From positions 126,547 through 190,546 of the forward strand of contig NZ_LMKO01000012.1 of the NCBI RefSeq assembly GCF_001421705.1: a stretch of DNA of 64,000 nucleotides. The letters are read 5' to 3'. This DNA is from Xylophilus sp. Leaf220. GTDB taxonomy: Bacteria > Pseudomonadota > Gammaproteobacteria > Burkholderiales > Burkholderiaceae_C. The first letter of the stretch is position 1. Every line of letters starts with the position of its first letter. The notes under the pieces are model-generated. The model did no database searches. It was not told the origin of the DNA and saw only the letters and a program-made list of their open reading frames with translations. A program made the position numbers and the translations under genes. Below are positions 1 to 64,000 of the stretch, one piece after another.

Positions 1-780
1 CCGGTTTCCGAAGCCGATGCCCGCGGCGTCCTGCGCACCGAAGAGCGGCGGATGCTGGCCGGCCGCATCGCCGAAGAAATCGCCCGCCTGCCGGAGACGG
101 CCCGGGTGCCCGAGGTGGTGCGCGCCTTCGTCCTCGGCCCCTGGTCGCTGGTGATCGCCGAGGCGCAGCTCACCGCACGCGGCGGCGTCGGCGACCCCGA
201 GGGCTACTACGCCCTGGTGCGCCCGCTGCTCTGGAGCGCCCAGCCCGAACTGGGCCGGGCCGACCGGCAGCACCTGACCAGCGTGCTGCACAACCTGTTC
301 TCCCGGCTGCGCGCCGGCCTGGCGAGCATCGCCTGGCCCGAGGAAGAGACCGTCGACGTCTTCCAGGCACTGGTCGATGCGCACCAGGTCGCGCTGCGGC
401 CCGACGGCAGTTCTTTCGCGATCCGCAACCGGCCGCCCGCCGCCATGCCCGATGCCGCGCCGATGGCTGGCGGCACCGGCGACGCACCACCCACCCGGCC
501 CTGGAAAGCCCCGTCACCCGACCTGGCCTTCGCCGAAGGCGCAGCGCCGGGCGCCACGAAGGGCGCCGGTGTCTCCGGCGACGGCGACACGCTGGCACCC
601 GGCGTGCAGGTCGAGTTGCTGCAGGACGGCCACTGGCGCCGGCTGCAGCTGCTGTGGGCCAGCCCGCACGGCTCGCTGCTGCTGTTCGAAGGCGACGACG
701 GCCGCAACGAGTCGATGACCCGCCGCCTCTGCGTGCAGTGCATGAAAGAGAACCGGCTGCGGATCGTGCAGCCAGGCTAG
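1..780 (+). CDS. DUF1631 family protein, C-terminal part
   Basis: The reading frame is open from the first base of the window, so the true start lies upstream and only the last 259 codons are present. The helical block with GPWSLV, DPEGYYALVRPLLWS and a downstream LRAGLASI segment matches what I know of the C-terminal half of DUF1631 proteins of betaproteobacteria, which are normally several hundred residues long. A Pro/Ala-rich linker follows (about residues 145-200 of the visible part), then a small beta-rich end that reads through LLLFEGDDG and may be a PilZ-like fold. The family is cytosolic and has no established function that I know of. The gene is convergent with the P1 peptidase that follows. 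Confidence 0.72.
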   Translation, partial: PVSEADARGVLRTEERRMLAGRIAEEIARLPETARVPEVVRAFVLGPWSLVIAEAQLTARGGVGDPEGYYALVRPLLWSAQPELGRADRQHLTSVLHNLFSRLRAGLASIAWPEEETVDVFQALVDAHQVALRPDGSSFAIRNRPPAAMPDAAPMAGGTGDAPPTRPWKAPSPDLAFAEGAAPGATKGAGVSGDGDTLAPGVQVELLQDGHWRRLQLLWASPHGSLLLFEGDDGRNESMTRRLCVQCMKENRLRIVQPG

Positions 781-887
781 TCGGCAGGGCGGCCTCGGCT
801 GCCGGTGCTGCGGCCACGGGCCTCGGCGCAGATGCCGGGCGGCTGGCTTTGCGAGCCGGCCGCGATGCGTTCAGCGCGGCACCGGCC

Positions 888-1883
888 TCATGCCCGAAAG
901 TCCGACAGGCTCGGCAGATGCAGGCCGTCCACCGTGATGCCCTGCGCCGCATGCACCGCCCGCAGCACCGCGAGCGCCGTCGCCTCGGCCGCCATCGCGC
1001 CCAGCACGATCCGGTCGGGCACGTCGGTCGCCCGGCCGGTCGACAGTGCGAACAGCGTATCGCCGTCGGAGACGGTGTGCACCGGGTTGATGGTGCGGGC
1101 CAGGCCGTCGTGCGCCGACTGCGCCAGCCGCTGGGCCTGCGCCTTGGTGAGCGGCGCGTCGGTCGCGACCACGCCGATGGTGGTGTTGGTGCCGGCGATC
1201 AGCGGCCGCGGCGGGTCGCCGGCCAGCAGGGCGCGGCGGGTGTCGTGCAGGCGGCGGCCGTCGGGGCTGCGCGCACCGGCGACGGGCAGGCCGGTGGCGG
1301 GATCGACCACGTCGCCCAGCGCATTCACCGCGACCAGCGCACCCACCGTCGTACCGCCCACCGTGACCGATGCGGTGCCCACGCCGCCCTTCATCGCGCG
1401 GCCGATGCCGAAGAGCTTGCCCACCGCCGCCCCGGCGCCGGCGCCCACGTTGCCTTCGGCCGGCCGCCGTGCCGACGCGGCGGCGCAGGCCGCGTAACCT
1501 GCCGCACCGTCGGGCCGGACCCGCATGTCGCCGACCAGCAGGTCGAACAGCACCGCCGCCGGCACGATGGGCACCCGGCCGACGCCCACCGGCAGGCCGT
1601 GGCCATGCGCTTCCAGCCAGCGCATCACGCCGCCCGCCGCATCGAGCCCGTAGGCGCTGCCGCCGGCCAGCAGGATCGCATGGACCTGCTCCACCAGGTT
1701 GCCGGGCGCGAGCAGGTCGGTCTCGCGCGTGCCGGGGGCTGCGCCGCGCACGTCGACGCCGGCCACCGCGCCTTCGGGCACCAGCACCACGGTGCAGCCG
1801 GTGGGCCGCAGGTCCGAGGTCCAGTGGCCGACGGAGATGCCGGGCACGTCGGTGATCGCGCCGGGAAGGTGGGCTGTAGACAT
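888..1883 (-). CDS. P1 family peptidase (DmpA/NylC-like N-terminal nucleophile hydrolase)
   Basis: A 331-residue protein of the P1 family, which includes L-aminopeptidase/D-esterase DmpA and nylon-oligomer hydrolase NylC. These proteins cleave themselves to expose a Ser or Thr nucleophile. The motif GTNTTIGVVATDAPL (residues 231-245) is consistent with cleavage between Asn233 and Thr234, the Asn/Thr type of NylC rather than the Gly/Ser type of DmpA. The glycine-rich segments LLAGGSAYGLDAAGG and VGAGAGAAVGK are also family hallmarks. The frame runs on to 2144, but the extension is Arg/Pro-rich and crosses the dispersed repeat at 1960, so I take the ATG at 1883. The substrate cannot be told from sequence. 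No signal peptide is visible. Confidence 0.85.
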   Translation of the reverse strand: MSTAHLPGAITDVPGISVGHWTSDLRPTGCTVVLVPEGAVAGVDVRGAAPGTRETDLLAPGNLVEQVHAILLAGGSAYGLDAAGGVMRWLEAHGHGLPVGVGRVPIVPAAVLFDLLVGDMRVRPDGAAGYAACAAASARRPAEGNVGAGAGAAVGKLFGIGRAMKGGVGTASVTVGGTTVGALVAVNALGDVVDPATGLPVAGARSPDGRRLHDTRRALLAGDPPRPLIAGTNTTIGVVATDAPLTKAQAQRLAQSAHDGLARTINPVHTVSDGDTLFALSTGRATDVPDRIVLGAMAAEATALAVLRAVHAAQGITVDGLHLPSLSDFRA

Positions 1884-1959
1884 CCGCGGATTATCGGCAG
1901 GCCCCGCAGCGGGCCGGTACCGCGTGCCATCGATCGGCGCAGCCCCGCAAAGGTCCGAT

Positions 1960-2010
1960 GCTATGGTTTCGATAGCTGGAGGCCGGCGTTGTGAGCCGGC
2001 TGCAGGCCTG
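1960..2010 (+). repeat. Dispersed GCTAT-N7-ATAGC repeat, copy 1
   Basis: The 17-bp core GCTATGGTTTCGATAGC is at 1960-1976. It is followed by a GCCGGC...GCCGGC pair that could fold as a hairpin. It lies between the P1 peptidase and the copper oxidase. It belongs to the nine-copy family described under findings. Confidence 0.75.
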
Positions 2011-2043
2011 AAAGACCCCTGAAACCGACCTGCACGGCCGCAG

Positions 2044-3459
2044 TCACCGCGCCGTGCCGCCGGTGCCGTGGCCCATGGCCCCGTGGTCCATCCCGCCATG
2101 GTGGTGGCCCTGCGGCACGGCGGGCGTGGCCGGTGCGCCGGCACCGGGAGCGGTCGGCGCCTGCGGCGGCGGCGCGCCGGTCCACTCGTGCGCCACCGTG
2201 CCCGGCGGGTGCGCGACCGGCCCGGGGTCGCGGTAGTCGCCGGCCGGCTGGTCGCGCCGCACCTTCAGCACGCTGAACATGCCGCCCATCTCGATCGGGC
2301 CGAAGGGGCCGTCGCCCGACATCATCGGCAGCGTGTTCTCGGGCAGCGGCATCCGCATCGCACCCATGTCGCCCATGCCGCGCGAACCCATCGCCATATA
2401 GGGCGGCACGATGCCGCGGATCTTCTGCGCCAGGTCTTCCTGCGGCACGCCGACCATCGTCGGCACCGCGTGGCCCATCGCATTCATCGTGTGGTGCGCC
2501 TTGTGGCAGTGCAGTGCCCAGTCGCCCTCGGCGTCGGCCACGAACTCGATCTGGCGCATCTGGCCGACCGCGATGTCGGCCGACACCTCGGGCCAGCGGG
2601 CCGAGGGCGGCACCGGCCCGCCGTCGGTGCCGGTGACGCTGAACTCGTGGCCGTGCAGGTGCAGCGGATGGTTGGTCATGGTGAGGTTGCCGACGCGGAT
2701 CCGCACCCGGTCCCCGCGCCGTACCGGCAGCGGGTCGATGCCGGGGAACACCCGGCTGTTCCAGGCCCAGAGGTTGAAGTCGGTCATCGTCGCGACGCGC
2801 GGCGTGCGGCTGCCGGGGTCGATGTCGAAGCTCTGCATCAGGAAGCAGAAATCGCGCTGCACCGGCGCGATCTGCGGATGCCGCGCCGCCCGCGGATGCG
2901 TCACCCAGAAGCCCATCATGCCCATCGCCATCTGCACCATCTCGTCGGAATGCGGGTGGTACATGAAGGTGCCGGGGCGCTGCGCGGTGAACTCGTAGAC
3001 GAAGGTCTTGCCGGGCGGGATGTGCGGCTGGGTCAGGCCGCCCACGCCGTCCATGCCGTTGGGCAGGCGCTGGCCATGCCAATGGACCGTCGTGGCCTCG
3101 GGCAGGCGGTTGGTTACGAAGATGCGCAGCCGGTCGCCCTCGACCACCTCGATCGTCGGGCCCGGGCTCTGGCCGTTGTAGCCCCAGAGGTGGGCCTCCA
3201 TGCCCGGCGCCATCTCGCGCACCACCGGCTCGGCGACCAGGTGGAATTCCTTTATACCGGCGTTCATCCGCCAGGGCAGCGTCCAGCCGTTGAGGGTGAC
3301 GACCGGGTTGTAGCGGGGCCCGTCGCCCGGCACCAGCGGCGGGGCGGTGCCGCTGCCGGGCTGGTGGTGCGCCTCGGGCAACGCGGCCACGGCCGAGCGG
3401 GCGACGGTGGAGGCGGCGACGGCACCGGCCGTGCCGGCGAAGAAATTGCGGCGGTTCAT
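2044..3459 (-). CDS. Multicopper oxidase, Tat-exported, His/Met-rich C-terminus
   Basis: A 471-residue periplasmic multicopper oxidase. All copper-ligand motifs are visible: HWHG (126-129), MYHPH (167-171 region), HPLHLHGHEF (264-273), and HCHKAHHTMNAM (318-329), which fits HCH-x3-H-x4-M. The N-terminus MNRRNFFAG with Ala-rich stretch is a Tat signal. After the last copper motif comes a Met-rich segment (353-395, eight or more Met) and a His/Met tail GHHHGGMDHGAMGH (451-464). Such extensions bind Cu(I) in copper-resistance oxidases. The ATG at 3459 is one base after the TGA of the upstream tolC-type gene, so the two are translationally linked. The likely role is oxidation of Cu(I) in the periplasm. 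The frame runs to 3624, but that extension lacks a signal peptide. Confidence 0.9.
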   Translation of the reverse strand: MNRRNFFAGTAGAVAASTVARSAVAALPEAHHQPGSGTAPPLVPGDGPRYNPVVTLNGWTLPWRMNAGIKEFHLVAEPVVREMAPGMEAHLWGYNGQSPGPTIEVVEGDRLRIFVTNRLPEATTVHWHGQRLPNGMDGVGGLTQPHIPPGKTFVYEFTAQRPGTFMYHPHSDEMVQMAMGMMGFWVTHPRAARHPQIAPVQRDFCFLMQSFDIDPGSRTPRVATMTDFNLWAWNSRVFPGIDPLPVRRGDRVRIRVGNLTMTNHPLHLHGHEFSVTGTDGGPVPPSARWPEVSADIAVGQMRQIEFVADAEGDWALHCHKAHHTMNAMGHAVPTMVGVPQEDLAQKIRGIVPPYMAMGSRGMGDMGAMRMPLPENTLPMMSGDGPFGPIEMGGMFSVLKVRRDQPAGDYRDPGPVAHPPGTVAHEWTGAPPPQAPTAPGAGAPATPAVPQGHHHGGMDHGAMGHGTGGTAR

Positions 3460-3460
3460 G

Positions 3461-4918
3461 TCAGTGGCCCGGGCTGGTGAGGGGGAGGGCGCCGAACGGC
3501 GCGGCAGTGGCGGGAAAGCCGCCCGGCAGGGGCGCGGTGGTGGTCGCGGCGGAGGCACCGGTGAGCGCCTGCCGCAGGTCGGTATCGGCGATCCAGAAAT
3601 CGCGCTCGGCGGCGGTGGCGGCATCGACCGCGGCCAGGCTGGCGCGGGCCTCGGCCAGCAGTTCCCAGACGCTGGCCAGCATGCCGTTGTAGCGCAGCAG
3701 CGTTTCGTCGGCGATATGGCTGCGCAGCGGCACCACCTCCTGGCGGTAATGCAGCGCCAGGTCGTGCGCGGTGCGCCAGCCGAGCCAGGCGGTGCGCGCC
3801 TCGCTGCGGGCCCGCACCGCCACTTCGCCGACCTGCGCCGCGCTCAGCAGGTACAGGTTGCGGGCGCGGGCGCTGCGCGCCTGGCCCCAGTCGAAGAGCG
3901 GTATCGGCAGGTCCAGCTCCCAGCCGCGCTGCACCGAGCGGCCGCCGCCCGCCTCGTCGAAGGTGGAGTTGCGGACATAGCCGATGTCGAGGTCGCTGAC
4001 GTAGCGGGTCGCCCGCACCAGCCCCAGCGAGCGGGCGAACTGGCGGTTGCGGGCCAGGGCCGCCCGCACGTCGAGCCGCTCGCGCAGCGCGGTCGATTCG
4101 ACCGCTGCCGCATTGGGCGCGGCACTGGCCTCCGGCAGCGCGGGCAGGTGGTCCGGCAGGGCGAACCCGGTCTGCGGGCCCCACAGGCCCAGCAGCCGGG
4201 CCAGCGTGGCGCGCTCCCGCTCGGCGGCCTGGCGGCTGCGGGCGAGATGGGCCGCGCTTTCGGCCAGCACCAGCTGCTCCTTCGACTGCTGCAGCGTGCT
4301 CCAGTTGCCGGTGCGCGCCATGCGGCGGGCCAACTCGGCCCCGGCGGCGGCGGCCTCTCGCATCCGCTCGGCCGCCTGGGCCGACTGCTCGGCCGCCACC
4401 GCGCGGAACCAGGCGCGGCGCACGTCGGCCGCCAGGCGCACCGCCTCCTGCGCCGCCTGCAGCGTGGCCGCTTCGGCCTGCCGCTGCCCCAGCTCGGCCC
4501 GCCAGGGCAGGGTGACGATGCCCAGCAGCCCGATCGACAGGCTGCGCTCGATCTCGCGCTCGCTGCCCTCGGTCAGCCGCGCGATCGAGAACACCGGATT
4601 GGGCAGCAGGGCCGCCTGCACCCTGTCGGCATCGGCGACGCCCAGCGTGGCGAGCGAGGACTGCAGCGCGGGGCTCTGCAGCATCGCGATGCGCACCGCG
4701 GCATCGGCCGTCAGCGGTTGCGGCCGCAGCAGGTCGGCGACGGTGGCCGACACTTCGGCGCCCGGTGCGGGCAGGGGTGCGTCCGCCGTGCCGATGCGGG
4801 GTGCGGCCAGCGACTGCACATCGCCCCGCAGGCCGTCGGGAGAGACGGATGCGCAACCCGCGAGGAGGGCGAGGGCGGCCAGCAACAGCGGTGTGGTGCG
4901 ATGAAGGTGCCGGCTCAT
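3461..4918 (-). CDS. TolC family outer-membrane efflux lipoprotein (CusC-like)
   Basis: A 485-residue protein beginning with a lipoprotein signal, hydrophobic core LLLAALALLAGC, with the lipobox cysteine at about residue 22. The long Ala/Arg/Glu-rich helical stretches and the two-fold internal organisation are those of TolC/CusC outer-membrane channels (OEP family). It lies between a His-rich secreted protein and a multicopper oxidase, which points to copper handling. However, no RND pump or membrane-fusion gene is visible in the locus, so its pump partner must lie elsewhere. Its start codon overlaps the stop of the preceding gene by 4 bp (ATGA, 4915-4918), and its stop is one base before the oxidase start. 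Confidence 0.85.
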   Translation of the reverse strand: MSRHLHRTTPLLLAALALLAGCASVSPDGLRGDVQSLAAPRIGTADAPLPAPGAEVSATVADLLRPQPLTADAAVRIAMLQSPALQSSLATLGVADADRVQAALLPNPVFSIARLTEGSEREIERSLSIGLLGIVTLPWRAELGQRQAEAATLQAAQEAVRLAADVRRAWFRAVAAEQSAQAAERMREAAAAGAELARRMARTGNWSTLQQSKEQLVLAESAAHLARSRQAAERERATLARLLGLWGPQTGFALPDHLPALPEASAAPNAAAVESTALRERLDVRAALARNRQFARSLGLVRATRYVSDLDIGYVRNSTFDEAGGGRSVQRGWELDLPIPLFDWGQARSARARNLYLLSAAQVGEVAVRARSEARTAWLGWRTAHDLALHYRQEVVPLRSHIADETLLRYNGMLASVWELLAEARASLAAVDAATAAERDFWIADTDLRQALTGASAATTTAPLPGGFPATAAPFGALPLTSPGH

Positions 4919-5469
4919 CGAGCGCTCCCGGACGGGTGGTGGTGGCCGTGGTCATGAGGATCGGCTTTCGGCGCATCCGAGGTCCGGGACGCTGGTGCTG
5001 TAGAAGATGGCGCGGCGGGCCCTGGTGGCACGGGAGCGGTATGCCCGTGGTGTTCGGACCCCGCCGACGGTCGGGCCGGTTCGTTCGATGCGGGAGCGGC
5101 CGGCGTCGGCATGGCCATCGTGGGCGGCGTACTGTGGGTCGCGTGCGCGCCGTGGGCATCCGAACTGGGATGGCTGCCGTGGTTGCCATGGCTGCCATGA
5201 TCGGCATGGCCGCCATGCGCACCACCGGCTTCCTGCAGTGCTGCGGCATTCGCATCGCGCCAGGGCGTGCGGTCCCGCTCCACGCCCCGCGGCCCATCGA
5301 AAGCCGGGCGATATACCGGCGGCGGTGCGATACCCTCGGGATCTACCACCGCAGCGGGCGATGCCGAAGCAGCCCAGGCGGCGAAAAGGCAAACAGCGGC
5401 GGTGGCCAACGGTGGCACGCGGCGCAAGGCACCGTGCCTGCGGACGACGCCGCAAAAGAAAAACGACAT
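4915..5469 (-). CDS. His-rich secreted protein of the copper locus
   Basis: A 184-residue protein I cannot place in a named family. It has an N-terminal hydrophobic segment (about residues 18-36, ending ASASPAA) that looks like a signal peptide. A middle part with GGAHGGHADHGSHGNHGSH and HGAHATH follows, and the C-terminal tail is ADPHDHGHHHPSG. The many His with Met and Gly suggest a periplasmic metal-binding or metal-storage protein. I chose the ATG at 5469 because GGAGA lies about 8 nt upstream on the minus strand, although the frame stays open to 6099. Its stop overlaps the tolC-type start by 4 bp, so they are co-translated. Confidence 0.65.
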   Translation of the reverse strand: MSFFFCGVVRRHGALRRVPPLATAAVCLFAAWAASASPAAVVDPEGIAPPPVYRPAFDGPRGVERDRTPWRDANAAALQEAGGAHGGHADHGSHGNHGSHPSSDAHGAHATHSTPPTMAMPTPAAPASNEPARPSAGSEHHGHTAPVPPGPAAPSSTAPASRTSDAPKADPHDHGHHHPSGSAR

Positions 5470-5573
5470 GGGAACGGTCTCCGGACGAAACGAGGACGCG
5501 TCTGCAAGAAACCATGCCGACGAACGGCACGGTTGGCATGACCCACGCAGAAGCGCAGGCCGCTGCAGACGGA

Positions 5574-6002
5574 CTACGGGCGGGGAGACCGGAAAATCGG
5601 CGGTTTGAAGCCCGGCGCCGGGTCGGCGCTGGCATAGGCGACCGGTACTGCGCGGGGCAGTGCCTGCGGCACGGCGGACGGCACCAGCCCGACAGGGCCG
5701 AACGGCAGCGCAGCCGTATGGCACACCTGGCAATCGCCACAGGCCGCGTGGCCCGCAGGGCCGGTGTCGGCATCGTCGTGGCAGTCCGCGGGCCCGTCGT
5801 GCGCCGCGGCAGGGGCTGCATCGTGCATGCCGCTGTGCGCTGCGTTCATGGCAGCATGCGAAGCGTGCCCACCGCCATGCAGTGCCAGCGTGTGGGCCTG
5901 CGGGCCATGCCCCGCCGCCGGCACCTGCATCGCCATCGCATCGCCCACCCAGGCACGCAGCACCAGCAGCAGTGCGAAGACGAGGAGGAGAGGGCGGGAC
6001 AT
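5574..6002 (-). CDS. His/Cys-rich secreted protein, DUF2946-like
   Basis: A 142-residue protein with an N-terminal signal segment (LLLVFALLLVLRAWVGDAMA). A His/Met-rich stretch follows (HGGGHASHAAMNAAHSGMH), and then the cysteine cluster CGDCQVCH near residue 90. This layout resembles the small DUF2946-type proteins found in metal-resistance operons. I infer a periplasmic metal-binding role, most likely copper given the oxidase three genes downstream. It is the first gene of the copper cluster. The 104-bp gap to the next gene has no terminator that I can see, so one transcript is plausible. I found no clear CueR- or CopR-type operator upstream. Confidence 0.6.
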   Translation of the reverse strand: MSRPLLLVFALLLVLRAWVGDAMAMQVPAAGHGPQAHTLALHGGGHASHAAMNAAHSGMHDAAPAAAHDGPADCHDDADTGPAGHAACGDCQVCHTAALPFGPVGLVPSAVPQALPRAVPVAYASADPAPGFKPPIFRSPRP

Positions 6003-6399
6003 GGCGGCGATGATAAGGGGGTGTGTTTTTGGGAGGGCCGCGCGTTCGGTGGGGATATAGGTAAAAAGCGGCTCTGGCCGGCTCGCTGTGCCGGCTCAAT
6101 GCTATAAAAATAGCAGCAAAACATCCGGTGTCTTGGCACCATGGGAGTTAGGTCGCGATGTGATTCGGGCTTGATGGCGTGAGCAAGCAAGTCAGTATGA
6201 AAAGCGCCGCTTAGGGTGTCGTTGCTATGTCAGTAACTGGCCGAAAGCTGCCTCAGCGAGGAAATTGGCGACCTCGGTAACCGATAGACTAAAAACGGAG
6301 GCCTGCAGTGGTACGCGCCCTTTCCAATCCGCGAACTACCTACAAGTCATTCAGTCCTATCACCACTGCGCGCCCAAAGGGCCAAAACGGCCACAGACA
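6003..6399. other. Intergenic region without a recognised gene
   Basis: About 400 bp, visibly less GC-rich than its surroundings, between the start of the copper locus and the end of selU. It holds a repeat copy at about 6077-6114. The rest shows no protein that I recognise on either strand; the open frames crossing it continue as shadows of selU. It may be a remnant of something transferred, but I see no terminal inverted repeats. Confidence 0.5.
6077..6114 (-). repeat. Dispersed GCTAT repeat, copy 2 (short core)
   Basis: The core is 14 bp here, GCTATAAAAATAGC at 6101-6114. The GCCGGC pair lies on its left, so the element reads on the minus strand. The order, core then GCCGGC-N-GCCGGC, is the same as in the other copies. 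Confidence 0.65.
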
Positions 6400-7446
6400 T
6401 CAGGCGCCCAACCCCGCGATATCCCGCGCCAGCGCCGCGATCTCGTCCTCCGACAACCCCGTCGCCTGCACCTGCCGCCGCTCCGGCCAGCAGCGAAAGT
6501 GCGCGCGCTGCGACTTGGCGTACGAGGGGTCGTAATGCTGCGTCGCCAGTTCCGAGAACAGTTGCGGCAGCGTGCCCGCCAGCGCCAGTTCCTGCCATGC
6601 GGCGATGACCTCCTTGCCGTGCAGTTGCTTCAGTGGCTCGAACTGGCCGGCCAGCCACTCGGGGCGGTCGCCCAGGTAGGCGTAGTCGCGCAGCAGGTAG
6701 GCCAGCCGCGCCGGCTCGGGCACCTGCAGCTCCACGCAGGGGCTGTCGCGCATCCGTTCGACCAGCGGGATCGGCACGTTGAGCCGGCCGATGCGGCGGC
6801 CTTCGCCCTCGACGTACAGCGGGCGGGCCGGGTCGCAGCGTTCGATCACCGCGGCTATTGCCGTTTCGAAAGCCGTTTGCGAGGGTTGGGGCGTGTCGGG
6901 CAGGGCGCCCAGCAGCGATCCCTTGTGGCGGGCCAGGCCCTCCAGGTCGAGCGTCTGGTGGCCCTGGCTCGCCAGGGCGTGCAGCACCCGCGTCTTGGCG
7001 CTGCCGGTGGGGCCGCAGACGACGATCAGCGGAAGCTGCGGCGCCTGTTGCTCCAGCGTGTCGATGACATGGCGGCGCCAGGACTTGTAGCCGCCGGCCA
7101 GCTGCTGCGCGTCCCAGCCGACCATGCGCAGCCAGGTGGTCATGGAGCCGCTGCGCAGGCCGCCGCGCCAGCAGTACACCAGCGGCTTCCAGCCGGCGGG
7201 CCGGTCGGCGAAATGGTTCTGCAGGTGGCGCGCCAGGTTGGCCGCCACCATGCCGCCGCCGACGCGCCGGGCCTCGAAGGCGCCTTGCTGCTTGTAGAGC
7301 GTGCCGACGATGCGGCGCTCTTCGTCGTCGAGCACCGGGCAGTTGATCGCGCCGGGCATGTGGTCGAGGGCGAACTCGGCGGGCGAGCGGGCGTCGACTA
7401 TTGTGTCGAAGCCGTGGCGGTCGGCCACCCGGGTGGGCGGCCTCAT
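6400..7446 (-). CDS. selU: tRNA 2-selenouridine synthase
   Basis: A 348-residue protein with an N-terminal rhodanese domain, active-site Cys92 in YCWRGGLRSGS, and a P-loop GPTGSAKT at 145-152. That is the two-domain layout of SelU/MnmH, which uses selenophosphate to turn 2-thiouridine at the wobble position of tRNAs for Lys, Glu and Gln into 2-selenouridine. Its ATG overlaps the TGA of selD by 4 bp (7443-7446), so supply and use of selenophosphate are coupled. The frame is open upstream to 8109 inside selD, but the overlap start with the rhodanese DARSPAEF motif is clearly right. Confidence 0.93.
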   Translation of the reverse strand: MRPPTRVADRHGFDTIVDARSPAEFALDHMPGAINCPVLDDEERRIVGTLYKQQGAFEARRVGGGMVAANLARHLQNHFADRPAGWKPLVYCWRGGLRSGSMTTWLRMVGWDAQQLAGGYKSWRRHVIDTLEQQAPQLPLIVVCGPTGSAKTRVLHALASQGHQTLDLEGLARHKGSLLGALPDTPQPSQTAFETAIAAVIERCDPARPLYVEGEGRRIGRLNVPIPLVERMRDSPCVELQVPEPARLAYLLRDYAYLGDRPEWLAGQFEPLKQLHGKEVIAAWQELALAGTLPQLFSELATQHYDPSYAKSQRAHFRCWPERRQVQATGLSEDEIAALARDIAGLGA

Positions 7447-8525
7447 GCGGTCACCACCAGGCCGGGCGGGCCGCTGTCCATGCGGCCGACCACGGCAGCG
7501 TCGCCGAAGCCCTCGGCTTGGAAGATCGCCTGCACCGCGCCCAGCGCCTCGGGCGCACAGCTCACCAGCAGGCCGCCGCTGGTCTGCGGATCGGTCAACA
7601 AGGCCTGGGCGATGGCGGGCAGTCCGGCGGCCAGTTCCACGTCGGCGCCGTAGCCGCTCCAGTTGCGGCCGGATGCGCCGGTGATGCAGCCGGCCTCGGC
7701 CAGCGCGGCCACGCCGGGCAGCAGCGGCAGGCCCGGCCAGTGCAGCGTGGCGCGCAGGCCGGCGCCGCGGGCCAGTTCCAGCGTATGGCCTGCGATGCCG
7801 AAGCCGGTCACGTCGGTCAGCGCATGCACGCCGTCGCAGTCGGCCAGGGCGATGCCGGGGGTGTTGAGGCGGGTGGTGGTGTCGATCAGGCGGGCATAGC
7901 CGTCGGCATCGAGCAAATTCTTCTTGAGCGCGGCAGAGAGCACGCCCACGCCCAGCGGCTTGCCCAGCACCAGCAGGTCGCCGGCGCGGGCGTCGCGGTT
8001 GCGCCGCACTTTCGACGGATGCACCAGGCCCATCACCACCAGGCCATAGATCGGCTCGACCGAGTCGATGGTGTGGCCCCCCGCGATCGGGATGCCCGCG
8101 GCGCGGCACACCGCCTGGCCGCCCTCGACCACGCGGCCGATCACCTCCACCGGCAGCTGGTTCACCGGCATCGCGACCAGGGCCAGGGCCATGATCGGCC
8201 GGCCGCCCATCGCGTACACGTCGCTGATCGCGTTGGTGGCGGCGATGCGGCCGAACTCGAACGGGTCGTCGACGATCGGCATGAAGAAATCGGTGGTGGC
8301 GATCAGCGCCTGTTCGTCGTTCAGGCGGTAGACGGCGGCGTCGTCGGCGGTTTCGATGCCCACCATCAGCTCGGGCGGGATGAGACCCGCGCCGCTGCTG
8401 CGCAGGATCTGCGACAGCACCCCCGGCGCGATCTTGCAGCCGCAGCCGCCGCCGTGCGAGAAGGCGGTGAGCCGGATCGGCGCATCGGAGAGGGGAGGGA
8501 GGGTCGGAACGGGGGTGGGGTGCAT
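7443..8525 (-). CDS. selD: Selenide, water dikinase (selenophosphate synthase)
   Basis: A 360-residue SelD that makes selenophosphate from selenide and ATP. The glycine-rich catalytic segment GGGCGCK is at 25-31. Cys28 and Lys31 match the essential Cys and Lys of the E. coli enzyme, so this form uses Cys and not selenocysteine. Other family blocks are TTDFFMPIVDDPFEFGRIAATNAISDVYAMGG (position about 78-109) and the C-terminal LTDPQTSGGLLV. It is divergently arranged with a PhnD-type transporter and overlaps selU. No selA or selB is in view, so within this window the only visible use of selenophosphate is tRNA modification. Confidence 0.96.
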   Translation of the reverse strand: MHPTPVPTLPPLSDAPIRLTAFSHGGGCGCKIAPGVLSQILRSSGAGLIPPELMVGIETADDAAVYRLNDEQALIATTDFFMPIVDDPFEFGRIAATNAISDVYAMGGRPIMALALVAMPVNQLPVEVIGRVVEGGQAVCRAAGIPIAGGHTIDSVEPIYGLVVMGLVHPSKVRRNRDARAGDLLVLGKPLGVGVLSAALKKNLLDADGYARLIDTTTRLNTPGIALADCDGVHALTDVTGFGIAGHTLELARGAGLRATLHWPGLPLLPGVAALAEAGCITGASGRNWSGYGADVELAAGLPAIAQALLTDPQTSGGLLVSCAPEALGAVQAIFQAEGFGDAAVVGRMDSGPPGLVVTA

Positions 8526-8651
8526 GGAGGCCTCGGAGTGCCCGGAATTATCGCGAGCGGCGGGGTTTCTAGAATCGCGGTTCCTGCGTGCCCTCCGCGC
8601 GCCCTGGGCATTGCGCCTTTCTCGTCCCTACCGGCTCCCCGCTCCATCACC

Positions 8652-9506
8652 ATGAAACTCCTTCGCCTCGCCTCGGCCCTCGCACTGTCCGCCTGCGCGC
8701 TGCTGTCCCATGCCCAGACCGGCACGCTGCGCGTCTCGGCCATCCCCGACGAGGCGCCGACCGAACTGCAGCGCAAGTTCGCGCCCCTGGGCGACTACCT
8801 GGCCCGCGAGACCGGCATGGCGGTGCAGTTCACCCCGGTCACCGACTACGCCGCGGTGGTCGAAGGCCTGGCCTCGCAGAAGATCGACCTGGCCTGGCTG
8901 GGCGGCTTCACCTTCGTGCAGGCCCGCCAGCGCACCCAGGGCGGTGCGGTGCCGATCGTGCAGCGCGCGGAAGACGAGAAGTTCACCAGCAAGTTCATCG
9001 TGCCCACCGCCAGCACCGCGCAGACGCTGGCCGATTTGAAGGGCCGCAGCTTCGCCTTCGGCGCGCCGTCGTCCACCTCGGGCAGCCTGATGCCGCGCTA
9101 TTTCCTGCAGCAGGCGGGCCTGGTGCCCGAGCGCGACTTCAAGACCGTGGCCTTCAGCGGCGCGCACGACGCGACGGTGGCCTTCGTGGCCGCCGGCCGG
9201 GCCGAGGCCGGCGTGCTCAACGCGTCGGTATGGGACAAGCTGGTCGAGTCCGGCAACCCCAACGCCGCCAAGGTGCGGGTGCTGGCCACCACGCCCACCT
9301 ACTACGACTACAACTGGACGGTGCGCCCGGGCCTCGACGCAGCCATCACCAAGAAGCTGACCGACGCGTTCCTGAAACTGGACGCGTCGCGCCCCGCCGA
9401 CAAGGAAATCCTGTCGCTGCAGCGCGCGACCCGCTTCATCCCCACCCAATCGTCCAACTACGACGGCATCGAGGCGGCGGGCAAGTCGGCCGGCCTGATC
9501 AAGTAG
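8652..9506 (+). CDS. PhnD-family ABC substrate-binding protein, putative selenium-oxyanion receptor
   Basis: A 284-residue periplasmic binding protein with a clear signal peptide (ends ALLSHAQ, about residue 22). It has the PhnD-like pattern RVSAIPDEAPTELQRKFAPL and DLAWLGGFTFVQA. PhnD relatives bind phosphonate or phosphite. This subgroup, found next to selD, has been annotated as a putative selenate transporter receptor on the basis of that context, and here it again lies divergent to selD-selU. The substrate is therefore an inference. The ATG at 8652 is the one that gives a signal peptide, although the frame is open far upstream. An ATPase and two permeases follow. Confidence 0.85.
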   Translation: MKLLRLASALALSACALLSHAQTGTLRVSAIPDEAPTELQRKFAPLGDYLARETGMAVQFTPVTDYAAVVEGLASQKIDLAWLGGFTFVQARQRTQGGAVPIVQRAEDEKFTSKFIVPTASTAQTLADLKGRSFAFGAPSSTSGSLMPRYFLQQAGLVPERDFKTVAFSGAHDATVAFVAAGRAEAGVLNASVWDKLVESGNPNAAKVRVLATTPTYYDYNWTVRPGLDAAITKKLTDAFLKLDASRPADKEILSLQRATRFIPTQSSNYDGIEAAGKSAGLIK

Positions 9507-9539
9507 GCGGGCAGGCGCGAGAGAAAGCGGGAAATCCGC

Positions 9540-10364
9540 GTGTCCTTCGCTCTGGCCGATTGCGGCCTGGTGCATGCCCAGGGCCGCCGGGCGCTGCAGG
9601 CGGTGACGCTGGCGGCCGCCCAGGGCGAGCGCGTGGCGGTGATCGGGCCTTCGGGCGCCGGCAAGACGACGCTGCTGCGGGTGCTGGGCGCCGCGCTGCG
9701 GCCGGGCGAAGGCACGGTCGCGCTGCTGGATGCCGCGCCCTGGCAACTGGGCCGAGCGCCCCTGCGCCGGCTGCGCGGGCGCATCGGCACGGTGCACCAG
9801 CAGGCGCCGATCCCGCCGCGGCTGCGGGTCGTCACCGCGGTGCTGGCCGGGCGGCTGGGGCAGTGGCCGCTGTGGCGGGCGCTGGCCTCTCTGGTGTACC
9901 CGAGCGATCTGCGCGGCGCCGCCGCCGTGCTGGCGGAGGTGCAGCTGGCCGACCGCCTGTTCGACCGCTGCGACCGGCTCTCCGGCGGCCAACTGCAGCG
10001 CGTCGGCATCGCCCGCGTGCTCTACCAGGCGCCCGACCTGTTGCTGGCCGACGAGCCGGTGTCGTCGCTCGACCCGGCCCTGGCCGACCGGGCGCTGGCG
10101 GTGCTGGCGGCTCAGGCCGACCGCAGCGGCGCGACCCTGGTGGCGTCGCTGCACACGGTCGAGCTGGCGCTGAAATGGTTTCCGCGGATCGTCGGCATGC
10201 GGGAAGGGCGCATCGTCTTCGATCTGCCGGCAGGGGCGGTGACGGCCGACATGCTGCGGGCGCTGTACGCATCCGATGGCGCCGGCGTCGATGCGACCGG
10301 CGGCGCGGCCGAACCTGCAATGCCCGACGCACCGCGCAGCGTCGCGCGGCCCGATTGCCTGTGA
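9540..10364 (+). CDS. ABC transporter ATP-binding protein (PhnC-like)
   Basis: A 274-residue ATPase. It has Walker A GPSGAGKT (36-43), signature LSGGQ (147-151) and Walker B LLLADE (167-172), with the PhnC-like insert between Walker A and the signature. It starts with GTG at 9540, 34 bp after the receptor gene; no strong ribosome-binding site is visible. Its TGA overlaps the GTG of the next gene (GTGA, 10361-10364). It should energise uptake of the same oxyanion as the receptor. The tail beyond about residue 250 is Ala/Pro-rich and probably not functional. Confidence 0.88.
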
Positions 10365-11215
10365 CGCCCGTTCCACACGCCGCGCAGCCTTCGCGGCCCG
10401 TCGCGCTGCGCGACCCGGCGTGGCGGAGCCGCTGCCTCTGGACCGTCGCCGCGCTGGCCATCGCCTGGCCGATGCTGGTGCTGGCCGAGTTCCGGCCCTG
10501 GGTGCTGTTCGACGGCCAGGGCCTGCAGGCGATGCAGGGCTTTCTGCTCGGCTTCTGGCCGCCCGCGACCGATGCGGCCTTCGGCACGCTGCTGCTGCGC
10601 GCCACGCTGGAGACGCTGGCCATGGCGACGGCCGGCACCTTCCTGGCGTTTCTGGTCGCGGCACCCCTGGCACTGGCGGCGACGCGGGCACTGTCGATCT
10701 CCCGCATCGGCCCCGGGCCGGGCGCGTTGCGGGCCGCGGCATTGCGGCCGGTGGCGCGGCTGGTGCTGATGGTGCTGCGTGCGGTGCCCGAGATCGTCTG
10801 GGCCCTGGTGCTGGTGCGCGCGCTCGGCCTGGGGCCGGGCGCGGGCGTGCTGGCGATCGCGATCGCCTACGGCGGCATGCTGGGCAAGGTGTACAGCGAA
10901 ATCCTGGAGTCGGGCGACACCCGCCCGGCCCGCGCGCTGCTGGAGGCGGGCAGCGGCCGGCTGGCGGCGCTCTGCTACGGCCTGGTACCCGGTGCGGCTC
11001 AGGAGCTGGCCTCGTACACGGTCTACCGCTGGGAGTGCGCGGTGCGGGCGTCGGTGGTGATGGGCTTCGTCGGCGCAGGCGGCCTGGGCCAGCTGATGGA
11101 CCAGTCGATGAAGATGCTCAACGGCGGCGAGGCCAGCGCGATCCTGCTGACCTTCCTGGCCCTGGTGCTGCTGGCCGACGCGATGAGCGCGCTGCTGCGG
11201 CGGATGCTGGCATGA
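10361..11215 (+). CDS. ABC transporter permease 1 (PhnE-like)
   Basis: A 284-residue inner-membrane permease. The inner-membrane segments are clear (for example [17 protein letters not shown] and [14 protein letters not shown]). The coupling-loop region reads [16 protein letters not shown], and the PhnE-type end block reads [17 protein letters not shown] take GTG at 10361 as start because it overlaps the ATPase stop (GTGA) and leaves a short cytosolic lead before the first membrane segment. Together with the next gene it forms a two-permease transporter, as in some PhnDCE systems where phnE is split or duplicated. Confidence 0.86.
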
Positions 11216-12048
11216 GGCACCTCGACCTGCGGGCGCTGCGCATCGCCCTGGCCGGCGCGGGGGTGGTGACGCTGTTGGTGGCGGCGGTGGTGGCCAGCTT
11301 CGCCTATCTGGCGGTGGACTGGCGCGGACTGCTGGCCGGCGACGCGCTGCGGCGCATGGGCCGGTTCATGGCCGAATTCTTTCCGCCCGACACGTCGCGG
11401 GCCTTCCTGGTGCAGACCGGCCGGGCGGCGCTGCAGACGCTGGCCGTCTCCAGCCTGGGCACGCTGCTGGCGGCCGCCGCCGCCGTGGCGCTGGCCCTGC
11501 CCGCCGCGGGCCGCTGGGGCCGGGTGGCGCAACCGGCGGCGCGCCTGTTTCTCAACCTGCTGCGGAGCGTGCCCGAGCTGGTGTGGGCCGCCCTGATGGT
11601 GCTGGCCGCGGGGCTGGGGCCTTTTGCCGGCACGCTGGCGTTGGCACTGCACACCACCGGCGTGCTGGGCCGCCTGTTCGCCGAAACGCTGGAGAACCTG
11701 CCGCCCGCGCCCGAGCAGGCCCTGCGCGCTGCCGGCGCCGGCCCGGTGGCCGCCTGGGCGTATGCCAGCCTACCACTGGCCGCACCCCAGTGGCTGGGCT
11801 ACGGCCTCTACCGCTGGGAGATGAATATCCGCATGGCCGCGGTGCTGGGCTTCGTCGGTGCGGGCGGGCTGGGGCAGATGCTGTACTTCCACCTGTCGCT
11901 GTTCCAGCAGGCGCAATCGATGACGGTGCTGCTGGCGATGTTCGGGCTGGTGGTGCTGGTCGATGCGGCCAGTGCCTGGCTGCGGCGGGAAACCGGCGGC
12001 GCTGTGCGGGCGCGCCGCCGATGGTGGCCGCGGCGCGCAGTCTCCTAG
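11212..12048 (+). CDS. ABC transporter permease 2 (PhnE-like)
   Basis: A 278-residue paralogue of the preceding permease. It has the same block order: an N-terminal membrane segment, a SVPELVWAALMVLAAGLGPFAG stretch parallel to [23 protein letters not shown] in permease 1, and the ending [14 protein letters not shown]. The ATG at 11212 overlaps the upstream TGA (ATGA). The shared blocks suggest a tandem duplication, and the pair probably forms a heterodimer in the membrane. It is the last gene of the transporter operon. A convergent DUF2937 gene ends only 6 bp away. Confidence 0.86.
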   Translation: MRHLDLRALRIALAGAGVVTLLVAAVVASFAYLAVDWRGLLAGDALRRMGRFMAEFFPPDTSRAFLVQTGRAALQTLAVSSLGTLLAAAAAVALALPAAGRWGRVAQPAARLFLNLLRSVPELVWAALMVLAAGLGPFAGTLALALHTTGVLGRLFAETLENLPPAPEQALRAAGAGPVAAWAYASLPLAAPQWLGYGLYRWEMNIRMAAVLGFVGAGGLGQMLYFHLSLFQQAQSMTVLLAMFGLVVLVDAASAWLRRETGGAVRARRRWWPRRAVS

Positions 12049-12054
12049 AACCGT

Positions 12055-12585
12055 CTACAGGTCGCGCAGTCGCGAGGTACTGCGCACCGGCACTCCGCCG
12101 CGGTGACGGGCCCGGCGCACGGGCCAGCTCAGCAGTTCCAGCACCAGCACCACGGCCAGGGCCGACACCGCGCCGGCCAGCACCGCGTCGCGGGTCAGCG
12201 GGATGTTGAAGCTGTAGGCGGCACGGGTCTCGGCGATCAGCGGCCGATTGCCGCGCAGCACCAAGTGCACCACCTGCTGCGGCATCGGTGCCTGCAGGGC
12301 CAGCGCCTCGGCCCCGAAGGCGGCGCGCCGCTCGACCATGTCGCGCAGCGGCACCGCCTCGGCGCGGAAGGCCGGATCGCTGCTAGCCTCGTGCCGCGCG
12401 ATCAGCGCGTCGAGCGAGCCCTTGTCGAAGCGGTCGGCGATCTGCTGGAAGCCGCGCAGGTTCGTCTCTACCTCGACCAGGTGGGCATCGAGCCGCTTCT
12501 GGTACTGGTCGACGAAGTTGGGAATCTGGATGCCCAGCAGCAGCGCGGTGCCGGCCAGGACCAACAGCAAATAGCGGTAGAGCAT
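12055..12585 (-). CDS. DUF2937 family membrane protein
   Basis: A 176-residue protein with an N-terminal membrane segment (YRYLLLVLAGTALLLGIQ) and a second near the C-terminus (DAVLAGAVSALAVVLVLELL). A soluble helical part lies between them, including PNFVDQYQKRLDAHL and FQQIADRF. This arrangement and the IPNFVDQY motif match my memory of DUF2937. No function is established. The gene follows pssA by 22 bp on the same strand, so the two may be co-transcribed. Confidence 0.7.
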   Translation of the reverse strand: MLYRYLLLVLAGTALLLGIQIPNFVDQYQKRLDAHLVEVETNLRGFQQIADRFDKGSLDALIARHEASSDPAFRAEAVPLRDMVERRAAFGAEALALQAPMPQQVVHLVLRGNRPLIAETRAAYSFNIPLTRDAVLAGAVSALAVVLVLELLSWPVRRARHRGGVPVRSTSRLRDL

Positions 12586-12607
12586 GGTGCGGGCGCGGCG
12601 GACGGTG

Positions 12608-13261
12608 TCAGAACTTGGGGATGCGCAGCGTCTTGCTGATCATCAGGCTGCCCGACAGACCGAAGACGAGCGAGAACGGATGCAGCTGCCACGGGCCGAG
12701 CATCCAGGCACCGCCCCACAGCGCATCGCCGATCCGGCCCTGCCAGGCGGCCAGCGCCAGGAGGCCGACCAGGGCCACGCTCGTGGGGATCGGGGTGCCC
12801 TCGAAATACTTCACCTTGTCGGCGCCTTCGGAGAGGGCCTCGGCCGTCACGTTGTAGCGGGCCAGCCGGCTCACGCCGCAGCAGACGAAGTAGATCAGCA
12901 GCAGGCAGTCCCAGCCGCCGTCGAGGCCCGCGGCGAAGCCGAGGGCCGCCGGCATCACGCCGAAGGAGATGATGTCGGCCAGCGAATCGAGCTCGCGGCC
13001 GAGCGAGGAATGGGTCTGCCGCCAGCGGGCGATGCGGCCGTCGAACACGTCGAACACGAAGGCCGCCGGCGCCAGCGCCGCCGCCCAGAGGAACTGCGTC
13101 ACCGACTGGCTGGCCATGTAGGCCATCGCCAGGAACACGCCCGCCACGCCGCAGGCCGCATTGCCCAGGGTGAAGAAATCGGCCAGGTGGAAGCCGCGGA
13201 TCATCGAGAAGTGCTTGCGCGCTGCGGGCCGTGCACCGGTCGGGGGAGAAGGCGGGTTCAT
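12608..13261 (-). CDS. pssA: CDP-diacylglycerol-serine O-phosphatidyltransferase (PssA, type II)
   Basis: A 217-residue membrane enzyme of the CDP-alcohol phosphatidyltransferase family. The complete catalytic signature D-x2-DG-x2-AR-x8-G-x3-D-x3-D is present at residues 71-96 (DVFDGRIAR, then G88, D92, D96). The N-terminal segment GFHLADFFTLGNAACGV and the overall length fit type II phosphatidylserine synthase, which makes the precursor of phosphatidylethanolamine. About six membrane segments are visible. The length and the short cytosolic lead support the ATG at 13261. An asgA/ilvC neighbourhood, often seen for this gene, is absent here. Confidence 0.88.
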   Translation of the reverse strand: MNPPSPPTGARPAARKHFSMIRGFHLADFFTLGNAACGVAGVFLAMAYMASQSVTQFLWAAALAPAAFVFDVFDGRIARWRQTHSSLGRELDSLADIISFGVMPAALGFAAGLDGGWDCLLLIYFVCCGVSRLARYNVTAEALSEGADKVKYFEGTPIPTSVALVGLLALAAWQGRIGDALWGGAWMLGPWQLHPFSLVFGLSGSLMISKTLRIPKF

Positions 13262-13354
13262 GGGGGCGCTCCGGCAAAAAGGACAAGGACGCCACCTTAG
13301 CGCACCGATCCGACGGGCGGTGTAGTCGCAGGCCGACGATGCCGGCCTGGACCG

Positions 13355-14773
13355 TCAGCCGGACTCTCCGGCCGGGAGTGCCCGGGCCACGGCCGTCACC
13401 AGCGTCTGCCGCGCCGGGTCGGTGCTGCGTAGGTCCGCCCAATCCGGGTGGCTGCGGGCCGGGCGGGCCGCCCGCAAGGCCGCCATGGTGTCGCCCGCCG
13501 CCGAGCCGTCGGGCAGAGGCGATGCCTGCAGCCGCTGCGGGTCGGCATGGCCCCGCTGTTCCAGCGCGTGCAGCAGCATCCGTTGCCACCGCACCAGCAG
13601 CGCGAGTGCCGCGTCGTCGACCGTCAGCTCGCGCACGCCGCGCGCCCGGTTCAAGACCTTGCGGCCCAGCGGACCCCAGCCCTGCGATACCGCGCCGCCG
13701 ATCGCGCCGCCCAGCGCCGCGCCGGCACCCAGCGACAGGCCCGCCAACGCGATGTCGGCCACCACGCCCACCGCGGCACCGGCCGCGGTGCCGGCACCCA
13801 GGCGCAGTCCGGCCGCCTTCAAGGCCTCGGGGCTGAAAAGGTCCATCTCCCACCGGCCCTGCAGGTGCGGGAGCGGTGCCTCGTCGGCATCGCCCGCGCG
13901 GAAACCGTAGAGCGCCAGCAGCGTGTCGATGCAGTGCTGGGCGGCTTGCCGCACCTCGGCCTGCAAGGCGTCGGCGGCGGATGGCATCGTGACCGGGTCG
14001 GCGTCGGGCACATGGCGGCGCAGGGCGGTGCAGCGGACCAGCAGCGCTGCGATCTCGGTGCAGGCCGCGTCGTGCCGCGCCCGGGCTTCGTCGCCCAGGG
14101 CCAGCACCACCCGCTGCAGCATTGCGCGGTGCGCCGGCAGCAACGTGCCCAGGTCCTGGTAGAGGTCGCGCTCGGCGCCGGTGAAGGGTGCGGTGGCGTC
14201 GAAGCGCACCACCGCGTGCAGGCCGGCATCGGCCAGCAGCGCGCGCCAGTCGGCCTCGCGGCCGGCGCCGTCGCGCACGAAGTTCAGCACCGGCAGCACC
14301 GGCCGGGCGCAGGCGTGGAGCAGGGCGACCTCAGCGCGGTACTTGGGCAGCACCGGCGCGCGGACGTCGATCACCAGGAAGGCCGCGTCGGCGGCGAGCA
14401 GGGTGCGCAGGACCTTGGCCTCCTGCTCGAACACGCCGTGCGCCTCGGGGCCCGCCAGGAAACGGCGGACCCGCTCGGCCGGCAGTGCGTCGGGCGGGGC
14501 CACCGAGGGCAGGTGCAGATGCTCCTGCAGCGCCACCGCGTCCTCGATGCCGGGCGTGTCGAAGAAGCGCACCGCGGCGCGGCCGTCGGCGCGCAGGTCC
14601 ATCGATTCGACATGCCGGGTGGTGCCCGGCCGGTCGGACACCTCGCCGAAGTCGACCCGGCGCGAAAGGGTGCGCAGCAGCGATGTCTTGCCGGCGTTGG
14701 TATGGCCCACCACGGCGATGCGGATCGGCTCGCCGGCGGGCGCGGAAGCGGTTGGCAGCGCAGGCGATGTCAT
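13355..14773 (-). CDS. GTPase with DUF3482 domain
   Basis: A 472-residue protein with an Era/TrmE-like GTPase domain. G1 is GHTNAGKTS (23-31), G2 is the Thr pair TT at 51-52, and G3 is DTPG (72-75). G4 is degenerate (NFVRD where NKxD is expected). The C-terminal half, about residues 250-472, is the DUF3482 region. It contains a Gly/Ala-rich hydrophobic hairpin around residues 325-375 (GAGTAAGAAVGVVADIALAG) that could insert into a membrane. The start overlaps the stop of the DUF2868 gene by 4 bp. DUF2868 and DUF3482 genes are known as neighbours, and the precise role is unknown. The frame is open 21 codons upstream, but the overlap start fits the operon. Confidence 0.82.
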   Translation of the reverse strand: MTSPALPTASAPAGEPIRIAVVGHTNAGKTSLLRTLSRRVDFGEVSDRPGTTRHVESMDLRADGRAAVRFFDTPGIEDAVALQEHLHLPSVAPPDALPAERVRRFLAGPEAHGVFEQEAKVLRTLLAADAAFLVIDVRAPVLPKYRAEVALLHACARPVLPVLNFVRDGAGREADWRALLADAGLHAVVRFDATAPFTGAERDLYQDLGTLLPAHRAMLQRVVLALGDEARARHDAACTEIAALLVRCTALRRHVPDADPVTMPSAADALQAEVRQAAQHCIDTLLALYGFRAGDADEAPLPHLQGRWEMDLFSPEALKAAGLRLGAGTAAGAAVGVVADIALAGLSLGAGAALGGAIGGAVSQGWGPLGRKVLNRARGVRELTVDDAALALLVRWQRMLLHALEQRGHADPQRLQASPLPDGSAAGDTMAALRAARPARSHPDWADLRSTDPARQTLVTAVARALPAGESG

Positions 14774-16172
14774 GGCGTTCGCTCCAGCGCCTCGGCCCAG
14801 GTGCCGCCGTGCGCAGCGATCTGCGCCAGGCCGCAATCACTGAGCCAGGCCTTCCAGCGGGCGGCCGAAGCGGCCGAACGGGCGGGGTCGGTACCGGCCG
14901 GTGGCACCAGCCAGATCTGCAGGATCCCGCAATGCACGGCCACCGCGCGCAGGAAGCGCTCGGTGCCGCGGTCGGGGCTCGCGGAGGCGTCGCAGGCGAC
15001 CAGCACCCGGCGCGGCCGCAGCAGGGCCAGCCGGTCGAGCAGTGCGCTGCGCTGGGCGGCGCTGCCATCGACCGCGAGCGCTTCTACCTCCGGCGGCAGG
15101 CCGGCGGGCGGCCAGGGTGCCTCGGGCGGCAGCTCGAAACCGACGACCAGCAGCAGGTCCGCCCCCTCGCCCGGCGGCAGTGGTTGTGGCGCCGGCTGCA
15201 CCGGCCGGCCCGGGTCGGCCTCTACGACGCGGGAGGGCGCCAGCGCATCGAAGCGCGCCAGCACCTGCCGGTAGTAAGGATCGGAAAGATCGGGCTGCAG
15301 CGCGCCCCGCCGTGCGCGGCACACGGCGGCGCACAGTGCCACCAGCAGCAGCCGGGGCAGCAGGCCGTAGACCACCAGGCAGCCGGTGAGCCACAGCGCC
15401 CAGCTGCGCTGGCGGGCCGGGTCGGCGGCCGACGGAGCGGAGGTCGCGGCCAGTACCGTCGCGGCATCGGGCACCGGAAATCCGAGCTGCGCCGGCAGCC
15501 AGCCCAGCGCCTGCACGCTGCGCACGAAGAAGCCGGGCGACAGGATCGTGGTCTCCCACGCGAGGGTGTAGCGGTGGAAGGCCAGGGCGAACAGCAGCCA
15601 CGCCAGCGCCACCGCGAACGCCAGCGCCCAGACCGCATGGCTGGCCAGGCCCAGCGCCCAGGGCAGCAGGCGCGCACGTGCCAGCGACTGCCATGCGGCC
15701 TGCAGCAGCAGCGGCCCCTGGCCCTGCCGGCCGCCCGCCACCCGGGCGGTCAGCAGCAGCCACAGGCCGCCCAGCGAGAGCCGGAAGGCGCCGGGCGCGA
15801 ACAGCACGCTGCCCACCCAGGCCAGCAGCGTCAGGGCGTGCAGCCCCAGCAGGCCCGCCAGCGCCGCCATCACGTTGATCTGCCGGCTGCCGCCGCCGCC
15901 CAGCACCCGGTCGGCCAGGCCCAGCCCGGCGACCAGCACCAGCGCCGCGATCGCCAGCAGCAGCACGCCGGCCCAGGCGCGTGCCCGTTCGATCAGCGGG
16001 GGAAGGCCCAGCCGTTCGGCCAGCAGCCGGGCGCGGACCTGCAGGCGGCCGGCGCCGTCGGGCGCTGCGGCCCAGGCCGTGCGCAACACGTCGCCATCGT
16101 CGAGCGGGCCGGCCCTTTCGGCGCAGCGCACCGCCTCGGCGAGAAGGGCGGCCCGCAGCGACGGCCGGATTG

Positions 16173-16176
<4 letters not shown>
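14770..16176 (-). CDS. DUF2868 family membrane protein
   Basis: A 468-residue protein with about four to six membrane segments in the first 300 residues (for example WAGVLLLAIAALVLVAGLGL and WALWLTGCLVVYGLLPRLLLVAL). The C-terminal soluble part contains DLLLVVGFELPPE and PRRVLVACDASASPDRGTERFL. It matches the DUF2868 family as I remember it. Its ATG overlaps the exporter TGA (16173-16176), and its own TGA overlaps the GTPase start (14770-14773), so three genes form one tightly coupled unit. I infer a membrane partner for the DUF3482 GTPase. No function is known. Confidence 0.78.
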
Positions 16177-18032
<1,856 letters not shown>

Positions 18033-18170
18033 ACAGGACTCCGGGCAGGGAAAGAGAAGAAGAGAAAGGGGGCGCACGGCAGGGCGCGGGGCGTGCGATT
18101 CCATCATAGGCAGCACATCGCTGCCGCTGTAAGGGCGTGTTCGCAACACCCGGCCACTGGAAAATAAATA

Positions 18171-18186
18171 CTGGACAAAAATACAG
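18171..18186 (+). promoter_or_regulatory. LexA (SOS) box 1 upstream of imuA
   Basis: Near-consensus LexA site: CTGG-N8-ACAG, one mismatch to CTGT-N8-ACAG. Its right half ACAG is also the left end of a 9-bp inverted repeat shared with box 2. It should repress the mutagenesis cassette until DNA damage. Confidence 0.65.
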
Positions 18187-18200
18187 TCATATCGGTATGA

Positions 18201-18216
18201 CTGTATGAATTTACAG
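18201..18216 (+). promoter_or_regulatory. LexA (SOS) box 2 upstream of imuA
   Basis: Perfect LexA consensus CTGT-N8-ACAG with an AT-rich centre. It starts 30 bp (about three helical turns) after box 1 and ends 37 bp before the imuA start codon, as expected for an SOS operator over the promoter. It supports SOS control of imuA-imuB-dnaE2. Confidence 0.85.
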
Positions 18217-18253
18217 TATTCTAGGCAGCCCGACCCCACCGTACGCCCGACCC

Positions 18254-19207
18254 ATGTCCGCCACCGCCCTCACCCTGGAGCTAAAGCCTTCCGTGCGGGA
18301 CGTCGTCTGGTACGGCGACGAAGTAGCGACCGCGTCCACCGGCGTCAGCACCAGCGGCTTCGAGGCGCTGGATGCGGTACTGCCCGGCGGCGGATGGCCG
18401 GTGGGCGCGATGACCGAGATCCTGCACGCCGGCCCCGAGACCTTCGCATGGCCGCTGCTGCTGCCGGCGCTGGGGCCGGCGGTGTCGGCGCGGCGCCGGC
18501 CGGTGCTGCTGGTGGGGGCGCCGCACCTGCCTTTCGGGCCGGCGCTGGCAGCGCAGGGACTGCCGCCGGCGCAGCTGCTGTGGGTGCGCAGCCAGGCCGC
18601 GGCGGCACGCCTCTGGGCCTGCGAGCAGGCGCTGCGCTGTGCCGACGTGGCCGCGGTGCTGGCCTGGCTGCCGCAGGCGCGGCCGGCCGAACTGCGGCGG
18701 CTGCAGCTGGCGGCGGCGCAGCACGACGCGCTGCTCTGGGTGTTCCGGCCGGCCGCGGCGGCGGGCAGTTCGGCGCCGGCCCGGCTGCGGATCCGGGTGG
18801 AAGCCGGGGGCGAGCATGGCAGCGTACTGGAGCTGCACATCCTCAAGCGGCGCGGCCCGCCGCTGGAGCGGCCGGTGCAGGTGCCGGCCCATCCGCCGCG
18901 CCTTTCCGCGCTGATCGCCGCCAGCCGGCTGGGCCAGCGCTGGCAGGGAACATCGCCGGCGGCACCGCCCGCATCGCCGCCGTCCACGGCCAAGGTGGTA
19001 CGGCTGGATTTCCAGGGGGGCGTGTCGGGGGTGGCTGCCGCCCTGCGGGTGCGGGCCGTCGCACCGCCGGCCGCGCCCGGCCGGCCGACCCAACCCGTTC
19101 TGTGCCCACCGGTCCGGACGAACGACGGCCCGGCAGGCGACACCGGGGCGACCGACGCGGCAAGGGGAGAGGGCGATGCACTGGCTCGCGCTGCAGTGGC
19201 CGCCTGA
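18254..19207 (+). CDS. imuA: SOS-inducible translesion synthesis protein ImuA
   Basis: A 317-residue RecA/SulA-like protein. Family blocks STGFEALDAVLPGGGWPVGAMTEIL-type (about residues 32-57) and PVLLVGAPHLPFGPALAAQGL are visible. In betaproteobacteria ImuA, ImuB and DnaE2 form the inducible mutasome. The C-terminal 90 residues are Ala/Pro-rich and probably disordered. Two LexA boxes lie immediately upstream, and the next gene overlaps by 32 bp, giving the expected order imuA-imuB-dnaE2. ImuA is thought to bind RecA and ImuB and does not itself catalyse DNA synthesis. Confidence 0.88.
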   Translation: MSATALTLELKPSVRDVVWYGDEVATASTGVSTSGFEALDAVLPGGGWPVGAMTEILHAGPETFAWPLLLPALGPAVSARRRPVLLVGAPHLPFGPALAAQGLPPAQLLWVRSQAAAARLWACEQALRCADVAAVLAWLPQARPAELRRLQLAAAQHDALLWVFRPAAAAGSSAPARLRIRVEAGGEHGSVLELHILKRRGPPLERPVQVPAHPPRLSALIAASRLGQRWQGTSPAAPPASPPSTAKVVRLDFQGGVSGVAAALRVRAVAPPAAPGRPTQPVLCPPVRTNDGPAGDTGATDAARGEGDALARAAVAA

Positions 19208-20975
19208 CGCCGGTGTGGGAGCGGCCCCGAAGGCGCCGGGGGGAGGCGATCCTGCGCTTTCGCGGTCGCCTTCGCCGGCCTCTGCTCCGGCTCCTGCTGT
19301 CGCTCCTGCTCCGACTTCGGCTTCGCCTTCGGACTCGGCTGTCGCTTCGGCATCGGCATCCCCGGTCGAGCCCCCTGCGGAGCCGCCTTCCAGGGAAGCC
19401 CTCGGCTGGTGGGCGCTCCAGTTCACTCCCCATGCCGCCTGGGTGGACGAGGCGTTGCTGCTGGAGGTCTCCGCCTGCGAGCGGATCTGGGGCGGTCGGC
19501 GGGGGCTGCTGGCCGAGATTCGCAAGCGAAATCCGGCTCCGGCCGGCGTCCTGTGCGGACAAGGTGCTACCAGTTTGATAGCGTTGGGCCGGCTGCGGCT
19601 GTTCATGCAGGGCCAGCGCCCCGCGGCGGAGATGCCGGCCGGCCTGCCGCTGCACGTCCTCAGCGCGGCCCGGCCGCATCTCTTCATCCTGGAGCGCATG
19701 GGCTGCCGCACCTGGGGCGACGTGGCGGCGCTGCCGCGGGCCGGGGTGTCGCGGCGTTTCGGCACGCCGTTGCGGCAGGCGCTCGACCGGGCCTGGGGCC
19801 TGGCCCCCGACGGCTACCGCTGGCTGGCGCTGCCCGAATCCTTCGACCGCAAGGTGGAGCTGCGCGCCCTGGCCCACTCCGCAAGCGAGCTGATGTGGGC
19901 CGCGGCCGGCCTGCTGGCCGATTTGCAGATCTGGCTGCGCGGCCGGCAGCGCGGGGTGTTGGCGGTCGAACTGCAATGGACACTGGATTTGCGGCGGGTC
20001 GACGGCGTCGATTTGCCGCCCCACGAATCGCTGGTGGTGCGCACCGCCGAGCCGGTGCAGGACATGGCGCACCTGAAGCGGCTGCTGGGCGAGCGGCTGG
20101 GCCGCACCCGCATGGCCGCGCCCGCCAGCTGGCTGCGGCTGCGCAGCCTGGACACCGCGCCCCTGCACGGCGCCAGCGCCACCTTCCTGCCCGACGACAG
20201 CCGCAAGGGCGACAAGCTGCACGAACTGGTCGAGCGCCTGTCGGAGCGGCTGGGCGCCGACAGCGTACTGACCCCGGTCGCGCAGGCCGACCACAGGCCC
20301 GAGGCGATGCAGCGCTGGGAGCCGGCACAGGGCCGGATCGGTGCGCTGGTAGCGGGCTACGGGGTGCCTGCGGTTCCGCCCGGTACTGGGGGGCCGGCCG
20401 CCACCGGCCAGCCGCGGCGGCAGAAACCGATGGCGGGCGAGGCGGGGTACGTGGCACCGGACGACGACGACGACGACGACCGGTCTGCCGAGGATGCGCC
20501 GGCCGGCCGAATGTCGGTCGACGGGGTGCCGGAAGCCGAAGCCCGCGAAGCGCGGCGGACGGCGCAGGCCGGCGCCGGCAGCAAACCCAGGAGCGCGGCC
20601 AAACCCGCCCGCCCGGCCATCCTCCAGCCCGACACCCTCTACCCGCCCTGGCTGCTCTCGCGCCCGATACGGCTGGAGTTGCAGGACGACGCCCCCTGCT
20701 ACCGCGGCCGGCTGCGGATGCTGGCCGGTCCCCAGCGGATGGAGACCGGCTGGTGGGCCCCCCCGGCCGCCGCCGAGGCAGGCCAGCCGGCGCCGGCGGT
20801 GCGCGACTACTACATCGCCGAGAGCCCGTCGGCCGGGCTGGTCTGGGTGTTCTGCGAACGGCCGCACGGCGCGGCCGCCCTGTCGGTCGCCGGTGCTTCG
20901 GCAGCCTCGGCCGAAGGGCGTGCGAACAACGCCGCGGCGCAGTCGGCCTGGTTCCTGCACGGTCTCTATGCCTGA
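19176..20975 (+). CDS. imuB: Y-family polymerase-like mutasome protein ImuB
   Basis: A 599-residue inactive Y-family homologue that links ImuA and DnaE2 to the sliding clamp. Recognisable blocks are GWWALQFTPHAAWVDEALLLEV, RMGCRTWGDVAALPRAGVSRRFG and the C-terminal IRLELQDDAPCYRGRLRML. The usual N-terminal palm part is missing. After MHWLALQWPPD comes about 60 residues of Pro/Ala/Ser low complexity. A poorly conserved stretch near 415-470 includes a run of seven Asp. Residues near 131-136 are encoded by a copy of the family repeat (19566-19582). The start lies inside imuA and the stop overlaps the dnaE2 start, so all three genes are coupled. Confidence 0.86.
   Translation: MHWLALQWPPDAGVGAAPKAPGGGDPALSRSPSPASAPAPAVAPAPTSASPSDSAVASASASPVEPPAEPPSREALGWWALQFTPHAAWVDEALLLEVSACERIWGGRRGLLAEIRKRNPAPAGVLCGQGATSLIALGRLRLFMQGQRPAAEMPAGLPLHVLSAARPHLFILERMGCRTWGDVAALPRAGVSRRFGTPLRQALDRAWGLAPDGYRWLALPESFDRKVELRALAHSASELMWAAAGLLADLQIWLRGRQRGVLAVELQWTLDLRRVDGVDLPPHESLVVRTAEPVQDMAHLKRLLGERLGRTRMAAPASWLRLRSLDTAPLHGASATFLPDDSRKGDKLHELVERLSERLGADSVLTPVAQADHRPEAMQRWEPAQGRIGALVAGYGVPAVPPGTGGPAATGQPRRQKPMAGEAGYVAPDDDDDDDRSAEDAPAGRMSVDGVPEAEAREARRTAQAGAGSKPRSAAKPARPAILQPDTLYPPWLLSRPIRLELQDDAPCYRGRLRMLAGPQRMETGWWAPPAAAEAGQPAPAVRDYYIAESPSAGLVWVFCERPHGAAALSVAGASAASAEGRANNAAAQSAWFLHGLYA
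19566..19582 (+). repeat. Dispersed GCTAT-like repeat, copy 3, inside imuB
   Basis: The sequence GCTACCAGTTTGATAGC fits the 17-bp core with one deviation (GCTAC for GCTAT) and is followed by GGGCCGGCTG. It is read in frame by imuB as part of GATSLIALGRL. Confidence 0.45.
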
Positions 20976-23900
20976 GCGCGAAATCTCCCTGCAGGGCCGC
21001 CCGGCCCCGGTGCTGCGGTTTCCCCGGCTGCCGCAGCGTCCGGCCGGGCCGGCCACCGGCGATGCGCCGCCGGCGCCCGCGCACCCTCGGCTGCCGGCCT
21101 ATGTGGAGCTGCACTGCATTTCCAACTTCAGCTTCCTGCGCGGCGCGGCGCATCCCGAAGAACTGGTGGAGCAGGCGCTGCGGCTGGGCTACGCCGGCAT
21201 GGCCCTGACCGACGAATGCTCGGTCGCGGGCGTTGTGCGGATGTGGGACGGCCTGCGGCAGCTGCGCAAGGACCACGACGAGGCCTGGCGCAAGGCGTAT
21301 CCCGGCACCACACCGCCGCCGCATCCGCCGTTCCGGCTGCTCTTCGGCAGCGAGTTCCGACTGCCCTGCGGCGGCCGGCTGGTCGCGATCGCGCGCGACC
21401 TGGACGGCTGGGGCGGGCTGTGCCAGTTCATCACCGCCGCCCGCATGGCCGCCGAGAAGGGCGGCTACCTGCTGGATGCCGCCACCGACTGGTCGCTGCT
21501 GGCGGGCTGCGAGCGGCTCTTCATCCCGGCCCGCACCCCCGGCGATGCTATCGATTCAATAGCTATAGGCCGGCGATTGGCAACGGCCAGAGGCCAATTC
21601 GGCTCCGATCTGTGGCTGGTGGTGGAGCTGCTGCAGGACCTGGACGACGACCTGTGGCTGGCCGCGCTGCAGGAGGCCGGCGCGCAGCACGGCATGCCGC
21701 TGGTCGCTGCGGGCGACGTGCACATGGACGTGCGCAAGCGCAAGCGTCTGCAGGACGTGATCACCGCGGTGCGCGAGGGCCGCACCGTCGCCGAATGCGG
21801 CTTCGCGCTGCAGGCCCATGCCGAGCGCCACCTGCGGCCCCGCGAACGGCTGGCGCAGCGCTATCCGCCGGAGCTGCTCGCCCGCACGGTGGAACTGGCG
21901 GCGCGCTGCAGCTTCGACCTGTCGCAGATCGCCTACCACTACCCCCAGGAAACCGTGCCGGCCGGGCTGACGCCGGCGCAGGCCCTGCGGCAGCTGGTGG
22001 AGAGGGGCGCGCGGCGCCGGTTTCCCGAGGGCGAGACCGCGAAGGTGCGCCACCAGATCGAGCACGAACTGAGCCTGATCGCCTACAAGAAGTACGAGAT
22101 GTACTTCCTGACGGTTGAGGACATCGTGCGCTTCGCCCGCAGCAAGCGCATCCTGTGCCAGGGCCGCGGTTCGGCCGCCAACTCGGTCGTCTGCTACTGC
22201 CTGCACATCACCGAAGTGCCGCCCGACCTGGGCAACCTGCTGTTCGAGCGCTTCATCAGCAAGGAGCGCGACGAGCCGCCCGACATCGACGTCGATTTCG
22301 AGCACCAGCGCCGCGAGGAGGTGATCCAGTACATCTACGAAAAATACGGCCGGGAGCGCGCGGCCATCGCGGCGGTGGTGGTGCGCTACCGCTCCCGCAT
22401 GGCGATCCGCGACGTGGGCGCCGCGCTGGGCGTGCACCCGGCCCTGGTCGACGACTTCGCCAAGGACCACTACTGGTTCGACGCCGGCATCCTGGAGCAG
22501 CGGATGGAGGAGGCCATGGCCCGCTGCGGCGTGCGCGAATCGCCCGCGCTGCTGGCGCTGTGGGTGGAGCTGACGGCGCAGTTGCGCGACTTTCCGCGCC
22601 ACCTGAGCCAGCACGTCGGCGGCTTCGTGCTGACCGAGGGCCCGCTGACCCGGCTGGTGCCGGTGGAGGCCGCCAGCATGGAAGGCCGCTCGATCATCCA
22701 GTGGGAAAAGCGCGACCTGGAGGCGGTGGGCCTGATGAAGGTCGACGTGCTGGCGCTCGGCATGCTGAGCGCGCTGCGGCGCGGGCTGGAATTCCGCAAC
22801 GCCTGGCGCGGCACGGCCTGGGACCTGCAGGACATCCCGCGCGAGCAGGCGGAGGTCTACGACATGATCTGCACCGCCGACACCATCGGCGTGTTCCAGG
22901 TCGAGAGCCGGGCGCAGATGTCGATGCTGCCGCGGCTGCGGCCGCGCGAGTTCTACGACCTGGTGGTGGAGGTGGCGATCGTGCGGCCCGGGCCGATCCA
23001 GGGAAAGATGGTGCACCCCTACCTGCAGGCGCGGCAGGACCGGCGCGACGGCCTGCCGATCAAGTACGTCAAGGACGAACTGCGCAACGCGCTGGGCCGC
23101 ACCCTGGGCGTGCCGATCTTCCAGGAGCAGGTGATGCAGCTCTCGATGGATGCCGCCGGCTTCAGCGCCGACCAGGCCGATGCGCTGCGCCGCTCGATGG
23201 CCGCCTGGAAGCGCAGCGCCGGCGTGCACCGCTTCAAGGAGCCGCTGGTCGAGGGCATGACCCGCCGCGGCTATCCGCTGGCGTTCGCCGAGGGCATCTT
23301 CGAGCAGATCAAGGGCTTCGGCGAATACGGCTTTCCCGAAAGCCATGCGGCCAGCTTCGCGCTGCTGGTGTACTTCAGTTGCTGGCTCAAGTGCCACGAG
23401 CCGGCGGCCTTCCTGGCCGGCATGCTCGATGCGCAGCCGATGGGCTTCTACTCGCCCTCTCAGCTGGTGCAGGACGCGCGCCGCCACGGAGTGGAGGTGC
23501 GGCCGGTGGACGTGACGGTGAGCGCCGTCTGTTCGTCGCTGGAGCAGCAGGCGCATCCGGTGCACGACGGCGACCCCGGTGCGCGGCGCGCAGGCGTCCC
23601 CGCGGCCCGGATGCCTCCGACCGATGCCGTGCGCCCCGAGGTCGGCCTGGGCCTGCCGGCCCGCGCCGCGCCCGGCGAAACCGTCTGGCCCGGCACTACC
23701 GTGCCGCAGCCGCTGCGCCTGGCCCAGCCCGCGGTGCGCCTGGGCCTGCGCCGCATCGCCAGCCTGTCCGATGCGGCGATGCATCGCATCGTGGCGGCGC
23801 GGGCCCAAGCGCCTTTCGCCAGCACCGAAGACCTGGCCCTGCGCGCGCAGCTGGACGGCCACGACATGCGGGCGCTGGCCGCCGCCGATGCGCTGCAGTC

Positions 23901-24453
23901 GCTGGCCGGCCACCGGCGCCAGCAGGTCTGGGAGGCCACGGCGCAGCGGCTGTCTCCCGCGCTGCTGCGCGGCGTGCCGATCCACGAAGGCCGGCTGGAG
24001 TTGCCGGCCGCGGGGGAGGCCGAGGAGATCGCCGGCGACTACGCCGCGCTGGGCCTGAGCCTGCGCCGACACCCGCTGGCGCTGCTGCGCGACTACCTGG
24101 CCCGCCGCCGGCTGCTGACCGCCCGGCAACTGGCGCCGCTGCCGCACGGGCAGACGGTGCGCGCCTGCGGCATCGTCACGATGCGCCAGCGCCCGCCGAC
24201 CGCCAAGGGCACGATGTTCGTCACGCTGGAGGACGAGACGGGCATCGTCAACGTCATCGTCTGGAAGGACCTGGTGGAGGAGCAGCGCGAACCGCTGCTG
24301 AAGGCCCGGCTGCTGGCGGTGGAGGGCGTCTGGCAGCGCGACAAGGAGAGCGGCGGCCAGGTGCGCCACCTGCTGGCGCGCCGGACGAAGGACCTGACGC
24401 CGCTGCTGGCGATGCCCGACAAGGCGATCTCGCGCAGCCGGGATTTCCACTGA
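20968..24453 (+). CDS. dnaE2: Error-prone DNA polymerase III alpha subunit DnaE2
   Basis: A 1161-residue C-family polymerase. The PHP domain begins at YVELHCISNFSFLRGA (about residues 46-61), and the catalytic aspartates are in EPPDIDVDFEHQRREEV. RGSAANS, the helix-hairpin-helix region and an OB-fold end (GTMFVTLEDETGIVNVIVW) are also present. It performs damage-induced synthesis with ImuA and ImuB. The ATG at 20968 overlaps the imuB stop by 8 bp. The frame is open to 20494, but that part is imuB in another frame. Residues 192-213 are encoded by a repeat copy and its flank in the PHP region, absent from what I know of relatives. The frame is not broken. Confidence 0.93.
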   Translation: MPEREISLQGRPAPVLRFPRLPQRPAGPATGDAPPAPAHPRLPAYVELHCISNFSFLRGAAHPEELVEQALRLGYAGMALTDECSVAGVVRMWDGLRQLRKDHDEAWRKAYPGTTPPPHPPFRLLFGSEFRLPCGGRLVAIARDLDGWGGLCQFITAARMAAEKGGYLLDAATDWSLLAGCERLFIPARTPGDAIDSIAIGRRLATARGQFGSDLWLVVELLQDLDDDLWLAALQEAGAQHGMPLVAAGDVHMDVRKRKRLQDVITAVREGRTVAECGFALQAHAERHLRPRERLAQRYPPELLARTVELAARCSFDLSQIAYHYPQETVPAGLTPAQALRQLVERGARRRFPEGETAKVRHQIEHELSLIAYKKYEMYFLTVEDIVRFARSKRILCQGRGSAANSVVCYCLHITEVPPDLGNLLFERFISKERDEPPDIDVDFEHQRREEVIQYIYEKYGRERAAIAAVVVRYRSRMAIRDVGAALGVHPALVDDFAKDHYWFDAGILEQRMEEAMARCGVRESPALLALWVELTAQLRDFPRHLSQHVGGFVLTEGPLTRLVPVEAASMEGRSIIQWEKRDLEAVGLMKVDVLALGMLSALRRGLEFRNAWRGTAWDLQDIPREQAEVYDMICTADTIGVFQVESRAQMSMLPRLRPREFYDLVVEVAIVRPGPIQGKMVHPYLQARQDRRDGLPIKYVKDELRNALGRTLGVPIFQEQVMQLSMDAAGFSADQADALRRSMAAWKRSAGVHRFKEPLVEGMTRRGYPLAFAEGIFEQIKGFGEYGFPESHAASFALLVYFSCWLKCHEPAAFLAGMLDAQPMGFYSPSQLVQDARRHGVEVRPVDVTVSAVCSSLEQQAHPVHDGDPGARRAGVPAARMPPTDAVRPEVGLGLPARAAPGETVWPGTTVPQPLRLAQPAVRLGLRRIASLSDAAMHRIVAARAQAPFASTEDLALRAQLDGHDMRALAAADALQSLAGHRRQQVWEATAQRLSPALLRGVPIHEGRLELPAAGEAEEIAGDYAALGLSLRRHPLALLRDYLARRRLLTARQLAPLPHGQTVRACGIVTMRQRPPTAKGTMFVTLEDETGIVNVIVWKDLVEEQREPLLKARLLAVEGVWQRDKESGGQVRHLLARRTKDLTPLLAMPDKAISRSRDFH
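21547..21590 (+). repeat. Dispersed GCTAT repeat, copy 4, in frame inside dnaE2
   Basis: The core GCTATCGATTCAATAGC is at 21547-21563, followed by TATAGGCCGGCG and a further GGCC-rich flank. It is translated as AIDSIAIGRR and onward, without a stop codon. Confidence 0.8.
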
Positions 24454-24525
24454 AGCAACGCGAGTGGACGCCGCGGCGAGGCCCCGCCGGACCGCCCCGC
24501 CTTTCGCTACGATCCCGGACCTGCT

Positions 24526-25225
24526 CGCGATGGGCGCCCGGTCATCGGCATCTGCAACGCCCACTTCCGCAAGATCGCCGAGCATGTGAAGCGTGGCATC
24601 TACGAGGCGGGCGGCTTCCCGGTTGCCGCACAACGCCGCGATTCCCGCGGTCGATGCGAGGCGCTACGTGCTGGCCCACATGTCGGGCCAGCGCATCGTG
24701 GAGATGGCCCACGAAGGGCTGACGCTTTCGAAGATCCTGATCCGCGAGGCGTTCGAGAACGCGATTCGAACCAACGCCGCCATCGGCGGATCGACCAACG
24801 CGGTGATCGACCTGAAGGCGATCGCCGGCCGCATCGGCCTGCCGCTCGACCTCGAGGACTGGACCCGCATCGGCCGCGGCATCCCGACGCTGGTCGACCT
24901 GCAGCCCTCGGGCCGCTTCCTGATGCAAGAGTTCTACTACGCGGGCGGACTGCCGGCGGTTCTGCGCCGCCTGGGCGACACCGGCCTGCTGCCGCATCCG
25001 GATGCGCTCACCGTGAACGGCAAAAGCCTGTGGGACAACGTGCGCCAGGCACCCCAATACAACGACGAGGTGATCCGTCCGCTGATCAACCCGCTGATCG
25101 CCGACGGCGGCATCTGCATCCTGCGCGGCAACCTGTCGCCGCGCGGCGCTGAAGCCCTCGGCCGCGTCGCCGGCGTTGTCGAAGCACCGCGGCCGCGCGG
25201 TGGTGTTCGAGAACCTGGAGCACTA
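24526..25225 (+). pseudogene. Remnant of an IlvD/Edd-family sugar-acid dehydratase
   Basis: Three pieces of one dehydratase are readable in three different frames. Piece A (24526 to about 24623) reads GRPVIGICN|AHFRKIAEHVKRG, with the expected segment between the two CN positions missing. Piece B (from about 24623) reads LPHNAAIPAVDARRYVLAH and then AAIGGSTNAVIDLKAIAGRI, and continues to ILRGNLSPRG; roughly 130 residues, including cluster-binding cysteines, are gone before it. Piece C reads KPSAASPALSKHRGRAVVFE after a small deletion near 25148. The family (dihydroxyacid, arabonate and related dehydratases) normally has about 570-590 residues. With several internal deletions and two frameshifts it cannot make a working enzyme. 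Confidence 0.85.
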
Positions 25226-25772
25226 CCCCTGCCGGCTGATGTTCATCGAGGAGCCGGTGCTGAGCGAGCACGACGAGGCCCTCAAGGAGATCGCGCGCAT
25301 CTCCGCCACACTCATCGCCCTGGGCGAGCGGCTCTACTCGCGCGGGGACTTCAAGCGGGTGCTGTCGGAGGGCTACGTCGACATCATCCAGCCCGACCCG
25401 TCGCATGCCGGCGGCATCACCGAGACCCGCAAGATCGCCCCGATGGCCGAGGCCTACGACGTGGCGCTGGCGCTGCACTGCCCGCTGGGCCCGATCGCGC
25501 TGGCGGCCAACCTGCAGATCGACGCCGTCTGCTACAACGCCTTCATCCAGGAGCAGAGCCTGGGCATCCACTACAACCAGGACAACGACCTGATGGACTA
25601 CGTGTCCAACCCGGAAGTGTTCGCCTACCGGGACGGCATGGTGGCGATACCGAACGGACCGGGCCTGGGCATCGAGGTCGACGAGGCCTACGTGCGCGAG
25701 CGGGCGCAGCAGGGCCACCGCTGGCGCAACCCGGTGTGGCGCCACCGGGACGGGAGCTTCGCGGAGTGGTGA
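25226..25772 (+). pseudogene. 3' remnant of a D-galactonate dehydratase (DgoD-like)
   Basis: The C-terminal half of an enolase-superfamily dehydratase of DgoD type: LMFIEEPVLSEHDE, ILQPD-like IIQPDPSHAGGITETRKIA, HCPLGPIALAANLQID, and the family end WRNPVWRHRDGSFAEW followed by TGA. The N-terminal half is missing. The homology begins abruptly at about 25226, directly after FENLEHY of the IlvD-type remnant and in the same frame. The junction therefore fuses two different genes of sugar-acid catabolism. A frame from 25176 could still give a 198-residue hybrid, but it lacks the capping domain needed for activity. Confidence 0.85.
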
Positions 25773-26211
25773 GATGCCGGGTCGCGCGCCGGGCCGGGGG
25801 CGCGATCCGTTTCCGGAGAAGCAGCCGAGGCCTCCATCCGGTAGCGACGCGCGACCTCTACGGTTCCTGGACGACGTGGAGTCGATGCTCCTGAATTGAT
25901 AGCTGGTGGTCGGCGCGGATGGCCGGCTGGAGCATGATTTGACTCTGATCACGTCCGTCCAGCCGCCGTGTGGGCTGGCGGATGGAGTTCTGGGGGCCAT
26001 GGCGCGGTCACCGCCCGCAGGGCTCGCCCGGCTCACGGGCGCCATGCCTCCAGCGCCCAGGGTGCAGCGGCGGTGCCTGGACTTCCGCCCGGAACCTATC
26101 GGCGCCCCCCTATGATCGGAGGCTTTCCCGACAGCTTCCGCAGAGCCGCCGCAAGGTTTCCCGCCGGCATGCATCTCCCAGGAGGCGGGGCCACTCCGTT
26201 CCCGTACCAGC
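25773..26211. other. Intergenic region after the dehydratase remnant
   Basis: About 440 bp without a recognisable gene on either strand. It contains repeat copy 5 and several short GC-rich hairpins. Open frames here have no family features. It is probably further decayed sequence from the lost sugar-acid locus, though nothing in it can be aligned by eye. Confidence 0.5.
25887..25925 (+). repeat. Dispersed GCTAT-like repeat, copy 5
   Basis: The core GCTCCTGAATTGATAGC (25887-25903) deviates in the first half. It is followed by TGGTGGTCGGCGCGG and GGCCGGC, the usual downstream layout. Confidence 0.55.
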
Positions 26212-27138
26212 GTGTCTGCTTCCCACCGTTCCGACCGGTCGATCCTGGTCGCCGTCGCCTGTCTCGTCGGCAGCCTGGTGGCGCTGTGCGTCGGCACCTC
26301 CTTCGCCAAGAGCCTGTTCCCGGTCGTCGGCGCGGAGGGCACCGTCGCACTGCGCACCGCCTTCGCCGCCCTGGTGCTGCTGGCGGTCTGGCGCCCTTGG
26401 CGGCGCCCGCTGGCCCGCCGCGACGCCGCCTGGATCTGCATCTACGGCGCCACGCTGGGCCTGACCAACCTGCTGTTCTACATGTCGCTGCGCACCGTGC
26501 CGCTCGGCATCGCGCTGGCGCTGGAGATCACCGGGCCGCTGGGCCTGGCGGTGCTGTCGTCGCGGCGGTGGGTCGATTTCACCTGGATCGCGCTGGCGGC
26601 GGTGGGCCTGGCGCTGCTGCTGCTGATCGGCGGCCCGACCGCCCGGCCCGACATGGCGGGGGCGGCCTACGCGCTGGGCGCCGGCGTGATGTGGGCGCTC
26701 TACATCGTCTTCGGCCAGAAGGCGGGCAATGCGCACGGCGGGCAGGCGACGTCGATCGGCTTGCTCTGCGCGGCGCTGGTCACCCTGCCGTTCGGCGTGG
26801 CCCAGGCCGGCGCCGGCCTGCTGGCACCCGGGGTGCTGCTGGCGGGGCTGGCGGTGGGCATCGTCTCCAGCGCGTTGCCCTATTCGCTGGAGATGGTGGC
26901 GCTCAAGCGGCTGCCGCGCCGCACCTTCGGCATCCTGCTGAGCCTGGAGCCGGCGGTGGGCGCGCTGGCCGGCGTGCTGTTCCTGGCGGAGCGGCCCACG
27001 GCGGGGCAGTGGGCGGGCATCGTCTGCATCATGGCGGCCGCCGTCGGCTGCACCGCGACCGCCCGGCGTGCCGCGCCGACACCCTCCGTCGAAGCGGCCG
27101 CCGCGGCACCGGGCCGTCGCGGCGAGACCGCCGGCTGA
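26212..27138 (+). CDS. EamA/DMT family exporter (RhtA-like)
   Basis: A 308-residue protein with ten predicted membrane segments in two EamA repeats. Blocks such as LRTVPLGIALALEITGPLGLAV and ALPYSLEMVALKRLPRRTFGILLSLEPAVGAL resemble RhtA, the threonine/homoserine exporter. The substrate is not certain. It starts with GTG at 26212 and has no strong ribosome-binding site. The last 30 residues are Ala/Pro-rich. It is followed after 9 bp by the pseudouridine synthase, so the two are probably co-transcribed. Confidence 0.85.
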   Translation: MSASHRSDRSILVAVACLVGSLVALCVGTSFAKSLFPVVGAEGTVALRTAFAALVLLAVWRPWRRPLARRDAAWICIYGATLGLTNLLFYMSLRTVPLGIALALEITGPLGLAVLSSRRWVDFTWIALAAVGLALLLLIGGPTARPDMAGAAYALGAGVMWALYIVFGQKAGNAHGGQATSIGLLCAALVTLPFGVAQAGAGLLAPGVLLAGLAVGIVSSALPYSLEMVALKRLPRRTFGILLSLEPAVGALAGVLFLAERPTAGQWAGIVCIMAAAVGCTATARRAAPTPSVEAAAAAPGRRGETAG

Positions 27139-27147
27139 AGGTCGAGG

Positions 27148-28098
27148 ATGTCCCGGCGCATGCCCGTCCGAAGCCCGTTGCCGCTGCGCGACGGCGTCGG
27201 CGCCAGTTGCGTGGCGGTGCCGCCACGCACGGCGGGGTCGGTACTCGATTTCCTGGCGCGGCGCCTGCCCGGCGTCTCGCGCGAGGCATGGGAGCGGCGC
27301 ATCGTGCTGGGCGAGGTGGTGACCGCCGACGGCCGGCCCCTGGCGGCGGGCGACGCTTGCGCCGCACACGACCGGTTCTTCTACTACCGGATGCTGGAGG
27401 AAGAGCCGGCGTTGCCCTTCGAGGCCGAAGTGCTGTTCCAGGACGATCACCTGGTCGTGGTCGACAAGCCGCATTTCATGCCGGTGGTGCCCACCGGCCC
27501 TTACCTGCAGCGCAGCCTGCTGGTGCAGTTGAAGCGGCGCCTGGGCATCGAGGCGCTGTCGCCGCTGCACCGCATCGACCGCGACACGGCGGGGCTGGTC
27601 GCGTTCGGCGTTCGGCCGGAAGAGCGGGGCGCCTACCAGCAGCTGTTCGCCCTGCACACGATCGAGAAGACCTACGAAGCGGTCGCGCCCTGGGTGACCG
27701 ATCTGGCCGCGCCGCGCACCCACCGGATGCGGATGGCGCCTGCGGCCGAGTTCTTCCGTGAGCAGGTCGTCGAGGGCACCCCCAACACCATCACCCGGAC
27801 CGAGATGCTGACCCGCCTCGGCCCCCTGGCCCACTACCGCCTGTGGCCGACGACCGGCCGCAAGCACCAGCTGCGGGTGCACATGGCCGCCCTCGGCGCA
27901 CCGTTGCTGCACGACCCGCTCTATCCCGAAATTGTCGATGCGGACATGGGCGACTACGCCCGGCCGCTGCAACTGCTGGCGCGCAGCCTGGATTTCACCG
28001 ACCCGGTGACCGGCGGCCTCCGCCATTTCCAAAGCCGCCGCGCCCTGGCGGCGGTGGAGGCCTGGGAACAGGCGGGCGGGGCCGCGCCGGCGCCCTAG
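27148..28098 (+). CDS. RluA-family RNA pseudouridine synthase
   Basis: A 316-residue enzyme. The catalytic motif HRIDRDTAGL (about residues 138-147) carries the essential Asp. Further family blocks are LVVVDKPHFMPVVPTG and GRKHQLRVHMA. An S4-like N-terminal part (about residues 30-65) includes VSREAWERRIVLGEV. The target, rRNA or tRNA, cannot be assigned. Relatives of this subgroup are annotated simply as pseudouridine synthases. It is downstream of the exporter with 9 bp between them. Confidence 0.88.
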   Translation: MSRRMPVRSPLPLRDGVGASCVAVPPRTAGSVLDFLARRLPGVSREAWERRIVLGEVVTADGRPLAAGDACAAHDRFFYYRMLEEEPALPFEAEVLFQDDHLVVVDKPHFMPVVPTGPYLQRSLLVQLKRRLGIEALSPLHRIDRDTAGLVAFGVRPEERGAYQQLFALHTIEKTYEAVAPWVTDLAAPRTHRMRMAPAAEFFREQVVEGTPNTITRTEMLTRLGPLAHYRLWPTTGRKHQLRVHMAALGAPLLHDPLYPEIVDADMGDYARPLQLLARSLDFTDPVTGGLRHFQSRRALAAVEAWEQAGGAAPAP

Positions 28099-28177
28099 TC
28101 GCCGCCGGTGGCGGTTGCGTCGCCTTCGCCGTGCAGGCGCTTACCCGGTCGGTCGGCGCGCGCATTACAGTCCCGGC

Positions 28178-28906
28178 ATGGCATACGAACTCTATTACTG
28201 GCCCACCATCCAGGGCCGCGGCGAATTCATCCGGCTCGCCCTCGAATCCGCCGGCGCTCCCTACGTCGACATCGCCCGCGGGCCGCAGGACGATGGCCAG
28301 GGCGTGCCGGCGATGACCCATTTCCTGGAAGACAAGCGGGTCGTCCATCCGCCGTTCGCGCCGCCCTTCCTGAAAGACGGAGCGGTGATGGTGGGGCAGA
28401 CGGCCGCCATCCTGCAGTACCTGGCGCCCGAACTGAAGCTTGTGCCCCGCAGCGAGCAGGCCCGCATCTGGACGCACCAGATCCAGCTGACGCTCTGCGA
28501 CATCGTCGCCGAGGCCCACGACACCCACCACCCGGTCGGCACCGGCCTGTACTACGAAGACCAGAAGGCCGAGGCGCTGCGCCGGGCCACCGAGTTCTGC
28601 AGCGCCCGCATGCCCAAGTTCCTGAACTGGTTCGAGGCGGTGCTGGCGCGCAACCCCGCCGGCCAGCGGCACCTGGTGGGGGGCAAGCTGAGCTATGCCG
28701 ACCTTTCGCTCTTCCAGGTGGTCGAAGGCCTGCGCTACGCCTTCCCGAAGGCGTCGGCCCGGGTGCTGGCCAAGACGCCGCATGTGGTGAAGCTGCGCGA
28801 CCGCGTCGCCTCGCTCCCGCGGGTGGCGGCCTACCTGCGCAGCGAGCGGCGCATCCCCTTCAACGAGGACGGCATCTTCCGCTGCTATCCGGAACTCGAC
28901 GTGTGA
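28178..28906 (+). CDS. Glutathione S-transferase family protein
   Basis: A 242-residue cytosolic protein. The N-terminal thioredoxin-like domain starts YELYYWPTIQGRGEFIRLALESAGAPY, with Tyr near residue 6 as the possible catalytic residue. The bridging segment reads VGQTAAILQYLAPEL. The helical C-terminal domain contains the capping motif region GGKLSYADLSLFQVVEGL. The ATG at 28178 places the protein start just before the first beta strand, as in relatives, although the frame extends 21 codons upstream. The substrate is unknown. Confidence 0.87.
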   Translation: MAYELYYWPTIQGRGEFIRLALESAGAPYVDIARGPQDDGQGVPAMTHFLEDKRVVHPPFAPPFLKDGAVMVGQTAAILQYLAPELKLVPRSEQARIWTHQIQLTLCDIVAEAHDTHHPVGTGLYYEDQKAEALRRATEFCSARMPKFLNWFEAVLARNPAGQRHLVGGKLSYADLSLFQVVEGLRYAFPKASARVLAKTPHVVKLRDRVASLPRVAAYLRSERRIPFNEDGIFRCYPELDV

Positions 28907-28916
28907 CGCAGCCCCC

Positions 28917-29483
28917 ATGCTGATCGCCGGCGTCGATTTCGCCGGCCCGGCCGATGCGGTGGCGCGGCAGCTGATCGGCACCACGGTGCTGGTCGACGGC
29001 GTCGGCGGCCGGATCGTGGAGACCGAGGCCTACGACCGCGACGATCCGGCCTCGCACACCTTCGGCGGCCCCACGCCGCGCAACGCGGCGATGTTCGGCC
29101 CGCCCGGCCGGCTCTACGTCTACCGCTCCTACGGCCTGCACTGGTGCCTGAACTTCGTCTGCCGCGAAGAAGGCCACGGGGCCGGAGTGCTGATCCGGGC
29201 CCTGGAGCCGACGGCCGGGCTGGACCGGATCCGCGCGCGCCGCGGCACGATAGCCGACCCGCTGCTGTGTGCGGGCCCGGGCCGTGTGGGGCAGGCACTG
29301 GCGATCGATGCCGCCTTCAACGGCATGCCGCTGGATGACGATCCCCTGGCCTTGCTGCCGGCCGATCCGCGCGTACCGGTCGACATACGCTCCGGGCCCC
29401 GCATCGGCATTTCGAAAGCCGCGGACGTGCCCTGGCGTTTCGGCGAGGCGGGATCGCGCTATCTGAGCAGGCCGTTCCGCTAG
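28917..29483 (+). CDS. DNA-3-methyladenine (alkyladenine) glycosylase
   Basis: A 188-residue AAG/MPG-type glycosylase that removes alkylated purines. Motifs are IVETEAYDRDDPASHTF with the catalytic Glu, YVYRSYGLHWCLNFV, GVLIRALEP and LCAGPGRVGQALAI. Its length is typical of bacterial members. It follows the glutathione S-transferase by 10 bp, which suggests a shared transcript and a loose theme of electrophile defence. The ATG at 28917 is close to the family N-terminus. Confidence 0.92.
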   Translation: MLIAGVDFAGPADAVARQLIGTTVLVDGVGGRIVETEAYDRDDPASHTFGGPTPRNAAMFGPPGRLYVYRSYGLHWCLNFVCREEGHGAGVLIRALEPTAGLDRIRARRGTIADPLLCAGPGRVGQALAIDAAFNGMPLDDDPLALLPADPRVPVDIRSGPRIGISKAADVPWRFGEAGSRYLSRPFR

Positions 29484-29846
29484 CGAGCCATTCCGGGTTT
29501 TCGAATTTCGATTAACCCGGTTCTTATTGAATATCACGCCATTGCTCTTTGCAGGAGCTCGGCACCCGTGCGCCATAAAAGTGCTTTTCGCGGCGCTGAA
29601 TCTCATCGCCGCACGCCCACGGTGCAAACGGCATTCCTTGCCGATATTCGATATTCCAACGGCATTTTCGGAGAAACCGCACGCTGTTTTCGGAGCGCGG
29701 CGTTTGTAACAGCATGATGCAATGATCGCTCGACCAAGACTTCGAGCGATGCACGAACGGTTTGCTGGGTGCTTATCAGCAGGCCCATCCTCGGACGACC
29801 CCATTCACCAAAAGTTGAATCATCACCCCTGACGAGGAACCGATAA
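29484..29846. other. AT-richer leader region before the porin
   Basis: About 360 bp, clearly poorer in GC than its neighbours, with no credible gene on either strand. It should hold the porin promoter. No perfect -35/-10 pair stands out. A ribosome-binding site, GAGGA, lies about 9 nt before the porin ATG. A 9-bp hairpin lies at 29725-29750. Confidence 0.5.
29725..29750 (+). promoter_or_regulatory. Stem-loop in the porin leader
   Basis: A perfect 9-bp inverted repeat, ATCGCTCGA-N8-TCGAGCGAT, about 100 bp before the porin start. It has no T-run, so it is not a terminator. It could be a 5' UTR structure or a protein-binding site. The function is not known. Confidence 0.4.
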
Positions 29847-30977
29847 ATGAAGAAAGCACTCATCGCCGTGGCCGCCCTGGTCGCCTGCACCGCCGGCATG
29901 GCCCAGTCGTCCGTCACCTTGTTCGGTACGCTCGACGCGGGCGTGGGCCGCCTGAAGTCCAGCGGAACCAGCCACGTCACCGGTCTGCTCAACGGCGGCA
30001 ACTCCACCTCGCGCCTGGGCTTTCGCGGTACCGAGGACCTGGGTGGCGGCCTGTCGGCCGGTTTCTGGCTGGAAGGCGCGCTGAACAACGACGTCGGCGG
30101 GGGCTCCAGCCAGACGGGAGGCTTCGACTTCCAGCGCCGTTCCACCGTCAGCCTGTTCGGCACCTTCGGTGAAGTGCGGCTGGGCCGCGACTTCGTAGCC
30201 TCGTATCCGATGACCTTCGACTACGACGTGAGCGGCCAGCGCGGCTTCGAACAGGTCGAGATCCTCGGCATGAGCACCTCGGGCGTCACCGGCGTCAGTG
30301 CGTTCCGCACCAGCAACAGCGTGTCGTACCTGCTGCCGTCCACCCTGGGCGGTTTCTTCGGCCAGGTCCAGTACGGATTCGGCGAAGGCAATTCCAGCGT
30401 GGTGCCGGTGGCCAATGCGGCAGGCATCAGCACTTCCGCCGCCGCCGCCGCGACCAAGAAGACCGGCAATTACATGGGCGTGCGCGGCGGTTACGGCAGC
30501 GGCCCGTTCAAGGTCTCCGCATCGTACGGCCAGTATTCGGACGCCACCCGGGTGGTGGGCGCATCCGCCTATGCGTCCGATTTCAAGGTGGCCAATATCG
30601 GCGCTTCCTACGATTTCGGCATCGTCAAGCCGATGGGCTTCATCCAGACCGACAAGATCGGCGGCCGGGGCGCCATCGCCGCGTTCCAGTTCAATACCTA
30701 TGCCATCGGCGCCACCGCACCGGTCGGCCCCGGCCTGATCCGCGTCCAGGCGTCGCATTACACGCAGGACAACAGTTCCAACGGCGCCAACAAGGTGTCG
30801 CTGGGCTATGTGCACAACCTGTCGCCGCGCACTGCGCTGTATGCCGACGTGGCACGCCTGAACAACAAGGGCGCCTCCACCTACCAGGTGGGTGGGGTCG
30901 GCGGCCTGAGCAACAACGGTCCGGTGGCGGGCGGCAATTCCACCGGCATCGCCATCGGCATGAAGCACAGCTTCTGA
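29847..30977 (+). CDS. Gram-negative porin (Omp32-like)
   Basis: A 376-residue outer-membrane porin. The signal peptide is MKKALIAVAALVACTAGMAQ, and the mature part starts SSVTLFGTLDAGVG. The family blocks SRLGFRGTEDLGGGLSAGFWLEGAL and FGEVRLGRDF follow, and the C-terminal residue is Phe, as required for outer-membrane insertion. It should form a trimeric 16-stranded channel for small anions and solutes. It stands alone, behind an AT-richer leader, and is followed by two rho-independent terminators, which suggests strong single-gene expression. Confidence 0.93.
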   Translation: MKKALIAVAALVACTAGMAQSSVTLFGTLDAGVGRLKSSGTSHVTGLLNGGNSTSRLGFRGTEDLGGGLSAGFWLEGALNNDVGGGSSQTGGFDFQRRSTVSLFGTFGEVRLGRDFVASYPMTFDYDVSGQRGFEQVEILGMSTSGVTGVSAFRTSNSVSYLLPSTLGGFFGQVQYGFGEGNSSVVPVANAAGISTSAAAAATKKTGNYMGVRGGYGSGPFKVSASYGQYSDATRVVGASAYASDFKVANIGASYDFGIVKPMGFIQTDKIGGRGAIAAFQFNTYAIGATAPVGPGLIRVQASHYTQDNSSNGANKVSLGYVHNLSPRTALYADVARLNNKGASTYQVGGVGGLSNNGPVAGGNSTGIAIGMKHSF

Positions 30978-30981
30978 TGGG

Positions 30982-31023
30982 GCATGGGCCGGGCGGCCAA
31001 GCGCCCGGCCCATGCGGTTTTTT
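30982..31023 (+). terminator. Rho-independent terminator 1 after the porin
   Basis: A perfect 14-bp stem (30982-30995 with 31002-31015) with a 6-nt loop, followed after GG by six T (31018-31023). It lies directly after the porin stop codon. Confidence 0.9.
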
Positions 31024-31049
31024 GCGAGTGAACAGGGTTTGCGAGTTTT

Positions 31050-31077
31050 GACGGGGCTTCACGGCCCCGTCTTTTTT
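31050..31077 (+). terminator. Rho-independent terminator 2 after the porin
   Basis: An 8-bp stem GACGGGGC/GCCCCGTC with a 6-nt loop and six T (31072-31077). It lies in tandem with the first terminator. Confidence 0.8.
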
Positions 31078-31141
31078 ATTTGTACGTTGTTTTTCTTTTG
31101 CACCTGCGGTGAGCCGGTTCGGCAGGAGCACGGCCAGACGC

Positions 31142-31167
31142 AAAAAAGCCCGCGAGATGCGGGCTTT
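31142..31167 (-). terminator. Minus-strand rho-independent terminator
   Basis: A perfect 9-bp stem AAAGCCCGC/GCGGGCTTT (31145-31153 with 31159-31167) with a 5-nt loop. Read on the minus strand it ends in six T (31142-31147 on the plus strand are A). No minus-strand protein gene ends here, so it should belong to the small transcript described below. Confidence 0.75.
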
Positions 31168-31329
31168 CGGAATTGGTCGTGGGCTCTTACGCGGCCCACG
31201 TTACGGCACATTCACATGCAGAAGCCACTTTTGTTTTTTTCGTCGTGGTAGCTCTTGGTCCGACGTGCCGCCGTGAGAATCGGCCTTGCCTGCGCAGGCA
31301 ACCGAAAGACGCGAGGGTCGTTTCGGGGA
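31142..31329 (-). ncRNA. Candidate small RNA or very short mRNA, about 188 nt
   Basis: A transcript is predicted from the minus-strand promoter at 31336-31364 to the minus-strand terminator at 31142-31167. Inside are a 7-bp hairpin CGTGGGC/GCCCACG (31179-31185 with 31194-31200) and the 16-nt self-complementary TTGCCTGCGCAGGCAA. I do not recognise it as 6S, tmRNA, SRP RNA or RNase P RNA. Short coding possibilities are weak. A TTG-led frame of about 29 codons ends KSGFCM and a GTG-led frame of 13 codons ends VTWAA, and neither has a good ribosome-binding site. Expression and conservation are untested. Confidence 0.5.
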
Positions 31330-31335
31330 TCGCGG

Positions 31336-31364
31336 ATTGTAGGCGCTGCTCCAGAATTGTGCAA
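31336..31364 (-). promoter_or_regulatory. Sigma-70 promoter for the candidate small RNA
   Basis: On the minus strand: -35 TTGCAC (31364-31359), a 17-nt spacer and -10 TACAAT (31341-31336). Both hexamers are within one or two bases of consensus and the spacing is ideal. The predicted start is near 31329. Confidence 0.75.
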
Positions 31365-31460
31365 GTGCCGACCGCGGGCTGGCGAGTAGGGTGTGGCATC
31401 ACCTCAGGCGGATCGTCACTAGAATCGCGCCCTTTTCCCCGTCACCTGCACCCCGAACCG

Positions 31461-32303
31461 ATGAATATTGTCGTCAACGAAGAACTCAAGGCCTACATCG
31501 ATCCCCTCTCGGCCGACGAACACGATGCGCTGGAGCGCAGCATCCTGGCCGAGGGCTGCCGGGACGCGCTGGTGCTCTGGGGCGAGGTGCTGGTCGACGG
31601 CCACAACCGCTACGGCATCTGCCAGAAGCACGGCCTGCCGTTCCAGACGGTGCAGAACACCCGGTTCCGCTCGCTGGAAGACGTGCACCTGTGGATGATC
31701 GACCAGCACCTGGGCCGCCGCAGCGTCTCGGATTTCCAGCGCGGCGTCCTGGCGCTGCGCAAGAAGGAGATCGTGGCGATGCGCAAGGGCCGGGCGGCAC
31801 TGCCGGCGTCGGAGCACGACACGCCTGCCGATGCGCAGCCCGCGGACGAAGCCGCCGGCGCGATGTCGGCCGATGCGGCTTCTTCGGCCCCGGCGCCCGC
31901 CGCGCTCGACAGCCGCGAGGCGATCGCCAAGGCCGCGCGGCTGAGCAGCAGCCAAGTGGTGATGATCGAGAAGATCCAGAAGCAGGCGGCACCCGAACTG
32001 GTGGCGGCCGTGCGGTCGGGCACCATCTCGATCAACGCCGCGGCGGCCGTGTCCAGCCTGCCGGTTGACGAGCAGGTCGCCGCTGCGCTGGGCGGCAAAC
32101 AGGAGCTGAAGCAGGCCGCCAAGCGGGCGCGCGACGCCACGCGCAAGCCGCCGAAGGAGGCCGCGGGCAGCGCGGCAGAAGAGCTTTCGTCCGCGCCCGA
32201 TTCGCTCGACAGCCTGCGGCAGCGCGTGGCCGACCTGACCGAAGAGAACGCGTCCCTGCGCCGACAGGTGGCCGATCTGCAAGCCGCACTCGGCCGCGGG
32301 TAG
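31461..32303 (+). CDS. ParB-like nuclease-fold protein with C-terminal coiled coil
   Basis: A 280-residue protein. The N-terminal part (about residues 1-75) has the ParB-type LVLWGEVLVDGHNRYGIC motif. A helical middle part follows, with REAIAKAARLSSSQVVMIEKI (about residues 153-173) that may be a helix-turn-helix. The C-terminal 30 residues form a leucine-zipper-like coiled coil (LDSLRQRVADLTEENASLRRQ). There is no parA next to it and no parS-like palindrome that I can see, so chromosome partition is doubtful. It is probably a DNA-binding regulator or an orphan partition-type protein. The frame is open to 31173, but the ATG at 31461 starts the fold properly. Confidence 0.72.
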   Translation: MNIVVNEELKAYIDPLSADEHDALERSILAEGCRDALVLWGEVLVDGHNRYGICQKHGLPFQTVQNTRFRSLEDVHLWMIDQHLGRRSVSDFQRGVLALRKKEIVAMRKGRAALPASEHDTPADAQPADEAAGAMSADAASSAPAPAALDSREAIAKAARLSSSQVVMIEKIQKQAAPELVAAVRSGTISINAAAAVSSLPVDEQVAAALGGKQELKQAAKRARDATRKPPKEAAGSAAEELSSAPDSLDSLRQRVADLTEENASLRRQVADLQAALGRG

Positions 32304-32432
32304 CGCCCGCATCGCCCCGTGGCCGCGCCGGCGCAGGCACCACCATTCGCTCGGTGCTCCGGCGCGTGGCCTTGTGGCTGCCGGCTGGGCTGAAACGTCG
32401 ACCCGCTCAGGCCCTGGTGCGGGCCGAGGGGT

Positions 32433-33668
32433 TCAGGCCGCGATATTGCATTCCCGCCGCAGCAGCGCCAGCGCGTCGTGCAGCTGGTAGTCCAGGTCGC
32501 TGCGCAGGGTCTTCTCAGACTCCTGCAGGAAGCTCGTCCACAGCGCGCGGTAGTCGTCGCGGTGCGCTTCGGGTGCATGTTCGTCGACGAAGGCGGTGGC
32601 GAGCGCCGGCTCCATGCCGTGCTTGCGGATGCGCCGCACCAGGCTGGCGGCCTGCTTTTCGGTCAGCAGCGTCTTCTTGGGAATGCCCGCGGCCAGGCAC
32701 AGCAGCAGGGTCAGCAGCGAGTGCTCGTCTTCGTGTCCCTGGGTGGCGCGCGCCCAGGTCTTGCTGCCGGGCTGCGGCGGCGCATCCTGTCCCAGCGACT
32801 GGTAGTAGTGGTCGACTTCGCCCAGCGGGTCCTCCACCAGGAAGTAGCGCTCGCGCCAGACGGCGCTCGTGCGCAGCATCAGCCGCACCGGCTGGGTGGC
32901 TTCCAGCAGGCGCGGCAGGTCCGAGACGACGCTCTTGCGTATCGCCTCCACCGTGTCGTGCAGCGTGTGCGGAAGCCCGGGCGGCATTGCGATCTGCAGC
33001 GGGGTCGCGCGCTTGCGCAGTGCGGCGATCCGCTTGTCGATCTGTACCGCGTCGGGCCAATCGGTCGCGCCGGGCGCCAGGGCGCGGTAGAGCAGGGCGG
33101 TGCGGATCACCGCCTCGGCATCGGCACCGGCTTCTTCCAGCGCGTCCGCGTCGAGCTTGAACGGCCGGCCCAGCCACAGCGCCGCGTCGGCGAGGTGCGC
33201 CGCCGCCGTGCGGCGTGCCAGCTCGGCCCGGTAGTCGGCATGGCTGCGCAGGGACCAGGCCGACAGCAGCGGCGTCTCGGCATCCGAGAAGCCGCGCATG
33301 CCGAAATGGCTGCTCTCCGGCATCGCGATCAGGCGGCGCAGCATGTCGGATCCGGCTTTGGAGCGCGACATGAAGGAGTGGTCGCGCAGCAGCTCGGCCG
33401 CGCTGCGCAGGTCGCCTTCGCTGGCATCCTCCAGGTGCAGGCTCACCAGGTTGACGATGCGGGCACGCGCCCGCTCCAGGTCGGGACGCAGGAATTCGCT
33501 GCCGAAGTAGCGGGCGATCTGCACCATGCCCTTGGGCGCTTCGGTCCGGATCGCGGCGATCTTGTCGGCATCGATGACGCCGTACTGCAGACCGTAGGCC
33601 AGGGCCTTCTCGAAGAACGGGCGGCCGTCGTGGATCGACAGCCCCGAGGCGGGGGAGGGCGCGGACAT
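32433..33668 (-). CDS. Unrecognised 411-residue helical protein of the J-domain operon
   Basis: I do not recognise this protein. It is soluble, with no signal peptide or membrane segment, and almost entirely helical by composition. Readable blocks are RPFFEKALAYGLQYGVIDADKI near the N-terminus, SAAELLRDHSFMSRSKAGSDML in the middle and LQESEKTLRSDLDYQLHDALALLRREC at the end. It is the last gene of a four-gene minus-strand unit headed by a short J-domain protein and begins 20 bp after the stop of the preceding gene. A role as client, adaptor or chaperone partner is only a guess from context. Confidence 0.65.
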   Translation of the reverse strand: MSAPSPASGLSIHDGRPFFEKALAYGLQYGVIDADKIAAIRTEAPKGMVQIARYFGSEFLRPDLERARARIVNLVSLHLEDASEGDLRSAAELLRDHSFMSRSKAGSDMLRRLIAMPESSHFGMRGFSDAETPLLSAWSLRSHADYRAELARRTAAAHLADAALWLGRPFKLDADALEEAGADAEAVIRTALLYRALAPGATDWPDAVQIDKRIAALRKRATPLQIAMPPGLPHTLHDTVEAIRKSVVSDLPRLLEATQPVRLMLRTSAVWRERYFLVEDPLGEVDHYYQSLGQDAPPQPGSKTWARATQGHEDEHSLLTLLLCLAAGIPKKTLLTEKQAASLVRRIRKHGMEPALATAFVDEHAPEAHRDDYRALWTSFLQESEKTLRSDLDYQLHDALALLRRECNIAA

Positions 33669-33688
33669 CGGGGGGGCAGCCGGCGCGC

Positions 33689-34438
33689 TCAGATCGCCGA
33701 CTCCTCGTCGGAGGTGCGGGCGGCGGGCGTCGCCTTGCCGCGGTCGGTGTCGCTGGTCTCGAACTTGCCGTCGTCGTCCTCTTCGGGCAGTTCGTCGTCT
33801 TCCAGCCCCAGGTCGTGGGCACGCGCCTTGGCCCGCAGCACCAGCAGCATCTCGATGAAGAGGTCGCGGCACTCGTAGCGCAGCAACCAGGCCAGCTGCA
33901 TCCAGTCGCGGTCGGCCACCTCGTCCTGCAGCAGCTGCGGCTGCACATAGGCCGAGGCCAGCAGCTGCTCTTCGGTGAGCATCAGGCCGTAGTCCTCGGT
34001 GGCGTCGAAGGTGCCGGTGCGTGCGAAGGCCTCGATGCGGCTCCACTTCTCGGTGAAGTAGTTGGCCAGCGCCTCGCTGCCGCCCTCCAGGTCGCCGATC
34101 GCGTTCAGGAACTCGAGCGGCTCGCCGTCGTCGCGGAAGATCACCGCGTTCACCATGCTGCGCAGATGGGTGTGGCTCAGGTCCTTGTACTGCTTCTCCA
34201 GCACCATCGCCCGGGCGAACTGCTCGGGCGTGACCAGCAGGTTGACGACCGAGGCGCGCGAGTCGTCGTACTCGCGCATGACGGCCAGGATGTCCTTGGG
34301 TGCCAGCTGGTCCAGCACCACCATCAGGGCGTTGTCCCCCTCGGCGTCGGCAAGCTCGGCCAGGGCCGATTCGGCGCCGACGATGTCGCCGGCGGCGATC
34401 AGGCTGCGGGTCTGGGTGATGAGGGCGAGATGGTTCAT
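33689..34438 (-). CDS. Unrecognised 249-residue protein with acidic tail, J-domain operon
   Basis: I do not recognise this protein. It starts MNHLALITQTRSLIAAGDIVGAESALAELAD, a helical repeat-like pattern, and continues with LDQLAPKDILAVMREYDDSRASVVNLL. The last 35 residues are very acidic (LEDDELPEEDDDGKFETSD). No membrane segment or signal is visible. The ATG at 34438 lies 4 bp after the stop of the previous gene, so translation is probably coupled. The acidic tail resembles the one in its neighbour and may bind a basic partner. This is inference. Confidence 0.65.
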   Translation of the reverse strand: MNHLALITQTRSLIAAGDIVGAESALAELADAEGDNALMVVLDQLAPKDILAVMREYDDSRASVVNLLVTPEQFARAMVLEKQYKDLSHTHLRSMVNAVIFRDDGEPLEFLNAIGDLEGGSEALANYFTEKWSRIEAFARTGTFDATEDYGLMLTEEQLLASAYVQPQLLQDEVADRDWMQLAWLLRYECRDLFIEMLLVLRAKARAHDLGLEDDELPEEDDDGKFETSDTDRGKATPAARTSDEESAI

Positions 34439-34442
34439 CGTG

Positions 34443-35024
34443 TCACTCCTTGCGGTCGAAGCCTTGGTCGGACAACCAGTCGCTGCCGGCGTCCTCGCGG
34501 CTGCGACGGGTCTGCGGATCGCGTGCGTCGTCGGCGCTGAGCGGGGTTTCGTCGTCTTCGACCGGTTCGTTGTCGTCCTGGTCGTCGTCGGCGTCGTCGT
34601 CGGCGTCCGAGGCGCCGGCATCGGCCGGGCCGAGGCGGGCGTGGGTCTGCAGGTATTCGAGGGTGGCGGCCGCCACCAGGAACCGGCTGCCGGCCGGCTC
34701 CTTGAGCACCGCCTCGGCCATGCCCACGGCCCAGGGTTCGAGGACGACCGACTGCGCCAGCGTGTGCCACTCGGGCAGCTCGGCCGCCTCCAGCCCTACC
34801 AGCGGCTCGATCGCGCGCGGCTGCGGGAACTTGAAGGCGCGGTGGAAGGCCACGGCGACCATCTCCGGGCTCAGCTCCAGCATCTGCACCAGGAAGCCGA
34901 TTTCCTTGCGCTTCTGGGTCAGGCGCTTCTGCAGCACGTCCTTGCCTTCCGAATCGGAGGTCAGGTCGTCCAGCTCGGCCCGGTAGGCGGTGCGCAGGTT
35001 GTGGAAGTAGGGAGAGAGGGTCAC
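34443..35024 (-). CDS. Unrecognised 193-residue protein with Asp-rich tail, J-domain operon
   Basis: I do not recognise this protein. The first 130 residues are helical (YFHNLRTAYRAELDDLTSD, QKRLTQKRKEIGFLVQMLELS). The C-terminal 60 residues carry an Asp-rich run (DADDDADDDQDDNEP) and look disordered. It starts with GTG at 35024, overlapping the TGA of the J-domain gene (GTGA, 35021-35024), so it is translated together with it. It is cytosolic by appearance. It is conserved in position only as far as this window shows, and a homology search would be needed to say more. Confidence 0.65.
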   Translation of the reverse strand: MTLSPYFHNLRTAYRAELDDLTSDSEGKDVLQKRLTQKRKEIGFLVQMLELSPEMVAVAFHRAFKFPQPRAIEPLVGLEAAELPEWHTLAQSVVLEPWAVGMAEAVLKEPAGSRFLVAAATLEYLQTHARLGPADAGASDADDDADDDQDDNEPVEDDETPLSADDARDPQTRRSREDAGSDWLSDQGFDRKE

Positions 35025-35302
35025 GGCGGGAGGATGCTCTTGAAATAGGCTTGCCAGATCTCGGTCGCCGTTTCCAGCGGGTCGTCCAGCAGATTGCGAC
35101 GTCGGTTCTCGTCGTAGGCTTGGCGCTGCTCGTCGTCGGACAGCACCTCGTAGGCTTTCTGCACCGCCTGGAACCGGGCGGCCGCGTCGGGCGCCGGGTT
35201 CCGGTCGGGATGGAGCTGGGCGGCCTTCTGGCGGAAGGCCTTCTTGATGTCGGCCAGCGAGGCGCTTCCTGCCAGCCCCAGGGCTTCGTAGTGGTTGCTC
35301 AT
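35021..35302 (-). CDS. Short J-domain (DnaJ-like) protein
   Basis: A 93-residue protein made of little more than a J domain. It contains HYEALGL, then IKKAFRQKAAQLHPDRNPAPD with the essential HPD intact, and QKAYEVLSDDEQRQAYDE. It lacks the Gly/Phe region, zinc fingers and C-terminal substrate domains of DnaJ. It should stimulate the ATPase of an Hsp70 (DnaK) that is not encoded here, and direct it to a specific client. As first gene of a unit with three unrecognised proteins, its client or targeting factor is probably among them. Confidence 0.85.
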   Translation of the reverse strand: MSNHYEALGLAGSASLADIKKAFRQKAAQLHPDRNPAPDAAARFQAVQKAYEVLSDDEQRQAYDENRRRNLLDDPLETATEIWQAYFKSILPP

Positions 35303-35375
35303 GCGGTCACTTCAGGTGCCGCCGTTTGGGGCGATTTCAAGCCGGTGGGCAGGGCGCTCGGCGCAATGGTGCCGA

Positions 35376-36086
35376 TCAACCGGCCAGCCCCACGAACACG
35401 TTCTGCACGTCGTCGTTGCCGTCGATCGCGGCGAGGAAGGCCTCGACTTCCTCCAGGTGCTCCGGGCTCAGGTTGGCCGGGTCGACCGGGTTCTTCGGCT
35501 TGTAGCCGAGCTTGGCAGACAGCACGGTGAAGCCCTGCGCCGGCAGTGCGCGGCTGACCAGGTCCAAGTCGGTCGCGTCGGTGATGAACATGGTGGCGCC
35601 GTCTTCGCCGGCCTCGAAATCCTGCGCACCGGCCTCGATGGCCGCCACTTCCGCGTCGGCACCGGCGGCGGCCGGCTCGGCCTCGATCATGCCGACATGG
35701 TCGAAGTCCCACGAGACAGAGCCGGAAGTGCCCAACTGGCCCTTGCGGAACAGCACCCGCATCTCGGGCGCGGTGCGGTTGACGTTGTCGGTCAGGCACT
35801 CGACCATCACCGGCACCTGGTGCGGCGCGAAGCCTTCGTAGATGACGTGCTCGAAGTTGACCGTCTCACCGGTCAGGCCGGCGCCCTTCTTGATCGCGCG
35901 CTCCAGGGTTTCCTTGGGCATCGAGACCTTGCGGGCCTGCTCGACCACCAGGCGCAGCCGCGAATTGGCCGCCGGGTCGGCGCCGCCGCGCGCGGCCACC
36001 ATGATTTCCTTGGCCAGCTTGCCGAACAGCTTGCCGCGGGCATCCGCCGCCTGCGCCTTGCCTTTTGCTTTCCACTGCGCGCCCAT
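35376..36086 (-). CDS. YebC/PmpR family protein
   Basis: A 236-residue member of the YebC/TACO1 family. Blocks are [28 protein letters not shown] at the N-terminus, [28 protein letters not shown] and [18 protein letters not shown]. Members have been described both as DNA-binding regulators and as translation factors that relieve ribosome stalling at proline stretches. The sequence does not decide between them. It lies 73 bp upstream of the J-domain operon on the same strand and could share its transcript. The usual ruvC neighbour is absent. Confidence 0.92.
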
Positions 36087-36355
36087 GTCTGATCTCTCTC
36101 GGTGTGTTGCGGCGCCCGCGGGCGCCAGTCGGTGTCGGGGTTCTCCGGCGATGGCGCAGGGTGCCCATGGCTGGTGCGGCCCGGCTGCACCGCCGAAAGT
36201 ACGGGAGCGCCGGAGCGGCCTCGCGTCGGCGGCTCCGGCCGTCGTCGGCTGGCTCTTCTGGAAGACGCCGACAGGCGCCTAGTGTATCGGCCGCACTGCG
36301 GCGGGCGAAGCGGGTGCGACGCCCTCCCGGGTAAGGGCGAAAGAAGGGCCTGCGC

Positions 36356-37345
36356 TCAGCCGTCGATCTTCACGTCGGCCGCGCGGATCACCTTGGCCCA
36401 CTTGGCGGTTTCGGTGGCGATGAAGGCATCGAACGCCGCCGGCGTGCCGCCCGCCGGGAAGGTGCCCATCGTGTCGAAGCGGGGCCGCATCTCGGCGCTG
36501 CGGACGATGGTGGTCACCTCTTCGGCCATGCGCTGCACGATCGCCTCGGGCGTGCCGGCCGGTGCCAGCATGCCGGCCCAGGTACTGCCGGCGAAACCCG
36601 CGAAACCCTGCTCGATGAAGGTGGGCACGTCGGGCACCGCCGGCAGCCGCTGCTCGCCAGCCACGCCGATCAGCCGGATCTTGCCGTCCTTGCCCGCCGG
36701 TATCAGGCCGGTGGGTGCGTCGAACAGCAACTGGATCTGACCGCCCAGCAGGTCGGCCAAAGCGGGCGCAGCGCCCCGGTAGGGGATGTGCACCATCCGC
36801 GTCTGGGTCTGCAGCTTGAGCAGTTCGGTGGTGAGGTGCGAGGCCGAGCCGTTGCCCGACGAGCCGAAGCTGATCTTGCCGGGGTTGGCGCGGGCGTAGT
36901 CGATCAACTCCCGCGCGGTCTTGAACGGCGCGTTGGCCGCCACCGCGGCCAACAGCGGCGAGATGCCCATCAGCGCTACGCCGCGCAGGTCCTTGGCCGG
37001 GTCGTAGGGCAGCTTGGGGTAGAGCGTGGTGTTGGCCGCATAGGCCGCGATCACCACGCCGAAGGTGGTGCCGTCGGGCGGCGCCTTGGCCACCGCGTCG
37101 ACGCCGATGATGCCGTTGGCACCGGGCTTGTTGTCGATCACGATCGGCTGGCCCAGCTTGTTCTGCAGGCCGACCTGCAGCATCCGCGCCATCTGGTCGG
37201 TGAAGCCGCCGGGCGTGTAGGGCACGACGATCCGGATCGGGCGGTTGGGCCAGGCCGACTGGGCGCGGGCCGGGAGTACCAGCGCGGCGGCACCGGCGGC
37301 GACCGCCGCCTGGAATCCGCGGCGCGAGAGAGGGGAAAAGGGCAT
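36356..37345 (-). CDS. Bug-family tripartite tricarboxylate transporter receptor 1
   Basis: A 329-residue periplasmic receptor. The N-terminus MPFSPLSRRGFQAAVAAG is a Tat-type signal. It is followed by WPNRPIRIVVPYTPGGFTDQMAR, the family block VVIDNKPGANGIIG-type, and IPYRGAAPALADLLGGQIQ. Such receptors bind carboxylates. The membrane subunits TctA and TctB are not encoded nearby, as is common for the many Bug genes of this order. It lies 102 bp downstream of a class II aldolase gene on the same strand, so the ligand may be the substrate of that enzyme's pathway. The ligand itself cannot be named. Confidence 0.9.
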   Translation of the reverse strand: MPFSPLSRRGFQAAVAAGAAALVLPARAQSAWPNRPIRIVVPYTPGGFTDQMARMLQVGLQNKLGQPIVIDNKPGANGIIGVDAVAKAPPDGTTFGVVIAAYAANTTLYPKLPYDPAKDLRGVALMGISPLLAAVAANAPFKTARELIDYARANPGKISFGSSGNGSASHLTTELLKLQTQTRMVHIPYRGAAPALADLLGGQIQLLFDAPTGLIPAGKDGKIRLIGVAGEQRLPAVPDVPTFIEQGFAGFAGSTWAGMLAPAGTPEAIVQRMAEEVTTIVRSAEMRPRFDTMGTFPAGGTPAAFDAFIATETAKWAKVIRAADVKIDG

Positions 37346-37447
37346 CGTGGTGTCTCCGTTGAATGCTGCATCCTGGGGCCATCGCGCGGCGCAGGCAGCA
37401 GGGGATTTCCCTCGCGTCGGTTGCGGCTCCGATGGCCAGGCGGTGCG

Positions 37448-38221
37448 CTACTGCGCGTAGCCCGGGTTGCGCCGGTCCAGCCGCCGCAGCAGGCCGGGCC
37501 AGACCAGGCGCGCACCGCCGCCGGTGCGCACCTTGGCGAGCTGCGCCGGCGCGGCGTCCAGCACCTCGGCCGGAATGTCGAGCATCTCGGCGCCCGGCCG
37601 GGCCCGCACCTGCACCATGCAGGCGGCCTCGAAGCGGTGCATCGCCAGGAACGCCGCGGCGACCGAGTCGCCGACGGTCAACAGCCCGTGGTTGCGCAGC
37701 ATCAGGAAGCTCTTGTCGCCCAGGTCGCGTACCAGCCGCGGCTTCTCGTCGTCGTTGACCGCGAAGCCCTCGTAGTCGTGGTACGCCAGCGAATGCAGCA
37801 CCGAGGCCGCGAACTGCGAGATCGGCCGCAGGCCGTCCTTCTCGGCCGACACCGCCACGCCGTTGATCGAGTGCGTATGCAGCACGCAGGCCGCATCGTG
37901 CCGGGCGGCGTGGATGCAGCTGTGGATGGTGAAGCCCGCCGGGTTGATGTCGTAGGGCGAATCCAGCACCTTGCGGCCCGCACCGTCGATCTTCACCAGG
38001 CTGGAGGCGGTGATCTCCTCGAACATGAAGCCGTACGGGTTGATCAGGAAATGCTCGGTGCCCGGCACCTTGGCGGTGATGTGGGTGAAAACCAGGTCGT
38101 CCCAGCCGAAGAGGGCGACCAGCCGGTAGGCGGCCGCCAGGTCGACGCGGGTCTGCCATTCCTCGGGCGAGACCTGCGCCTGCAGGCCGGGGATCGGGTC
38201 GAGCGGAGAAGATGGGGGCAT
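37448..38221 (-). CDS. Class II aldolase/adducin family protein
   Basis: A 257-residue enzyme of the fuculose-aldolase/adducin fold. Metal-binding and family blocks are FGWDDLVFTHITAKVPG, HSCIHAARHDAACVLHTHSING (metal-binding HTHS) and LMLRNHGLLTVGDSVAAAF. Relatives retro-aldolise or decarboxylate hydroxy acids; the exact substrate is unknown. The ATG at 38221 gives the usual start for the family, while the frame is open further upstream without homology. It is followed by the Bug receptor, a frequent pairing in Burkholderiales. Confidence 0.87.
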   Translation of the reverse strand: MPPSSPLDPIPGLQAQVSPEEWQTRVDLAAAYRLVALFGWDDLVFTHITAKVPGTEHFLINPYGFMFEEITASSLVKIDGAGRKVLDSPYDINPAGFTIHSCIHAARHDAACVLHTHSINGVAVSAEKDGLRPISQFAASVLHSLAYHDYEGFAVNDDEKPRLVRDLGDKSFLMLRNHGLLTVGDSVAAAFLAMHRFEAACMVQVRARPGAEMLDIPAEVLDAAPAQLAKVRTGGGARLVWPGLLRRLDRRNPGYAQ

Positions 38222-38562
38222 GCGCGGGGTCCTGTTGCGGTGTCGTTTCGTAGCTGCGGAGCAGACCGGAAACGAGGCTAAGGCGCTGCGGCGATGCGGG
38301 CGGTCGCGGGCACGACAGTCCAAAGGCGGGCGGCCCGGCGCCGATAGCAGCCATGATGCTATCAAATCGATAGCTGCAGGTCGGCGTCCTACGCCGGCTG
38401 GCGGCCTGTTTCGCTCAAGAACGCGCAAATGGAGCTGCCGATGCGGCCGGTCCGACCGCGTGCCGCTGCCTCCAGCCGAAGGAGGCATCGATCCTGCCAT
38501 GCCGGAACCGGCAGGGCCGTCGCCGATGCTGCCAGCGCCCGCCCGGGTGTCGTGCTGGGCGT
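38222..38562. other. Intergenic region upstream of the class II aldolase
   Basis: About 340 bp without a recognisable gene, with the aldolase start on its left and the serine acetyltransferase end on its right (both minus). It contains repeat copy 6. No promoter of good quality is visible by eye. Confidence 0.5.
38358..38405 (+). repeat. Dispersed GCTAT repeat, copy 6
   Basis: The core GCTATCAAATCGATAGC (38358-38374) is followed by TGCAGGTCGGCGTCCTACGC and CGGCTGGCGGCC. The flank can fold as GGCGT...ACGCC. It is a full-length and typical copy. Confidence 0.8.
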
Positions 38563-39495
38563 TCAGTCCCGCGGGCCGGTGGGGCCGGCCGCATGGGGTG
38601 CGTTCTGCAGCGTGGCCTGGGTGACACTGGCACCTGCCGGCACGCTGTCGGTGAGCCAGACGTTACCGCCGATGACCGCGCCCCGGCCGATGGTGACCCT
38701 GCCGAGGATGGTGGCGCCGGCGTAGACGACCACGTCGTCCTCCACGATCGGGTGGCGCGGCAGGCCCTTCTTCAGGGTGGTGCCGTCGGCCTCTGTCGGG
38801 AAGCGCTTGGCCCCCAGCGTGACGTTCTGGTAGAGCCGTACCCCCTGGCCGATGACGGCCGTCTCGCCGATGACGACGCCGGTGCCGTGGTCGATGAAGA
38901 AGCGTGGGCCGATCGTGGCGCCGGGGTGGATGTCGATGCCGGTCTGGCCGTGCGCCAGCTCCGAGATGATGCGTGCCAGCAGGGGCAGGCCCAGCGTGTA
39001 GAGGCGGTGGGCCAGGCGGTGGTGGATCATCGCCAGCAGGCCCGGGTAGCACAGCAGCACCTCGTCCACGCTGTGGGCCGCGGGATCGCCTTCGTAGGCG
39101 GCTACCGCATCGCTGTCGAGCAGGCGCCGGATGGCCGGCAGCCCCGCGGCGAAGTCCCGGAGCAGGGCACGCGCCGACTGGTCGCTGTCGGCGGCCGGGG
39201 CCAGGGTCCTGCGGGCGGTGTAGCGCAATTCGAGCAGCGCCTGGTCGAGCAGGGTGTGCAGCGCCGAATCGAGCGTCCGGGCGACGTAGAAATCCTCGCT
39301 TTCGTGGCGCAGGTCCGACGGCCCCAGCCGCAGCGGGAAGAGCACGCCCTTCAGGCATTCGACCACCCCCGCCAGCGCGTTGCGCGACGGAAACTCCCGC
39401 CCCGCCGGCTCGCGGGCGCGGCCCTGCGAGTCGCGCCATTCGATCCGCGTGCGCTGCAGGGCCAGCACCACTTCGTTCACCTCGAAACCTGACAT
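38563..39495 (-). CDS. Serine O-acetyltransferase (EpsC-type)
   Basis: A 310-residue acetyltransferase with an N-terminal helical SAT domain and a C-terminal left-handed beta helix of hexapeptide repeats. The helix contains GIDIHPGATIGPRFFIDHGTGVVIGETAVIGQGVRLYQNVTLG, positions about 195-235. It makes O-acetylserine from serine and acetyl-CoA for cysteine synthesis. The long N-terminal region (about 190 residues before the repeats) is the EpsC-type form. The ATG at 39495 starts at MSGFEVNEVV; the upstream frame is not homologous. It stands alone, without a cysteine synthase neighbour. Confidence 0.87.
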   Translation of the reverse strand: MSGFEVNEVVLALQRTRIEWRDSQGRAREPAGREFPSRNALAGVVECLKGVLFPLRLGPSDLRHESEDFYVARTLDSALHTLLDQALLELRYTARRTLAPAADSDQSARALLRDFAAGLPAIRRLLDSDAVAAYEGDPAAHSVDEVLLCYPGLLAMIHHRLAHRLYTLGLPLLARIISELAHGQTGIDIHPGATIGPRFFIDHGTGVVIGETAVIGQGVRLYQNVTLGAKRFPTEADGTTLKKGLPRHPIVEDDVVVYAGATILGRVTIGRGAVIGGNVWLTDSVPAGASVTQATLQNAPHAAGPTGPRD

Positions 39496-39754
39496 GAAAC
39501 CTCCGTTGTCGTCGTGCCGGCCGGCCGGCCAGCGGCAGGGATGCGCCGGCAGGGTCGTCCGATGGGCTAGTGGATCACGACAGGCGCCGGACCCGTGTCG
39601 CCAAATGCGAAAGACCACGAACCCCGGCGCCATGCCGCCTGCGCCGGCAGTGCGGCAACGCCTGCGCCGCACTCGGGTCCTCGGCTGACGCGGCGGGCCG
39701 CGCCGCGCGGTCATATTGCCGGCGAACCCCTTCTTGCAACGGCCTCCTACGACC

Positions 39755-40969
39755 ATGACCTCTTCCCTCATCACCGCCGTCGGCCCCACCACCAGCCGCG
39801 CCTACCGCTGCATCTGCGGCAAGCCTCTTTTCCTCCGCAACAGCCTGTGCCTGAACTGCGGACGCTCTCTGGGCTACGACCCGGTCATGCGCACCGTGGT
39901 GGCGATCGAGCCCGGCGAGCAGCCCGGCGACTGGGTGATCCCCGGCACCGGCTCCGACCGCATCGTGCACCGCTGCGCCAACCTGGAGGCACCGGCCGCC
40001 TGCAACTGGCTGATCCCGGGCGGCACGGCCGCCCACCGGCACACGCCCGACAACCTGGACCCGGGCTTCTGCCTCTCGTGCAGCACCACCCGCACCATCC
40101 CCGACCTGGCCAAGGAGGAGAACCGCGAGCTGTGGCGCAAGCTGGAGATCGCCAAGCGCCGCCTGCTCTCGCAACTGCTGGCACTCGCCCTGCCGATCGA
40201 GACCCGCAAGGAACGGCCCAACGGCCTGATGTTCGACATGCTGGAGCAGGTGCCCGGCGGACCGAAGGTGCTGACCGGCCACGACGAGGGCCTGATCACC
40301 CTCAACATCGGCGAGGCAGACGACGCCCAGCGCGAGAAGATCCGCGCCGAGATGCACGAGTCCTACCGCACGCTGCTCGGCCATTTCCGCCACGAGATCG
40401 GCCACTACTACTGGGACCGGCTGGTACGCGACACCGTCTGGCACCAGCCCTACCGCGCGCTCTTCGGCGACGAATCGGTCGACTACGGCGAATCGCTCAA
40501 GCGCCATTACGAGAACGGTCCTCCGGCCGACTGGCCCCTGCACTACGTCACCAGCTATGCCACCACACATTCCTGGGAAGACTGGGCCGAGACCTGGGCC
40601 CACTACCTGCACATGGCCGACACGGTGGATACGGCCGTCAGCTTCGGCATCGACGCGAACAACGTCGACATCGAGAGCGACCCCTACACCCTCGACGACC
40701 TCTGGCGGCCGGACCATCCGAACGCGACCGCCTTCCTGGCGTTCCTCAACTCGTGGATCGTCCTGACCCACGCGCTCAACGAGCTGACCCGCAGCATGGG
40801 CCAGCCCGACTACTACCCGTTCATCCTGCCGCGCGAGGCGATCGCCAAGCTGCAGTTCATCCACGAGGTGGTGCGGTCCTACAGCGTGCCGGAAGCGGCG
40901 ATCAGCGTCGAGGAAACGGCGGCGGATTTCGACGACAGCAAGGCTGCGCCGGAGGTGCGCGCCGCGTGA
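39755..40969 (+). CDS. Putative zinc-binding metallopeptidase with N-terminal zinc ribbon
   Basis: A 404-residue cytosolic protein. The N-terminus has a zinc ribbon, C19-x-C21 and C32-x2-C35 (CICGKPLF...LCLNCG). The middle has the HExxH metalloprotease motif HEIGHYYWDRL (213-223), and the region SYATTHSWEDWAETWAHYLH may supply the third ligand. This layout matches the putative zinc-binding peptidase family formerly called DUF2248. The substrate is unknown. I take ATG 39755; a TTG at 39716 would add 13 residues. It ends at a repeat-borne bidirectional terminator. Confidence 0.83.
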   Translation: MTSSLITAVGPTTSRAYRCICGKPLFLRNSLCLNCGRSLGYDPVMRTVVAIEPGEQPGDWVIPGTGSDRIVHRCANLEAPAACNWLIPGGTAAHRHTPDNLDPGFCLSCSTTRTIPDLAKEENRELWRKLEIAKRRLLSQLLALALPIETRKERPNGLMFDMLEQVPGGPKVLTGHDEGLITLNIGEADDAQREKIRAEMHESYRTLLGHFRHEIGHYYWDRLVRDTVWHQPYRALFGDESVDYGESLKRHYENGPPADWPLHYVTSYATTHSWEDWAETWAHYLHMADTVDTAVSFGIDANNVDIESDPYTLDDLWRPDHPNATAFLAFLNSWIVLTHALNELTRSMGQPDYYPFILPREAIAKLQFIHEVVRSYSVPEAAISVEETAADFDDSKAAPEVRAA

Positions 40970-41036
40970 TGCATGCCGGACCACGACGGTGCTTCAGCAG
41001 ACGTCCGCATCGATCCAGCGGCACCTTGCACCCATT

Positions 41037-41053
41037 GCTATAAAAAAAGTAGC
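41037..41053 (+). repeat. Dispersed GCTAT repeat, copy 7
   Basis: The core GCTATAAAAAAAGTAGC carries the A-run that serves as the minus-strand T-tract of the terminator described above. Confidence 0.7.
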
Positions 41054-41090
41054 TGGATGCCGGCGTCCCACGCCGGCTCCAGCTTTTTTT
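41037..41090. terminator. Bidirectional terminator built from repeat copy 7
   Basis: The core (41037-41053) leads into a 15-bp stem with one bulge: AGCTGGA plus GCCGGCGT (41051-41066) pairs with ACGCCGGC plus TCCAGCT (41070-41084), with a CCC loop. On the plus strand it ends in seven T (41084-41090). On the minus strand the seven A at 41042-41048 give seven T. It lies between the convergent metallopeptidase and CoA-transferase genes, so it can stop both. Confidence 0.85.
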
Positions 41091-41128
41091 CTCTAGAAGA
41101 CCACCGTTTGCCGGCCCTGCGGTGTTGG

Positions 41129-42301
41129 CTATTCCTGCAGCGCCCGCAGCGACGCCAGGATCCGCTCCCGGTCCTGGTCGAGCCGCGGCGGCTGGCGCTG
41201 CAGCACGGTGCGGTGGCCGCCGACATGGATCGGGTTGCCGGCGACGGTCAGGTCGCGGCCGCTCTGGGCCTTGACCTGCAGCAGCATGTCGCGGGCCTGG
41301 ACCTGCGGGTCCTGCAGCACCTCGGCCACGTTGTTGTAGGCGCCGGTGGGGATGTTGTTGCGCATCAGCAGGTCCTGCCAGTGGTCGCAGCCGGCCGCGG
41401 CCAGGCGTTCCTCCAGCGCGGCCTTCAGGGCCTCGTGGTGGGTGCAGCGCAAGTGGTTGGTGGCGAAGCGCGGGTCGACCGCCACCGCCGGCAGTTCCAG
41501 CGTGGCGCACAGCCGCTGGAACAGGCCGTCGTTGCCCGCCGCGATCACGAACCAGCCGTCCGCCGCGCGGAACACGTCGAAGGGCGCGATCGACGGGTGG
41601 CGCGAGCCGAGCGGGCCCGGCGCCTTGCCGTCGACCTGCATCCGGGCGATGGCGTTCTCCAGCAGGGCGACCTGGCAGTCGAGCATCGCCACGTCGACCC
41701 GGTCGCCGCGGCCGGTGCGCGCCCGCTGCAGCAGCGCCGCCTGGGTGCCGACCGCCGCGTACAGCCCGGCGCCCAGGTCGCCGATCGAGACGCCCACGCG
41801 CGTAGGGTCGCCGCCGGGATGGCCGGTCAGGCTCATGATGCCGCCCATCGCCTGCACCACCATGTCGTAGGCCGGCCGCCGGCTGTAGGGCCCGGTCTGG
41901 CCGAAGCCCGAGACCGAGGTGAACACCAGCTGCGGGTACCGGGCCTGCAGCGCCTCCCAGCCGTAGCCCAGCTTTTCCATGGTGCCGGGGCGGAAGTTCT
42001 CGACCAGCACGTCGGCCGTCTCCAGGAGGGCTTCGAACACCGCGCGGTCCTCGAGTGCCTTCAGGTCGAGGGCGATCGATTCCTTGTTGCGGTTGACCGA
42101 CATGAAGTAGGCCGAGTCGCCGTCGACGAAGGGGCCGATCTGGCGGGCGTCGTCGCCGCAGCCGGGCTGCTCGACCTTGATCACCCGGGCGCCCAGGTCG
42201 GCCAGCAGCATGGTGCAGTAGGGGCCGGCCAGGACGCGGGTCAGGTCGACGACGGTGTAGCCCTGCAGCGGGCCGGCGGATGGGTGCGTGTGTGGGGTCA
42301 T
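41129..42301 (-). CDS. CaiB/BaiF family CoA transferase
   Basis: A 390-residue class III CoA transferase. Blocks are VVDLTRVLAGPYCTMLLADLGARVIKVEQP, FMSVNRNKESIALDLK and VENFRPGTMEKLGYGW, where the conserved region around YFMSVNRNK precedes the catalytic Asp region ALDLK. It moves CoA from an acyl-CoA donor to a carboxylic acid. It overlaps the Bug receptor stop by 4 bp (42298-42301) and is the last gene of a crotonase-Bug-CoA transferase operon. The receptor probably imports the acid that this enzyme activates. Confidence 0.9.
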   Translation of the reverse strand: MTPHTHPSAGPLQGYTVVDLTRVLAGPYCTMLLADLGARVIKVEQPGCGDDARQIGPFVDGDSAYFMSVNRNKESIALDLKALEDRAVFEALLETADVLVENFRPGTMEKLGYGWEALQARYPQLVFTSVSGFGQTGPYSRRPAYDMVVQAMGGIMSLTGHPGGDPTRVGVSIGDLGAGLYAAVGTQAALLQRARTGRGDRVDVAMLDCQVALLENAIARMQVDGKAPGPLGSRHPSIAPFDVFRAADGWFVIAAGNDGLFQRLCATLELPAVAVDPRFATNHLRCTHHEALKAALEERLAAAGCDHWQDLLMRNNIPTGAYNNVAEVLQDPQVQARDMLLQVKAQSGRDLTVAGNPIHVGGHRTVLQRQPPRLDQDRERILASLRALQE

Positions 42302-43266
42302 TCGAGCGAGGCGCCGGAGCGCACGGTCAGTTCCTTGGATTTCTTGCCTTCGTCGAGCGCCCAGGCGCGGAATTCGGCCAGTGATGCGGAGGGTGCCGAT
42401 TCGTTGCCCGATTTCTCCAGCCGGGCCTTCACCTCGGGATCTTTCAGCGCGGCCACGCTGGCGTCGAACAGCGCCTGGGCCACCTCGGGCGGCACGCCGG
42501 CCGGGGCGAACAGGCCGAACCAGAAGCTGAAATCGTAGCCCTTGACGCCGGCCTCGGCCATGCCGGGCGTGTCGGGGAACAGCGGCGAGCGGGCGGCCGA
42601 GGTGACGGCCAGCACCCGCAGCTTGCCGCCCTGGGCCATCGGCAGCACCGAGGGCGGCGTGCCGAAGGTCAGCTGCACGTCGCCGCTGGCGACGGCCAGC
42701 AGCGAGGGCGCGCCGCCCTTGTAAGGTACGTGCAGCATCTGCACCCCGGCCGCCTGCTCGAACGAGAGCGCCGCCAGGTGGGTGATGACGCCGGTGCCGG
42801 AGGACGAGTAGGTCAGCTTGCCTGGCGCCTTGCGCGCCTCGGCCACCAGCTCCTGCACCGACTGCGTTTTGAAACCCTGGTTCACCGCCAGCAGCATCGG
42901 CGCCGAACTCCAGCGCGAGATCGGGACGAAGCTCCTGGCGCCGTCGTACTTCACGCTCTTGTAGAGCAGCTGGTCGCTGCCGTAGAGGTTGCCGCTGCCG
43001 AGCAGCAGGGTGTAGCCGTCGGGCGCGGCGCGGGCCACGAAATCCGAGCCGATGGTGGTGCCGGCGCCCGGCCGGTTGTCGATCACCACCGGCTGGCCGA
43101 GCAGCTTGCCCATCTTGTCGGTGACGATGCGCGCCACCGTATCGGCCCCGCCGCCCGAGGGAAAGCCGACCACCAGGGTGATCGGCCGGTTGGGATAGCC
43201 CTGCGCGCCGGCGGCGGTGCAGAGGGCGGTCAGCGTGGCGGCGGCGATGCCGTGCGAAAGCTTCAT
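42298..43266 (-). CDS. Bug-family tripartite tricarboxylate transporter receptor 2
   Basis: A 322-residue periplasmic receptor with a Sec signal (MKLSHGIAAATLTALCTAAGAQG). The family sequence YPNRPITLVVGFPSGGGADTVAR, VVIDNRPGAGTTIG and VPYKGGAPSLLAVASGDVQ follows. AGGAGA stands upstream of the ATG. It is the middle gene of a catabolic operon, with a crotonase upstream (36-bp gap) and a CoA transferase downstream (4-bp overlap). The ligand is probably a small carboxylate activated to CoA, though which one is unknown. Confidence 0.92.
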   Translation of the reverse strand: MKLSHGIAAATLTALCTAAGAQGYPNRPITLVVGFPSGGGADTVARIVTDKMGKLLGQPVVIDNRPGAGTTIGSDFVARAAPDGYTLLLGSGNLYGSDQLLYKSVKYDGARSFVPISRWSSAPMLLAVNQGFKTQSVQELVAEARKAPGKLTYSSSGTGVITHLAALSFEQAAGVQMLHVPYKGGAPSLLAVASGDVQLTFGTPPSVLPMAQGGKLRVLAVTSAARSPLFPDTPGMAEAGVKGYDFSFWFGLFAPAGVPPEVAQALFDASVAALKDPEVKARLEKSGNESAPSASLAEFRAWALDEGKKSKELTVRSGASLE

Positions 43267-43302
43267 TCTTTGTCTCCTGTCGTGCGAATCAATGGTGGGC
43301 GG

Positions 43303-44052
43303 CTACCGGCCGGTGAAGACCGGCGTGCGCTTTTCCTTCCAGGCCTGGCCGCCTTCGGCCAGGTCTTGCGAGACCACCGACCGTGCGACGTCGCGGGCGG
43401 CGGCGGCCGGATCGAAGCGGCCCTGGGCGATGCGGTTCAGGTGCTGCTTCATGCCGAGCAGCGGGATCGGCGCCATCGCGCCGAGCGTCGCGGCCAGGCG
43501 CTCCACCTCGTCCGGCAGCGATTCGCGCGGAACCAGGTGGGTGAGGAAACCGCAGTCCAGCATCGCCTGCGCACCGATCTTCTCGGCGGTCAGGAAGAGG
43601 CGCTTGGCGGTGTTGAGGCCCAGCCGGCTCACGTAGCGCTGCATGCCGGTCGGGTAGTAGTGCAGGCCGAGTCGCGCCGCGGGCATGAACATTTCGCCGG
43701 CCTCGCAGCCCAGGCGGAAGTCGCAGGCCAGCACCATGTCGGTGGCCCCGCCGTAGACGCCGCCCTGCAGCGCGGCGATGGTCACCGCGCGGCAGTTCTC
43801 CAGCGCATCGACCATGTCGCCGAAGCCGCTGCCTTCGGTCTGGCTCTGGGCGACCGAGCCGATGTCGAACCCGCTGCAGAAGTGCTTGCCCTCCGACCGC
43901 AGCACCAGCACCAGCACGGCGGGCGTGGCATCGACCGTGGCGAAGTGCCGGCGGAGCTCGGGCAGGTCCTCGGGTGTCAGCTTGTTGGCCATCTCTGGCC
44001 GTCGCAGGGTGATGGTGGCGCGGGAGCCTTCTATTTGCAGCGATGGAAGCAT
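43303..44052 (-). CDS. Enoyl-CoA hydratase/isomerase family protein
   Basis: A 249-residue crotonase-fold enzyme. The oxyanion-hole blocks are EGKHFCSGFDIGS and LQGGVYGGATDMVLACDFRLG. At the usual catalytic Glu positions the pattern is not the classical hydratase pair. It reads FMPAARLGLHYYPTGMQRYVSRLG, so the reaction could be hydration, isomerisation or another crotonase reaction. It is the first gene of the operon with the Bug receptor and CoA transferase, and it is divergent from a GntR regulator that very likely controls it. Confidence 0.86.
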   Translation of the reverse strand: MLPSLQIEGSRATITLRRPEMANKLTPEDLPELRRHFATVDATPAVLVLVLRSEGKHFCSGFDIGSVAQSQTEGSGFGDMVDALENCRAVTIAALQGGVYGGATDMVLACDFRLGCEAGEMFMPAARLGLHYYPTGMQRYVSRLGLNTAKRLFLTAEKIGAQAMLDCGFLTHLVPRESLPDEVERLAATLGAMAPIPLLGMKQHLNRIAQGRFDPAAAARDVARSVVSQDLAEGGQAWKEKRTPVFTGR

Positions 44053-44056
44053 CGGG

Positions 44057-44100
44057 TTGTTCCAAGGTCGTTGATATATCTATAATGCTATTTGATATTT
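44057..44100 (+). promoter_or_regulatory. GntR promoter and candidate operator
   Basis: A promoter TTGTTC-N18-TATAAT (44057-44062 and 44081-44086) drives the GntR gene. Two direct copies of TTGATAT (44071-44077 and 44092-44098) flank the -10 and could be the regulator's binding repeats. The region is the whole divergent spacer between the regulator and the crotonase operon. Confidence 0.5.
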
Positions 44101-44108
44101 AGGTGCCC

Positions 44109-44780
44109 ATGCAATCCGCGCTAACCCTCGAACCCACCAGCCTGCAGGACCGCATCCGCGGCCGGCTAGAGGCCGCCATCCAGTCGGGCGAGCTGGCGCC
44201 GGGCATGGCGATCGACGAGCGTGCGCTGGCGGCGCAGTTCGAGGCCTCGCGCACGCCGGTGCGGGAGGCGCTGCTGCTGCTCAGCGCGCGGGGCCTGGTC
44301 GACATCGTGCCGCGCACCGGCATCTACGTGCGCCAGCTGAAGGCCGAGGAACTGGTCGCGATGATGGAAGCACTGGGTGAGCTGGAGGGCGTGCTGGCCC
44401 GGCTGGCGGCCCGCCGGATCGGCGCCGTCCAGCGCGCGGCGCTGGAGCAGGCCCTGGCCGGCACCGCGGCCTGCGCGCGGGCCGACGACGCGGCCGGCTA
44501 CCAGGAGGCCAACGCGGTGCTGCACGAGGTGATCTACCAGGCCAGCGGCAACCCCTTCATCGTCGAGCAGGCCCGGGCGGTGCGGATGCGCATCGGGGCC
44601 TACCGCGGCAGGCTGTTCGAGCGGCCGGGCCGGCTGGCCGATTCGCAGCGGGAGCACGAGCGGGTGGTCGCCGCCATCCTGCCCGGTCGGGCCGACGAGG
44701 CGGCCGATGCGATGCGCGACCACATCTCCCTGGGCGGCAAGGTGTTCGCCGACCTGGTGCTGTCGAATACCCGCCCGTAG
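44109..44780 (+). CDS. GntR family regulator (FCD/FadR subfamily)
   Basis: A 223-residue regulator. The N-terminal winged helix includes LQDRIRGRLEAAIQSGELAPGMAIDERALA and the recognition part SRTPVREALLLLSARGLV. The C-terminal all-helical FCD domain has the conserved His/Asp metal-ligand pattern (LHEVIYQASGN, HERVVAAI, DHISLG). It is divergent from the crotonase-Bug-CoA transferase operon and should respond to the acid or acyl-CoA of that pathway. I use the ATG at 44109, with AGG 5 nt upstream. A GTG at 44103 is possible. Confidence 0.88.
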   Translation: MQSALTLEPTSLQDRIRGRLEAAIQSGELAPGMAIDERALAAQFEASRTPVREALLLLSARGLVDIVPRTGIYVRQLKAEELVAMMEALGELEGVLARLAARRIGAVQRAALEQALAGTAACARADDAAGYQEANAVLHEVIYQASGNPFIVEQARAVRMRIGAYRGRLFERPGRLADSQREHERVVAAILPGRADEAADAMRDHISLGGKVFADLVLSNTRP

Positions 44781-44897
44781 CAGCGATATGCGCCGCCCAG
44801 GAAAAAGGGCGCCGCCTTCGCGCGGAGCGTCGGCAGCGCCCGAGGGGCACCCTGGGCGGTGGCGGCTGCCGGCCGGAAGGCCGGAGGCCACCCCGTC

Positions 44898-47063
44898 TCA
44901 GTACACGACCACCTTGCCGGTCGCCCGTGGGCTGAAGCAGTCGTTGTAGAAGTACTCGCCCGGCTTGTCGAAGGTGTGCCGTGCCGATTCGCCCGGGGCC
45001 AGCCGGAAGTTGAACGCGCCTTCGAAGAACTGCGTCGCGCAGTGCACGCCGGTGTTGCCGACCGGGTTGCGGAAGGTCACGGTGGTGTTCACCGGTACCC
45101 GCATGAAGGTCGGCGTCATCGCGTTCACCGCGCCCGACTCGGCCGTGCCCGGCGCGTTGGCGGCGGTCTGCACCCGACCCAGGAACACGGTGTTGGGCGT
45201 CGGCAGCGCGGCGCCCTCGACCGCGTTGCCCGATACCGGCCGGCGCACCAGCGGCGGGATCGGCGCCGCGGCCTGCGCCACCGTGCCGCCCACCTTGAAG
45301 GCCCACAGGTAGTCGCCGCGCGGGGCGTCGCTGTAGGGTATCGAGGTGCCGCCGGCGTAGACCGCCAGGTACTGCTCGCCGTCGACCTGGTAGGTGACCG
45401 GGCTGGCGCTGATCGAGGCACCGGTCTGGAAGCGCCAGAGCTCGTTGCCGTTGTCGGCGTCCATGCCCAGCAGGTTGCCGTCGGGCTGGCCGATGAAGAG
45501 CAGATTGGAGCCGGTGGTCAGGATGCCGTTGCCGTGCGCCAGCGAATAGGGCATCTGCTTCTTCCAGCGGACCAGGTTGGTGGCGGGATCGACCGCGATC
45601 ACCGCGCCGGTGACGTAGGAGCCGGGGGGCCGCAGGCCGTTGCTTGCCTCGCTCAGCGAGTGGGCGGCGCCCACGTAGCCCAGTCCGGTGTAGACGAGGC
45701 CCGTCTTGCGGCTGAAAGACTGGTGGTTCCAGTTGGCGCCGCCGCCGTGGCCGGGCATGGTGAGGATCGGCTCGTCCCAGTGCGGGTCGAACAGGCAGCC
45801 GGTCTTGTAGTTGGGCACCGCCCGGTTCGGGTCGCCCGGCACCGCGGTGCTCAGGGGCTGCTGCGACACGCACAGTTCGGTGAAGCCGCCCTGGCGCGGG
45901 TAGGGCTGGGTCGGCCAGGTGGACTGGCGGGCATCCTGCTTCACCGGCCGCTCGTCGATACCCAGCGGCGCGCTGCCGTCGGCCCGGTCGAGGATGTAGT
46001 ACATGCCGGTCTTGCTGCCGTAGATCACCACCTTGCGGTCGCGGCCCTCGATCTTCACGTCGGCCAGCACCGGCGACATCACGTTGTCCATGTCCCAGAT
46101 GTCGTGGTGGACCGACTGGAAATGCCACTTGTAGGCGCCGGTGGTCAGGTCCAGCGCCACGATGGAATTGGAGAACAGGTTGAGCCCCGGCCGCTTGGAG
46201 CCGTCCTGGGACGAGCCGCCGCGCACGTTGCCGAAGGTCCAGTAGACGGTGTTGAGCTCCGGGTCGACCGCCGGGTGGATCCACGGCGTGGCGCCGGTGC
46301 GGTTGGCCTCCTCGGCACCGCCCCAGGTCTCGTAGCCCGGCTCGCCCTTGCGCGGAATGCCCCAGAAGTGGCTCAGCACGTTGCCGTTGGTGGCGTCTGC
46401 CGAGAACGCCGCGCCGCGGTTGCCGTCGTTGGTGCCGATGTGCAGCTTGCGGTTGTGGTAGACGATCGCCACCTTCTGCACCGCACCGAGGTAGGCGGCA
46501 TCGGCGGTATCGGAGGGGTACTGCTTGATCCAGGCGACCTCGCCGGTGTCCTTCTTCAGCGCCACCAGCCGGTTGCCGTTGGCCACGGTGTAGACCAGGC
46601 CCAGGTCCTTGGCCACGGCCACGCCGCGGCGGGTGATGACGCCGTAGGGCGTGGTCCATTTCCACTTGGTGGCGCCGGTCTTGCCGTCGACCGCGATCAC
46701 GTTGCCGAGCGCGGATTCGATGAACAGAACGCCGTCGACCGCCACCGTCGTGCTCTGGTTGACGCCGGTGTTGAGGCCGCCCTCGATGCGGTTGACCCAG
46801 GCGCCGCCCACCTGGCGGACGTTGTCCCGGGTGATCTTCGACAGGCTGGAATAGTTCTGGTTGCCCAGGTTGCCGCCCACTTTGGGGAAATCCTGGTCGC
46901 CCGGGGTGCAGCAGTTCTGCAGTTCGGCCGCCAGGCCCGCGGCGTTCGACGGCGTGTCGGCCACGCCGCCGTTGCCGTCGCTGCCGCCGCAGCCGTAGAG
47001 CAGCAGGGCGGCCGCGACCGCCGTGGCCGACAGGGCGGCGACCGGGTTCTTGAGTCGTTTCAT
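44898..47063 (-). CDS. PQQ-type quinoprotein dehydrogenase, lipoprotein, with C-terminal cupredoxin-like domain
   Basis: A 721-residue secreted protein with a lipobox at LLLYGC. The beta-propeller carries the tryptophan-docking repeats AVDGKTGATKWKW, ALKKDTGEVAWIKQY, ALDLTTGAYKWHF and GMDADNGNELWRF. The catalytic-site block HHDIWDMD typical of PQQ dehydrogenases is present. There is no CxxCH heme motif. The last 75 residues (MRVPVNTTVTFRNPVGNTGVHC through GEYFYNDCFSPRATGKVVV) look like a cupredoxin, although the usual His after the second Cys is replaced. This domain may take electrons in place of cytochrome c. It is co-directional with thuA (35-bp gap), and an IclR-type operator lies upstream of that gene. 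The substrate is unknown. Confidence 0.85.
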   Translation of the reverse strand: MKRLKNPVAALSATAVAAALLLYGCGGSDGNGGVADTPSNAAGLAAELQNCCTPGDQDFPKVGGNLGNQNYSSLSKITRDNVRQVGGAWVNRIEGGLNTGVNQSTTVAVDGVLFIESALGNVIAVDGKTGATKWKWTTPYGVITRRGVAVAKDLGLVYTVANGNRLVALKKDTGEVAWIKQYPSDTADAAYLGAVQKVAIVYHNRKLHIGTNDGNRGAAFSADATNGNVLSHFWGIPRKGEPGYETWGGAEEANRTGATPWIHPAVDPELNTVYWTFGNVRGGSSQDGSKRPGLNLFSNSIVALDLTTGAYKWHFQSVHHDIWDMDNVMSPVLADVKIEGRDRKVVIYGSKTGMYYILDRADGSAPLGIDERPVKQDARQSTWPTQPYPRQGGFTELCVSQQPLSTAVPGDPNRAVPNYKTGCLFDPHWDEPILTMPGHGGGANWNHQSFSRKTGLVYTGLGYVGAAHSLSEASNGLRPPGSYVTGAVIAVDPATNLVRWKKQMPYSLAHGNGILTTGSNLLFIGQPDGNLLGMDADNGNELWRFQTGASISASPVTYQVDGEQYLAVYAGGTSIPYSDAPRGDYLWAFKVGGTVAQAAAPIPPLVRRPVSGNAVEGAALPTPNTVFLGRVQTAANAPGTAESGAVNAMTPTFMRVPVNTTVTFRNPVGNTGVHCATQFFEGAFNFRLAPGESARHTFDKPGEYFYNDCFSPRATGKVVVY

Positions 47064-47098
47064 TCTTGTCTCCTTCGCGTTGAGATCGGGGGCCTGGA

Positions 47099-48193
47099 TC
47101 AGCGGGGCAGGGCGCCGGCCGCGTCGGAGGCGCCGCCGCTGCCGGCCGTGCCGGTACCCGCGGTGCTGCCGGTGCCGGTTCCGGTGCCGGGCGTGGTCGT
47201 GACCGGAGCCGCCGCGGGGGCCGGCGTGGTGCAGAAAGGCGTCAGGCCCATGACCGACTTCACGCCTTGCACCACCAGCCGCTGGAACGCCGCGGCGCCG
47301 GGGCCGCTGGAGTTGGCCTGGAACGAATGGGTGTTGTGGCCCAGCGTGGTGAGCCAGGCGCGGCCGCCGTCGTAGTACTGGCACCACGCCACCGGATGGA
47401 AGTCCTTGTGGCCGGGGTGCGGCGCCGAGGTCAGCGGATTGAGCGTGGAGGTGTCGACCTTCGCCAGGAACTTGACGTTGGTCGGGAACGGCGTCAGGTT
47501 GTACCACTCGTCCTGGAAGCCGAAGCGGCCCGGCACGCCCTGGGTGGAGGGGTCGTCGGCCATCACCTCCACGTCGCCGTTGCGGTTGGGCGCGTGGTTG
47601 TAGAAGTTGGCGTTGCCCAGAAGGCCTTCGTAGTAGGGCCAGTTGTATTCGGCGCCGAACGCGTTGTGCAGCCCCACGAAGCCGCCGCCGCGGCGCATGT
47701 AGTTGCGCAGCGCGGTGCGGGCCGCGTCGTTGCCGGTGGCGACCGCCTCGTTCCAGAGCGTGTCGCGGTTGGAACTGGCGAACACCACTGCCTTGTAGTT
47801 GTTGATGCGGTTGGCGATGACGGTGACGTCTTCGGTCCAGTCGGCGGTGATGCCCGCCTCCTCGAACATCCGCTTCAATCCGGCCTGCATGATGTTGTCG
47901 GCGTTCATCGTCGGGTTGAGTCCCGCCGCCATCGGCGTGCCCAGGTTGGCATGGCGGGGGCCTGCGGTGCGCGAATAGATCAGCACCCGGTTGGGCGTGG
48001 TGGCGAAGGCGCCCCAGTCGTTGTAGCAGGAGGGGTCGATCCCGCGGCAGACGTTGTAGTAGGGGTCGACGCTGGCCACGGAGGTGCGGGGTGTGTCGGC
48101 CGGGCCGGAATCGCCGCCGCCGCAGGCCACCAGCCCACCCAGGGTCGCGGAGGCCATGGCGGCGAGCCGCAGGTGTCGCATCGAAGTTTTCAA
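47099..48193 (-). CDS. ThuA-like domain lipoprotein
   Basis: A 364-residue secreted protein. The signal LAAMASATLGGLVACGGG has a lipobox cysteine near residue 24. The ThuA-like glutamine-amidotransferase fold is readable: RVLIYSRTAGPRHAN, GGGFVGLHNAFGAEYNW, and PVAWCQYYDGGRAWLTTLGHNTHSF. The C-terminal 45 residues are a Gly/Thr/Pro linker. I take the TTG at 48193, because AGGAG lies 6-7 nt upstream; the ATG at 48181 has poor spacing. ThuA-like proteins occur beside sugar oxidoreductases, but their chemistry is unclear. It is the first gene of the operon with the quinoprotein. Confidence 0.8.
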   Translation of the reverse strand: MKTSMRHLRLAAMASATLGGLVACGGGDSGPADTPRTSVASVDPYYNVCRGIDPSCYNDWGAFATTPNRVLIYSRTAGPRHANLGTPMAAGLNPTMNADNIMQAGLKRMFEEAGITADWTEDVTVIANRINNYKAVVFASSNRDTLWNEAVATGNDAARTALRNYMRRGGGFVGLHNAFGAEYNWPYYEGLLGNANFYNHAPNRNGDVEVMADDPSTQGVPGRFGFQDEWYNLTPFPTNVKFLAKVDTSTLNPLTSAPHPGHKDFHPVAWCQYYDGGRAWLTTLGHNTHSFQANSSGPGAAAFQRLVVQGVKSVMGLTPFCTTPAPAAAPVTTTPGTGTGTGSTAGTGTAGSGGASDAAGALPR

Positions 48194-48252
48194 GTGTGTC
48201 TCCTGTTGGTTTTGCATACGGCAGCGGGCCGTGCGGCATCCGCTGCCGCCAC

Positions 48253-48281
48253 ATGGTAGCCAATATGGAAAGAATTTCCAA
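48253..48281 (-). promoter_or_regulatory. Promoter of the thuA-quinoprotein operon with IclR-type operator
   Basis: On the minus strand: -35 TTGGAA (48281-48276), a 17-nt spacer, and -10 TACCAT (48258-48253). The operator TGGAAA-N3-TTTCCA occupies 48266-48280 and begins one base inside the -35. An identical design stands before the TRAP operon. A weaker half-site TGGAA follows at 48284. Confidence 0.7.
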
Positions 48282-48420
48282 TATGGAATTTCTTTCTTAT
48301 TGTTGCAGGACCGTGCGACCCTGTCGGGAGGCGTCCAAACTTCAACTGCAGGGCGACACGATGGAAGCCCTTTACGGACATTGCGGCGGCGCCGTACCGG
48401 GGTGGCCGCCCCGAGTCGTA

Positions 48421-49203
48421 TCAGGCGCGCTTGCGGAACAGCGCCGAGGCGCCGCTGGCGCGGGACACCTGCGCTGCGATGTCCAGGATCGCCGGGCCGA
48501 GTTCGGCCATGCGGCGCTCCGACAGCCGCACCGAAGGGCCGGCGATCGTCACCACGCCGATCGCATGGCCGGTGGAGCCGAACACCGCGGCCGCCATCGC
48601 CGTCATGCCGGGCGAGAACACTTCGTTGATCGTGCTGTAGCCGCGCTCCCGCGCGGCGGTCACGTACGCCATCACCGCCCCGATCGAGGTCGGCGCGTTG
48701 GGGCCGTAGTCCTTGGGGTCGCACAGGCCCTTGCGCGCCACCATCGCCAGCGCCTCGTCCTCGGGCATCGTCGCCAGCCAGGCATGGCCTGCCGCGCTGC
48801 AGGGCAGGGCGACCGACAGGCCCATGTCCGGGTCGTAGCGCAGCCCGTGGCGCGCGCCCTGCGCCTTGGCCACGAAGATCAGGTCGTCGCCGTCGACCAC
48901 CGCCAGCCGCACCAGTTCGCCCGAGGTCGCGGCCAGTTGTTCCAGCAGAGGTTGGGCCAGGTCGACGATGCCGGTCCGGCTCAGGTAGGAGAGCCCGATC
49001 GACACCAGCTTGGTCGTGAGGCGGTAGTGCCCGTCGTGCGCGTCCTGGCGCGCGTAGCCGTAGCGGATCAGCTCGACCAGCAGCCGGTGGGCGGCCGACA
49101 AGGGGATCTCCAGGTCGCCCGCCAGGGTCGACAGGGCCACGCCCGCGGGATGCTCCGCCAGGTATTCCAGGATGTTGAGACTGCGCTCCAGGGCTCCGCT
49201 CAT
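48421..49203 (-). CDS. IclR family regulator
   Basis: A 260-residue regulator. The N-terminal winged helix reads SGALERSLNILEYLAEHPAGVALSTLAGDLEIPLSAAHRLLVEL, and the C-terminal ligand domain includes GLRYDPDMGLSVALPCSAAGHAWLA and TSIGAVMAYVTAARERGYS. It starts with ATG at 49203. It lies between two operons whose promoters carry the same palindrome, TGGAAA-N3-TTTCCA. That palindrome fits IclR-family sites in general form, so I infer that it binds both. The right-hand site (49276-49290) is 73 bp upstream of its own start and could also serve autoregulation. Confidence 0.92.
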   Translation of the reverse strand: MSGALERSLNILEYLAEHPAGVALSTLAGDLEIPLSAAHRLLVELIRYGYARQDAHDGHYRLTTKLVSIGLSYLSRTGIVDLAQPLLEQLAATSGELVRLAVVDGDDLIFVAKAQGARHGLRYDPDMGLSVALPCSAAGHAWLATMPEDEALAMVARKGLCDPKDYGPNAPTSIGAVMAYVTAARERGYSTINEVFSPGMTAMAAAVFGSTGHAIGVVTIAGPSVRLSERRMAELGPAILDIAAQVSRASGASALFRKRA

Positions 49204-49274
49204 GCTGCTGCTCCCGCCGGGGCGAAAGCCCGGCATTCCCGGGACTCTACCAACTTCGGCAACTGAATTCCAGT

Positions 49275-49303
49275 TTGGAAAAACTTTCCATAATGCGTAT
49301 GAT
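49275..49303 (+). promoter_or_regulatory. Promoter of the TRAP-dehydroquinase operon with IclR-type operator
   Basis: -35 TTGGAA (49275-49280), a 17-nt spacer, and -10 TATGAT (49298-49303). The operator TGGAAA-N3-TTTCCA lies at 49276-49290, one base inside the -35, exactly as upstream of thuA. The predicted transcript start is about 40 bp before the dctP-type start codon. Confidence 0.75.
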
Positions 49304-49350
49304 GAAGCTGCTCGCATTCGACGAGCGTCACACACCATGGGAGACAAACC

Positions 49351-50349
49351 GTGAGAATTGCCCGTACCCTGGCCGCATTCGGCCTCTGCCTCGTCGCTGC
49401 AGCCGCCACCGCGCAGCAAGACCGCACCATCCGCTTCGGCCACCTGAACAACGCCGACCATCCGGTGAGCTTCGGCGTCAAGCGCTTCTCCGAACTGCTG
49501 GCCGCCAAGAGCGGCGGCAAGATGAAGGTGCAGGAATTCCCTGCCAACCAGCTCGGCAACGAGATGCAGCAGCAGTCCGCCCTGCAGGGCGGCGTGCAGC
49601 AGATGTCGGCGCCGGCCACCACCTCGCTCGCCGGGATCGTCAAGGAATTCGGCCTGGTCGACTTCCCGTTCGCGGTCGCCGATTTCGCGCAGGCCGATGC
49701 GCTGCTCGACGGCCCGCTGGGCCAGGCGCTGATCGCCAAGCTGCCGGAGAAGGGCCTGGTCGCGTTGGGTTACTGGGACCTGGGATTTCGCAACGTCACC
49801 AACAGCCGCGGCCCGATCAAACGCGCCGAGGACCTGGAGGGCCTGAAGATCCGGGTCATTCCCAACCCGGTGTTCCTGGAGACCTTCAAGGCCTTCAAGG
49901 CCAACCCGGTGCCGATGCCCTTCGCCGAGCTGTACGGCGCGCTCGAATCGCGCGCGGTCGACGGCCAGGAAAACCCGTTCTCGGTGATCCTGTCGAACAA
50001 GTTCTACGAGGTGCAGAAATACGTCAGCGCCACCAACCACGTCTATGCGGCCAACATCGTGCTGGTCAGCAAGAAGTTCTGGGACCAGCTGACGCCGGTC
50101 GAGCAGAAATGGATGCGCGAAGCCGCCGACGAGGCCCGCGGCTACCAGCGCCAGGTGAGCCGCGCCGCGGCGCAGAAATCGGTCGGCGACCTGCAGGCCA
50201 AGGGCGCCCAGTTCAATGAGGTCGCGCCCGCCGAACAGGCCCGCATGCGCCAGATCGCCAAGCCGGTGGTCGACCGCTTCGCGGCGCAGTACGACCCGGC
50301 CATCGTCAAGCTCTACAACGACGAGCTGGCCCGCATCCGCAAACCCTGA
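49351..50349 (+). CDS. TRAP transporter substrate-binding protein (DctP-like)
   Basis: A 332-residue periplasmic receptor with signal peptide (RIARTLAAFGLCLVAAAATAQ). Family blocks are IRFGHLNNADHPVSFGVKRFSELL, QMSAPATTSLAGIVKEF and the conserved Arg region DLEGLKIRVIPNPVFLETF, which normally binds the ligand carboxylate. It starts with GTG at 49351; GGGAG lies about 8 nt upstream. It is the first gene of an operon with a type II dehydroquinase and the two TRAP permeases, so the ligand is likely a quinate/shikimate-pathway acid such as dehydroquinate. This is inferred from context. Confidence 0.92.
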   Translation: MRIARTLAAFGLCLVAAAATAQQDRTIRFGHLNNADHPVSFGVKRFSELLAAKSGGKMKVQEFPANQLGNEMQQQSALQGGVQQMSAPATTSLAGIVKEFGLVDFPFAVADFAQADALLDGPLGQALIAKLPEKGLVALGYWDLGFRNVTNSRGPIKRAEDLEGLKIRVIPNPVFLETFKAFKANPVPMPFAELYGALESRAVDGQENPFSVILSNKFYEVQKYVSATNHVYAANIVLVSKKFWDQLTPVEQKWMREAADEARGYQRQVSRAAAQKSVGDLQAKGAQFNEVAPAEQARMRQIAKPVVDRFAAQYDPAIVKLYNDELARIRKP

Positions 50350-50365
50350 GCCGGAACCGAACGCC

Positions 50366-50821
50366 ATGAAGATCCTCGTCCTCCACGGACCTAACCTCAA
50401 CCTGTTCGGCCGCCGTGAGCCGCACATCTACGGCACCACCACGCTGGCCGAGATCGACGCGCGCATCGCCGCGCTCGCCGCCGAACTGGTCGCCGAAGTC
50501 GACACGCTGCAGTCCAACCACGAGGGTGCGCTGATCGATTTCCTGCACCTGCACATGGACCGGGCGCAGGGTGCGCTGGTCAATCCCGCGGGCTTGACCC
50601 AGCACGGCGTGCCGCTGCACGATGCGATCAAGGCGATGCCGTTCCCGGTGATCGAGGTGCACATGTCCAACATCGCGGCCCGCGAGACCTGGCGGGCGCA
50701 TTCGATCATCTCGCCGGCGGTGCGGGGCACGGTGCAGGGCCTGGGCCCGCAGTCGTACCTGGCGGCGTTCCGCGCGCTGGTCGAGATCGTGCGCGACGCC
50801 GGCCGCAAGGCGGCGGCCTAG
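50366..50821 (+). CDS. aroQ: Type II 3-dehydroquinate dehydratase
   Basis: A 151-residue enzyme that interconverts 3-dehydroquinate and 3-dehydroshikimate. The motifs GPNLNLFGRREPHIYGTTT (with the flexible-lid Arg and catalytic Tyr), QSNHEGALIDFLH, NPAGLTQHG and IEVHMSNIAARE (catalytic His) are complete. It lies between the receptor and permease genes of a TRAP operon, which suggests a catabolic role, feeding an imported cyclitol acid to protocatechuate, more than the housekeeping shikimate pathway. It starts 16 bp after the receptor stop. Confidence 0.95.
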   Translation: MKILVLHGPNLNLFGRREPHIYGTTTLAEIDARIAALAAELVAEVDTLQSNHEGALIDFLHLHMDRAQGALVNPAGLTQHGVPLHDAIKAMPFPVIEVHMSNIAARETWRAHSIISPAVRGTVQGLGPQSYLAAFRALVEIVRDAGRKAAA

Positions 50822-50932
50822 CGAACGGGCGTATCAGGTCGGGCGCCAGGCGCGCCGCCGCCCCGGCCCCTGCGGCATTCCGGACGGCGGCGCATGCGGC
50901 GCCCGCCGATCACAAGAAAAAAGGAGACATTC

Positions 50933-51514
50933 ATGAGCCGATGGATCGACGGCGCCTGCCGTGCCCTGGAAGCGGTCATCGCCGCGTGCCTGGCGATCAT
51001 GGTGGTGCTGGTGTTCGGCAACGTGGTGCTGCGCTACGGATTCAACTCGGGGCTGACGATGTCCGAGGAGGTCTCCCGCTGGCTCTTCATCTGGATCACC
51101 TTCCTGGGCGCGATCGTCGCGCTGAAGGAGCATTCGCACCTGGGGGTCGACATGCTGGTGGTGAAGTTGCCGCCGGCCGGCCGCAAGGCATGCTTCGCCA
51201 TCACCCACCTGCTGATGCTCTACGTGCTGTGGCTCCTGTTCCAGGGCAGCGTGGCGCAAGCGAAGATCAACTGGGACGTGCAGGCGCCGGTCACCGGCGC
51301 GTCGATGGCCATCGTCTATGCCGCGGGCATCGTCTTCGCGGTCTTCGGCGCGTTCCTGCTGGCATTGGACCTGTTGAAGCTGCTGACCGGCCGGCTGGCC
51401 GACGACCAGCTCGTCGCCATCCAGGAATCCGAGGAGGCGGCCGCGCTGGCCGAGGTGCTGGGCTCGCATCCTCCGGTCTCGCCTGCCGCCACCGCACGGG
51501 GAGACCGCGCATGA
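50933..51514 (+). CDS. TRAP transporter small permease (DctQ-like)
   Basis: A 193-residue inner-membrane protein with four membrane segments. The second segment is preceded by the family motif NVVLRYGFNSGLTMSEEVSRWLFIWITFLG. AGGAGA lies just before the ATG at 50933. The C-terminal 30 residues are soluble and Ala/Glu-rich. Its TGA overlaps the ATG of the large permease (51511-51514). It is the essential small membrane partner of DctM. Confidence 0.92.
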   Translation: MSRWIDGACRALEAVIAACLAIMVVLVFGNVVLRYGFNSGLTMSEEVSRWLFIWITFLGAIVALKEHSHLGVDMLVVKLPPAGRKACFAITHLLMLYVLWLLFQGSVAQAKINWDVQAPVTGASMAIVYAAGIVFAVFGAFLLALDLLKLLTGRLADDQLVAIQESEEAAALAEVLGSHPPVSPAATARGDRA

Positions 51515-52821
51515 CGATCGCCGTCTTCCTCGGATCGCTGCTGCTGGCCATGGCCATCGGCATGCCGATCGCCTTCGCGCTGCTGGCCAGCGGGGTGGCC
51601 CTGATGTGGCAGCTGGACCTGTTCGATCCGCAGATCCTCACCCAGAACCTGATCGGCGGGGCCGACAGCTTCCCGCTGCTGGCGGTGCCCTTCTTCATGC
51701 TGGCCGGCGAGATCATGAACGCCGGCGGCCTGTCGCGCCGGATCGTCGGGCTGGCGCTGGCGCTGGTCGGGCATGTGCGGGGCGGCCTGGGCTATGTGAC
51801 CATCATGGCCGGCTGCCTGCTGTCGGCCCTGTCGGGGTCGGCCGTGGCCGATGCCGCCGCGCTCACCGCGCTGCTGCTGCCGATGATGACCGCGGCCGGC
51901 CACGACCGCGCCCGCGCCGGCGGCCTGATCGCCGCCACCGGCATCATCGGCCCGGTGATCCCGCCCAGCATCGGGCTGGTGATCTTCGGGGTGGCGGCCA
52001 ACGTCTCGATCTCGAAGCTTTTCCTGGCAGCGGTGGCGCCGGGCCTGATGATCGGCGGCGCGCTGTGGATCACCTGGGCCTGGATGGTGCGCCACGACCG
52101 GATCGACGCGCCGCCGCGCAAGTCGCTGCGCGAGATAGGCCGGGCCGCCCGCGAGGCCGGCTGGGCGCTGATGCTGCCGGTCATCATCCTGGTAGGCCTG
52201 CGCATGGGCGTCTTCACCCCGACCGAGGCAGCGGTGGTCGCCGCGGTGTACGCCTTCTGCGTGGCGGCCTTCGTCTACCGCGAGATCGGGGTACGAGAAC
52301 TGTATGGGGTGTTCGTGAGCGCGGCCAAGACCAGCGCGGTGGTCATGTTCCTGATCGCCGCGGCCATGGTGAGCGCCTGGCTGATCACGGTGGCCGACCT
52401 GCCGTCGAAGGTGGTCGAGCTGTTGCGGCCCTTCATGGACAACAAGATCCTGCTGATGCTGGCGATCATGGTGCTGGTGATGGCCGTGGGCACCGCGATG
52501 GACATGACGCCCACCATCCTGATCCTGACGCCGGTGCTGATGCCGGTGGTGAAGGCAGCCGGCATCGACCCGGTCTACTTCGGGGTGATGTTCATCATCA
52601 ACAACTCGATCGGGCTGATCACCCCGCCGGTAGGGGTGGTGCTCAACGTCGTCGCCGGGGTCGGCCGCATGCGGATGGACGAGGTGACCCGCGGCGTGCT
52701 GCCCTTCATGCTGGTCGAGTTCGCGGTGATGTTCCTGATGACGGTGTTCCCCGCACTCGTCACCGTGCCCGCCTGCTGGCTGGGCGGCGACTGCACGGTG
52801 CAGGCCGCGCCGCGCCGGTGA
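51511..52821 (+). CDS. TRAP transporter large permease (DctM-like)
   Basis: A 436-residue membrane protein of the DctM/IT superfamily with about 12 membrane segments. Hallmarks are LLAVPFFMLAGEIMNAGGLSRRIV, the GPVIPPSIGLVIFG hairpin and the second-half hairpin NSIGLITPPVGVVLNVVAGV. It overlaps the small permease by 4 bp (ATGA). It is strikingly similar to the partial permease at the right edge of the window. It forms a Na+-driven high-affinity importer with the two preceding components. Confidence 0.94.
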   Translation: MTIAVFLGSLLLAMAIGMPIAFALLASGVALMWQLDLFDPQILTQNLIGGADSFPLLAVPFFMLAGEIMNAGGLSRRIVGLALALVGHVRGGLGYVTIMAGCLLSALSGSAVADAAALTALLLPMMTAAGHDRARAGGLIAATGIIGPVIPPSIGLVIFGVAANVSISKLFLAAVAPGLMIGGALWITWAWMVRHDRIDAPPRKSLREIGRAAREAGWALMLPVIILVGLRMGVFTPTEAAVVAAVYAFCVAAFVYREIGVRELYGVFVSAAKTSAVVMFLIAAAMVSAWLITVADLPSKVVELLRPFMDNKILLMLAIMVLVMAVGTAMDMTPTILILTPVLMPVVKAAGIDPVYFGVMFIINNSIGLITPPVGVVLNVVAGVGRMRMDEVTRGVLPFMLVEFAVMFLMTVFPALVTVPACWLGGDCTVQAAPRR

Positions 52822-52878
52822 AGGCTGCCGAATACGCCCTCGTGTCGAATACGCGGACCGGTCGGCCAATAGGGTTCA

Positions 52879-53000
52879 GAAGATGTGAAAGAACCGTAGC
52901 GAGCAAGCCTGAGTGTGCGTCGAGGACCGGCGCCGTACTCTCGTACGGTGAGGACCGCAGGCGCGCAATCGGGCTGCGCAGCAGGTTCTCCCGCATCTTC
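52879..53000. repeat. Structured element of about 120 nt between TRAP operon and putA
   Basis: The ends are an imperfect 17-bp inverted repeat, 52879-52895 and 52984-53000: GAAGATG and AGAACC are exact, and 14 of 17 positions match. The centre is a perfect hairpin CCGTAC-TCTC-GTACGG (52933-52948), and partial complementarity links the two. The right arm touches the putA stop codon. It may be a miniature repeat, a structured RNA or a terminator-like barrier between convergent operons. Confidence 0.55.
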
Positions 53001-53001
53001 A

Positions 53002-56000
53002 TCAGGCGAGGGTCATGAGGCTCGCGTTGCCGCCGGCGGCCGCCGTGTTCACGCTGGTCGAGCGCTCGACCAGCAAGCGCTCCAGCGGCAGCTCGCGTTC
53101 TCCGGGGCGGCAGGCCACGACGCCGATGATGGAGCCAGGCCGCTCCGCCAGCCGGCGGGTCCAGTCGAGCAGTGCCGGCGCATCCCCGTGGTGGAGGACC
53201 GCGTCGAAGTCCTGCTCCAGCAGAAGCGCCTCGGCCGCGAGGTCGATCTGCGCCTGCACGTCGGCCGGCAAGCGGGCCCGCAGCGCGGATGCCGCCGCCG
53301 GCCACAGGGCACGGCTGCCCACGGCCAGCACCGCGGCGAGTTGCACCAGCCGGTCGGCCGTGTCGTCCGCCAGGCACAGTACCCGCGAACGGGCCGCCAG
53401 CGAATAGAAGTTGCGTTCCCCGGTGGGACCCTGCAGTGCCAGGGACGCGCCGCAGCGGGACAGGGCGGCGAAGCGGCTGCACAGGGCCGCGACCGGCGCA
53501 TGCCCTTCGGCTGCCAGCCAGCGCTGCAGCGACGCCAGGGCGGGCCGCGCCGGCGTCGGCGGCGCTACGACGGCGGCATCGCCTTCGATTCCGTTCGGCG
53601 GCCGCATCAGCGCGAGCGCCCGCGCCTGCAGATCCTCCGGCCGCGAGGCCAGCAGGCGGTAGAGGTACAGCGGGCCGCCGGCCTTGGGCCCGGTGCCCGA
53701 CAGGCCTTCCCCGCCGAAGGGTTGCACGCCGACGACGGCGCCGACCATGTTGCGGTTGACGTAGAGGTTGCCGGCGTGCGCCGCACCCACCACCCGGGCG
53801 ATGGTCTCGTCGATCCGGGTGTGCAGGCCCAGCGTGAGGCCGTAGCCGGTGGCGGCGATCTGCTCCAGCAGCAAGCCCAGGTCCTCGCGGCGCCAGCGCA
53901 CGAAGTGCAGCACCGGCCCGAAGACCTCGCGCTGCAGTTCGCCGATGTGGTCCAGCACGATCAGGGTCGGTACGACGAAGGTGCCTGCGGTCGACGCGTC
54001 CTGGCCGGCGGCGGCGCGGTACACGGCGCGGCCCCGGGCCGCCATCGCCGCGATGTGCCGCTCGATGCCGTCGCGGGCCTCGGCGTCGATTACCGGACCC
54101 ACGTCGGTCGACAGCACCGCCGGATCGCCCATGCGCAGTTCGGCCATCGCGCCGTGCAGCATCTGCAGGATGCGGTCGGCCGCGTCTTCCTGCACGCAGA
54201 GCACCCGCAAGGCCGAGCAGCGCTGGCCTGCGCTGTCGAACGCCGAGGCCAGCACATCGGCCACCACCTGCTCGGCCAGCGCGGACGAATCGACGATCAT
54301 CGCGTTCTGGCCGCCGGTCTCGGCGATCAGGGGCACCGCGCGCCCGTCGGCGGTGAGCCGGCCGGCCAGTGTGTTCTGCAGCAGCCGCGCCACTTCGGTC
54401 GAACCGGTGAAGAGCACGCCCTGCACCCGCGGATCGGCGACCAGCCGGGCGCCTACCGTCGCGCCGTCGCCGGGCAGCAGTTGCAGCGCCGCACGCGGAA
54501 TGCCCGCCTGCCACAGCCGGCGCACCGCTTGCGCAGCCACGAGCGGCGTCTGCTCGGCAGGCTTGGCCAGCACCGTGTTGCCGGCCGCCAGCGCGGCCGC
54601 GACCTGCCCGACGAAGATGGCCAGCGGAAAATTCCAGGGGCTGATGCAGACCACCGGCCCCAGGGGTTTGTGCGTCGCCACCGCGAAGTCCCGGCGCACC
54701 TGCGCCGCATAGAAGCGCAGGAAATCGACGGCTTCGCGCACCTCGGCGACCGCATTGGAGGCGGTCTTGCCGGCTTCGCGCGCCAGCAGGCCCAGCAGTT
54801 CGGGCATGTCGGCCTCGAGCGCGGCGGCGGCGCGCTCGAGCGCATCGGCCCGCTCGGCCGCAGGCGTGGCGGCCCAGGCGTCGGCCTGGTCGGCGGCGGC
54901 GGCGACGGCCGCGTCCACATCCTCCGCGGACGATGCCTGCACATGGCCGACGACGTCGCCGTGGCGCGCCGGGTTGCGCACTGCGGCCGGCGCCGACGGC
55001 GCCACCGGTGCGCAGTTCATGAGCGGCCCGGCCGATGCCTGCCGGGCGTGTGCCGACTGCATCGACCGGGCGAGCGCCGCGAGCGTGCGGTCGTCGGCCA
55101 GGTCCAGCCCGACCGCATTGGCCCGCAGCGTGCCGTAGAGCGCCGCCGGCAGCGGGATGGACGGGTGCGGCAGGCCCGCGGGGCCTTGCGTGCAGGCGAC
55201 CCGGTCGACCGCGGCGACCGGGTCCTCGACCAGCTCCGCCAGCGGGATGGCCGTGTCGGCGATGCGGTTGACGAACGAGGTGTTGGCACCGTTTTCCAGC
55301 AGCCGGCGCACCAGGTAGGCGAGCAGGGTCTCGTGGGTGCCGACCGGGGCGTAGATCCGGCAGGGCCGGCCCAGCCCGCCCTGCGACGGATGGCCGACCA
55401 CCTGCTCGTACAGCGGCTCGCCCATGCCGTGCAGGCACTGGAACTCGTACTGTCCGGGCGTGTAGCCGGCAGGGCCCGCCATTGCGTGGATCGCGGCGAC
55501 CGTGTGGGCGTTGTGCGTGGCGAACTGCGGGTAGACCGCGTCGGGCGCCTCCAGCAGCTTGCGGGCGCAGGCCAGGTAGGAGACGTCGGTGTGCACCTTG
55601 CGGGTGTAGACCGGGTAGTCGGACTGGCCGTCGACCTGGGCGCGCTTGATCTCGCTGTCCCAGTAGGCGCCCTTCACCAGCCGCACCATCAGCCGGTGGC
55701 GGCTGCGCCGCGCCATGTCCACCACGCAGTCGACCACCTGCGGGCAGAGCTTCTGGTAGGCCTGGACGACGAAACCGATGCCGTCCCAGCCGGCCAGTTC
55801 GGGCGCGAAGCAAAGGCGCTCCAGCAGGTCCAGGGACAACTCCAGCCGGTCGGATTCCTCGGCGTCGATGTTCAGTCCGATGTCATGGCGGCGGGCCTGG
55901 ACGGCGAGCGCGTGCAGCACCGGGTACAGCTCCTGCATCACCCGGTCGCGCTGGGCACGGCCGTAGCGGGGGTGCAGGGCGGAGAGCTTGATCGAGATGC

Positions 56001-56772
56001 CCGGCCCCTGCTGCACGCCGCGGCCAGCGGAGGCGCGGCCGATCGCGTCGATGGCCTCCTGGTAGTCCCGCAGGTAGCGGGCCGCGTCGGCCGCCGTGAG
56101 CGCCGCCTCGCCCAGCATGTCGTAGGAATAGCGAAAGCCCTGCGCCTCCCGTGTGCGGGCATGGCCCAGCGCGTCGGCGATGGTCTCGCCGGTCACGAAC
56201 TGCTCGCCCATCATCCGCATCGCGCGGTCGACGCTCTTGCGGATCAGCGGCTCGCCGCCCCGGCCGATCAGCCGCGCCAGGGCCGACGACAGGCCCGCTT
56301 CGCTGTGCGTCGCCACCAGCTTGCCGGTCAGCAGCAGGCCCCAGGTCGCGGCGTTCACGAACAGCGACGGGCTCTTGCCCAGGTGCTGCCGCCAGTCGCC
56401 GTGGGCGATCTTGTCGCGGATGAGCGCGTCGCGGGTGGCGGCGTCGGGGATGCGCAGCAGCGCCTCGGCCAGGCACATCAGGGCCACGCCTTCCTGCGAC
56501 GAGAGCGCGTATTCCTGCAGCAGCCCCTGCACGATGCCGGCGCGGCCGGCATCGGCCTTGCGTTGGCGCAGGGTGCCGGCCAGCCGTTCGGCCAGCGTCT
56601 GGGCCGACCGTGCGGTGTCGGGCGGCAGCCGGGCCAGGGCGATCAGCGGCGCCAGGGCATCCGACTCCGGGATGCGCGTCGCCGCGGTGACGGCGGCGCG
56701 CAGGGGCTGCGCCTGGCTTTCGAGACCTGTGGCGAAGGGAGGGGGCGACGGTGGAGGGTGCAGGAGACTCAT
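53002..56772 (-). CDS. putA: Bifunctional proline dehydrogenase / P5C dehydrogenase
   Basis: A 1256-residue enzyme that oxidises proline to glutamate. The FAD-dependent PRODH barrel (about 130-480) has SIKLSALHPRYGRA and NIDAEESDRLELSLDLLE. The aldehyde dehydrogenase domain (about 570-1010) has ISPWNFPLAIF, and catalytic Cys852 is in SAGQRCSALR. A C-terminal domain of the long PutA forms follows. The N-terminus is Pro-rich and has no ribbon-helix-helix DNA-binding domain, so this PutA cannot repress its own gene as the E. coli protein does. The divergent Lrp-type regulator probably does that. No membrane segments are visible; peripheral attachment is usual. Confidence 0.94.
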   Translation of the reverse strand: MSLLHPPPSPPPFATGLESQAQPLRAAVTAATRIPESDALAPLIALARLPPDTARSAQTLAERLAGTLRQRKADAGRAGIVQGLLQEYALSSQEGVALMCLAEALLRIPDAATRDALIRDKIAHGDWRQHLGKSPSLFVNAATWGLLLTGKLVATHSEAGLSSALARLIGRGGEPLIRKSVDRAMRMMGEQFVTGETIADALGHARTREAQGFRYSYDMLGEAALTAADAARYLRDYQEAIDAIGRASAGRGVQQGPGISIKLSALHPRYGRAQRDRVMQELYPVLHALAVQARRHDIGLNIDAEESDRLELSLDLLERLCFAPELAGWDGIGFVVQAYQKLCPQVVDCVVDMARRSRHRLMVRLVKGAYWDSEIKRAQVDGQSDYPVYTRKVHTDVSYLACARKLLEAPDAVYPQFATHNAHTVAAIHAMAGPAGYTPGQYEFQCLHGMGEPLYEQVVGHPSQGGLGRPCRIYAPVGTHETLLAYLVRRLLENGANTSFVNRIADTAIPLAELVEDPVAAVDRVACTQGPAGLPHPSIPLPAALYGTLRANAVGLDLADDRTLAALARSMQSAHARQASAGPLMNCAPVAPSAPAAVRNPARHGDVVGHVQASSAEDVDAAVAAAADQADAWAATPAAERADALERAAAALEADMPELLGLLAREAGKTASNAVAEVREAVDFLRFYAAQVRRDFAVATHKPLGPVVCISPWNFPLAIFVGQVAAALAAGNTVLAKPAEQTPLVAAQAVRRLWQAGIPRAALQLLPGDGATVGARLVADPRVQGVLFTGSTEVARLLQNTLAGRLTADGRAVPLIAETGGQNAMIVDSSALAEQVVADVLASAFDSAGQRCSALRVLCVQEDAADRILQMLHGAMAELRMGDPAVLSTDVGPVIDAEARDGIERHIAAMAARGRAVYRAAAGQDASTAGTFVVPTLIVLDHIGELQREVFGPVLHFVRWRREDLGLLLEQIAATGYGLTLGLHTRIDETIARVVGAAHAGNLYVNRNMVGAVVGVQPFGGEGLSGTGPKAGGPLYLYRLLASRPEDLQARALALMRPPNGIEGDAAVVAPPTPARPALASLQRWLAAEGHAPVAALCSRFAALSRCGASLALQGPTGERNFYSLAARSRVLCLADDTADRLVQLAAVLAVGSRALWPAAASALRARLPADVQAQIDLAAEALLLEQDFDAVLHHGDAPALLDWTRRLAERPGSIIGVVACRPGERELPLERLLVERSTSVNTAAAGGNASLMTLA

Positions 56773-56844
56773 GGCAGCCGGTGATAGTGGATCGCTGGAT
56801 GATCGGCTGGAAATCGGTATTTAAAACTTCGTTATCGCAGCGTT

Positions 56845-56865
56845 GAGCCGAATAAAATTCGGCTC
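56845..56865 (+). promoter_or_regulatory. Palindrome abutting the start of the Lrp-type regulator
   Basis: A perfect inverted repeat GAGCCGAAT-N3-ATTCGGCTC directly before the ATG at 56866, occupying the place of a ribosome-binding site. It may be an operator for autoregulation of the divergent pair, or an RNA hairpin that limits translation. No Shine-Dalgarno sequence is visible elsewhere. Confidence 0.5.
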
Positions 56866-57384
56866 ATGGCCCGCCGAACCGACAGTGCCGACCGCCCGCA
56901 GGAAGCCGCCGGCCTCGACCGCCTGGACCTGCGCATCCTCGCGGCGCTGCAGGCCGACGGCCGCATCGCCAACCTGAAGCTGGCCGAATCGATCGGCCTG
57001 TCGCCGACCGCGGTGCTGGCGCGGGTGCAGCGGCTCACCCGCGACGGCTACATCCTCGGCTACGAGGCGCGGCTCAACCCGCTCAGGCTCGATGCCGGCA
57101 TGCTGGTGTTCGTCGAGGTGCTGCTGGACCGCACCACGCCCAACGTGTTCGACCAGTTCAAGGCGGCGGTGCAGGTGCAGCCTGCGATCATGGAGTGCCA
57201 CATGGTGGCCGGCGGCTTCGACTACCTGCTCAAGACCCGCAGCGCCGACATGAACGCCTACCGGGCGTTCGCCGGCGCGGTGCTCTGGCAACTGCCCGGG
57301 GTGCGGGAGACACGCACCTATGCGGTGATGGAGGAGGTGAAGAACTCGACGCACCTGCAGTTGCCGGGGGTGGCGCGCCGCTGA
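56866..57384 (+). CDS. Lrp/AsnC family regulator, probable proline-utilisation regulator
   Basis: A 172-residue regulator. The N-terminal helix-turn-helix reads LDRLDLRILAALQADGRIANLKLAESIGLSPTAVLARVQRLTRDGYI, and the C-terminal RAM domain includes VMECHMVAGGFDYLLKTRSADM. It is 93 bp from and divergent to putA. In alphaproteobacteria the same arrangement encodes PutR, which activates putA with proline. I infer the same role here, consistent with the missing DNA-binding domain of this PutA. Confidence 0.9.
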   Translation: MARRTDSADRPQEAAGLDRLDLRILAALQADGRIANLKLAESIGLSPTAVLARVQRLTRDGYILGYEARLNPLRLDAGMLVFVEVLLDRTTPNVFDQFKAAVQVQPAIMECHMVAGGFDYLLKTRSADMNAYRAFAGAVLWQLPGVRETRTYAVMEEVKNSTHLQLPGVARR

Positions 57385-57408
57385 CGCGGCGGGCCGCCCC
57401 GGCGGCGC

Positions 57409-57999
57409 TCAGGCCGCCAGGCTCTGGCGGCCGATCGTCCCTGCAGTGCGCGCCACGGCGGGTGTCGCGAGCGTGGCCAGCAGGCGCAGCAGCAGCACCT
57501 CGTGCGCTTGCCACACCGGGCGGGTGCCCAGGGCGTTGAAGGTTGCGAAGCAGCGACCGTGCGCGTCCAGCAGCGGCACGTTGACGATCGCCTGCAGGCC
57601 CAGCGAGTCGATCAGGGCATGGTCGTCGAACACCTCGGACAGCCGCTGCCGGCCTTCGCCCACGAAGACCCGCGCCTCCAGCAGCAGCTGGCGCGTCCAG
57701 GGTGTCAGCGTCTTGTGCTTGCGCCCCGCCACCGGGTAGGCCTGAGCGTCGGAGGTCCAGATGCGCTGCAGCACCAGCGTGCCGCCGGGCGGCACCGGCC
57801 CGCTGTCGCAGCGCAGGTTGACGGTGAGCAGGCCGGGGCCCAGCAGGTCCCGGCGCACGCCGTCGACGATGGCCAGCGCGGCTTCCAGGCCGTCGGCGCG
57901 GGGCAGGGCGTCGCACAGGGCGAGGCAGGCGGCCGCGGGCAGGTGCACGCCGCCGCCTTCCGCGGCCGGCGCCTCAATCCATGGTGATGCCGAGGTCAC
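57409..57999 (-). CDS. GAF domain-containing protein
   Basis: A 196-residue cytosolic protein with a single GAF-like domain (about residues 30-180). Readable parts are ARVFVGEGRQRLSEVFDDHALIDSLGLQAIVNVPLLDAHGRCFATFNALG. No output domain is attached, so it is a stand-alone small-molecule sensor or a degenerate enzyme. It starts with GTG at 57999 and overlaps the end of the Bug receptor gene by 26 bp, so it is co-translated. GAF proteins in this position beside gamma-glutamyltransferase genes are known to me only by annotation; the role is unclear. Confidence 0.75.
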   Translation of the reverse strand: MTSASPWIEAPAAEGGGVHLPAAACLALCDALPRADGLEAALAIVDGVRRDLLGPGLLTVNLRCDSGPVPPGGTLVLQRIWTSDAQAYPVAGRKHKTLTPWTRQLLLEARVFVGEGRQRLSEVFDDHALIDSLGLQAIVNVPLLDAHGRCFATFNALGTRPVWQAHEVLLLRLLATLATPAVARTAGTIGRQSLAA

Positions 58000-58939
58000 G
58001 GATCGTCTTGCCGTAGCGTTGCGCGTCGGCGTTGAGCACCTCGCCGAACTGCTGGGGGGTCTTCTTCACGATCTCGACGCCGATGCTGTCCATCCGCTCG
58101 CGCACCGCCGGCACGGCCAGGGCGGCGTTGGTGGCGTCGTTGAGCTTCTGCACCACGTCGGCGGGCATGCCCTTGGGGCCGAAGAGGCCGTACCACACGC
58201 CCAGTTCGTAGCCCGGCACCGTCTCGGCCACCGTCGGCACGTTGGGCAGCAGCACCGAGCGCTGCGCCTCGGTCACCGCCAGCAGCTTCAGCTTGCCGGT
58301 CTTCACATGCGGCAGGGTCTGGGTGCCTGCGGAGAACAGCACCTGCGTCTGGTCGGCCACGGTATCGACGACGGCGGGTGCGCCGCCCTTGTACGGGATG
58401 TGCGTCATCTGCACGCCGGCCGCCTTCTCGAACAGCACCGCGCTTAGGTGGTTGGTGGAGCCGGCGCCGGCGGACGCGTAGTTCAGCTTGCCGGGATTGG
58501 CTTTCGCATAAGCGATGAACTCCTTGACGTTGGTGGCCGGCACCGAGGCGCTCACCACCATCGTGTTGATCACGTTGGCCATCTGCGCGATCGGGGTGAA
58601 GTCTTCCACGCCCTTGAACGGCATGGCGGGCATCAGCGCCGGGTTCATCGCATGGGTGCTCATCGAGCCCACCAGCAGCACGTAGCCGTCGGGCTTGGCC
58701 TTGGCCACGAAGTTGGAGCCGATGTTGCCCGACGCCCCCGCGCGGTTGTCGACCACGACCGGCTGGCCCATCGTCTTGGCGAGCTGCTCGGCCAGCGCCC
58801 GCGCCAGGATGTCGGTGGAGCCGCCCGGCGCCCAGGGCACGACGAGGGTGATCGGCTTGTCGGGGTAGGCGGCGTGGGCCAGCGTGGCGGCGCCCAGCAC
58901 GGCGGCTGCGAGCAGCCCGCGGCGGAAGTGAGAAATCAT
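57974..58939 (-). CDS. Bug-family tripartite tricarboxylate transporter receptor 3
   Basis: A 321-residue periplasmic receptor with signal ISHFRRGLLAAAVLGAATLAHAA. The typical blocks YPDKPITLVVPWAPGGSTDILARAL, VVVDNRAGASGNIGSNFVAKA and IPYKGGAPAVVDTVADQTQ follow. It lies 47 bp downstream of a gamma-glutamyltransferase gene. Bug receptors for glutamate, aspartate and pyroglutamate are known, so a gamma-glutamyl-derived acid is a reasonable ligand here, though unproven. The TctA/TctB membrane part is absent. Confidence 0.92.
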   Translation of the reverse strand: MISHFRRGLLAAAVLGAATLAHAAYPDKPITLVVPWAPGGSTDILARALAEQLAKTMGQPVVVDNRAGASGNIGSNFVAKAKPDGYVLLVGSMSTHAMNPALMPAMPFKGVEDFTPIAQMANVINTMVVSASVPATNVKEFIAYAKANPGKLNYASAGAGSTNHLSAVLFEKAAGVQMTHIPYKGGAPAVVDTVADQTQVLFSAGTQTLPHVKTGKLKLLAVTEAQRSVLLPNVPTVAETVPGYELGVWYGLFGPKGMPADVVQKLNDATNAALAVPAVRERMDSIGVEIVKKTPQQFGEVLNADAQRYGKTIRDLGITMD

Positions 58940-58986
58940 GTCGAACTCCAGTGCTTCAAGAAAAAAACTCGGTGTGTGCGGATGCC

Positions 58987-60825
58987 TCATCGGCCGACCG
59001 CGTAGCCCTGCATCCCCCGTGGGTTGGCCGCCGCCCGCAGCAGCAGCCGGCCCTGGCGGTCCCGCTCGCGGGTGCAGGCCGACATGCGGCTCTCGGACCA
59101 CGCGTCGCCCACCACCACCTCGTGGCCCATGCCGCGCAACGCGTCGATCTCCACCGGCGCGAAGCGCGATTCCAGGGTGAGGCGGTTGAGCGTCGTCTGC
59201 CGCGGCCAGAACGAGGCGGGGAAATGGTCGACATGCCAGGCAGGCGCGTCGATCGCCTCCTGCAGGTTCATGCCGTGCACCGCATGGCGCAGGAAGAAGG
59301 CGGGCGACCACTGGTCCTGCTGGTCGCCGCCGGGCGTGCCGAAGACCATGTATGGCTCGCCGTCGCGCAGCGCGAGCGAGGGCGAGAGGGTGGTGCAGGG
59401 CGGCACGCCCGGCGCCACCGTGTTGGGCAGCCCGTCGTCCAGCCAGGTCATCTGCAGGCGGGTGGTCAAGGCGAAACCCAGTGCCGGAATCGCCGGGCTC
59501 GACGACAGCCAGCCGCCCGAAGGCGTGGCGGCCACCATGTTGCCGTGGCGGTCGATCACGTCGATGTGGCAGGTGTCGCCGACGAAGACCTCGCGCTCCA
59601 GCCATTCATGGACCGGCGGCAGCGCGGCGAAGGTCGGCTCGCCGATGCCGAAGCGGGTGTCGGCCGTCAGCAGTGTGCGGCGGGCCACGTCCAGGTCGGG
59701 CAGCCGCGGCGCCTGGCCGGCCGCGGTGCCGGGCTGCAGCGTGCGCGAGGCGGCGGTGCCCACCTGCAGCCAGCGCTCCCGCAGGTAACCGTCGGAGAGC
59801 AGCGCCATCTGCGCTTCGCGCGAGGCGCCCGGCGCGGCGCCGTACCAGGCCAGCCGGTCGGCCATCGCCAGCTTGGCGGCTTCGGCGATCTTGTGGACGA
59901 AGCCGGCGGTCTGCGGCGCATGCTCTTCCAGCCCGGCATGGCGCAGCATGCCGATCTGCTCCAGAAACGCAGGGCCCTGGCTCCAGAAGCCGCACTTGGC
60001 CAGCGTGTAGCGCCCGAAATCCACCGTCAGCGGTGCCTCGACGGTCGGCTGCCACCGCGCGAGGTCGTCGTAGCGCAGCAGTCCGGCATGGCGCTCGCCG
60101 GTCGTGTCCTGGACCTGCTCGGTGCGGTAGAAATGGTCGATCTCGCGGGCGACGAAGCCCTGGTACCAGCAGCGCATCGCGGCATCGATCTCGCCGGTGC
60201 GGCTGTCGGCCTCGGCCTGCGCGGTGCGCACGATGCGCTCGTAGGTCTCGGCCAGGCGCGGCAGGCGGAACAGGGCGCCGGGCTGCGGCACCCGGCCGTC
60301 CGGCAGCCACACCGCGGCCGACGATGCCCACTGTGTGCGGAACAGGTCCTGCACCGCCACGATCGCCTGCACCGCGCGCGGGATCAGCGGGAACCCGTCG
60401 CGGGCGTAGCCGATGGCCGGCGCCAGCACGTCGGCCAGCGACCAGGTACCGTGGTCGCGCAGCATCGTCAGCCAGGCGCCGAAGGCTCCGGGTACCGTGG
60501 CCGGCAGCAGCCCGATGCCGGGCACCTGCTCCAGCCCCAGGCGCCGGAACGCCTCGGCCGTGGCTTCCGCCGGTGCGGCGCCCTGGCCGCAGACCGAGCG
60601 CATCCGGCGTTCCCGCTCGCTCCAGAACAGGATCGGCACCTCGCCGCCCGGGCCGTTGAGGTGCGGCTCCACCACCTGCAGCACGAAGCCGCCGGCCACC
60701 GCCGCGTCGAACGCGTTGCCGCCGCGCTCCAGCACGCCCATCGCCGTTTGGGACGCGAGCCAGTGCGTGGAGGCGGCGACGCCGTAGGTACCGGTGATCT
60801 CGGGGCGGGTGGTGAAGGTGCTCAT
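58987..60825 (-). CDS. Gamma-glutamyltransferase family protein
   Basis: A 612-residue N-terminal nucleophile hydrolase. The family blocks MGVLERGGNAFDAAVAGGFVLQVVEPH (about 28-55) and NMVAATPSGGW with the GDTCH motif (416-420) are present. The nucleophile should be Thr418; the following residue is Cys where TTH is usual. There is no signal peptide, so it is probably cytosolic, unlike the periplasmic E. coli enzyme. It cleaves gamma-glutamyl bonds or a related amide. The ATG at 60825 fits the family start; the frame continues 21 codons upstream. A divergent LysR gene is 107 bp away. Confidence 0.88.
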   Translation of the reverse strand: MSTFTTRPEITGTYGVAASTHWLASQTAMGVLERGGNAFDAAVAGGFVLQVVEPHLNGPGGEVPILFWSERERRMRSVCGQGAAPAEATAEAFRRLGLEQVPGIGLLPATVPGAFGAWLTMLRDHGTWSLADVLAPAIGYARDGFPLIPRAVQAIVAVQDLFRTQWASSAAVWLPDGRVPQPGALFRLPRLAETYERIVRTAQAEADSRTGEIDAAMRCWYQGFVAREIDHFYRTEQVQDTTGERHAGLLRYDDLARWQPTVEAPLTVDFGRYTLAKCGFWSQGPAFLEQIGMLRHAGLEEHAPQTAGFVHKIAEAAKLAMADRLAWYGAAPGASREAQMALLSDGYLRERWLQVGTAASRTLQPGTAAGQAPRLPDLDVARRTLLTADTRFGIGEPTFAALPPVHEWLEREVFVGDTCHIDVIDRHGNMVAATPSGGWLSSSPAIPALGFALTTRLQMTWLDDGLPNTVAPGVPPCTTLSPSLALRDGEPYMVFGTPGGDQQDQWSPAFFLRHAVHGMNLQEAIDAPAWHVDHFPASFWPRQTTLNRLTLESRFAPVEIDALRGMGHEVVVGDAWSESRMSACTRERDRQGRLLLRAAANPRGMQGYAVGR

Positions 60826-60932
60826 GCGGCTTTGTGGTGCGGAACGACGACCGCCGAAGTCTAGGAGCACTAAATAGGCCCGGGGCAATGATTCGCTATG
60901 GATGCATGCATGGATTGCTATGCTCCCGCGCC

Positions 60933-61904
60933 ATGACGCCTGCCGACGACCTCGCCCTGCGCCTCGAAAACCGCCTGAAGATGCGCCACTACGTGCTGCT
61001 GATGGCGATCGACCGCCACCGCTCCATCACCCGCGCGGCCGAGTCGCTGCGGGTGAGCCAGCCCACCGTGACGCGCGCCCTGTCGGACATCGAGGACATC
61101 TTCATGGCGCCGCTGTTCGTCCGCACCCGGAGGGGCCTGGAGCCGACCGCCGCGGGCGACGTGGTGCTGGCCCGCGCCCGCTTCGCCGTGGCCGACAACG
61201 CCGCGCTGCAGAAGGAGCTGGAGGGCGTGCGGGCCGGCCGGCAGGGCCGCCTGCGCATCGGGATGATTCCCTACATCCCCACCCCGGTGCTCGACGCCGC
61301 CTGGCAGCACCTGCTGGCGCTGCGCCCGCGCGTCTCGCTGCTGGCCCACGAAGACACGACCCTGAACCTGATCGCCGCGATGCGCGACCGGGTGCTGGAC
61401 TGCGCCATCTGCCGCTTCTCCCAGGACAGCGCGGCCGACGACCTGGTGCAGGAGCTGCTCTACCAGCAGCAGGTGCACCTGGTGGTGGCCCGACCCTCCG
61501 GAGCCCGCCTGCTGCGCGCGGCCGCGCCCGACGTGGGCGAGCTGTCGGAGATGGACTGGATCTTCCCGCCGTCGAACACCCCCATCCGCCACATGATCGA
61601 CGCGATGTTCGCCGGCGCCGGCCAGCGGGTGCCGGTGCCGGTGCTGGAGGCCTACGCGGTGCGTACCGTCAGCTCGGCCCTGCAGCACCTGCCGCGCGGG
61701 GTGACGGTGCTGCCGCGCGACGTGGCCGATCTGGTGGCCGCGGGCGGCACCGCGGTGGTGCTGCCCCAGCCGCTCCCGTGGCCGATGCCGCCGGTCAGCC
61801 TGGCCTGGCTGCGGGACTCGCCGAAGACCGCGGTGGCGACCGCGCTGGTGGCGGCGGTGCGCAGGCGGGCGGACGGCGGCGACGGTCTTGCCGACGTGCT
61901 ATGA
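60933..61904 (+). CDS. LysR family regulator
   Basis: A 323-residue regulator. The N-terminal winged helix reads MRHYVLLMAIDRHRSITRAAESLRVSQPTVTRALSDIEDIF, and the co-inducer domain starts at RQGRLRIGMIPYIPTPVLDAAW. It is divergent from the gamma-glutamyltransferase-Bug-GAF operon and should control it. The spacer contains the palindrome ATGCATGCAT near 60902. I use ATG 60933; the frame is open 33 codons upstream with no homology. The stop codon is supplied by repeat copy 8: the TGA at 61902-61904 lies inside GCTATGAAATGAATAGC. Confidence 0.9.
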   Translation: MTPADDLALRLENRLKMRHYVLLMAIDRHRSITRAAESLRVSQPTVTRALSDIEDIFMAPLFVRTRRGLEPTAAGDVVLARARFAVADNAALQKELEGVRAGRQGRLRIGMIPYIPTPVLDAAWQHLLALRPRVSLLAHEDTTLNLIAAMRDRVLDCAICRFSQDSAADDLVQELLYQQQVHLVVARPSGARLLRAAAPDVGELSEMDWIFPPSNTPIRHMIDAMFAGAGQRVPVPVLEAYAVRTVSSALQHLPRGVTVLPRDVADLVAAGGTAVVLPQPLPWPMPPVSLAWLRDSPKTAVATALVAAVRRRADGGDGLADVL

Positions 61905-62001
61905 AATGAATAGCTGGTGGCCGGCGTATATCGAGCGATTCGGCATTGAAGCATGCCGAATCGCTTGCTGGTCGGCGACCTCCTGCTATGGATTGAATAG
62001 C
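61898..62001 (+). repeat. Compound repeat: copies 8 and 9 around a 13-bp hairpin
   Basis: The cores are GCTATGAAATGAATAGC (61898-61914) and GCTATGGATTGAATAGC (61985-62001). Between them lies a perfect inverted repeat AGCGATTCGGCAT-N6-ATGCCGAATCGCT (61934-61946 with 61953-61965). The first core overlaps the LysR stop codon. No T-run follows the hairpin. Confidence 0.75.
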
Positions 62002-62068
62002 GAAGGGCGGTGGCGAGGCCGAATCCATAATTTCCCCTTTCCATCACCGCCGAGTGCCCCACACGACC

Positions 62069-63358
62069 ATGCGCCACATCCCCGCTTTTCCCTCCGCACT
62101 CCGTCCCTTCGCCGCGGCACTGTCCCTGGCCTTCGCCGCCGCGGCCGCGCAGGCGGCGCCCGTGGCCGAGGTGCACGACCTGGCCGTGAAGGAGCAGCAG
62201 GCCGTGCTCGACACGCTGCGCGACCTGGTCCAGATCGAGTCGGGCAGCAAGGACATCGAAGGGCTCCAGCAGATCGCCGACCGCATCGCCGGCCAGCTCA
62301 GGACCTTCGGCGGCACGGTGGAGGTGCTGCAGCCGGCCGACGTCTACCGCCTCGACGACACGCCCGAGAAGGTGGGCCCCGCGGTGAAGGCGGTCTACCG
62401 CGGCACCGGCAGCAGGAAGATCATGCTGATCGCCCACATGGACACGGTCTACCTGAATGGAATGCTCAAGGCGCAGCCGTTCCGTATCGACGGCGACAAG
62501 GCCTACGGCCTGGGCATCTCCGACGACAAGCAGGGCATCGCGCTGATCATCCACACCGTCGCGCTGCTGCAGAAGCTGGGCTTCAAGGACTACGGCACGC
62601 TGACGGTGCTGGTCAACGGCGACGAGGAGATCAGCTCGCCCGGATGGCGCAGCACCATCACCCAGCTGGCGGCCGACCAGGATGCGGTGTTCTCCTTCGA
62701 GGGCGGCGGCACCGACGGCACGCTGCGCCTGGCCACCAGCGGCATCGGCGCCGCCTACCTCACGGTGCAGGGCAAGGCATCGCATGCGGGCGCCAAGCCC
62801 GAAGACGGGGTGAACGCGCTCTACGAGCTGTCGCACCAGCTGCTGCAGATGAAGGACCTGTCGAAGACCGAGGACGGCCTGAAGCTCAACTGGACTGTCG
62901 CCAAGGCCGGCACCAACCGCAACGTGATCCCCGCCGAGGCCACCGCCCAGGCCGATGCCCGCGCATTGAAGGTGTCGGACTTCGACGGTCTGGAGAAGGC
63001 GCTGCAGGCCAAGGTGCAGACCAAATTGCTGCCGGCTTCCAAGGTCGAGGTGAAGTTCGAGGTGCGCCGCCCGCCGCTGGAGGCGACCGACGCGTCGCGC
63101 CGCGTGGCCGGCTACGGCAAGACGATCTACCAGGAACTGGGCCTGCCGTTGCAGGTGGCGGAGAAGGCCACCGGCGGCGGCACCGACGCGGCCTTCGCCG
63201 GCCTGAAGACCAAGGGCGCGGTGGTGGAGGGCATGGGCCTGTCGGGCTACGGCGCCCACTCCAACGATGCCGAGTTCGTGCAGATCGGCACCATCGTGCC
63301 GCGCCTCTACCTCGCCACCCGGATGGTGATGGACGTCTCGCGCGACCGGATCAAGTGA
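62069..63358 (+). CDS. M20 family metallopeptidase (glutamate carboxypeptidase-like)
   Basis: A 429-residue secreted peptidase. The signal peptide is MRHIPAFPSALRPFAAALSLAF...AQA. Zinc-ligand blocks are MLIAHMDTVYLNG (His and Asp), GLGISDDKQG (bridging Asp), VLVNGDEEISSPG (catalytic Glu pair) and the late GLSGYGAHSND (His). The pattern is that of Pseudomonas carboxypeptidase G2, which releases C-terminal glutamate from folate-like substrates. I prefer ATG 62069; a GTG at 62054 adds five residues. It follows the LysR gene but after a repeat-rich gap, so it is probably separate. Confidence 0.9.
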   Translation: MRHIPAFPSALRPFAAALSLAFAAAAAQAAPVAEVHDLAVKEQQAVLDTLRDLVQIESGSKDIEGLQQIADRIAGQLRTFGGTVEVLQPADVYRLDDTPEKVGPAVKAVYRGTGSRKIMLIAHMDTVYLNGMLKAQPFRIDGDKAYGLGISDDKQGIALIIHTVALLQKLGFKDYGTLTVLVNGDEEISSPGWRSTITQLAADQDAVFSFEGGGTDGTLRLATSGIGAAYLTVQGKASHAGAKPEDGVNALYELSHQLLQMKDLSKTEDGLKLNWTVAKAGTNRNVIPAEATAQADARALKVSDFDGLEKALQAKVQTKLLPASKVEVKFEVRRPPLEATDASRRVAGYGKTIYQELGLPLQVAEKATGGGTDAAFAGLKTKGAVVEGMGLSGYGAHSNDAEFVQIGTIVPRLYLATRMVMDVSRDRIK

Positions 63359-63427
63359 AGCGCGGCGGGGCCGGGGCCCCGTACCGGCCTGCGCCTGGCC
63401 TGGCCGGTCCGTGCGCAGGCGCGCCGC

Positions 63428-64000
63428 TCAACCCCCGAGCAGACGGGCCGGCCAGGTGACCAGCGCCGGGAACAGCACCATCAGGAACATCACGGCGAAC
63501 TCCGCCAGCATGAAGGGCCACACCCCGCGGATCACGTCGTCCATGCGGATGCGGGCCACCCCGGCCACCACGTTCAGCACGGTGCCCACCGGCGGCGTCA
63601 CCAGGCCGATCGAGTTGTTGATGATGAAGAGCACGCCGAAGTAGATCGGGTCGATGCCGGCGGCCTTCACCACCGGCATCAGCACCGGCGTCAGGATCAG
63701 GATGGTGGGCGTCATGTCCATCGCGGTGCCGACGACGATCACCAGCAGCATGATCATCGCCATCAGCAGCATCGGATTGCCGATGAAGGGCTGCAGCAGC
63801 GACACCACCTTGCTCGGCAGGTCGGCCACGGTGATGAGCCAGGCCGACACCAGCGCCGCCGCCACCAGGAACATCACCACGCCGGTGGTGCGCGAGGCGG
63901 TCACGAACACGCCGTAGATCTGCGAGGGCTTCAGCTCCCGGTAGACGACGACCGCGACGAACAGCGAGTACACCGCGGCCACGACCGCCGCCTCGGTCGG
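63428..64000 (-). CDS. TRAP transporter large permease (DctM-like), C-terminal part
   Basis: The frame is open to the right edge, so the N-terminal part lies outside the window. About 190 residues are visible, beginning within the TEAAVVAAVYSLF segment and running through AMDMTPTILILTPVLMPVVKAAGIDPIYFG and NSIGLVTPPVGTVLNVVAGVARIRMDDV. It is very close to the DctM at 51511-52821, well beyond the shared family motifs, so the two are recent paralogues or a transferred copy. It is convergent with the M20 peptidase gene. Confidence 0.92.
   Translation of the reverse strand, partial: PTEAAVVAAVYSLFVAVVVYRELKPSQIYGVFVTASRTTGVVMFLVAAALVSAWLITVADLPSKVVSLLQPFIGNPMLLMAMIMLLVIVVGTAMDMTPTILILTPVLMPVVKAAGIDPIYFGVLFIINNSIGLVTPPVGTVLNVVAGVARIRMDDVIRGVWPFMLAEFAVMFLMVLFPALVTWPARLLGG

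Follow-up and report, generated by a model that had tools for sequence, protein, structure and literature searches.

An IclR-family regulator appears to control a quinoprotein operon and a TRAP transporter operon with an embedded dehydroquinase-like gene

Within a 64-kb stretch of the Xylophilus sp. Leaf220 genome (hereafter, the window), two operons carry the same rare palindrome at their promoters. One operon encodes a ThuA-domain protein and a PQQ-type quinoprotein, and the other encodes a TRAP transporter and an AroQ-like protein. Sequence comparisons strongly support the shared regulation of both operons by one IclR protein, and comparison across genomes establishes the sharing of the operator, the linkage of the genes, their domain content, and the retention of catalytic residues. 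We also consider it rather likely that the two operons form one pathway, with a single IclR repressor, oxidation outside the cytoplasm, uptake by the TRAP transporter, and dehydration of a dehydroquinate-like acid in the cytoplasm by the AroQ-like enzyme.

The gene identities proposed in a preliminary description of this DNA (quinoprotein, ThuA, IclR, DctP, AroQ, DctQ, and DctM) were upheld by searches against Pfam and curated models. The regulator has both the HTH_IclR and the IclR_C domains. As in DctPQM TRAP transporters, all three subunits are encoded (by Pfam), but here a dehydratase gene is embedded among them. The features are:

44898–47063, minus strand: quinoprotein, a PQQ-type propeller (PF01011, 2.7e-78)
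Quinoprotein residues ~606–721: C-terminal cupredoxin-fold domain (from the predicted fold)
Quinoprotein N-terminus: lipobox-like LYGC (from the translation, by eye)
47099–48193, minus strand: thuA, ThuA-domain protein (PF06283, 7.9e-41), with a TTG start
ThuA N-terminus: exported type, with a lipobox-like LVAC (from the translation, by eye)
48253–48258, minus strand: -10-like TACCAT of the thuA promoter, at the conserved spacing of 7–8 nt from the palindrome
48266–48280: main palindrome of the thuA operator, overlapping the -35 element TTGGAA
48284–48298: second operator box of thuA, degenerate (3 mismatches, by eye) and 18 bp upstream
48421–49203, minus strand: iclR, IclR-family regulator (PF09339 and PF01614)
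49258–49272: second operator box of dctP, degenerate (4 mismatches, by eye) and 18 bp upstream
49276–49290: main palindrome of the dctP operator, overlapping the -35 element TTGGAA and also 73 nt upstream of iclR
49298–49303, plus strand: -10-like TATGAT of the dctP promoter (from the sequence and a consensus scan, with conserved spacing)
49351–50349, plus strand: dctP, TRAP solute-binding protein (PF03480, 1.8e-88)
50366–50821, plus strand: aroQ-like gene, type II dehydroquinase family (PF01220, 5.3e-49), with TQHG replacing THTS
50933–51514, plus strand: dctQ, TRAP small permease subunit (PF04290, 3.9e-27)
51511–52821, plus strand: dctM, TRAP large permease subunit (PF06808, 4.2e-122)

Both copies of the palindrome TGGAAA-N3-TTTCCA (48266–48280 and 49276–49290) are present as first described, and so are the promoters around them. 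Each palindrome begins one base into a TTGGAA hexamer (48281–48276 on the minus strand for thuA, 49275–49280 for dctP), with 17 nt from the hexamer to TACCAT (48258–48253) or TATGAT (49298–49303), respectively. A consensus promoter scan with a threshold of 9/12 bases reports the dctP promoter only; the thuA promoter has 8 of 12 consensus bases (counted by hand), which is under the threshold. If one mismatch is allowed, the motif has just these two matches in the window, versus 0.01 expected. A scan of the bacterium's own 4.48-Mb genome, which had been suggested as a check, found three exact copies, and the third (L003, 1501–1515) is within a reading frame. Given the rarity of the motif and its placement at these promoters, we rejected chance palindromes.

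The motif matches the E. coli IclR box TGGAAATNATTTCCA, as given in the accessible portion of PMC8222616. Many relatives have a weaker second box 18 bp upstream of the main one, which gives a tandem operator; this box is degenerate in the window and had been overlooked. The spacing of 18 bp lies within the range of 18–22 that the same portion of PMC8222616 describes for tandem operators of the IclR family. Unlike in the E. coli IclR system, the genes under control here would be those for the quinoprotein, ThuA, the TRAP transporter, and the AroQ-like protein.

Among relatives, the site is retained with at most two mismatches at 22 of 25 dctP genes, and with at most one mismatch at 13 of the 16 thuA genes that head a unit and at all four quinoprotein genes that stand apart. 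A TAnnnT sequence follows the palindrome by 7–8 nt at 28 of 53 sites (all other offsets from 0 to 17 combined give 9 matches). In G232, which belongs to the same genus and has a 5.8-Mb genome, the two operons are about 2.1 Mb apart, and the only two exact motifs in that genome precede thuA and iclR-dctP. The earlier proposal that a single IclR serves both operons thus gains support, at the level of sequence, from the presence of the motif at both promoters in several genera, even across 2.1 Mb. A palindrome that was common and unconserved would have spoken against the proposal, but the motif is rare and is retained in relatives. The exact site is absent from 17 of 42 genomes, and no good site was found for the thuA genes of G122, G215, and G201. 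Six of 30 exact sites are located away from genes of the quinoprotein/TRAP module.

Could different IclR paralogues read the two sites, so that there is no single regulon? Boxes of the IclR family do resemble each other (Table 1 of PMC8222616, in its accessible portion), a second iclR adjoins the quinoprotein gene in some genomes, and one exact site is at another iclR. But in both G232 and the Leaf220 genome, the exact motif is limited to these promoters, bar the one in-frame site, and we consider the use of different paralogues to be highly improbable. Separately, G068 has an iclR that is 84% identical to the window's; it lies amid unrelated genes and has a one-mismatch site upstream.

The proposed functional linkage of the quinoprotein, the TRAP transporter, and the AroQ-like gene is backed by co-occurrence and synteny. 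The AroQ-like gene is also present in 19 of the 22 genomes with the quinoprotein, within 20 kb in 18 of those 19, and in G183 and G078 the genes of the module continue on one strand. The association is not strict: 20 of the 39 genomes with the AroQ-like gene have no match to the quinoprotein, and three quinoprotein genomes have no match to the AroQ-like protein. In two of these (G116 and G174) the quinoprotein gene adjoins similar TRAP genes, and in the third (G201) it is about 7.5 kb from a dctM. An ELWxxDGT repeat protein is common in the clusters of relatives (15 clustered members), and a search run without a positive control found none in the Leaf220 genome. We rejected the CoA-transferase, ECH, and TctC genes at 41129–43992 as a downstream pathway: their relatives near other loci are just 34–47% identical, and for ECH no relative above the filter was found near the other loci.

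The AroQ-like protein shares its Pfam family and nine other scored active-site residues with type II AroQ. It exceeds the cutoff for the subfamily model NF003807 (175.8 bits versus 130) but is under the cutoff for the equivalog TIGR01088 (154.5 bits versus 169.85). Arg19, Tyr24, Asn75, Asp88, and His101, which are catalytic, are retained in all 27 aligned AroQ-like proteins. In these same 27 proteins, His81-Thr82-Ser83 is replaced by Gln-His-Gly, so that position 81 is always glutamine. In type II dehydroquinases, His81 contacts the C5 hydroxyl (PMC6011038, accessible portion).

These results bear on the pathway that was first proposed, here taken as one in which quinate or shikimate is oxidized outside, 3-dehydroquinate enters through the TRAP transporter, and AroQ converts it to 3-dehydroshikimate, from which a dehydroshikimate dehydratase forms protocatechuate. 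The linkage of the quinoprotein, TRAP, and AroQ genes is supported, but the conversion of quinate to dehydroquinate is uncertain, given the His81-to-Gln change in 27/27 proteins, the miss to TIGR01088, and the presence elsewhere in the Leaf220 genome of a canonical quinate/shikimate cluster that includes an AroQ. The altered residue and the separate cluster led us to lower this route as the sole reading, and we now regard it as doubtful. In its favor, PQQ enzymes are known to oxidize quinate in the periplasm (PMC4213383 and PMC9171043, accessible portions), the operon carries an AroQ-family enzyme with its catalytic residues, and contig C24 of the Leaf220 genome encodes a QuiC-half dehydratase, to which the product could pass. 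Also, in G069, G253, and G376, which belong to one genus, a split QuiC-like dehydroshikimate dehydratase is encoded close to the quinoprotein gene and to a second iclR. However, we found no operator ahead of the SDR-led QuiC-like operon (a scan of three genomes gave best sites with 4 or 5 mismatches), and with adjacency in one genus only, we rejected this dehydratase as a member of the regulon. The three genomes that pair the quinoprotein with TRAP genes but have no such AroQ also argue against the route, and protocatechuate ring cleavage is not established for the Leaf220 genome. We do not claim its LigB match as a protocatechuate dioxygenase; that frame seems YgiD-like.

According to the accessible portion of PMC4213383, the Acinetobacter QuiA/QuiB/QuiC system likewise ties extracytoplasmic PQQ oxidation to a dehydroquinase, but QuiA is of the membrane type. 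The window's quinoprotein is far below the cutoff for TIGR03074, the model of membrane quinate/glucose dehydrogenases of the QuiA type (185.9 bits versus 832.65), in agreement with the earlier statement that it is not a membrane-anchored QuiA. Also unlike in Acinetobacter, dehydration here would be cytoplasmic, following TRAP uptake, by an enzyme altered at position 81.

In fact, the quinoprotein is below the cutoff of every curated model searched, including TIGR03075 for PQQ alcohol dehydrogenases (255.7 bits versus 480.05). Like the type I/II PQQ alcohol dehydrogenases (1kb0, 1yiq, 1kv9, and 6zcv), it has the propeller fold and the aligned catalytic Asp, Asn, and Lys, which are invariant across 19 orthologues. 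(The full-length model has a mean pLDDT of 65.5 and is weak near the active site, so our claims about residues rest on alignments.) Unlike those enzymes, it lacks the vicinal cysteine pair, and the aligned position of the usual metal-ligand Glu differs. Also, a C-terminal cupredoxin fold replaces the cytochrome domain (Z 14.3, rmsd 2.1 over 97 residues to 9cck_A). Copper cupredoxins use two His, one Cys, and one Met as ligands; here His674 and Cys709 are invariant, and the expected second His and Met are Pro and Lys (judged by eye, without superposition).

A non-catalytic binding protein that oxidizes nothing might account for the missing Glu and cysteines. The best NCBIfam match by E-value is TIGR04528, the acido-empty-quinoprotein, albeit below its cutoff (280.8 bits versus 650). 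Also, a profile search for PqqC found no match in the Leaf220 genome; the model works, since it passes its cutoff in 94 of 399 genomes of the family. Against this, pqq genes adjoin the quinoprotein gene in G122 and G215, PqqU homologues lie within the clusters of G320 and G253, and the catalytic residues are invariant. Because of the pqq and PqqU genes in these four relatives' clusters, we think a non-enzymatic propeller is very unlikely, and the quinoprotein is probably a genuine PQQ enzyme.

As to the substrate, ThuA is presumably a member of the trehalose ThuAB system, which is thought to act on 3-keto sugars. The solved proteins nearest in sequence to DctP are 4p47 and 7bbr, and 7bbr is a sugar-acid binder. 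DctM and DctQ are similar to YiaMN, the diketogulonate TRAP transporter, with scores below cutoff. These similarities suggest a glycoside or sugar-acid system in which the quinoprotein forms a keto-glycoside for cleavage by ThuA, a sugar acid enters through the TRAP transporter, and a hydroxy-keto sugar acid is the substrate of the AroQ-like enzyme. But the AroQ-like protein retains the residues that hold a cyclic substrate, except at position 81, the kinship of TRAP proteins does not determine their ligand, and no paper in the literature listings settles the reaction of ThuA. We consider the sugar-acid system unlikely.

In the pathway that we favor, IclR would bind tandem boxes at two promoters, overlapping the -35 element in each case; one promoter drives thuA and the quinoprotein gene, and the other drives dctP-aroQ-dctQ-dctM. 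Without an effector it would block both, and with an effector both would be induced. The exported quinoprotein, with PQQ, would oxidize a polyhydroxy acid, or a conjugate of one, at a secondary alcohol, exported ThuA would probably act on the oxidized intermediate, and the TRAP transporter would bring in the resulting acid. The AroQ-like enzyme would then dehydrate it as type II dehydroquinases do, with a substrate unlike 3-dehydroquinate around C5. We infer that IclR represses rather than activates, and we also infer which way the chemistry runs, what ThuA does, and the nature of both effector and substrate. A more specific version, which is speculative and quite unlikely, is a PQQ-dependent extracytoplasmic route for C5-altered or substituted quinate derivatives (chlorogenate-type acylquinates or quinate glycosides): the quinoprotein would oxidize the conjugate, ThuA would process the keto conjugate, and the TRAP transporter would deliver a dehydroquinate-like acid to an AroQ paralogue whose C5 pocket has been retuned, with a single IclR controlling the whole route.

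The listings from our literature search, which had most subscription papers outside its reach, contained no description of this cluster. It appears to be a recurring module of the Burkholderiaceae, in which one operator unites an exported quinoprotein, ThuA, a TRAP importer, and a paralogue of dehydroquinase. The module draws attention to a subfamily of AroQ that may be wrongly annotated, as a matter of routine, as 3-dehydroquinate dehydratase; a single residue position is at issue. It also offers a testable pathway for ThuA and for a family of quinoproteins outside the curated models.

The two operons, the iclR gene between them and the two palindromes lie in the window as follows:

44898..47063, minus strand: quinoprotein gene
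47099..48193, minus strand: thuA
48266-48280: palindrome TGGAAA-N3-TTTCCA at thuA
48421..49203, minus strand: iclR
49276-49290: the same palindrome at dctP
49351..50349, plus strand: dctP
50366..50821, plus strand: aroQ-like gene
50933..51514, plus strand: dctQ
51511..52821, plus strand: dctM

Translations and family scans bear out the gene identities of the preliminary description, and its positions for both palindromes are exact, with no further match at up to one mismatch in the window. As it also stated, each palindrome starts one base into a TTGGAA hexamer that lies 17 nt from a -10-like hexamer. A consensus promoter scan reported the dctP promoter; the weaker thuA promoter was absent from its list. 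Adjoining the quinoprotein gene, at 41129-44780, are a GntR regulator gene and, divergent from it, genes for ECH, a TctC receptor and a CoA-transferase III; downstream of dctM, at 53002-57384, are trifunctional PutA and a divergent Lrp-like regulator.

Among 399 genomes of the family, an orthologue of the quinoprotein (at least 60% identity) is present in 22, from 11 genera (a further genome, G387, has weaker split matches), and the AroQ-like protein (E <= 1e-55) is present in 39. Nineteen genomes, covering 8 of these genera, have both, and the two genes are no more than 20 kb apart in 18 of them. The naive hypergeometric probability of this co-occurrence is 6.5e-19, uncorrected for kinship. 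Of six same-genus genomes, two have both genes and the remaining four lack both. The TRAP-AroQ genes of G183 and G078 continue into thuA and the quinoprotein gene on a single strand. The link is not strict, however: a quinoprotein match is missing from 20 of the 39 genomes with the AroQ-like protein, and three genomes encode the quinoprotein without the AroQ-like gene. Two of these three, G116 and G174, have a comparable dctP-dctQ-dctM set adjoining the quinoprotein gene; in the third (G201), a dctM is about 7.5 kb away. Aldehyde dehydrogenase and CoA-transferase III genes are near the quinoprotein gene in G174 and G201 (stretches L129 and L130); G201 has citryl-CoA-lyase-like and TPP-enzyme genes there as well.

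Other genes also recur around these clusters. Gene types like those at 41129-44780 adjoin TRAP-AroQ in G068 (L132 7835-11840). In the g69 and g68 genomes (L050, L052, L118, L131-L133), the TRAP-AroQ genes are separated from thuA by a type II secretion-like operon, whose GspE, GspF and secretin-like proteins were identified by a scan of L050 only. An ELWxxDGT repeat protein and several PEP-CTERM-type proteins are encoded beside thuA and the quinoprotein gene in L120 (5862-11617) and its equivalents in relatives.

By sequence and by predicted fold, the quinoprotein is a PQQ-type propeller, and it scores under the cut-offs of the curated models for alcohol dehydrogenases, for membrane quinate/glucose dehydrogenases and for empty quinoproteins. 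Across 19 orthologues aligned to 1kb0 and 6zcv, the catalytic Asp does not vary, nor do an Asn and a Lys; the metal-ligand Glu is replaced by Asn or Ser, and there is no vicinal cysteine pair. PQQ supply in relatives speaks for the quinoprotein being a working enzyme. In G122 and G215, pqqC is near the cluster; G122 has pqqB and pqqE as well, and the PqqB of G215 is 86% identical. The quinoprotein/TRAP clusters of G320 and G253, genomes without PqqC, contain homologues of PqqU (L121 10826-12979 and L118 5725-7821), by which PQQ is taken up according to an excerpt of PMC12124388. Both score under NCBI's own cut-off, and the G320 protein matches the solved YncD with E 2.2e-223. Overall, PqqC exceeds its cut-off in 94 of the 399 genomes; among the 22 with the quinoprotein, it does so in 11 (P 0.005, uncorrected). 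PqqC was not found in the Leaf220 genome, so PQQ would need to come from outside. The C-terminal 116 residues of the quinoprotein (44901-45248) have a predicted cupredoxin fold (mean pLDDT 81.6, Z 14.3) with invariant His674, Cys675 and Cys709. Electron transfer via this domain is doubtful because two of the usual copper ligands seem to be replaced.

Our alignment covered 27 of the 39 AroQ-like proteins. Nine scored active-site residues are retained throughout, and all 27 have Gln-His-Gly in place of the His-Thr-Ser of the canonical AroQ elsewhere in the Leaf220 genome (contig C24). An excerpt of PMC6011038 has His81 and Arg112 contacting the C5 hydroxyl of the substrate, and because His81 reads Gln in these proteins, an altered C5 environment is the simplest expectation. 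They may still act on 3-dehydroquinate. Two further AroQ-like proteins, whose genes neighbor those of ABC or MFS transporters, carry Phe at position 81 and Tyr at position 112. Related iclR genes adjoin them (L053 4113-10444 and L059 5191-8101), and L053 has one exact and one one-mismatch site, 18 bp apart.

The change at His81 bears on the proposed quinate route, as does a second locus in the Leaf220 genome:

L139 5706-11338 (C24): separate, canonical-looking quinate/shikimate cluster, with a PcaR-like IclR, two AroE-like proteins, a QuiC-half dehydratase, a shikimate-transporter-like MFS protein and the canonical AroQ

Most of its proteins fall below equivalog cut-offs. Given this cluster, quinate or shikimate use needs no window operons. 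The genome has only two type II dehydroquinase genes, the C24 copy being near a contig end, and a search with positive controls found no type I dehydroquinase. 3-Dehydroshikimate from the window operons could feed the C24 dehydratase. A split QuiC-like pair occurs near the quinoprotein gene and a second iclR in a single genus, and the site scan found no operator at the pair. Of the proposed route, the association of quinoprotein, TRAP and AroQ-like genes holds up, and the likely order of steps would be oxidation, then uptake, then dehydration; quinate itself is a possible but not favoured substrate, given the substitution at His81 and the C24 cluster.

Genome comparison supports well the prediction that a single IclR regulon covers both operons. 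The best test of the motif as a common operator is G232, of the same genus, in which the thuA-quinoprotein operon is about 2.1 Mb from the iclR-dctP-aroQ-dctQ-dctM operon and no gene within the 20 kb around thuA is over 40% identical to the window iclR. Its whole genome (5.8 Mb) contains two exact motifs, one 5' of thuA and the other between iclR and dctP. In the Leaf220 genome (4.48 Mb, 28 contigs), the exact motif occurs three times: at the two window sites and once within a reading frame on a different contig. In the 42 genomes positive for the quinoprotein, the AroQ-like protein or both, we found 30 exact sites, in 25 genomes (17 have none), versus three for the reversed pattern. Nineteen are at iclR-dctP or dctP, four at thuA, one at another iclR and six elsewhere. 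For 25 dctP genes of TRAP-AroQ operons (omitting three rows of the AroQ-less G116 and G174 and the contig-edge dctP of G122 and G215), the best site has zero mismatches in 13, one in eight, two in one and three in three. Where thuA heads a unit, 13 of 16 genes have a site within one mismatch of the motif (counting G253, for which the gene start used is truncated); those of G122, G215 and G201 do not. Outside these 16, there was no site at thuA behind dctM (G183 and G078) or at second thuA copies or pieces. Where the quinoprotein gene is apart from thuA and beside a second iclR (G069, G253, G068 and G376), all four have a one-mismatch site. A wider scan of 43 sequences (797,945 bases), picked since most contain these genes, gave 49 sites with at most one mismatch: 42 adjoin dctP, thuA or the quinoprotein gene, two are by iclR with a truncated contig-edge dctP, four are by iclR only and one precedes a type II secretion-like operon. 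In G068, an IclR 84% identical to that of the window (L036 9517-10371) has unrelated neighbor genes and a one-mismatch palindrome upstream.

Spacing to the -10 is conserved, since TAnnnT occurs 7 or 8 nt past the palindrome in 28 of 53 sites (up to two mismatches), and the remaining offsets between 0 and 17 give nine matches in total; this placement fits repression. A second, weaker box, GGAA-N5-TTTCCA, lies 18 bp away in the upstream flanks of 37 sites, which are related sequences and not independent; in the window it is degenerate, with three mismatches at thuA and four at dctP. The main box is identical to the E. coli IclR box given in PMC8222616, where tandem sites spaced 18-22 nt are described for 94 groups. 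The regulation itself is therefore ordinary IclR biology, and what is unusual is the set of genes that it would control.
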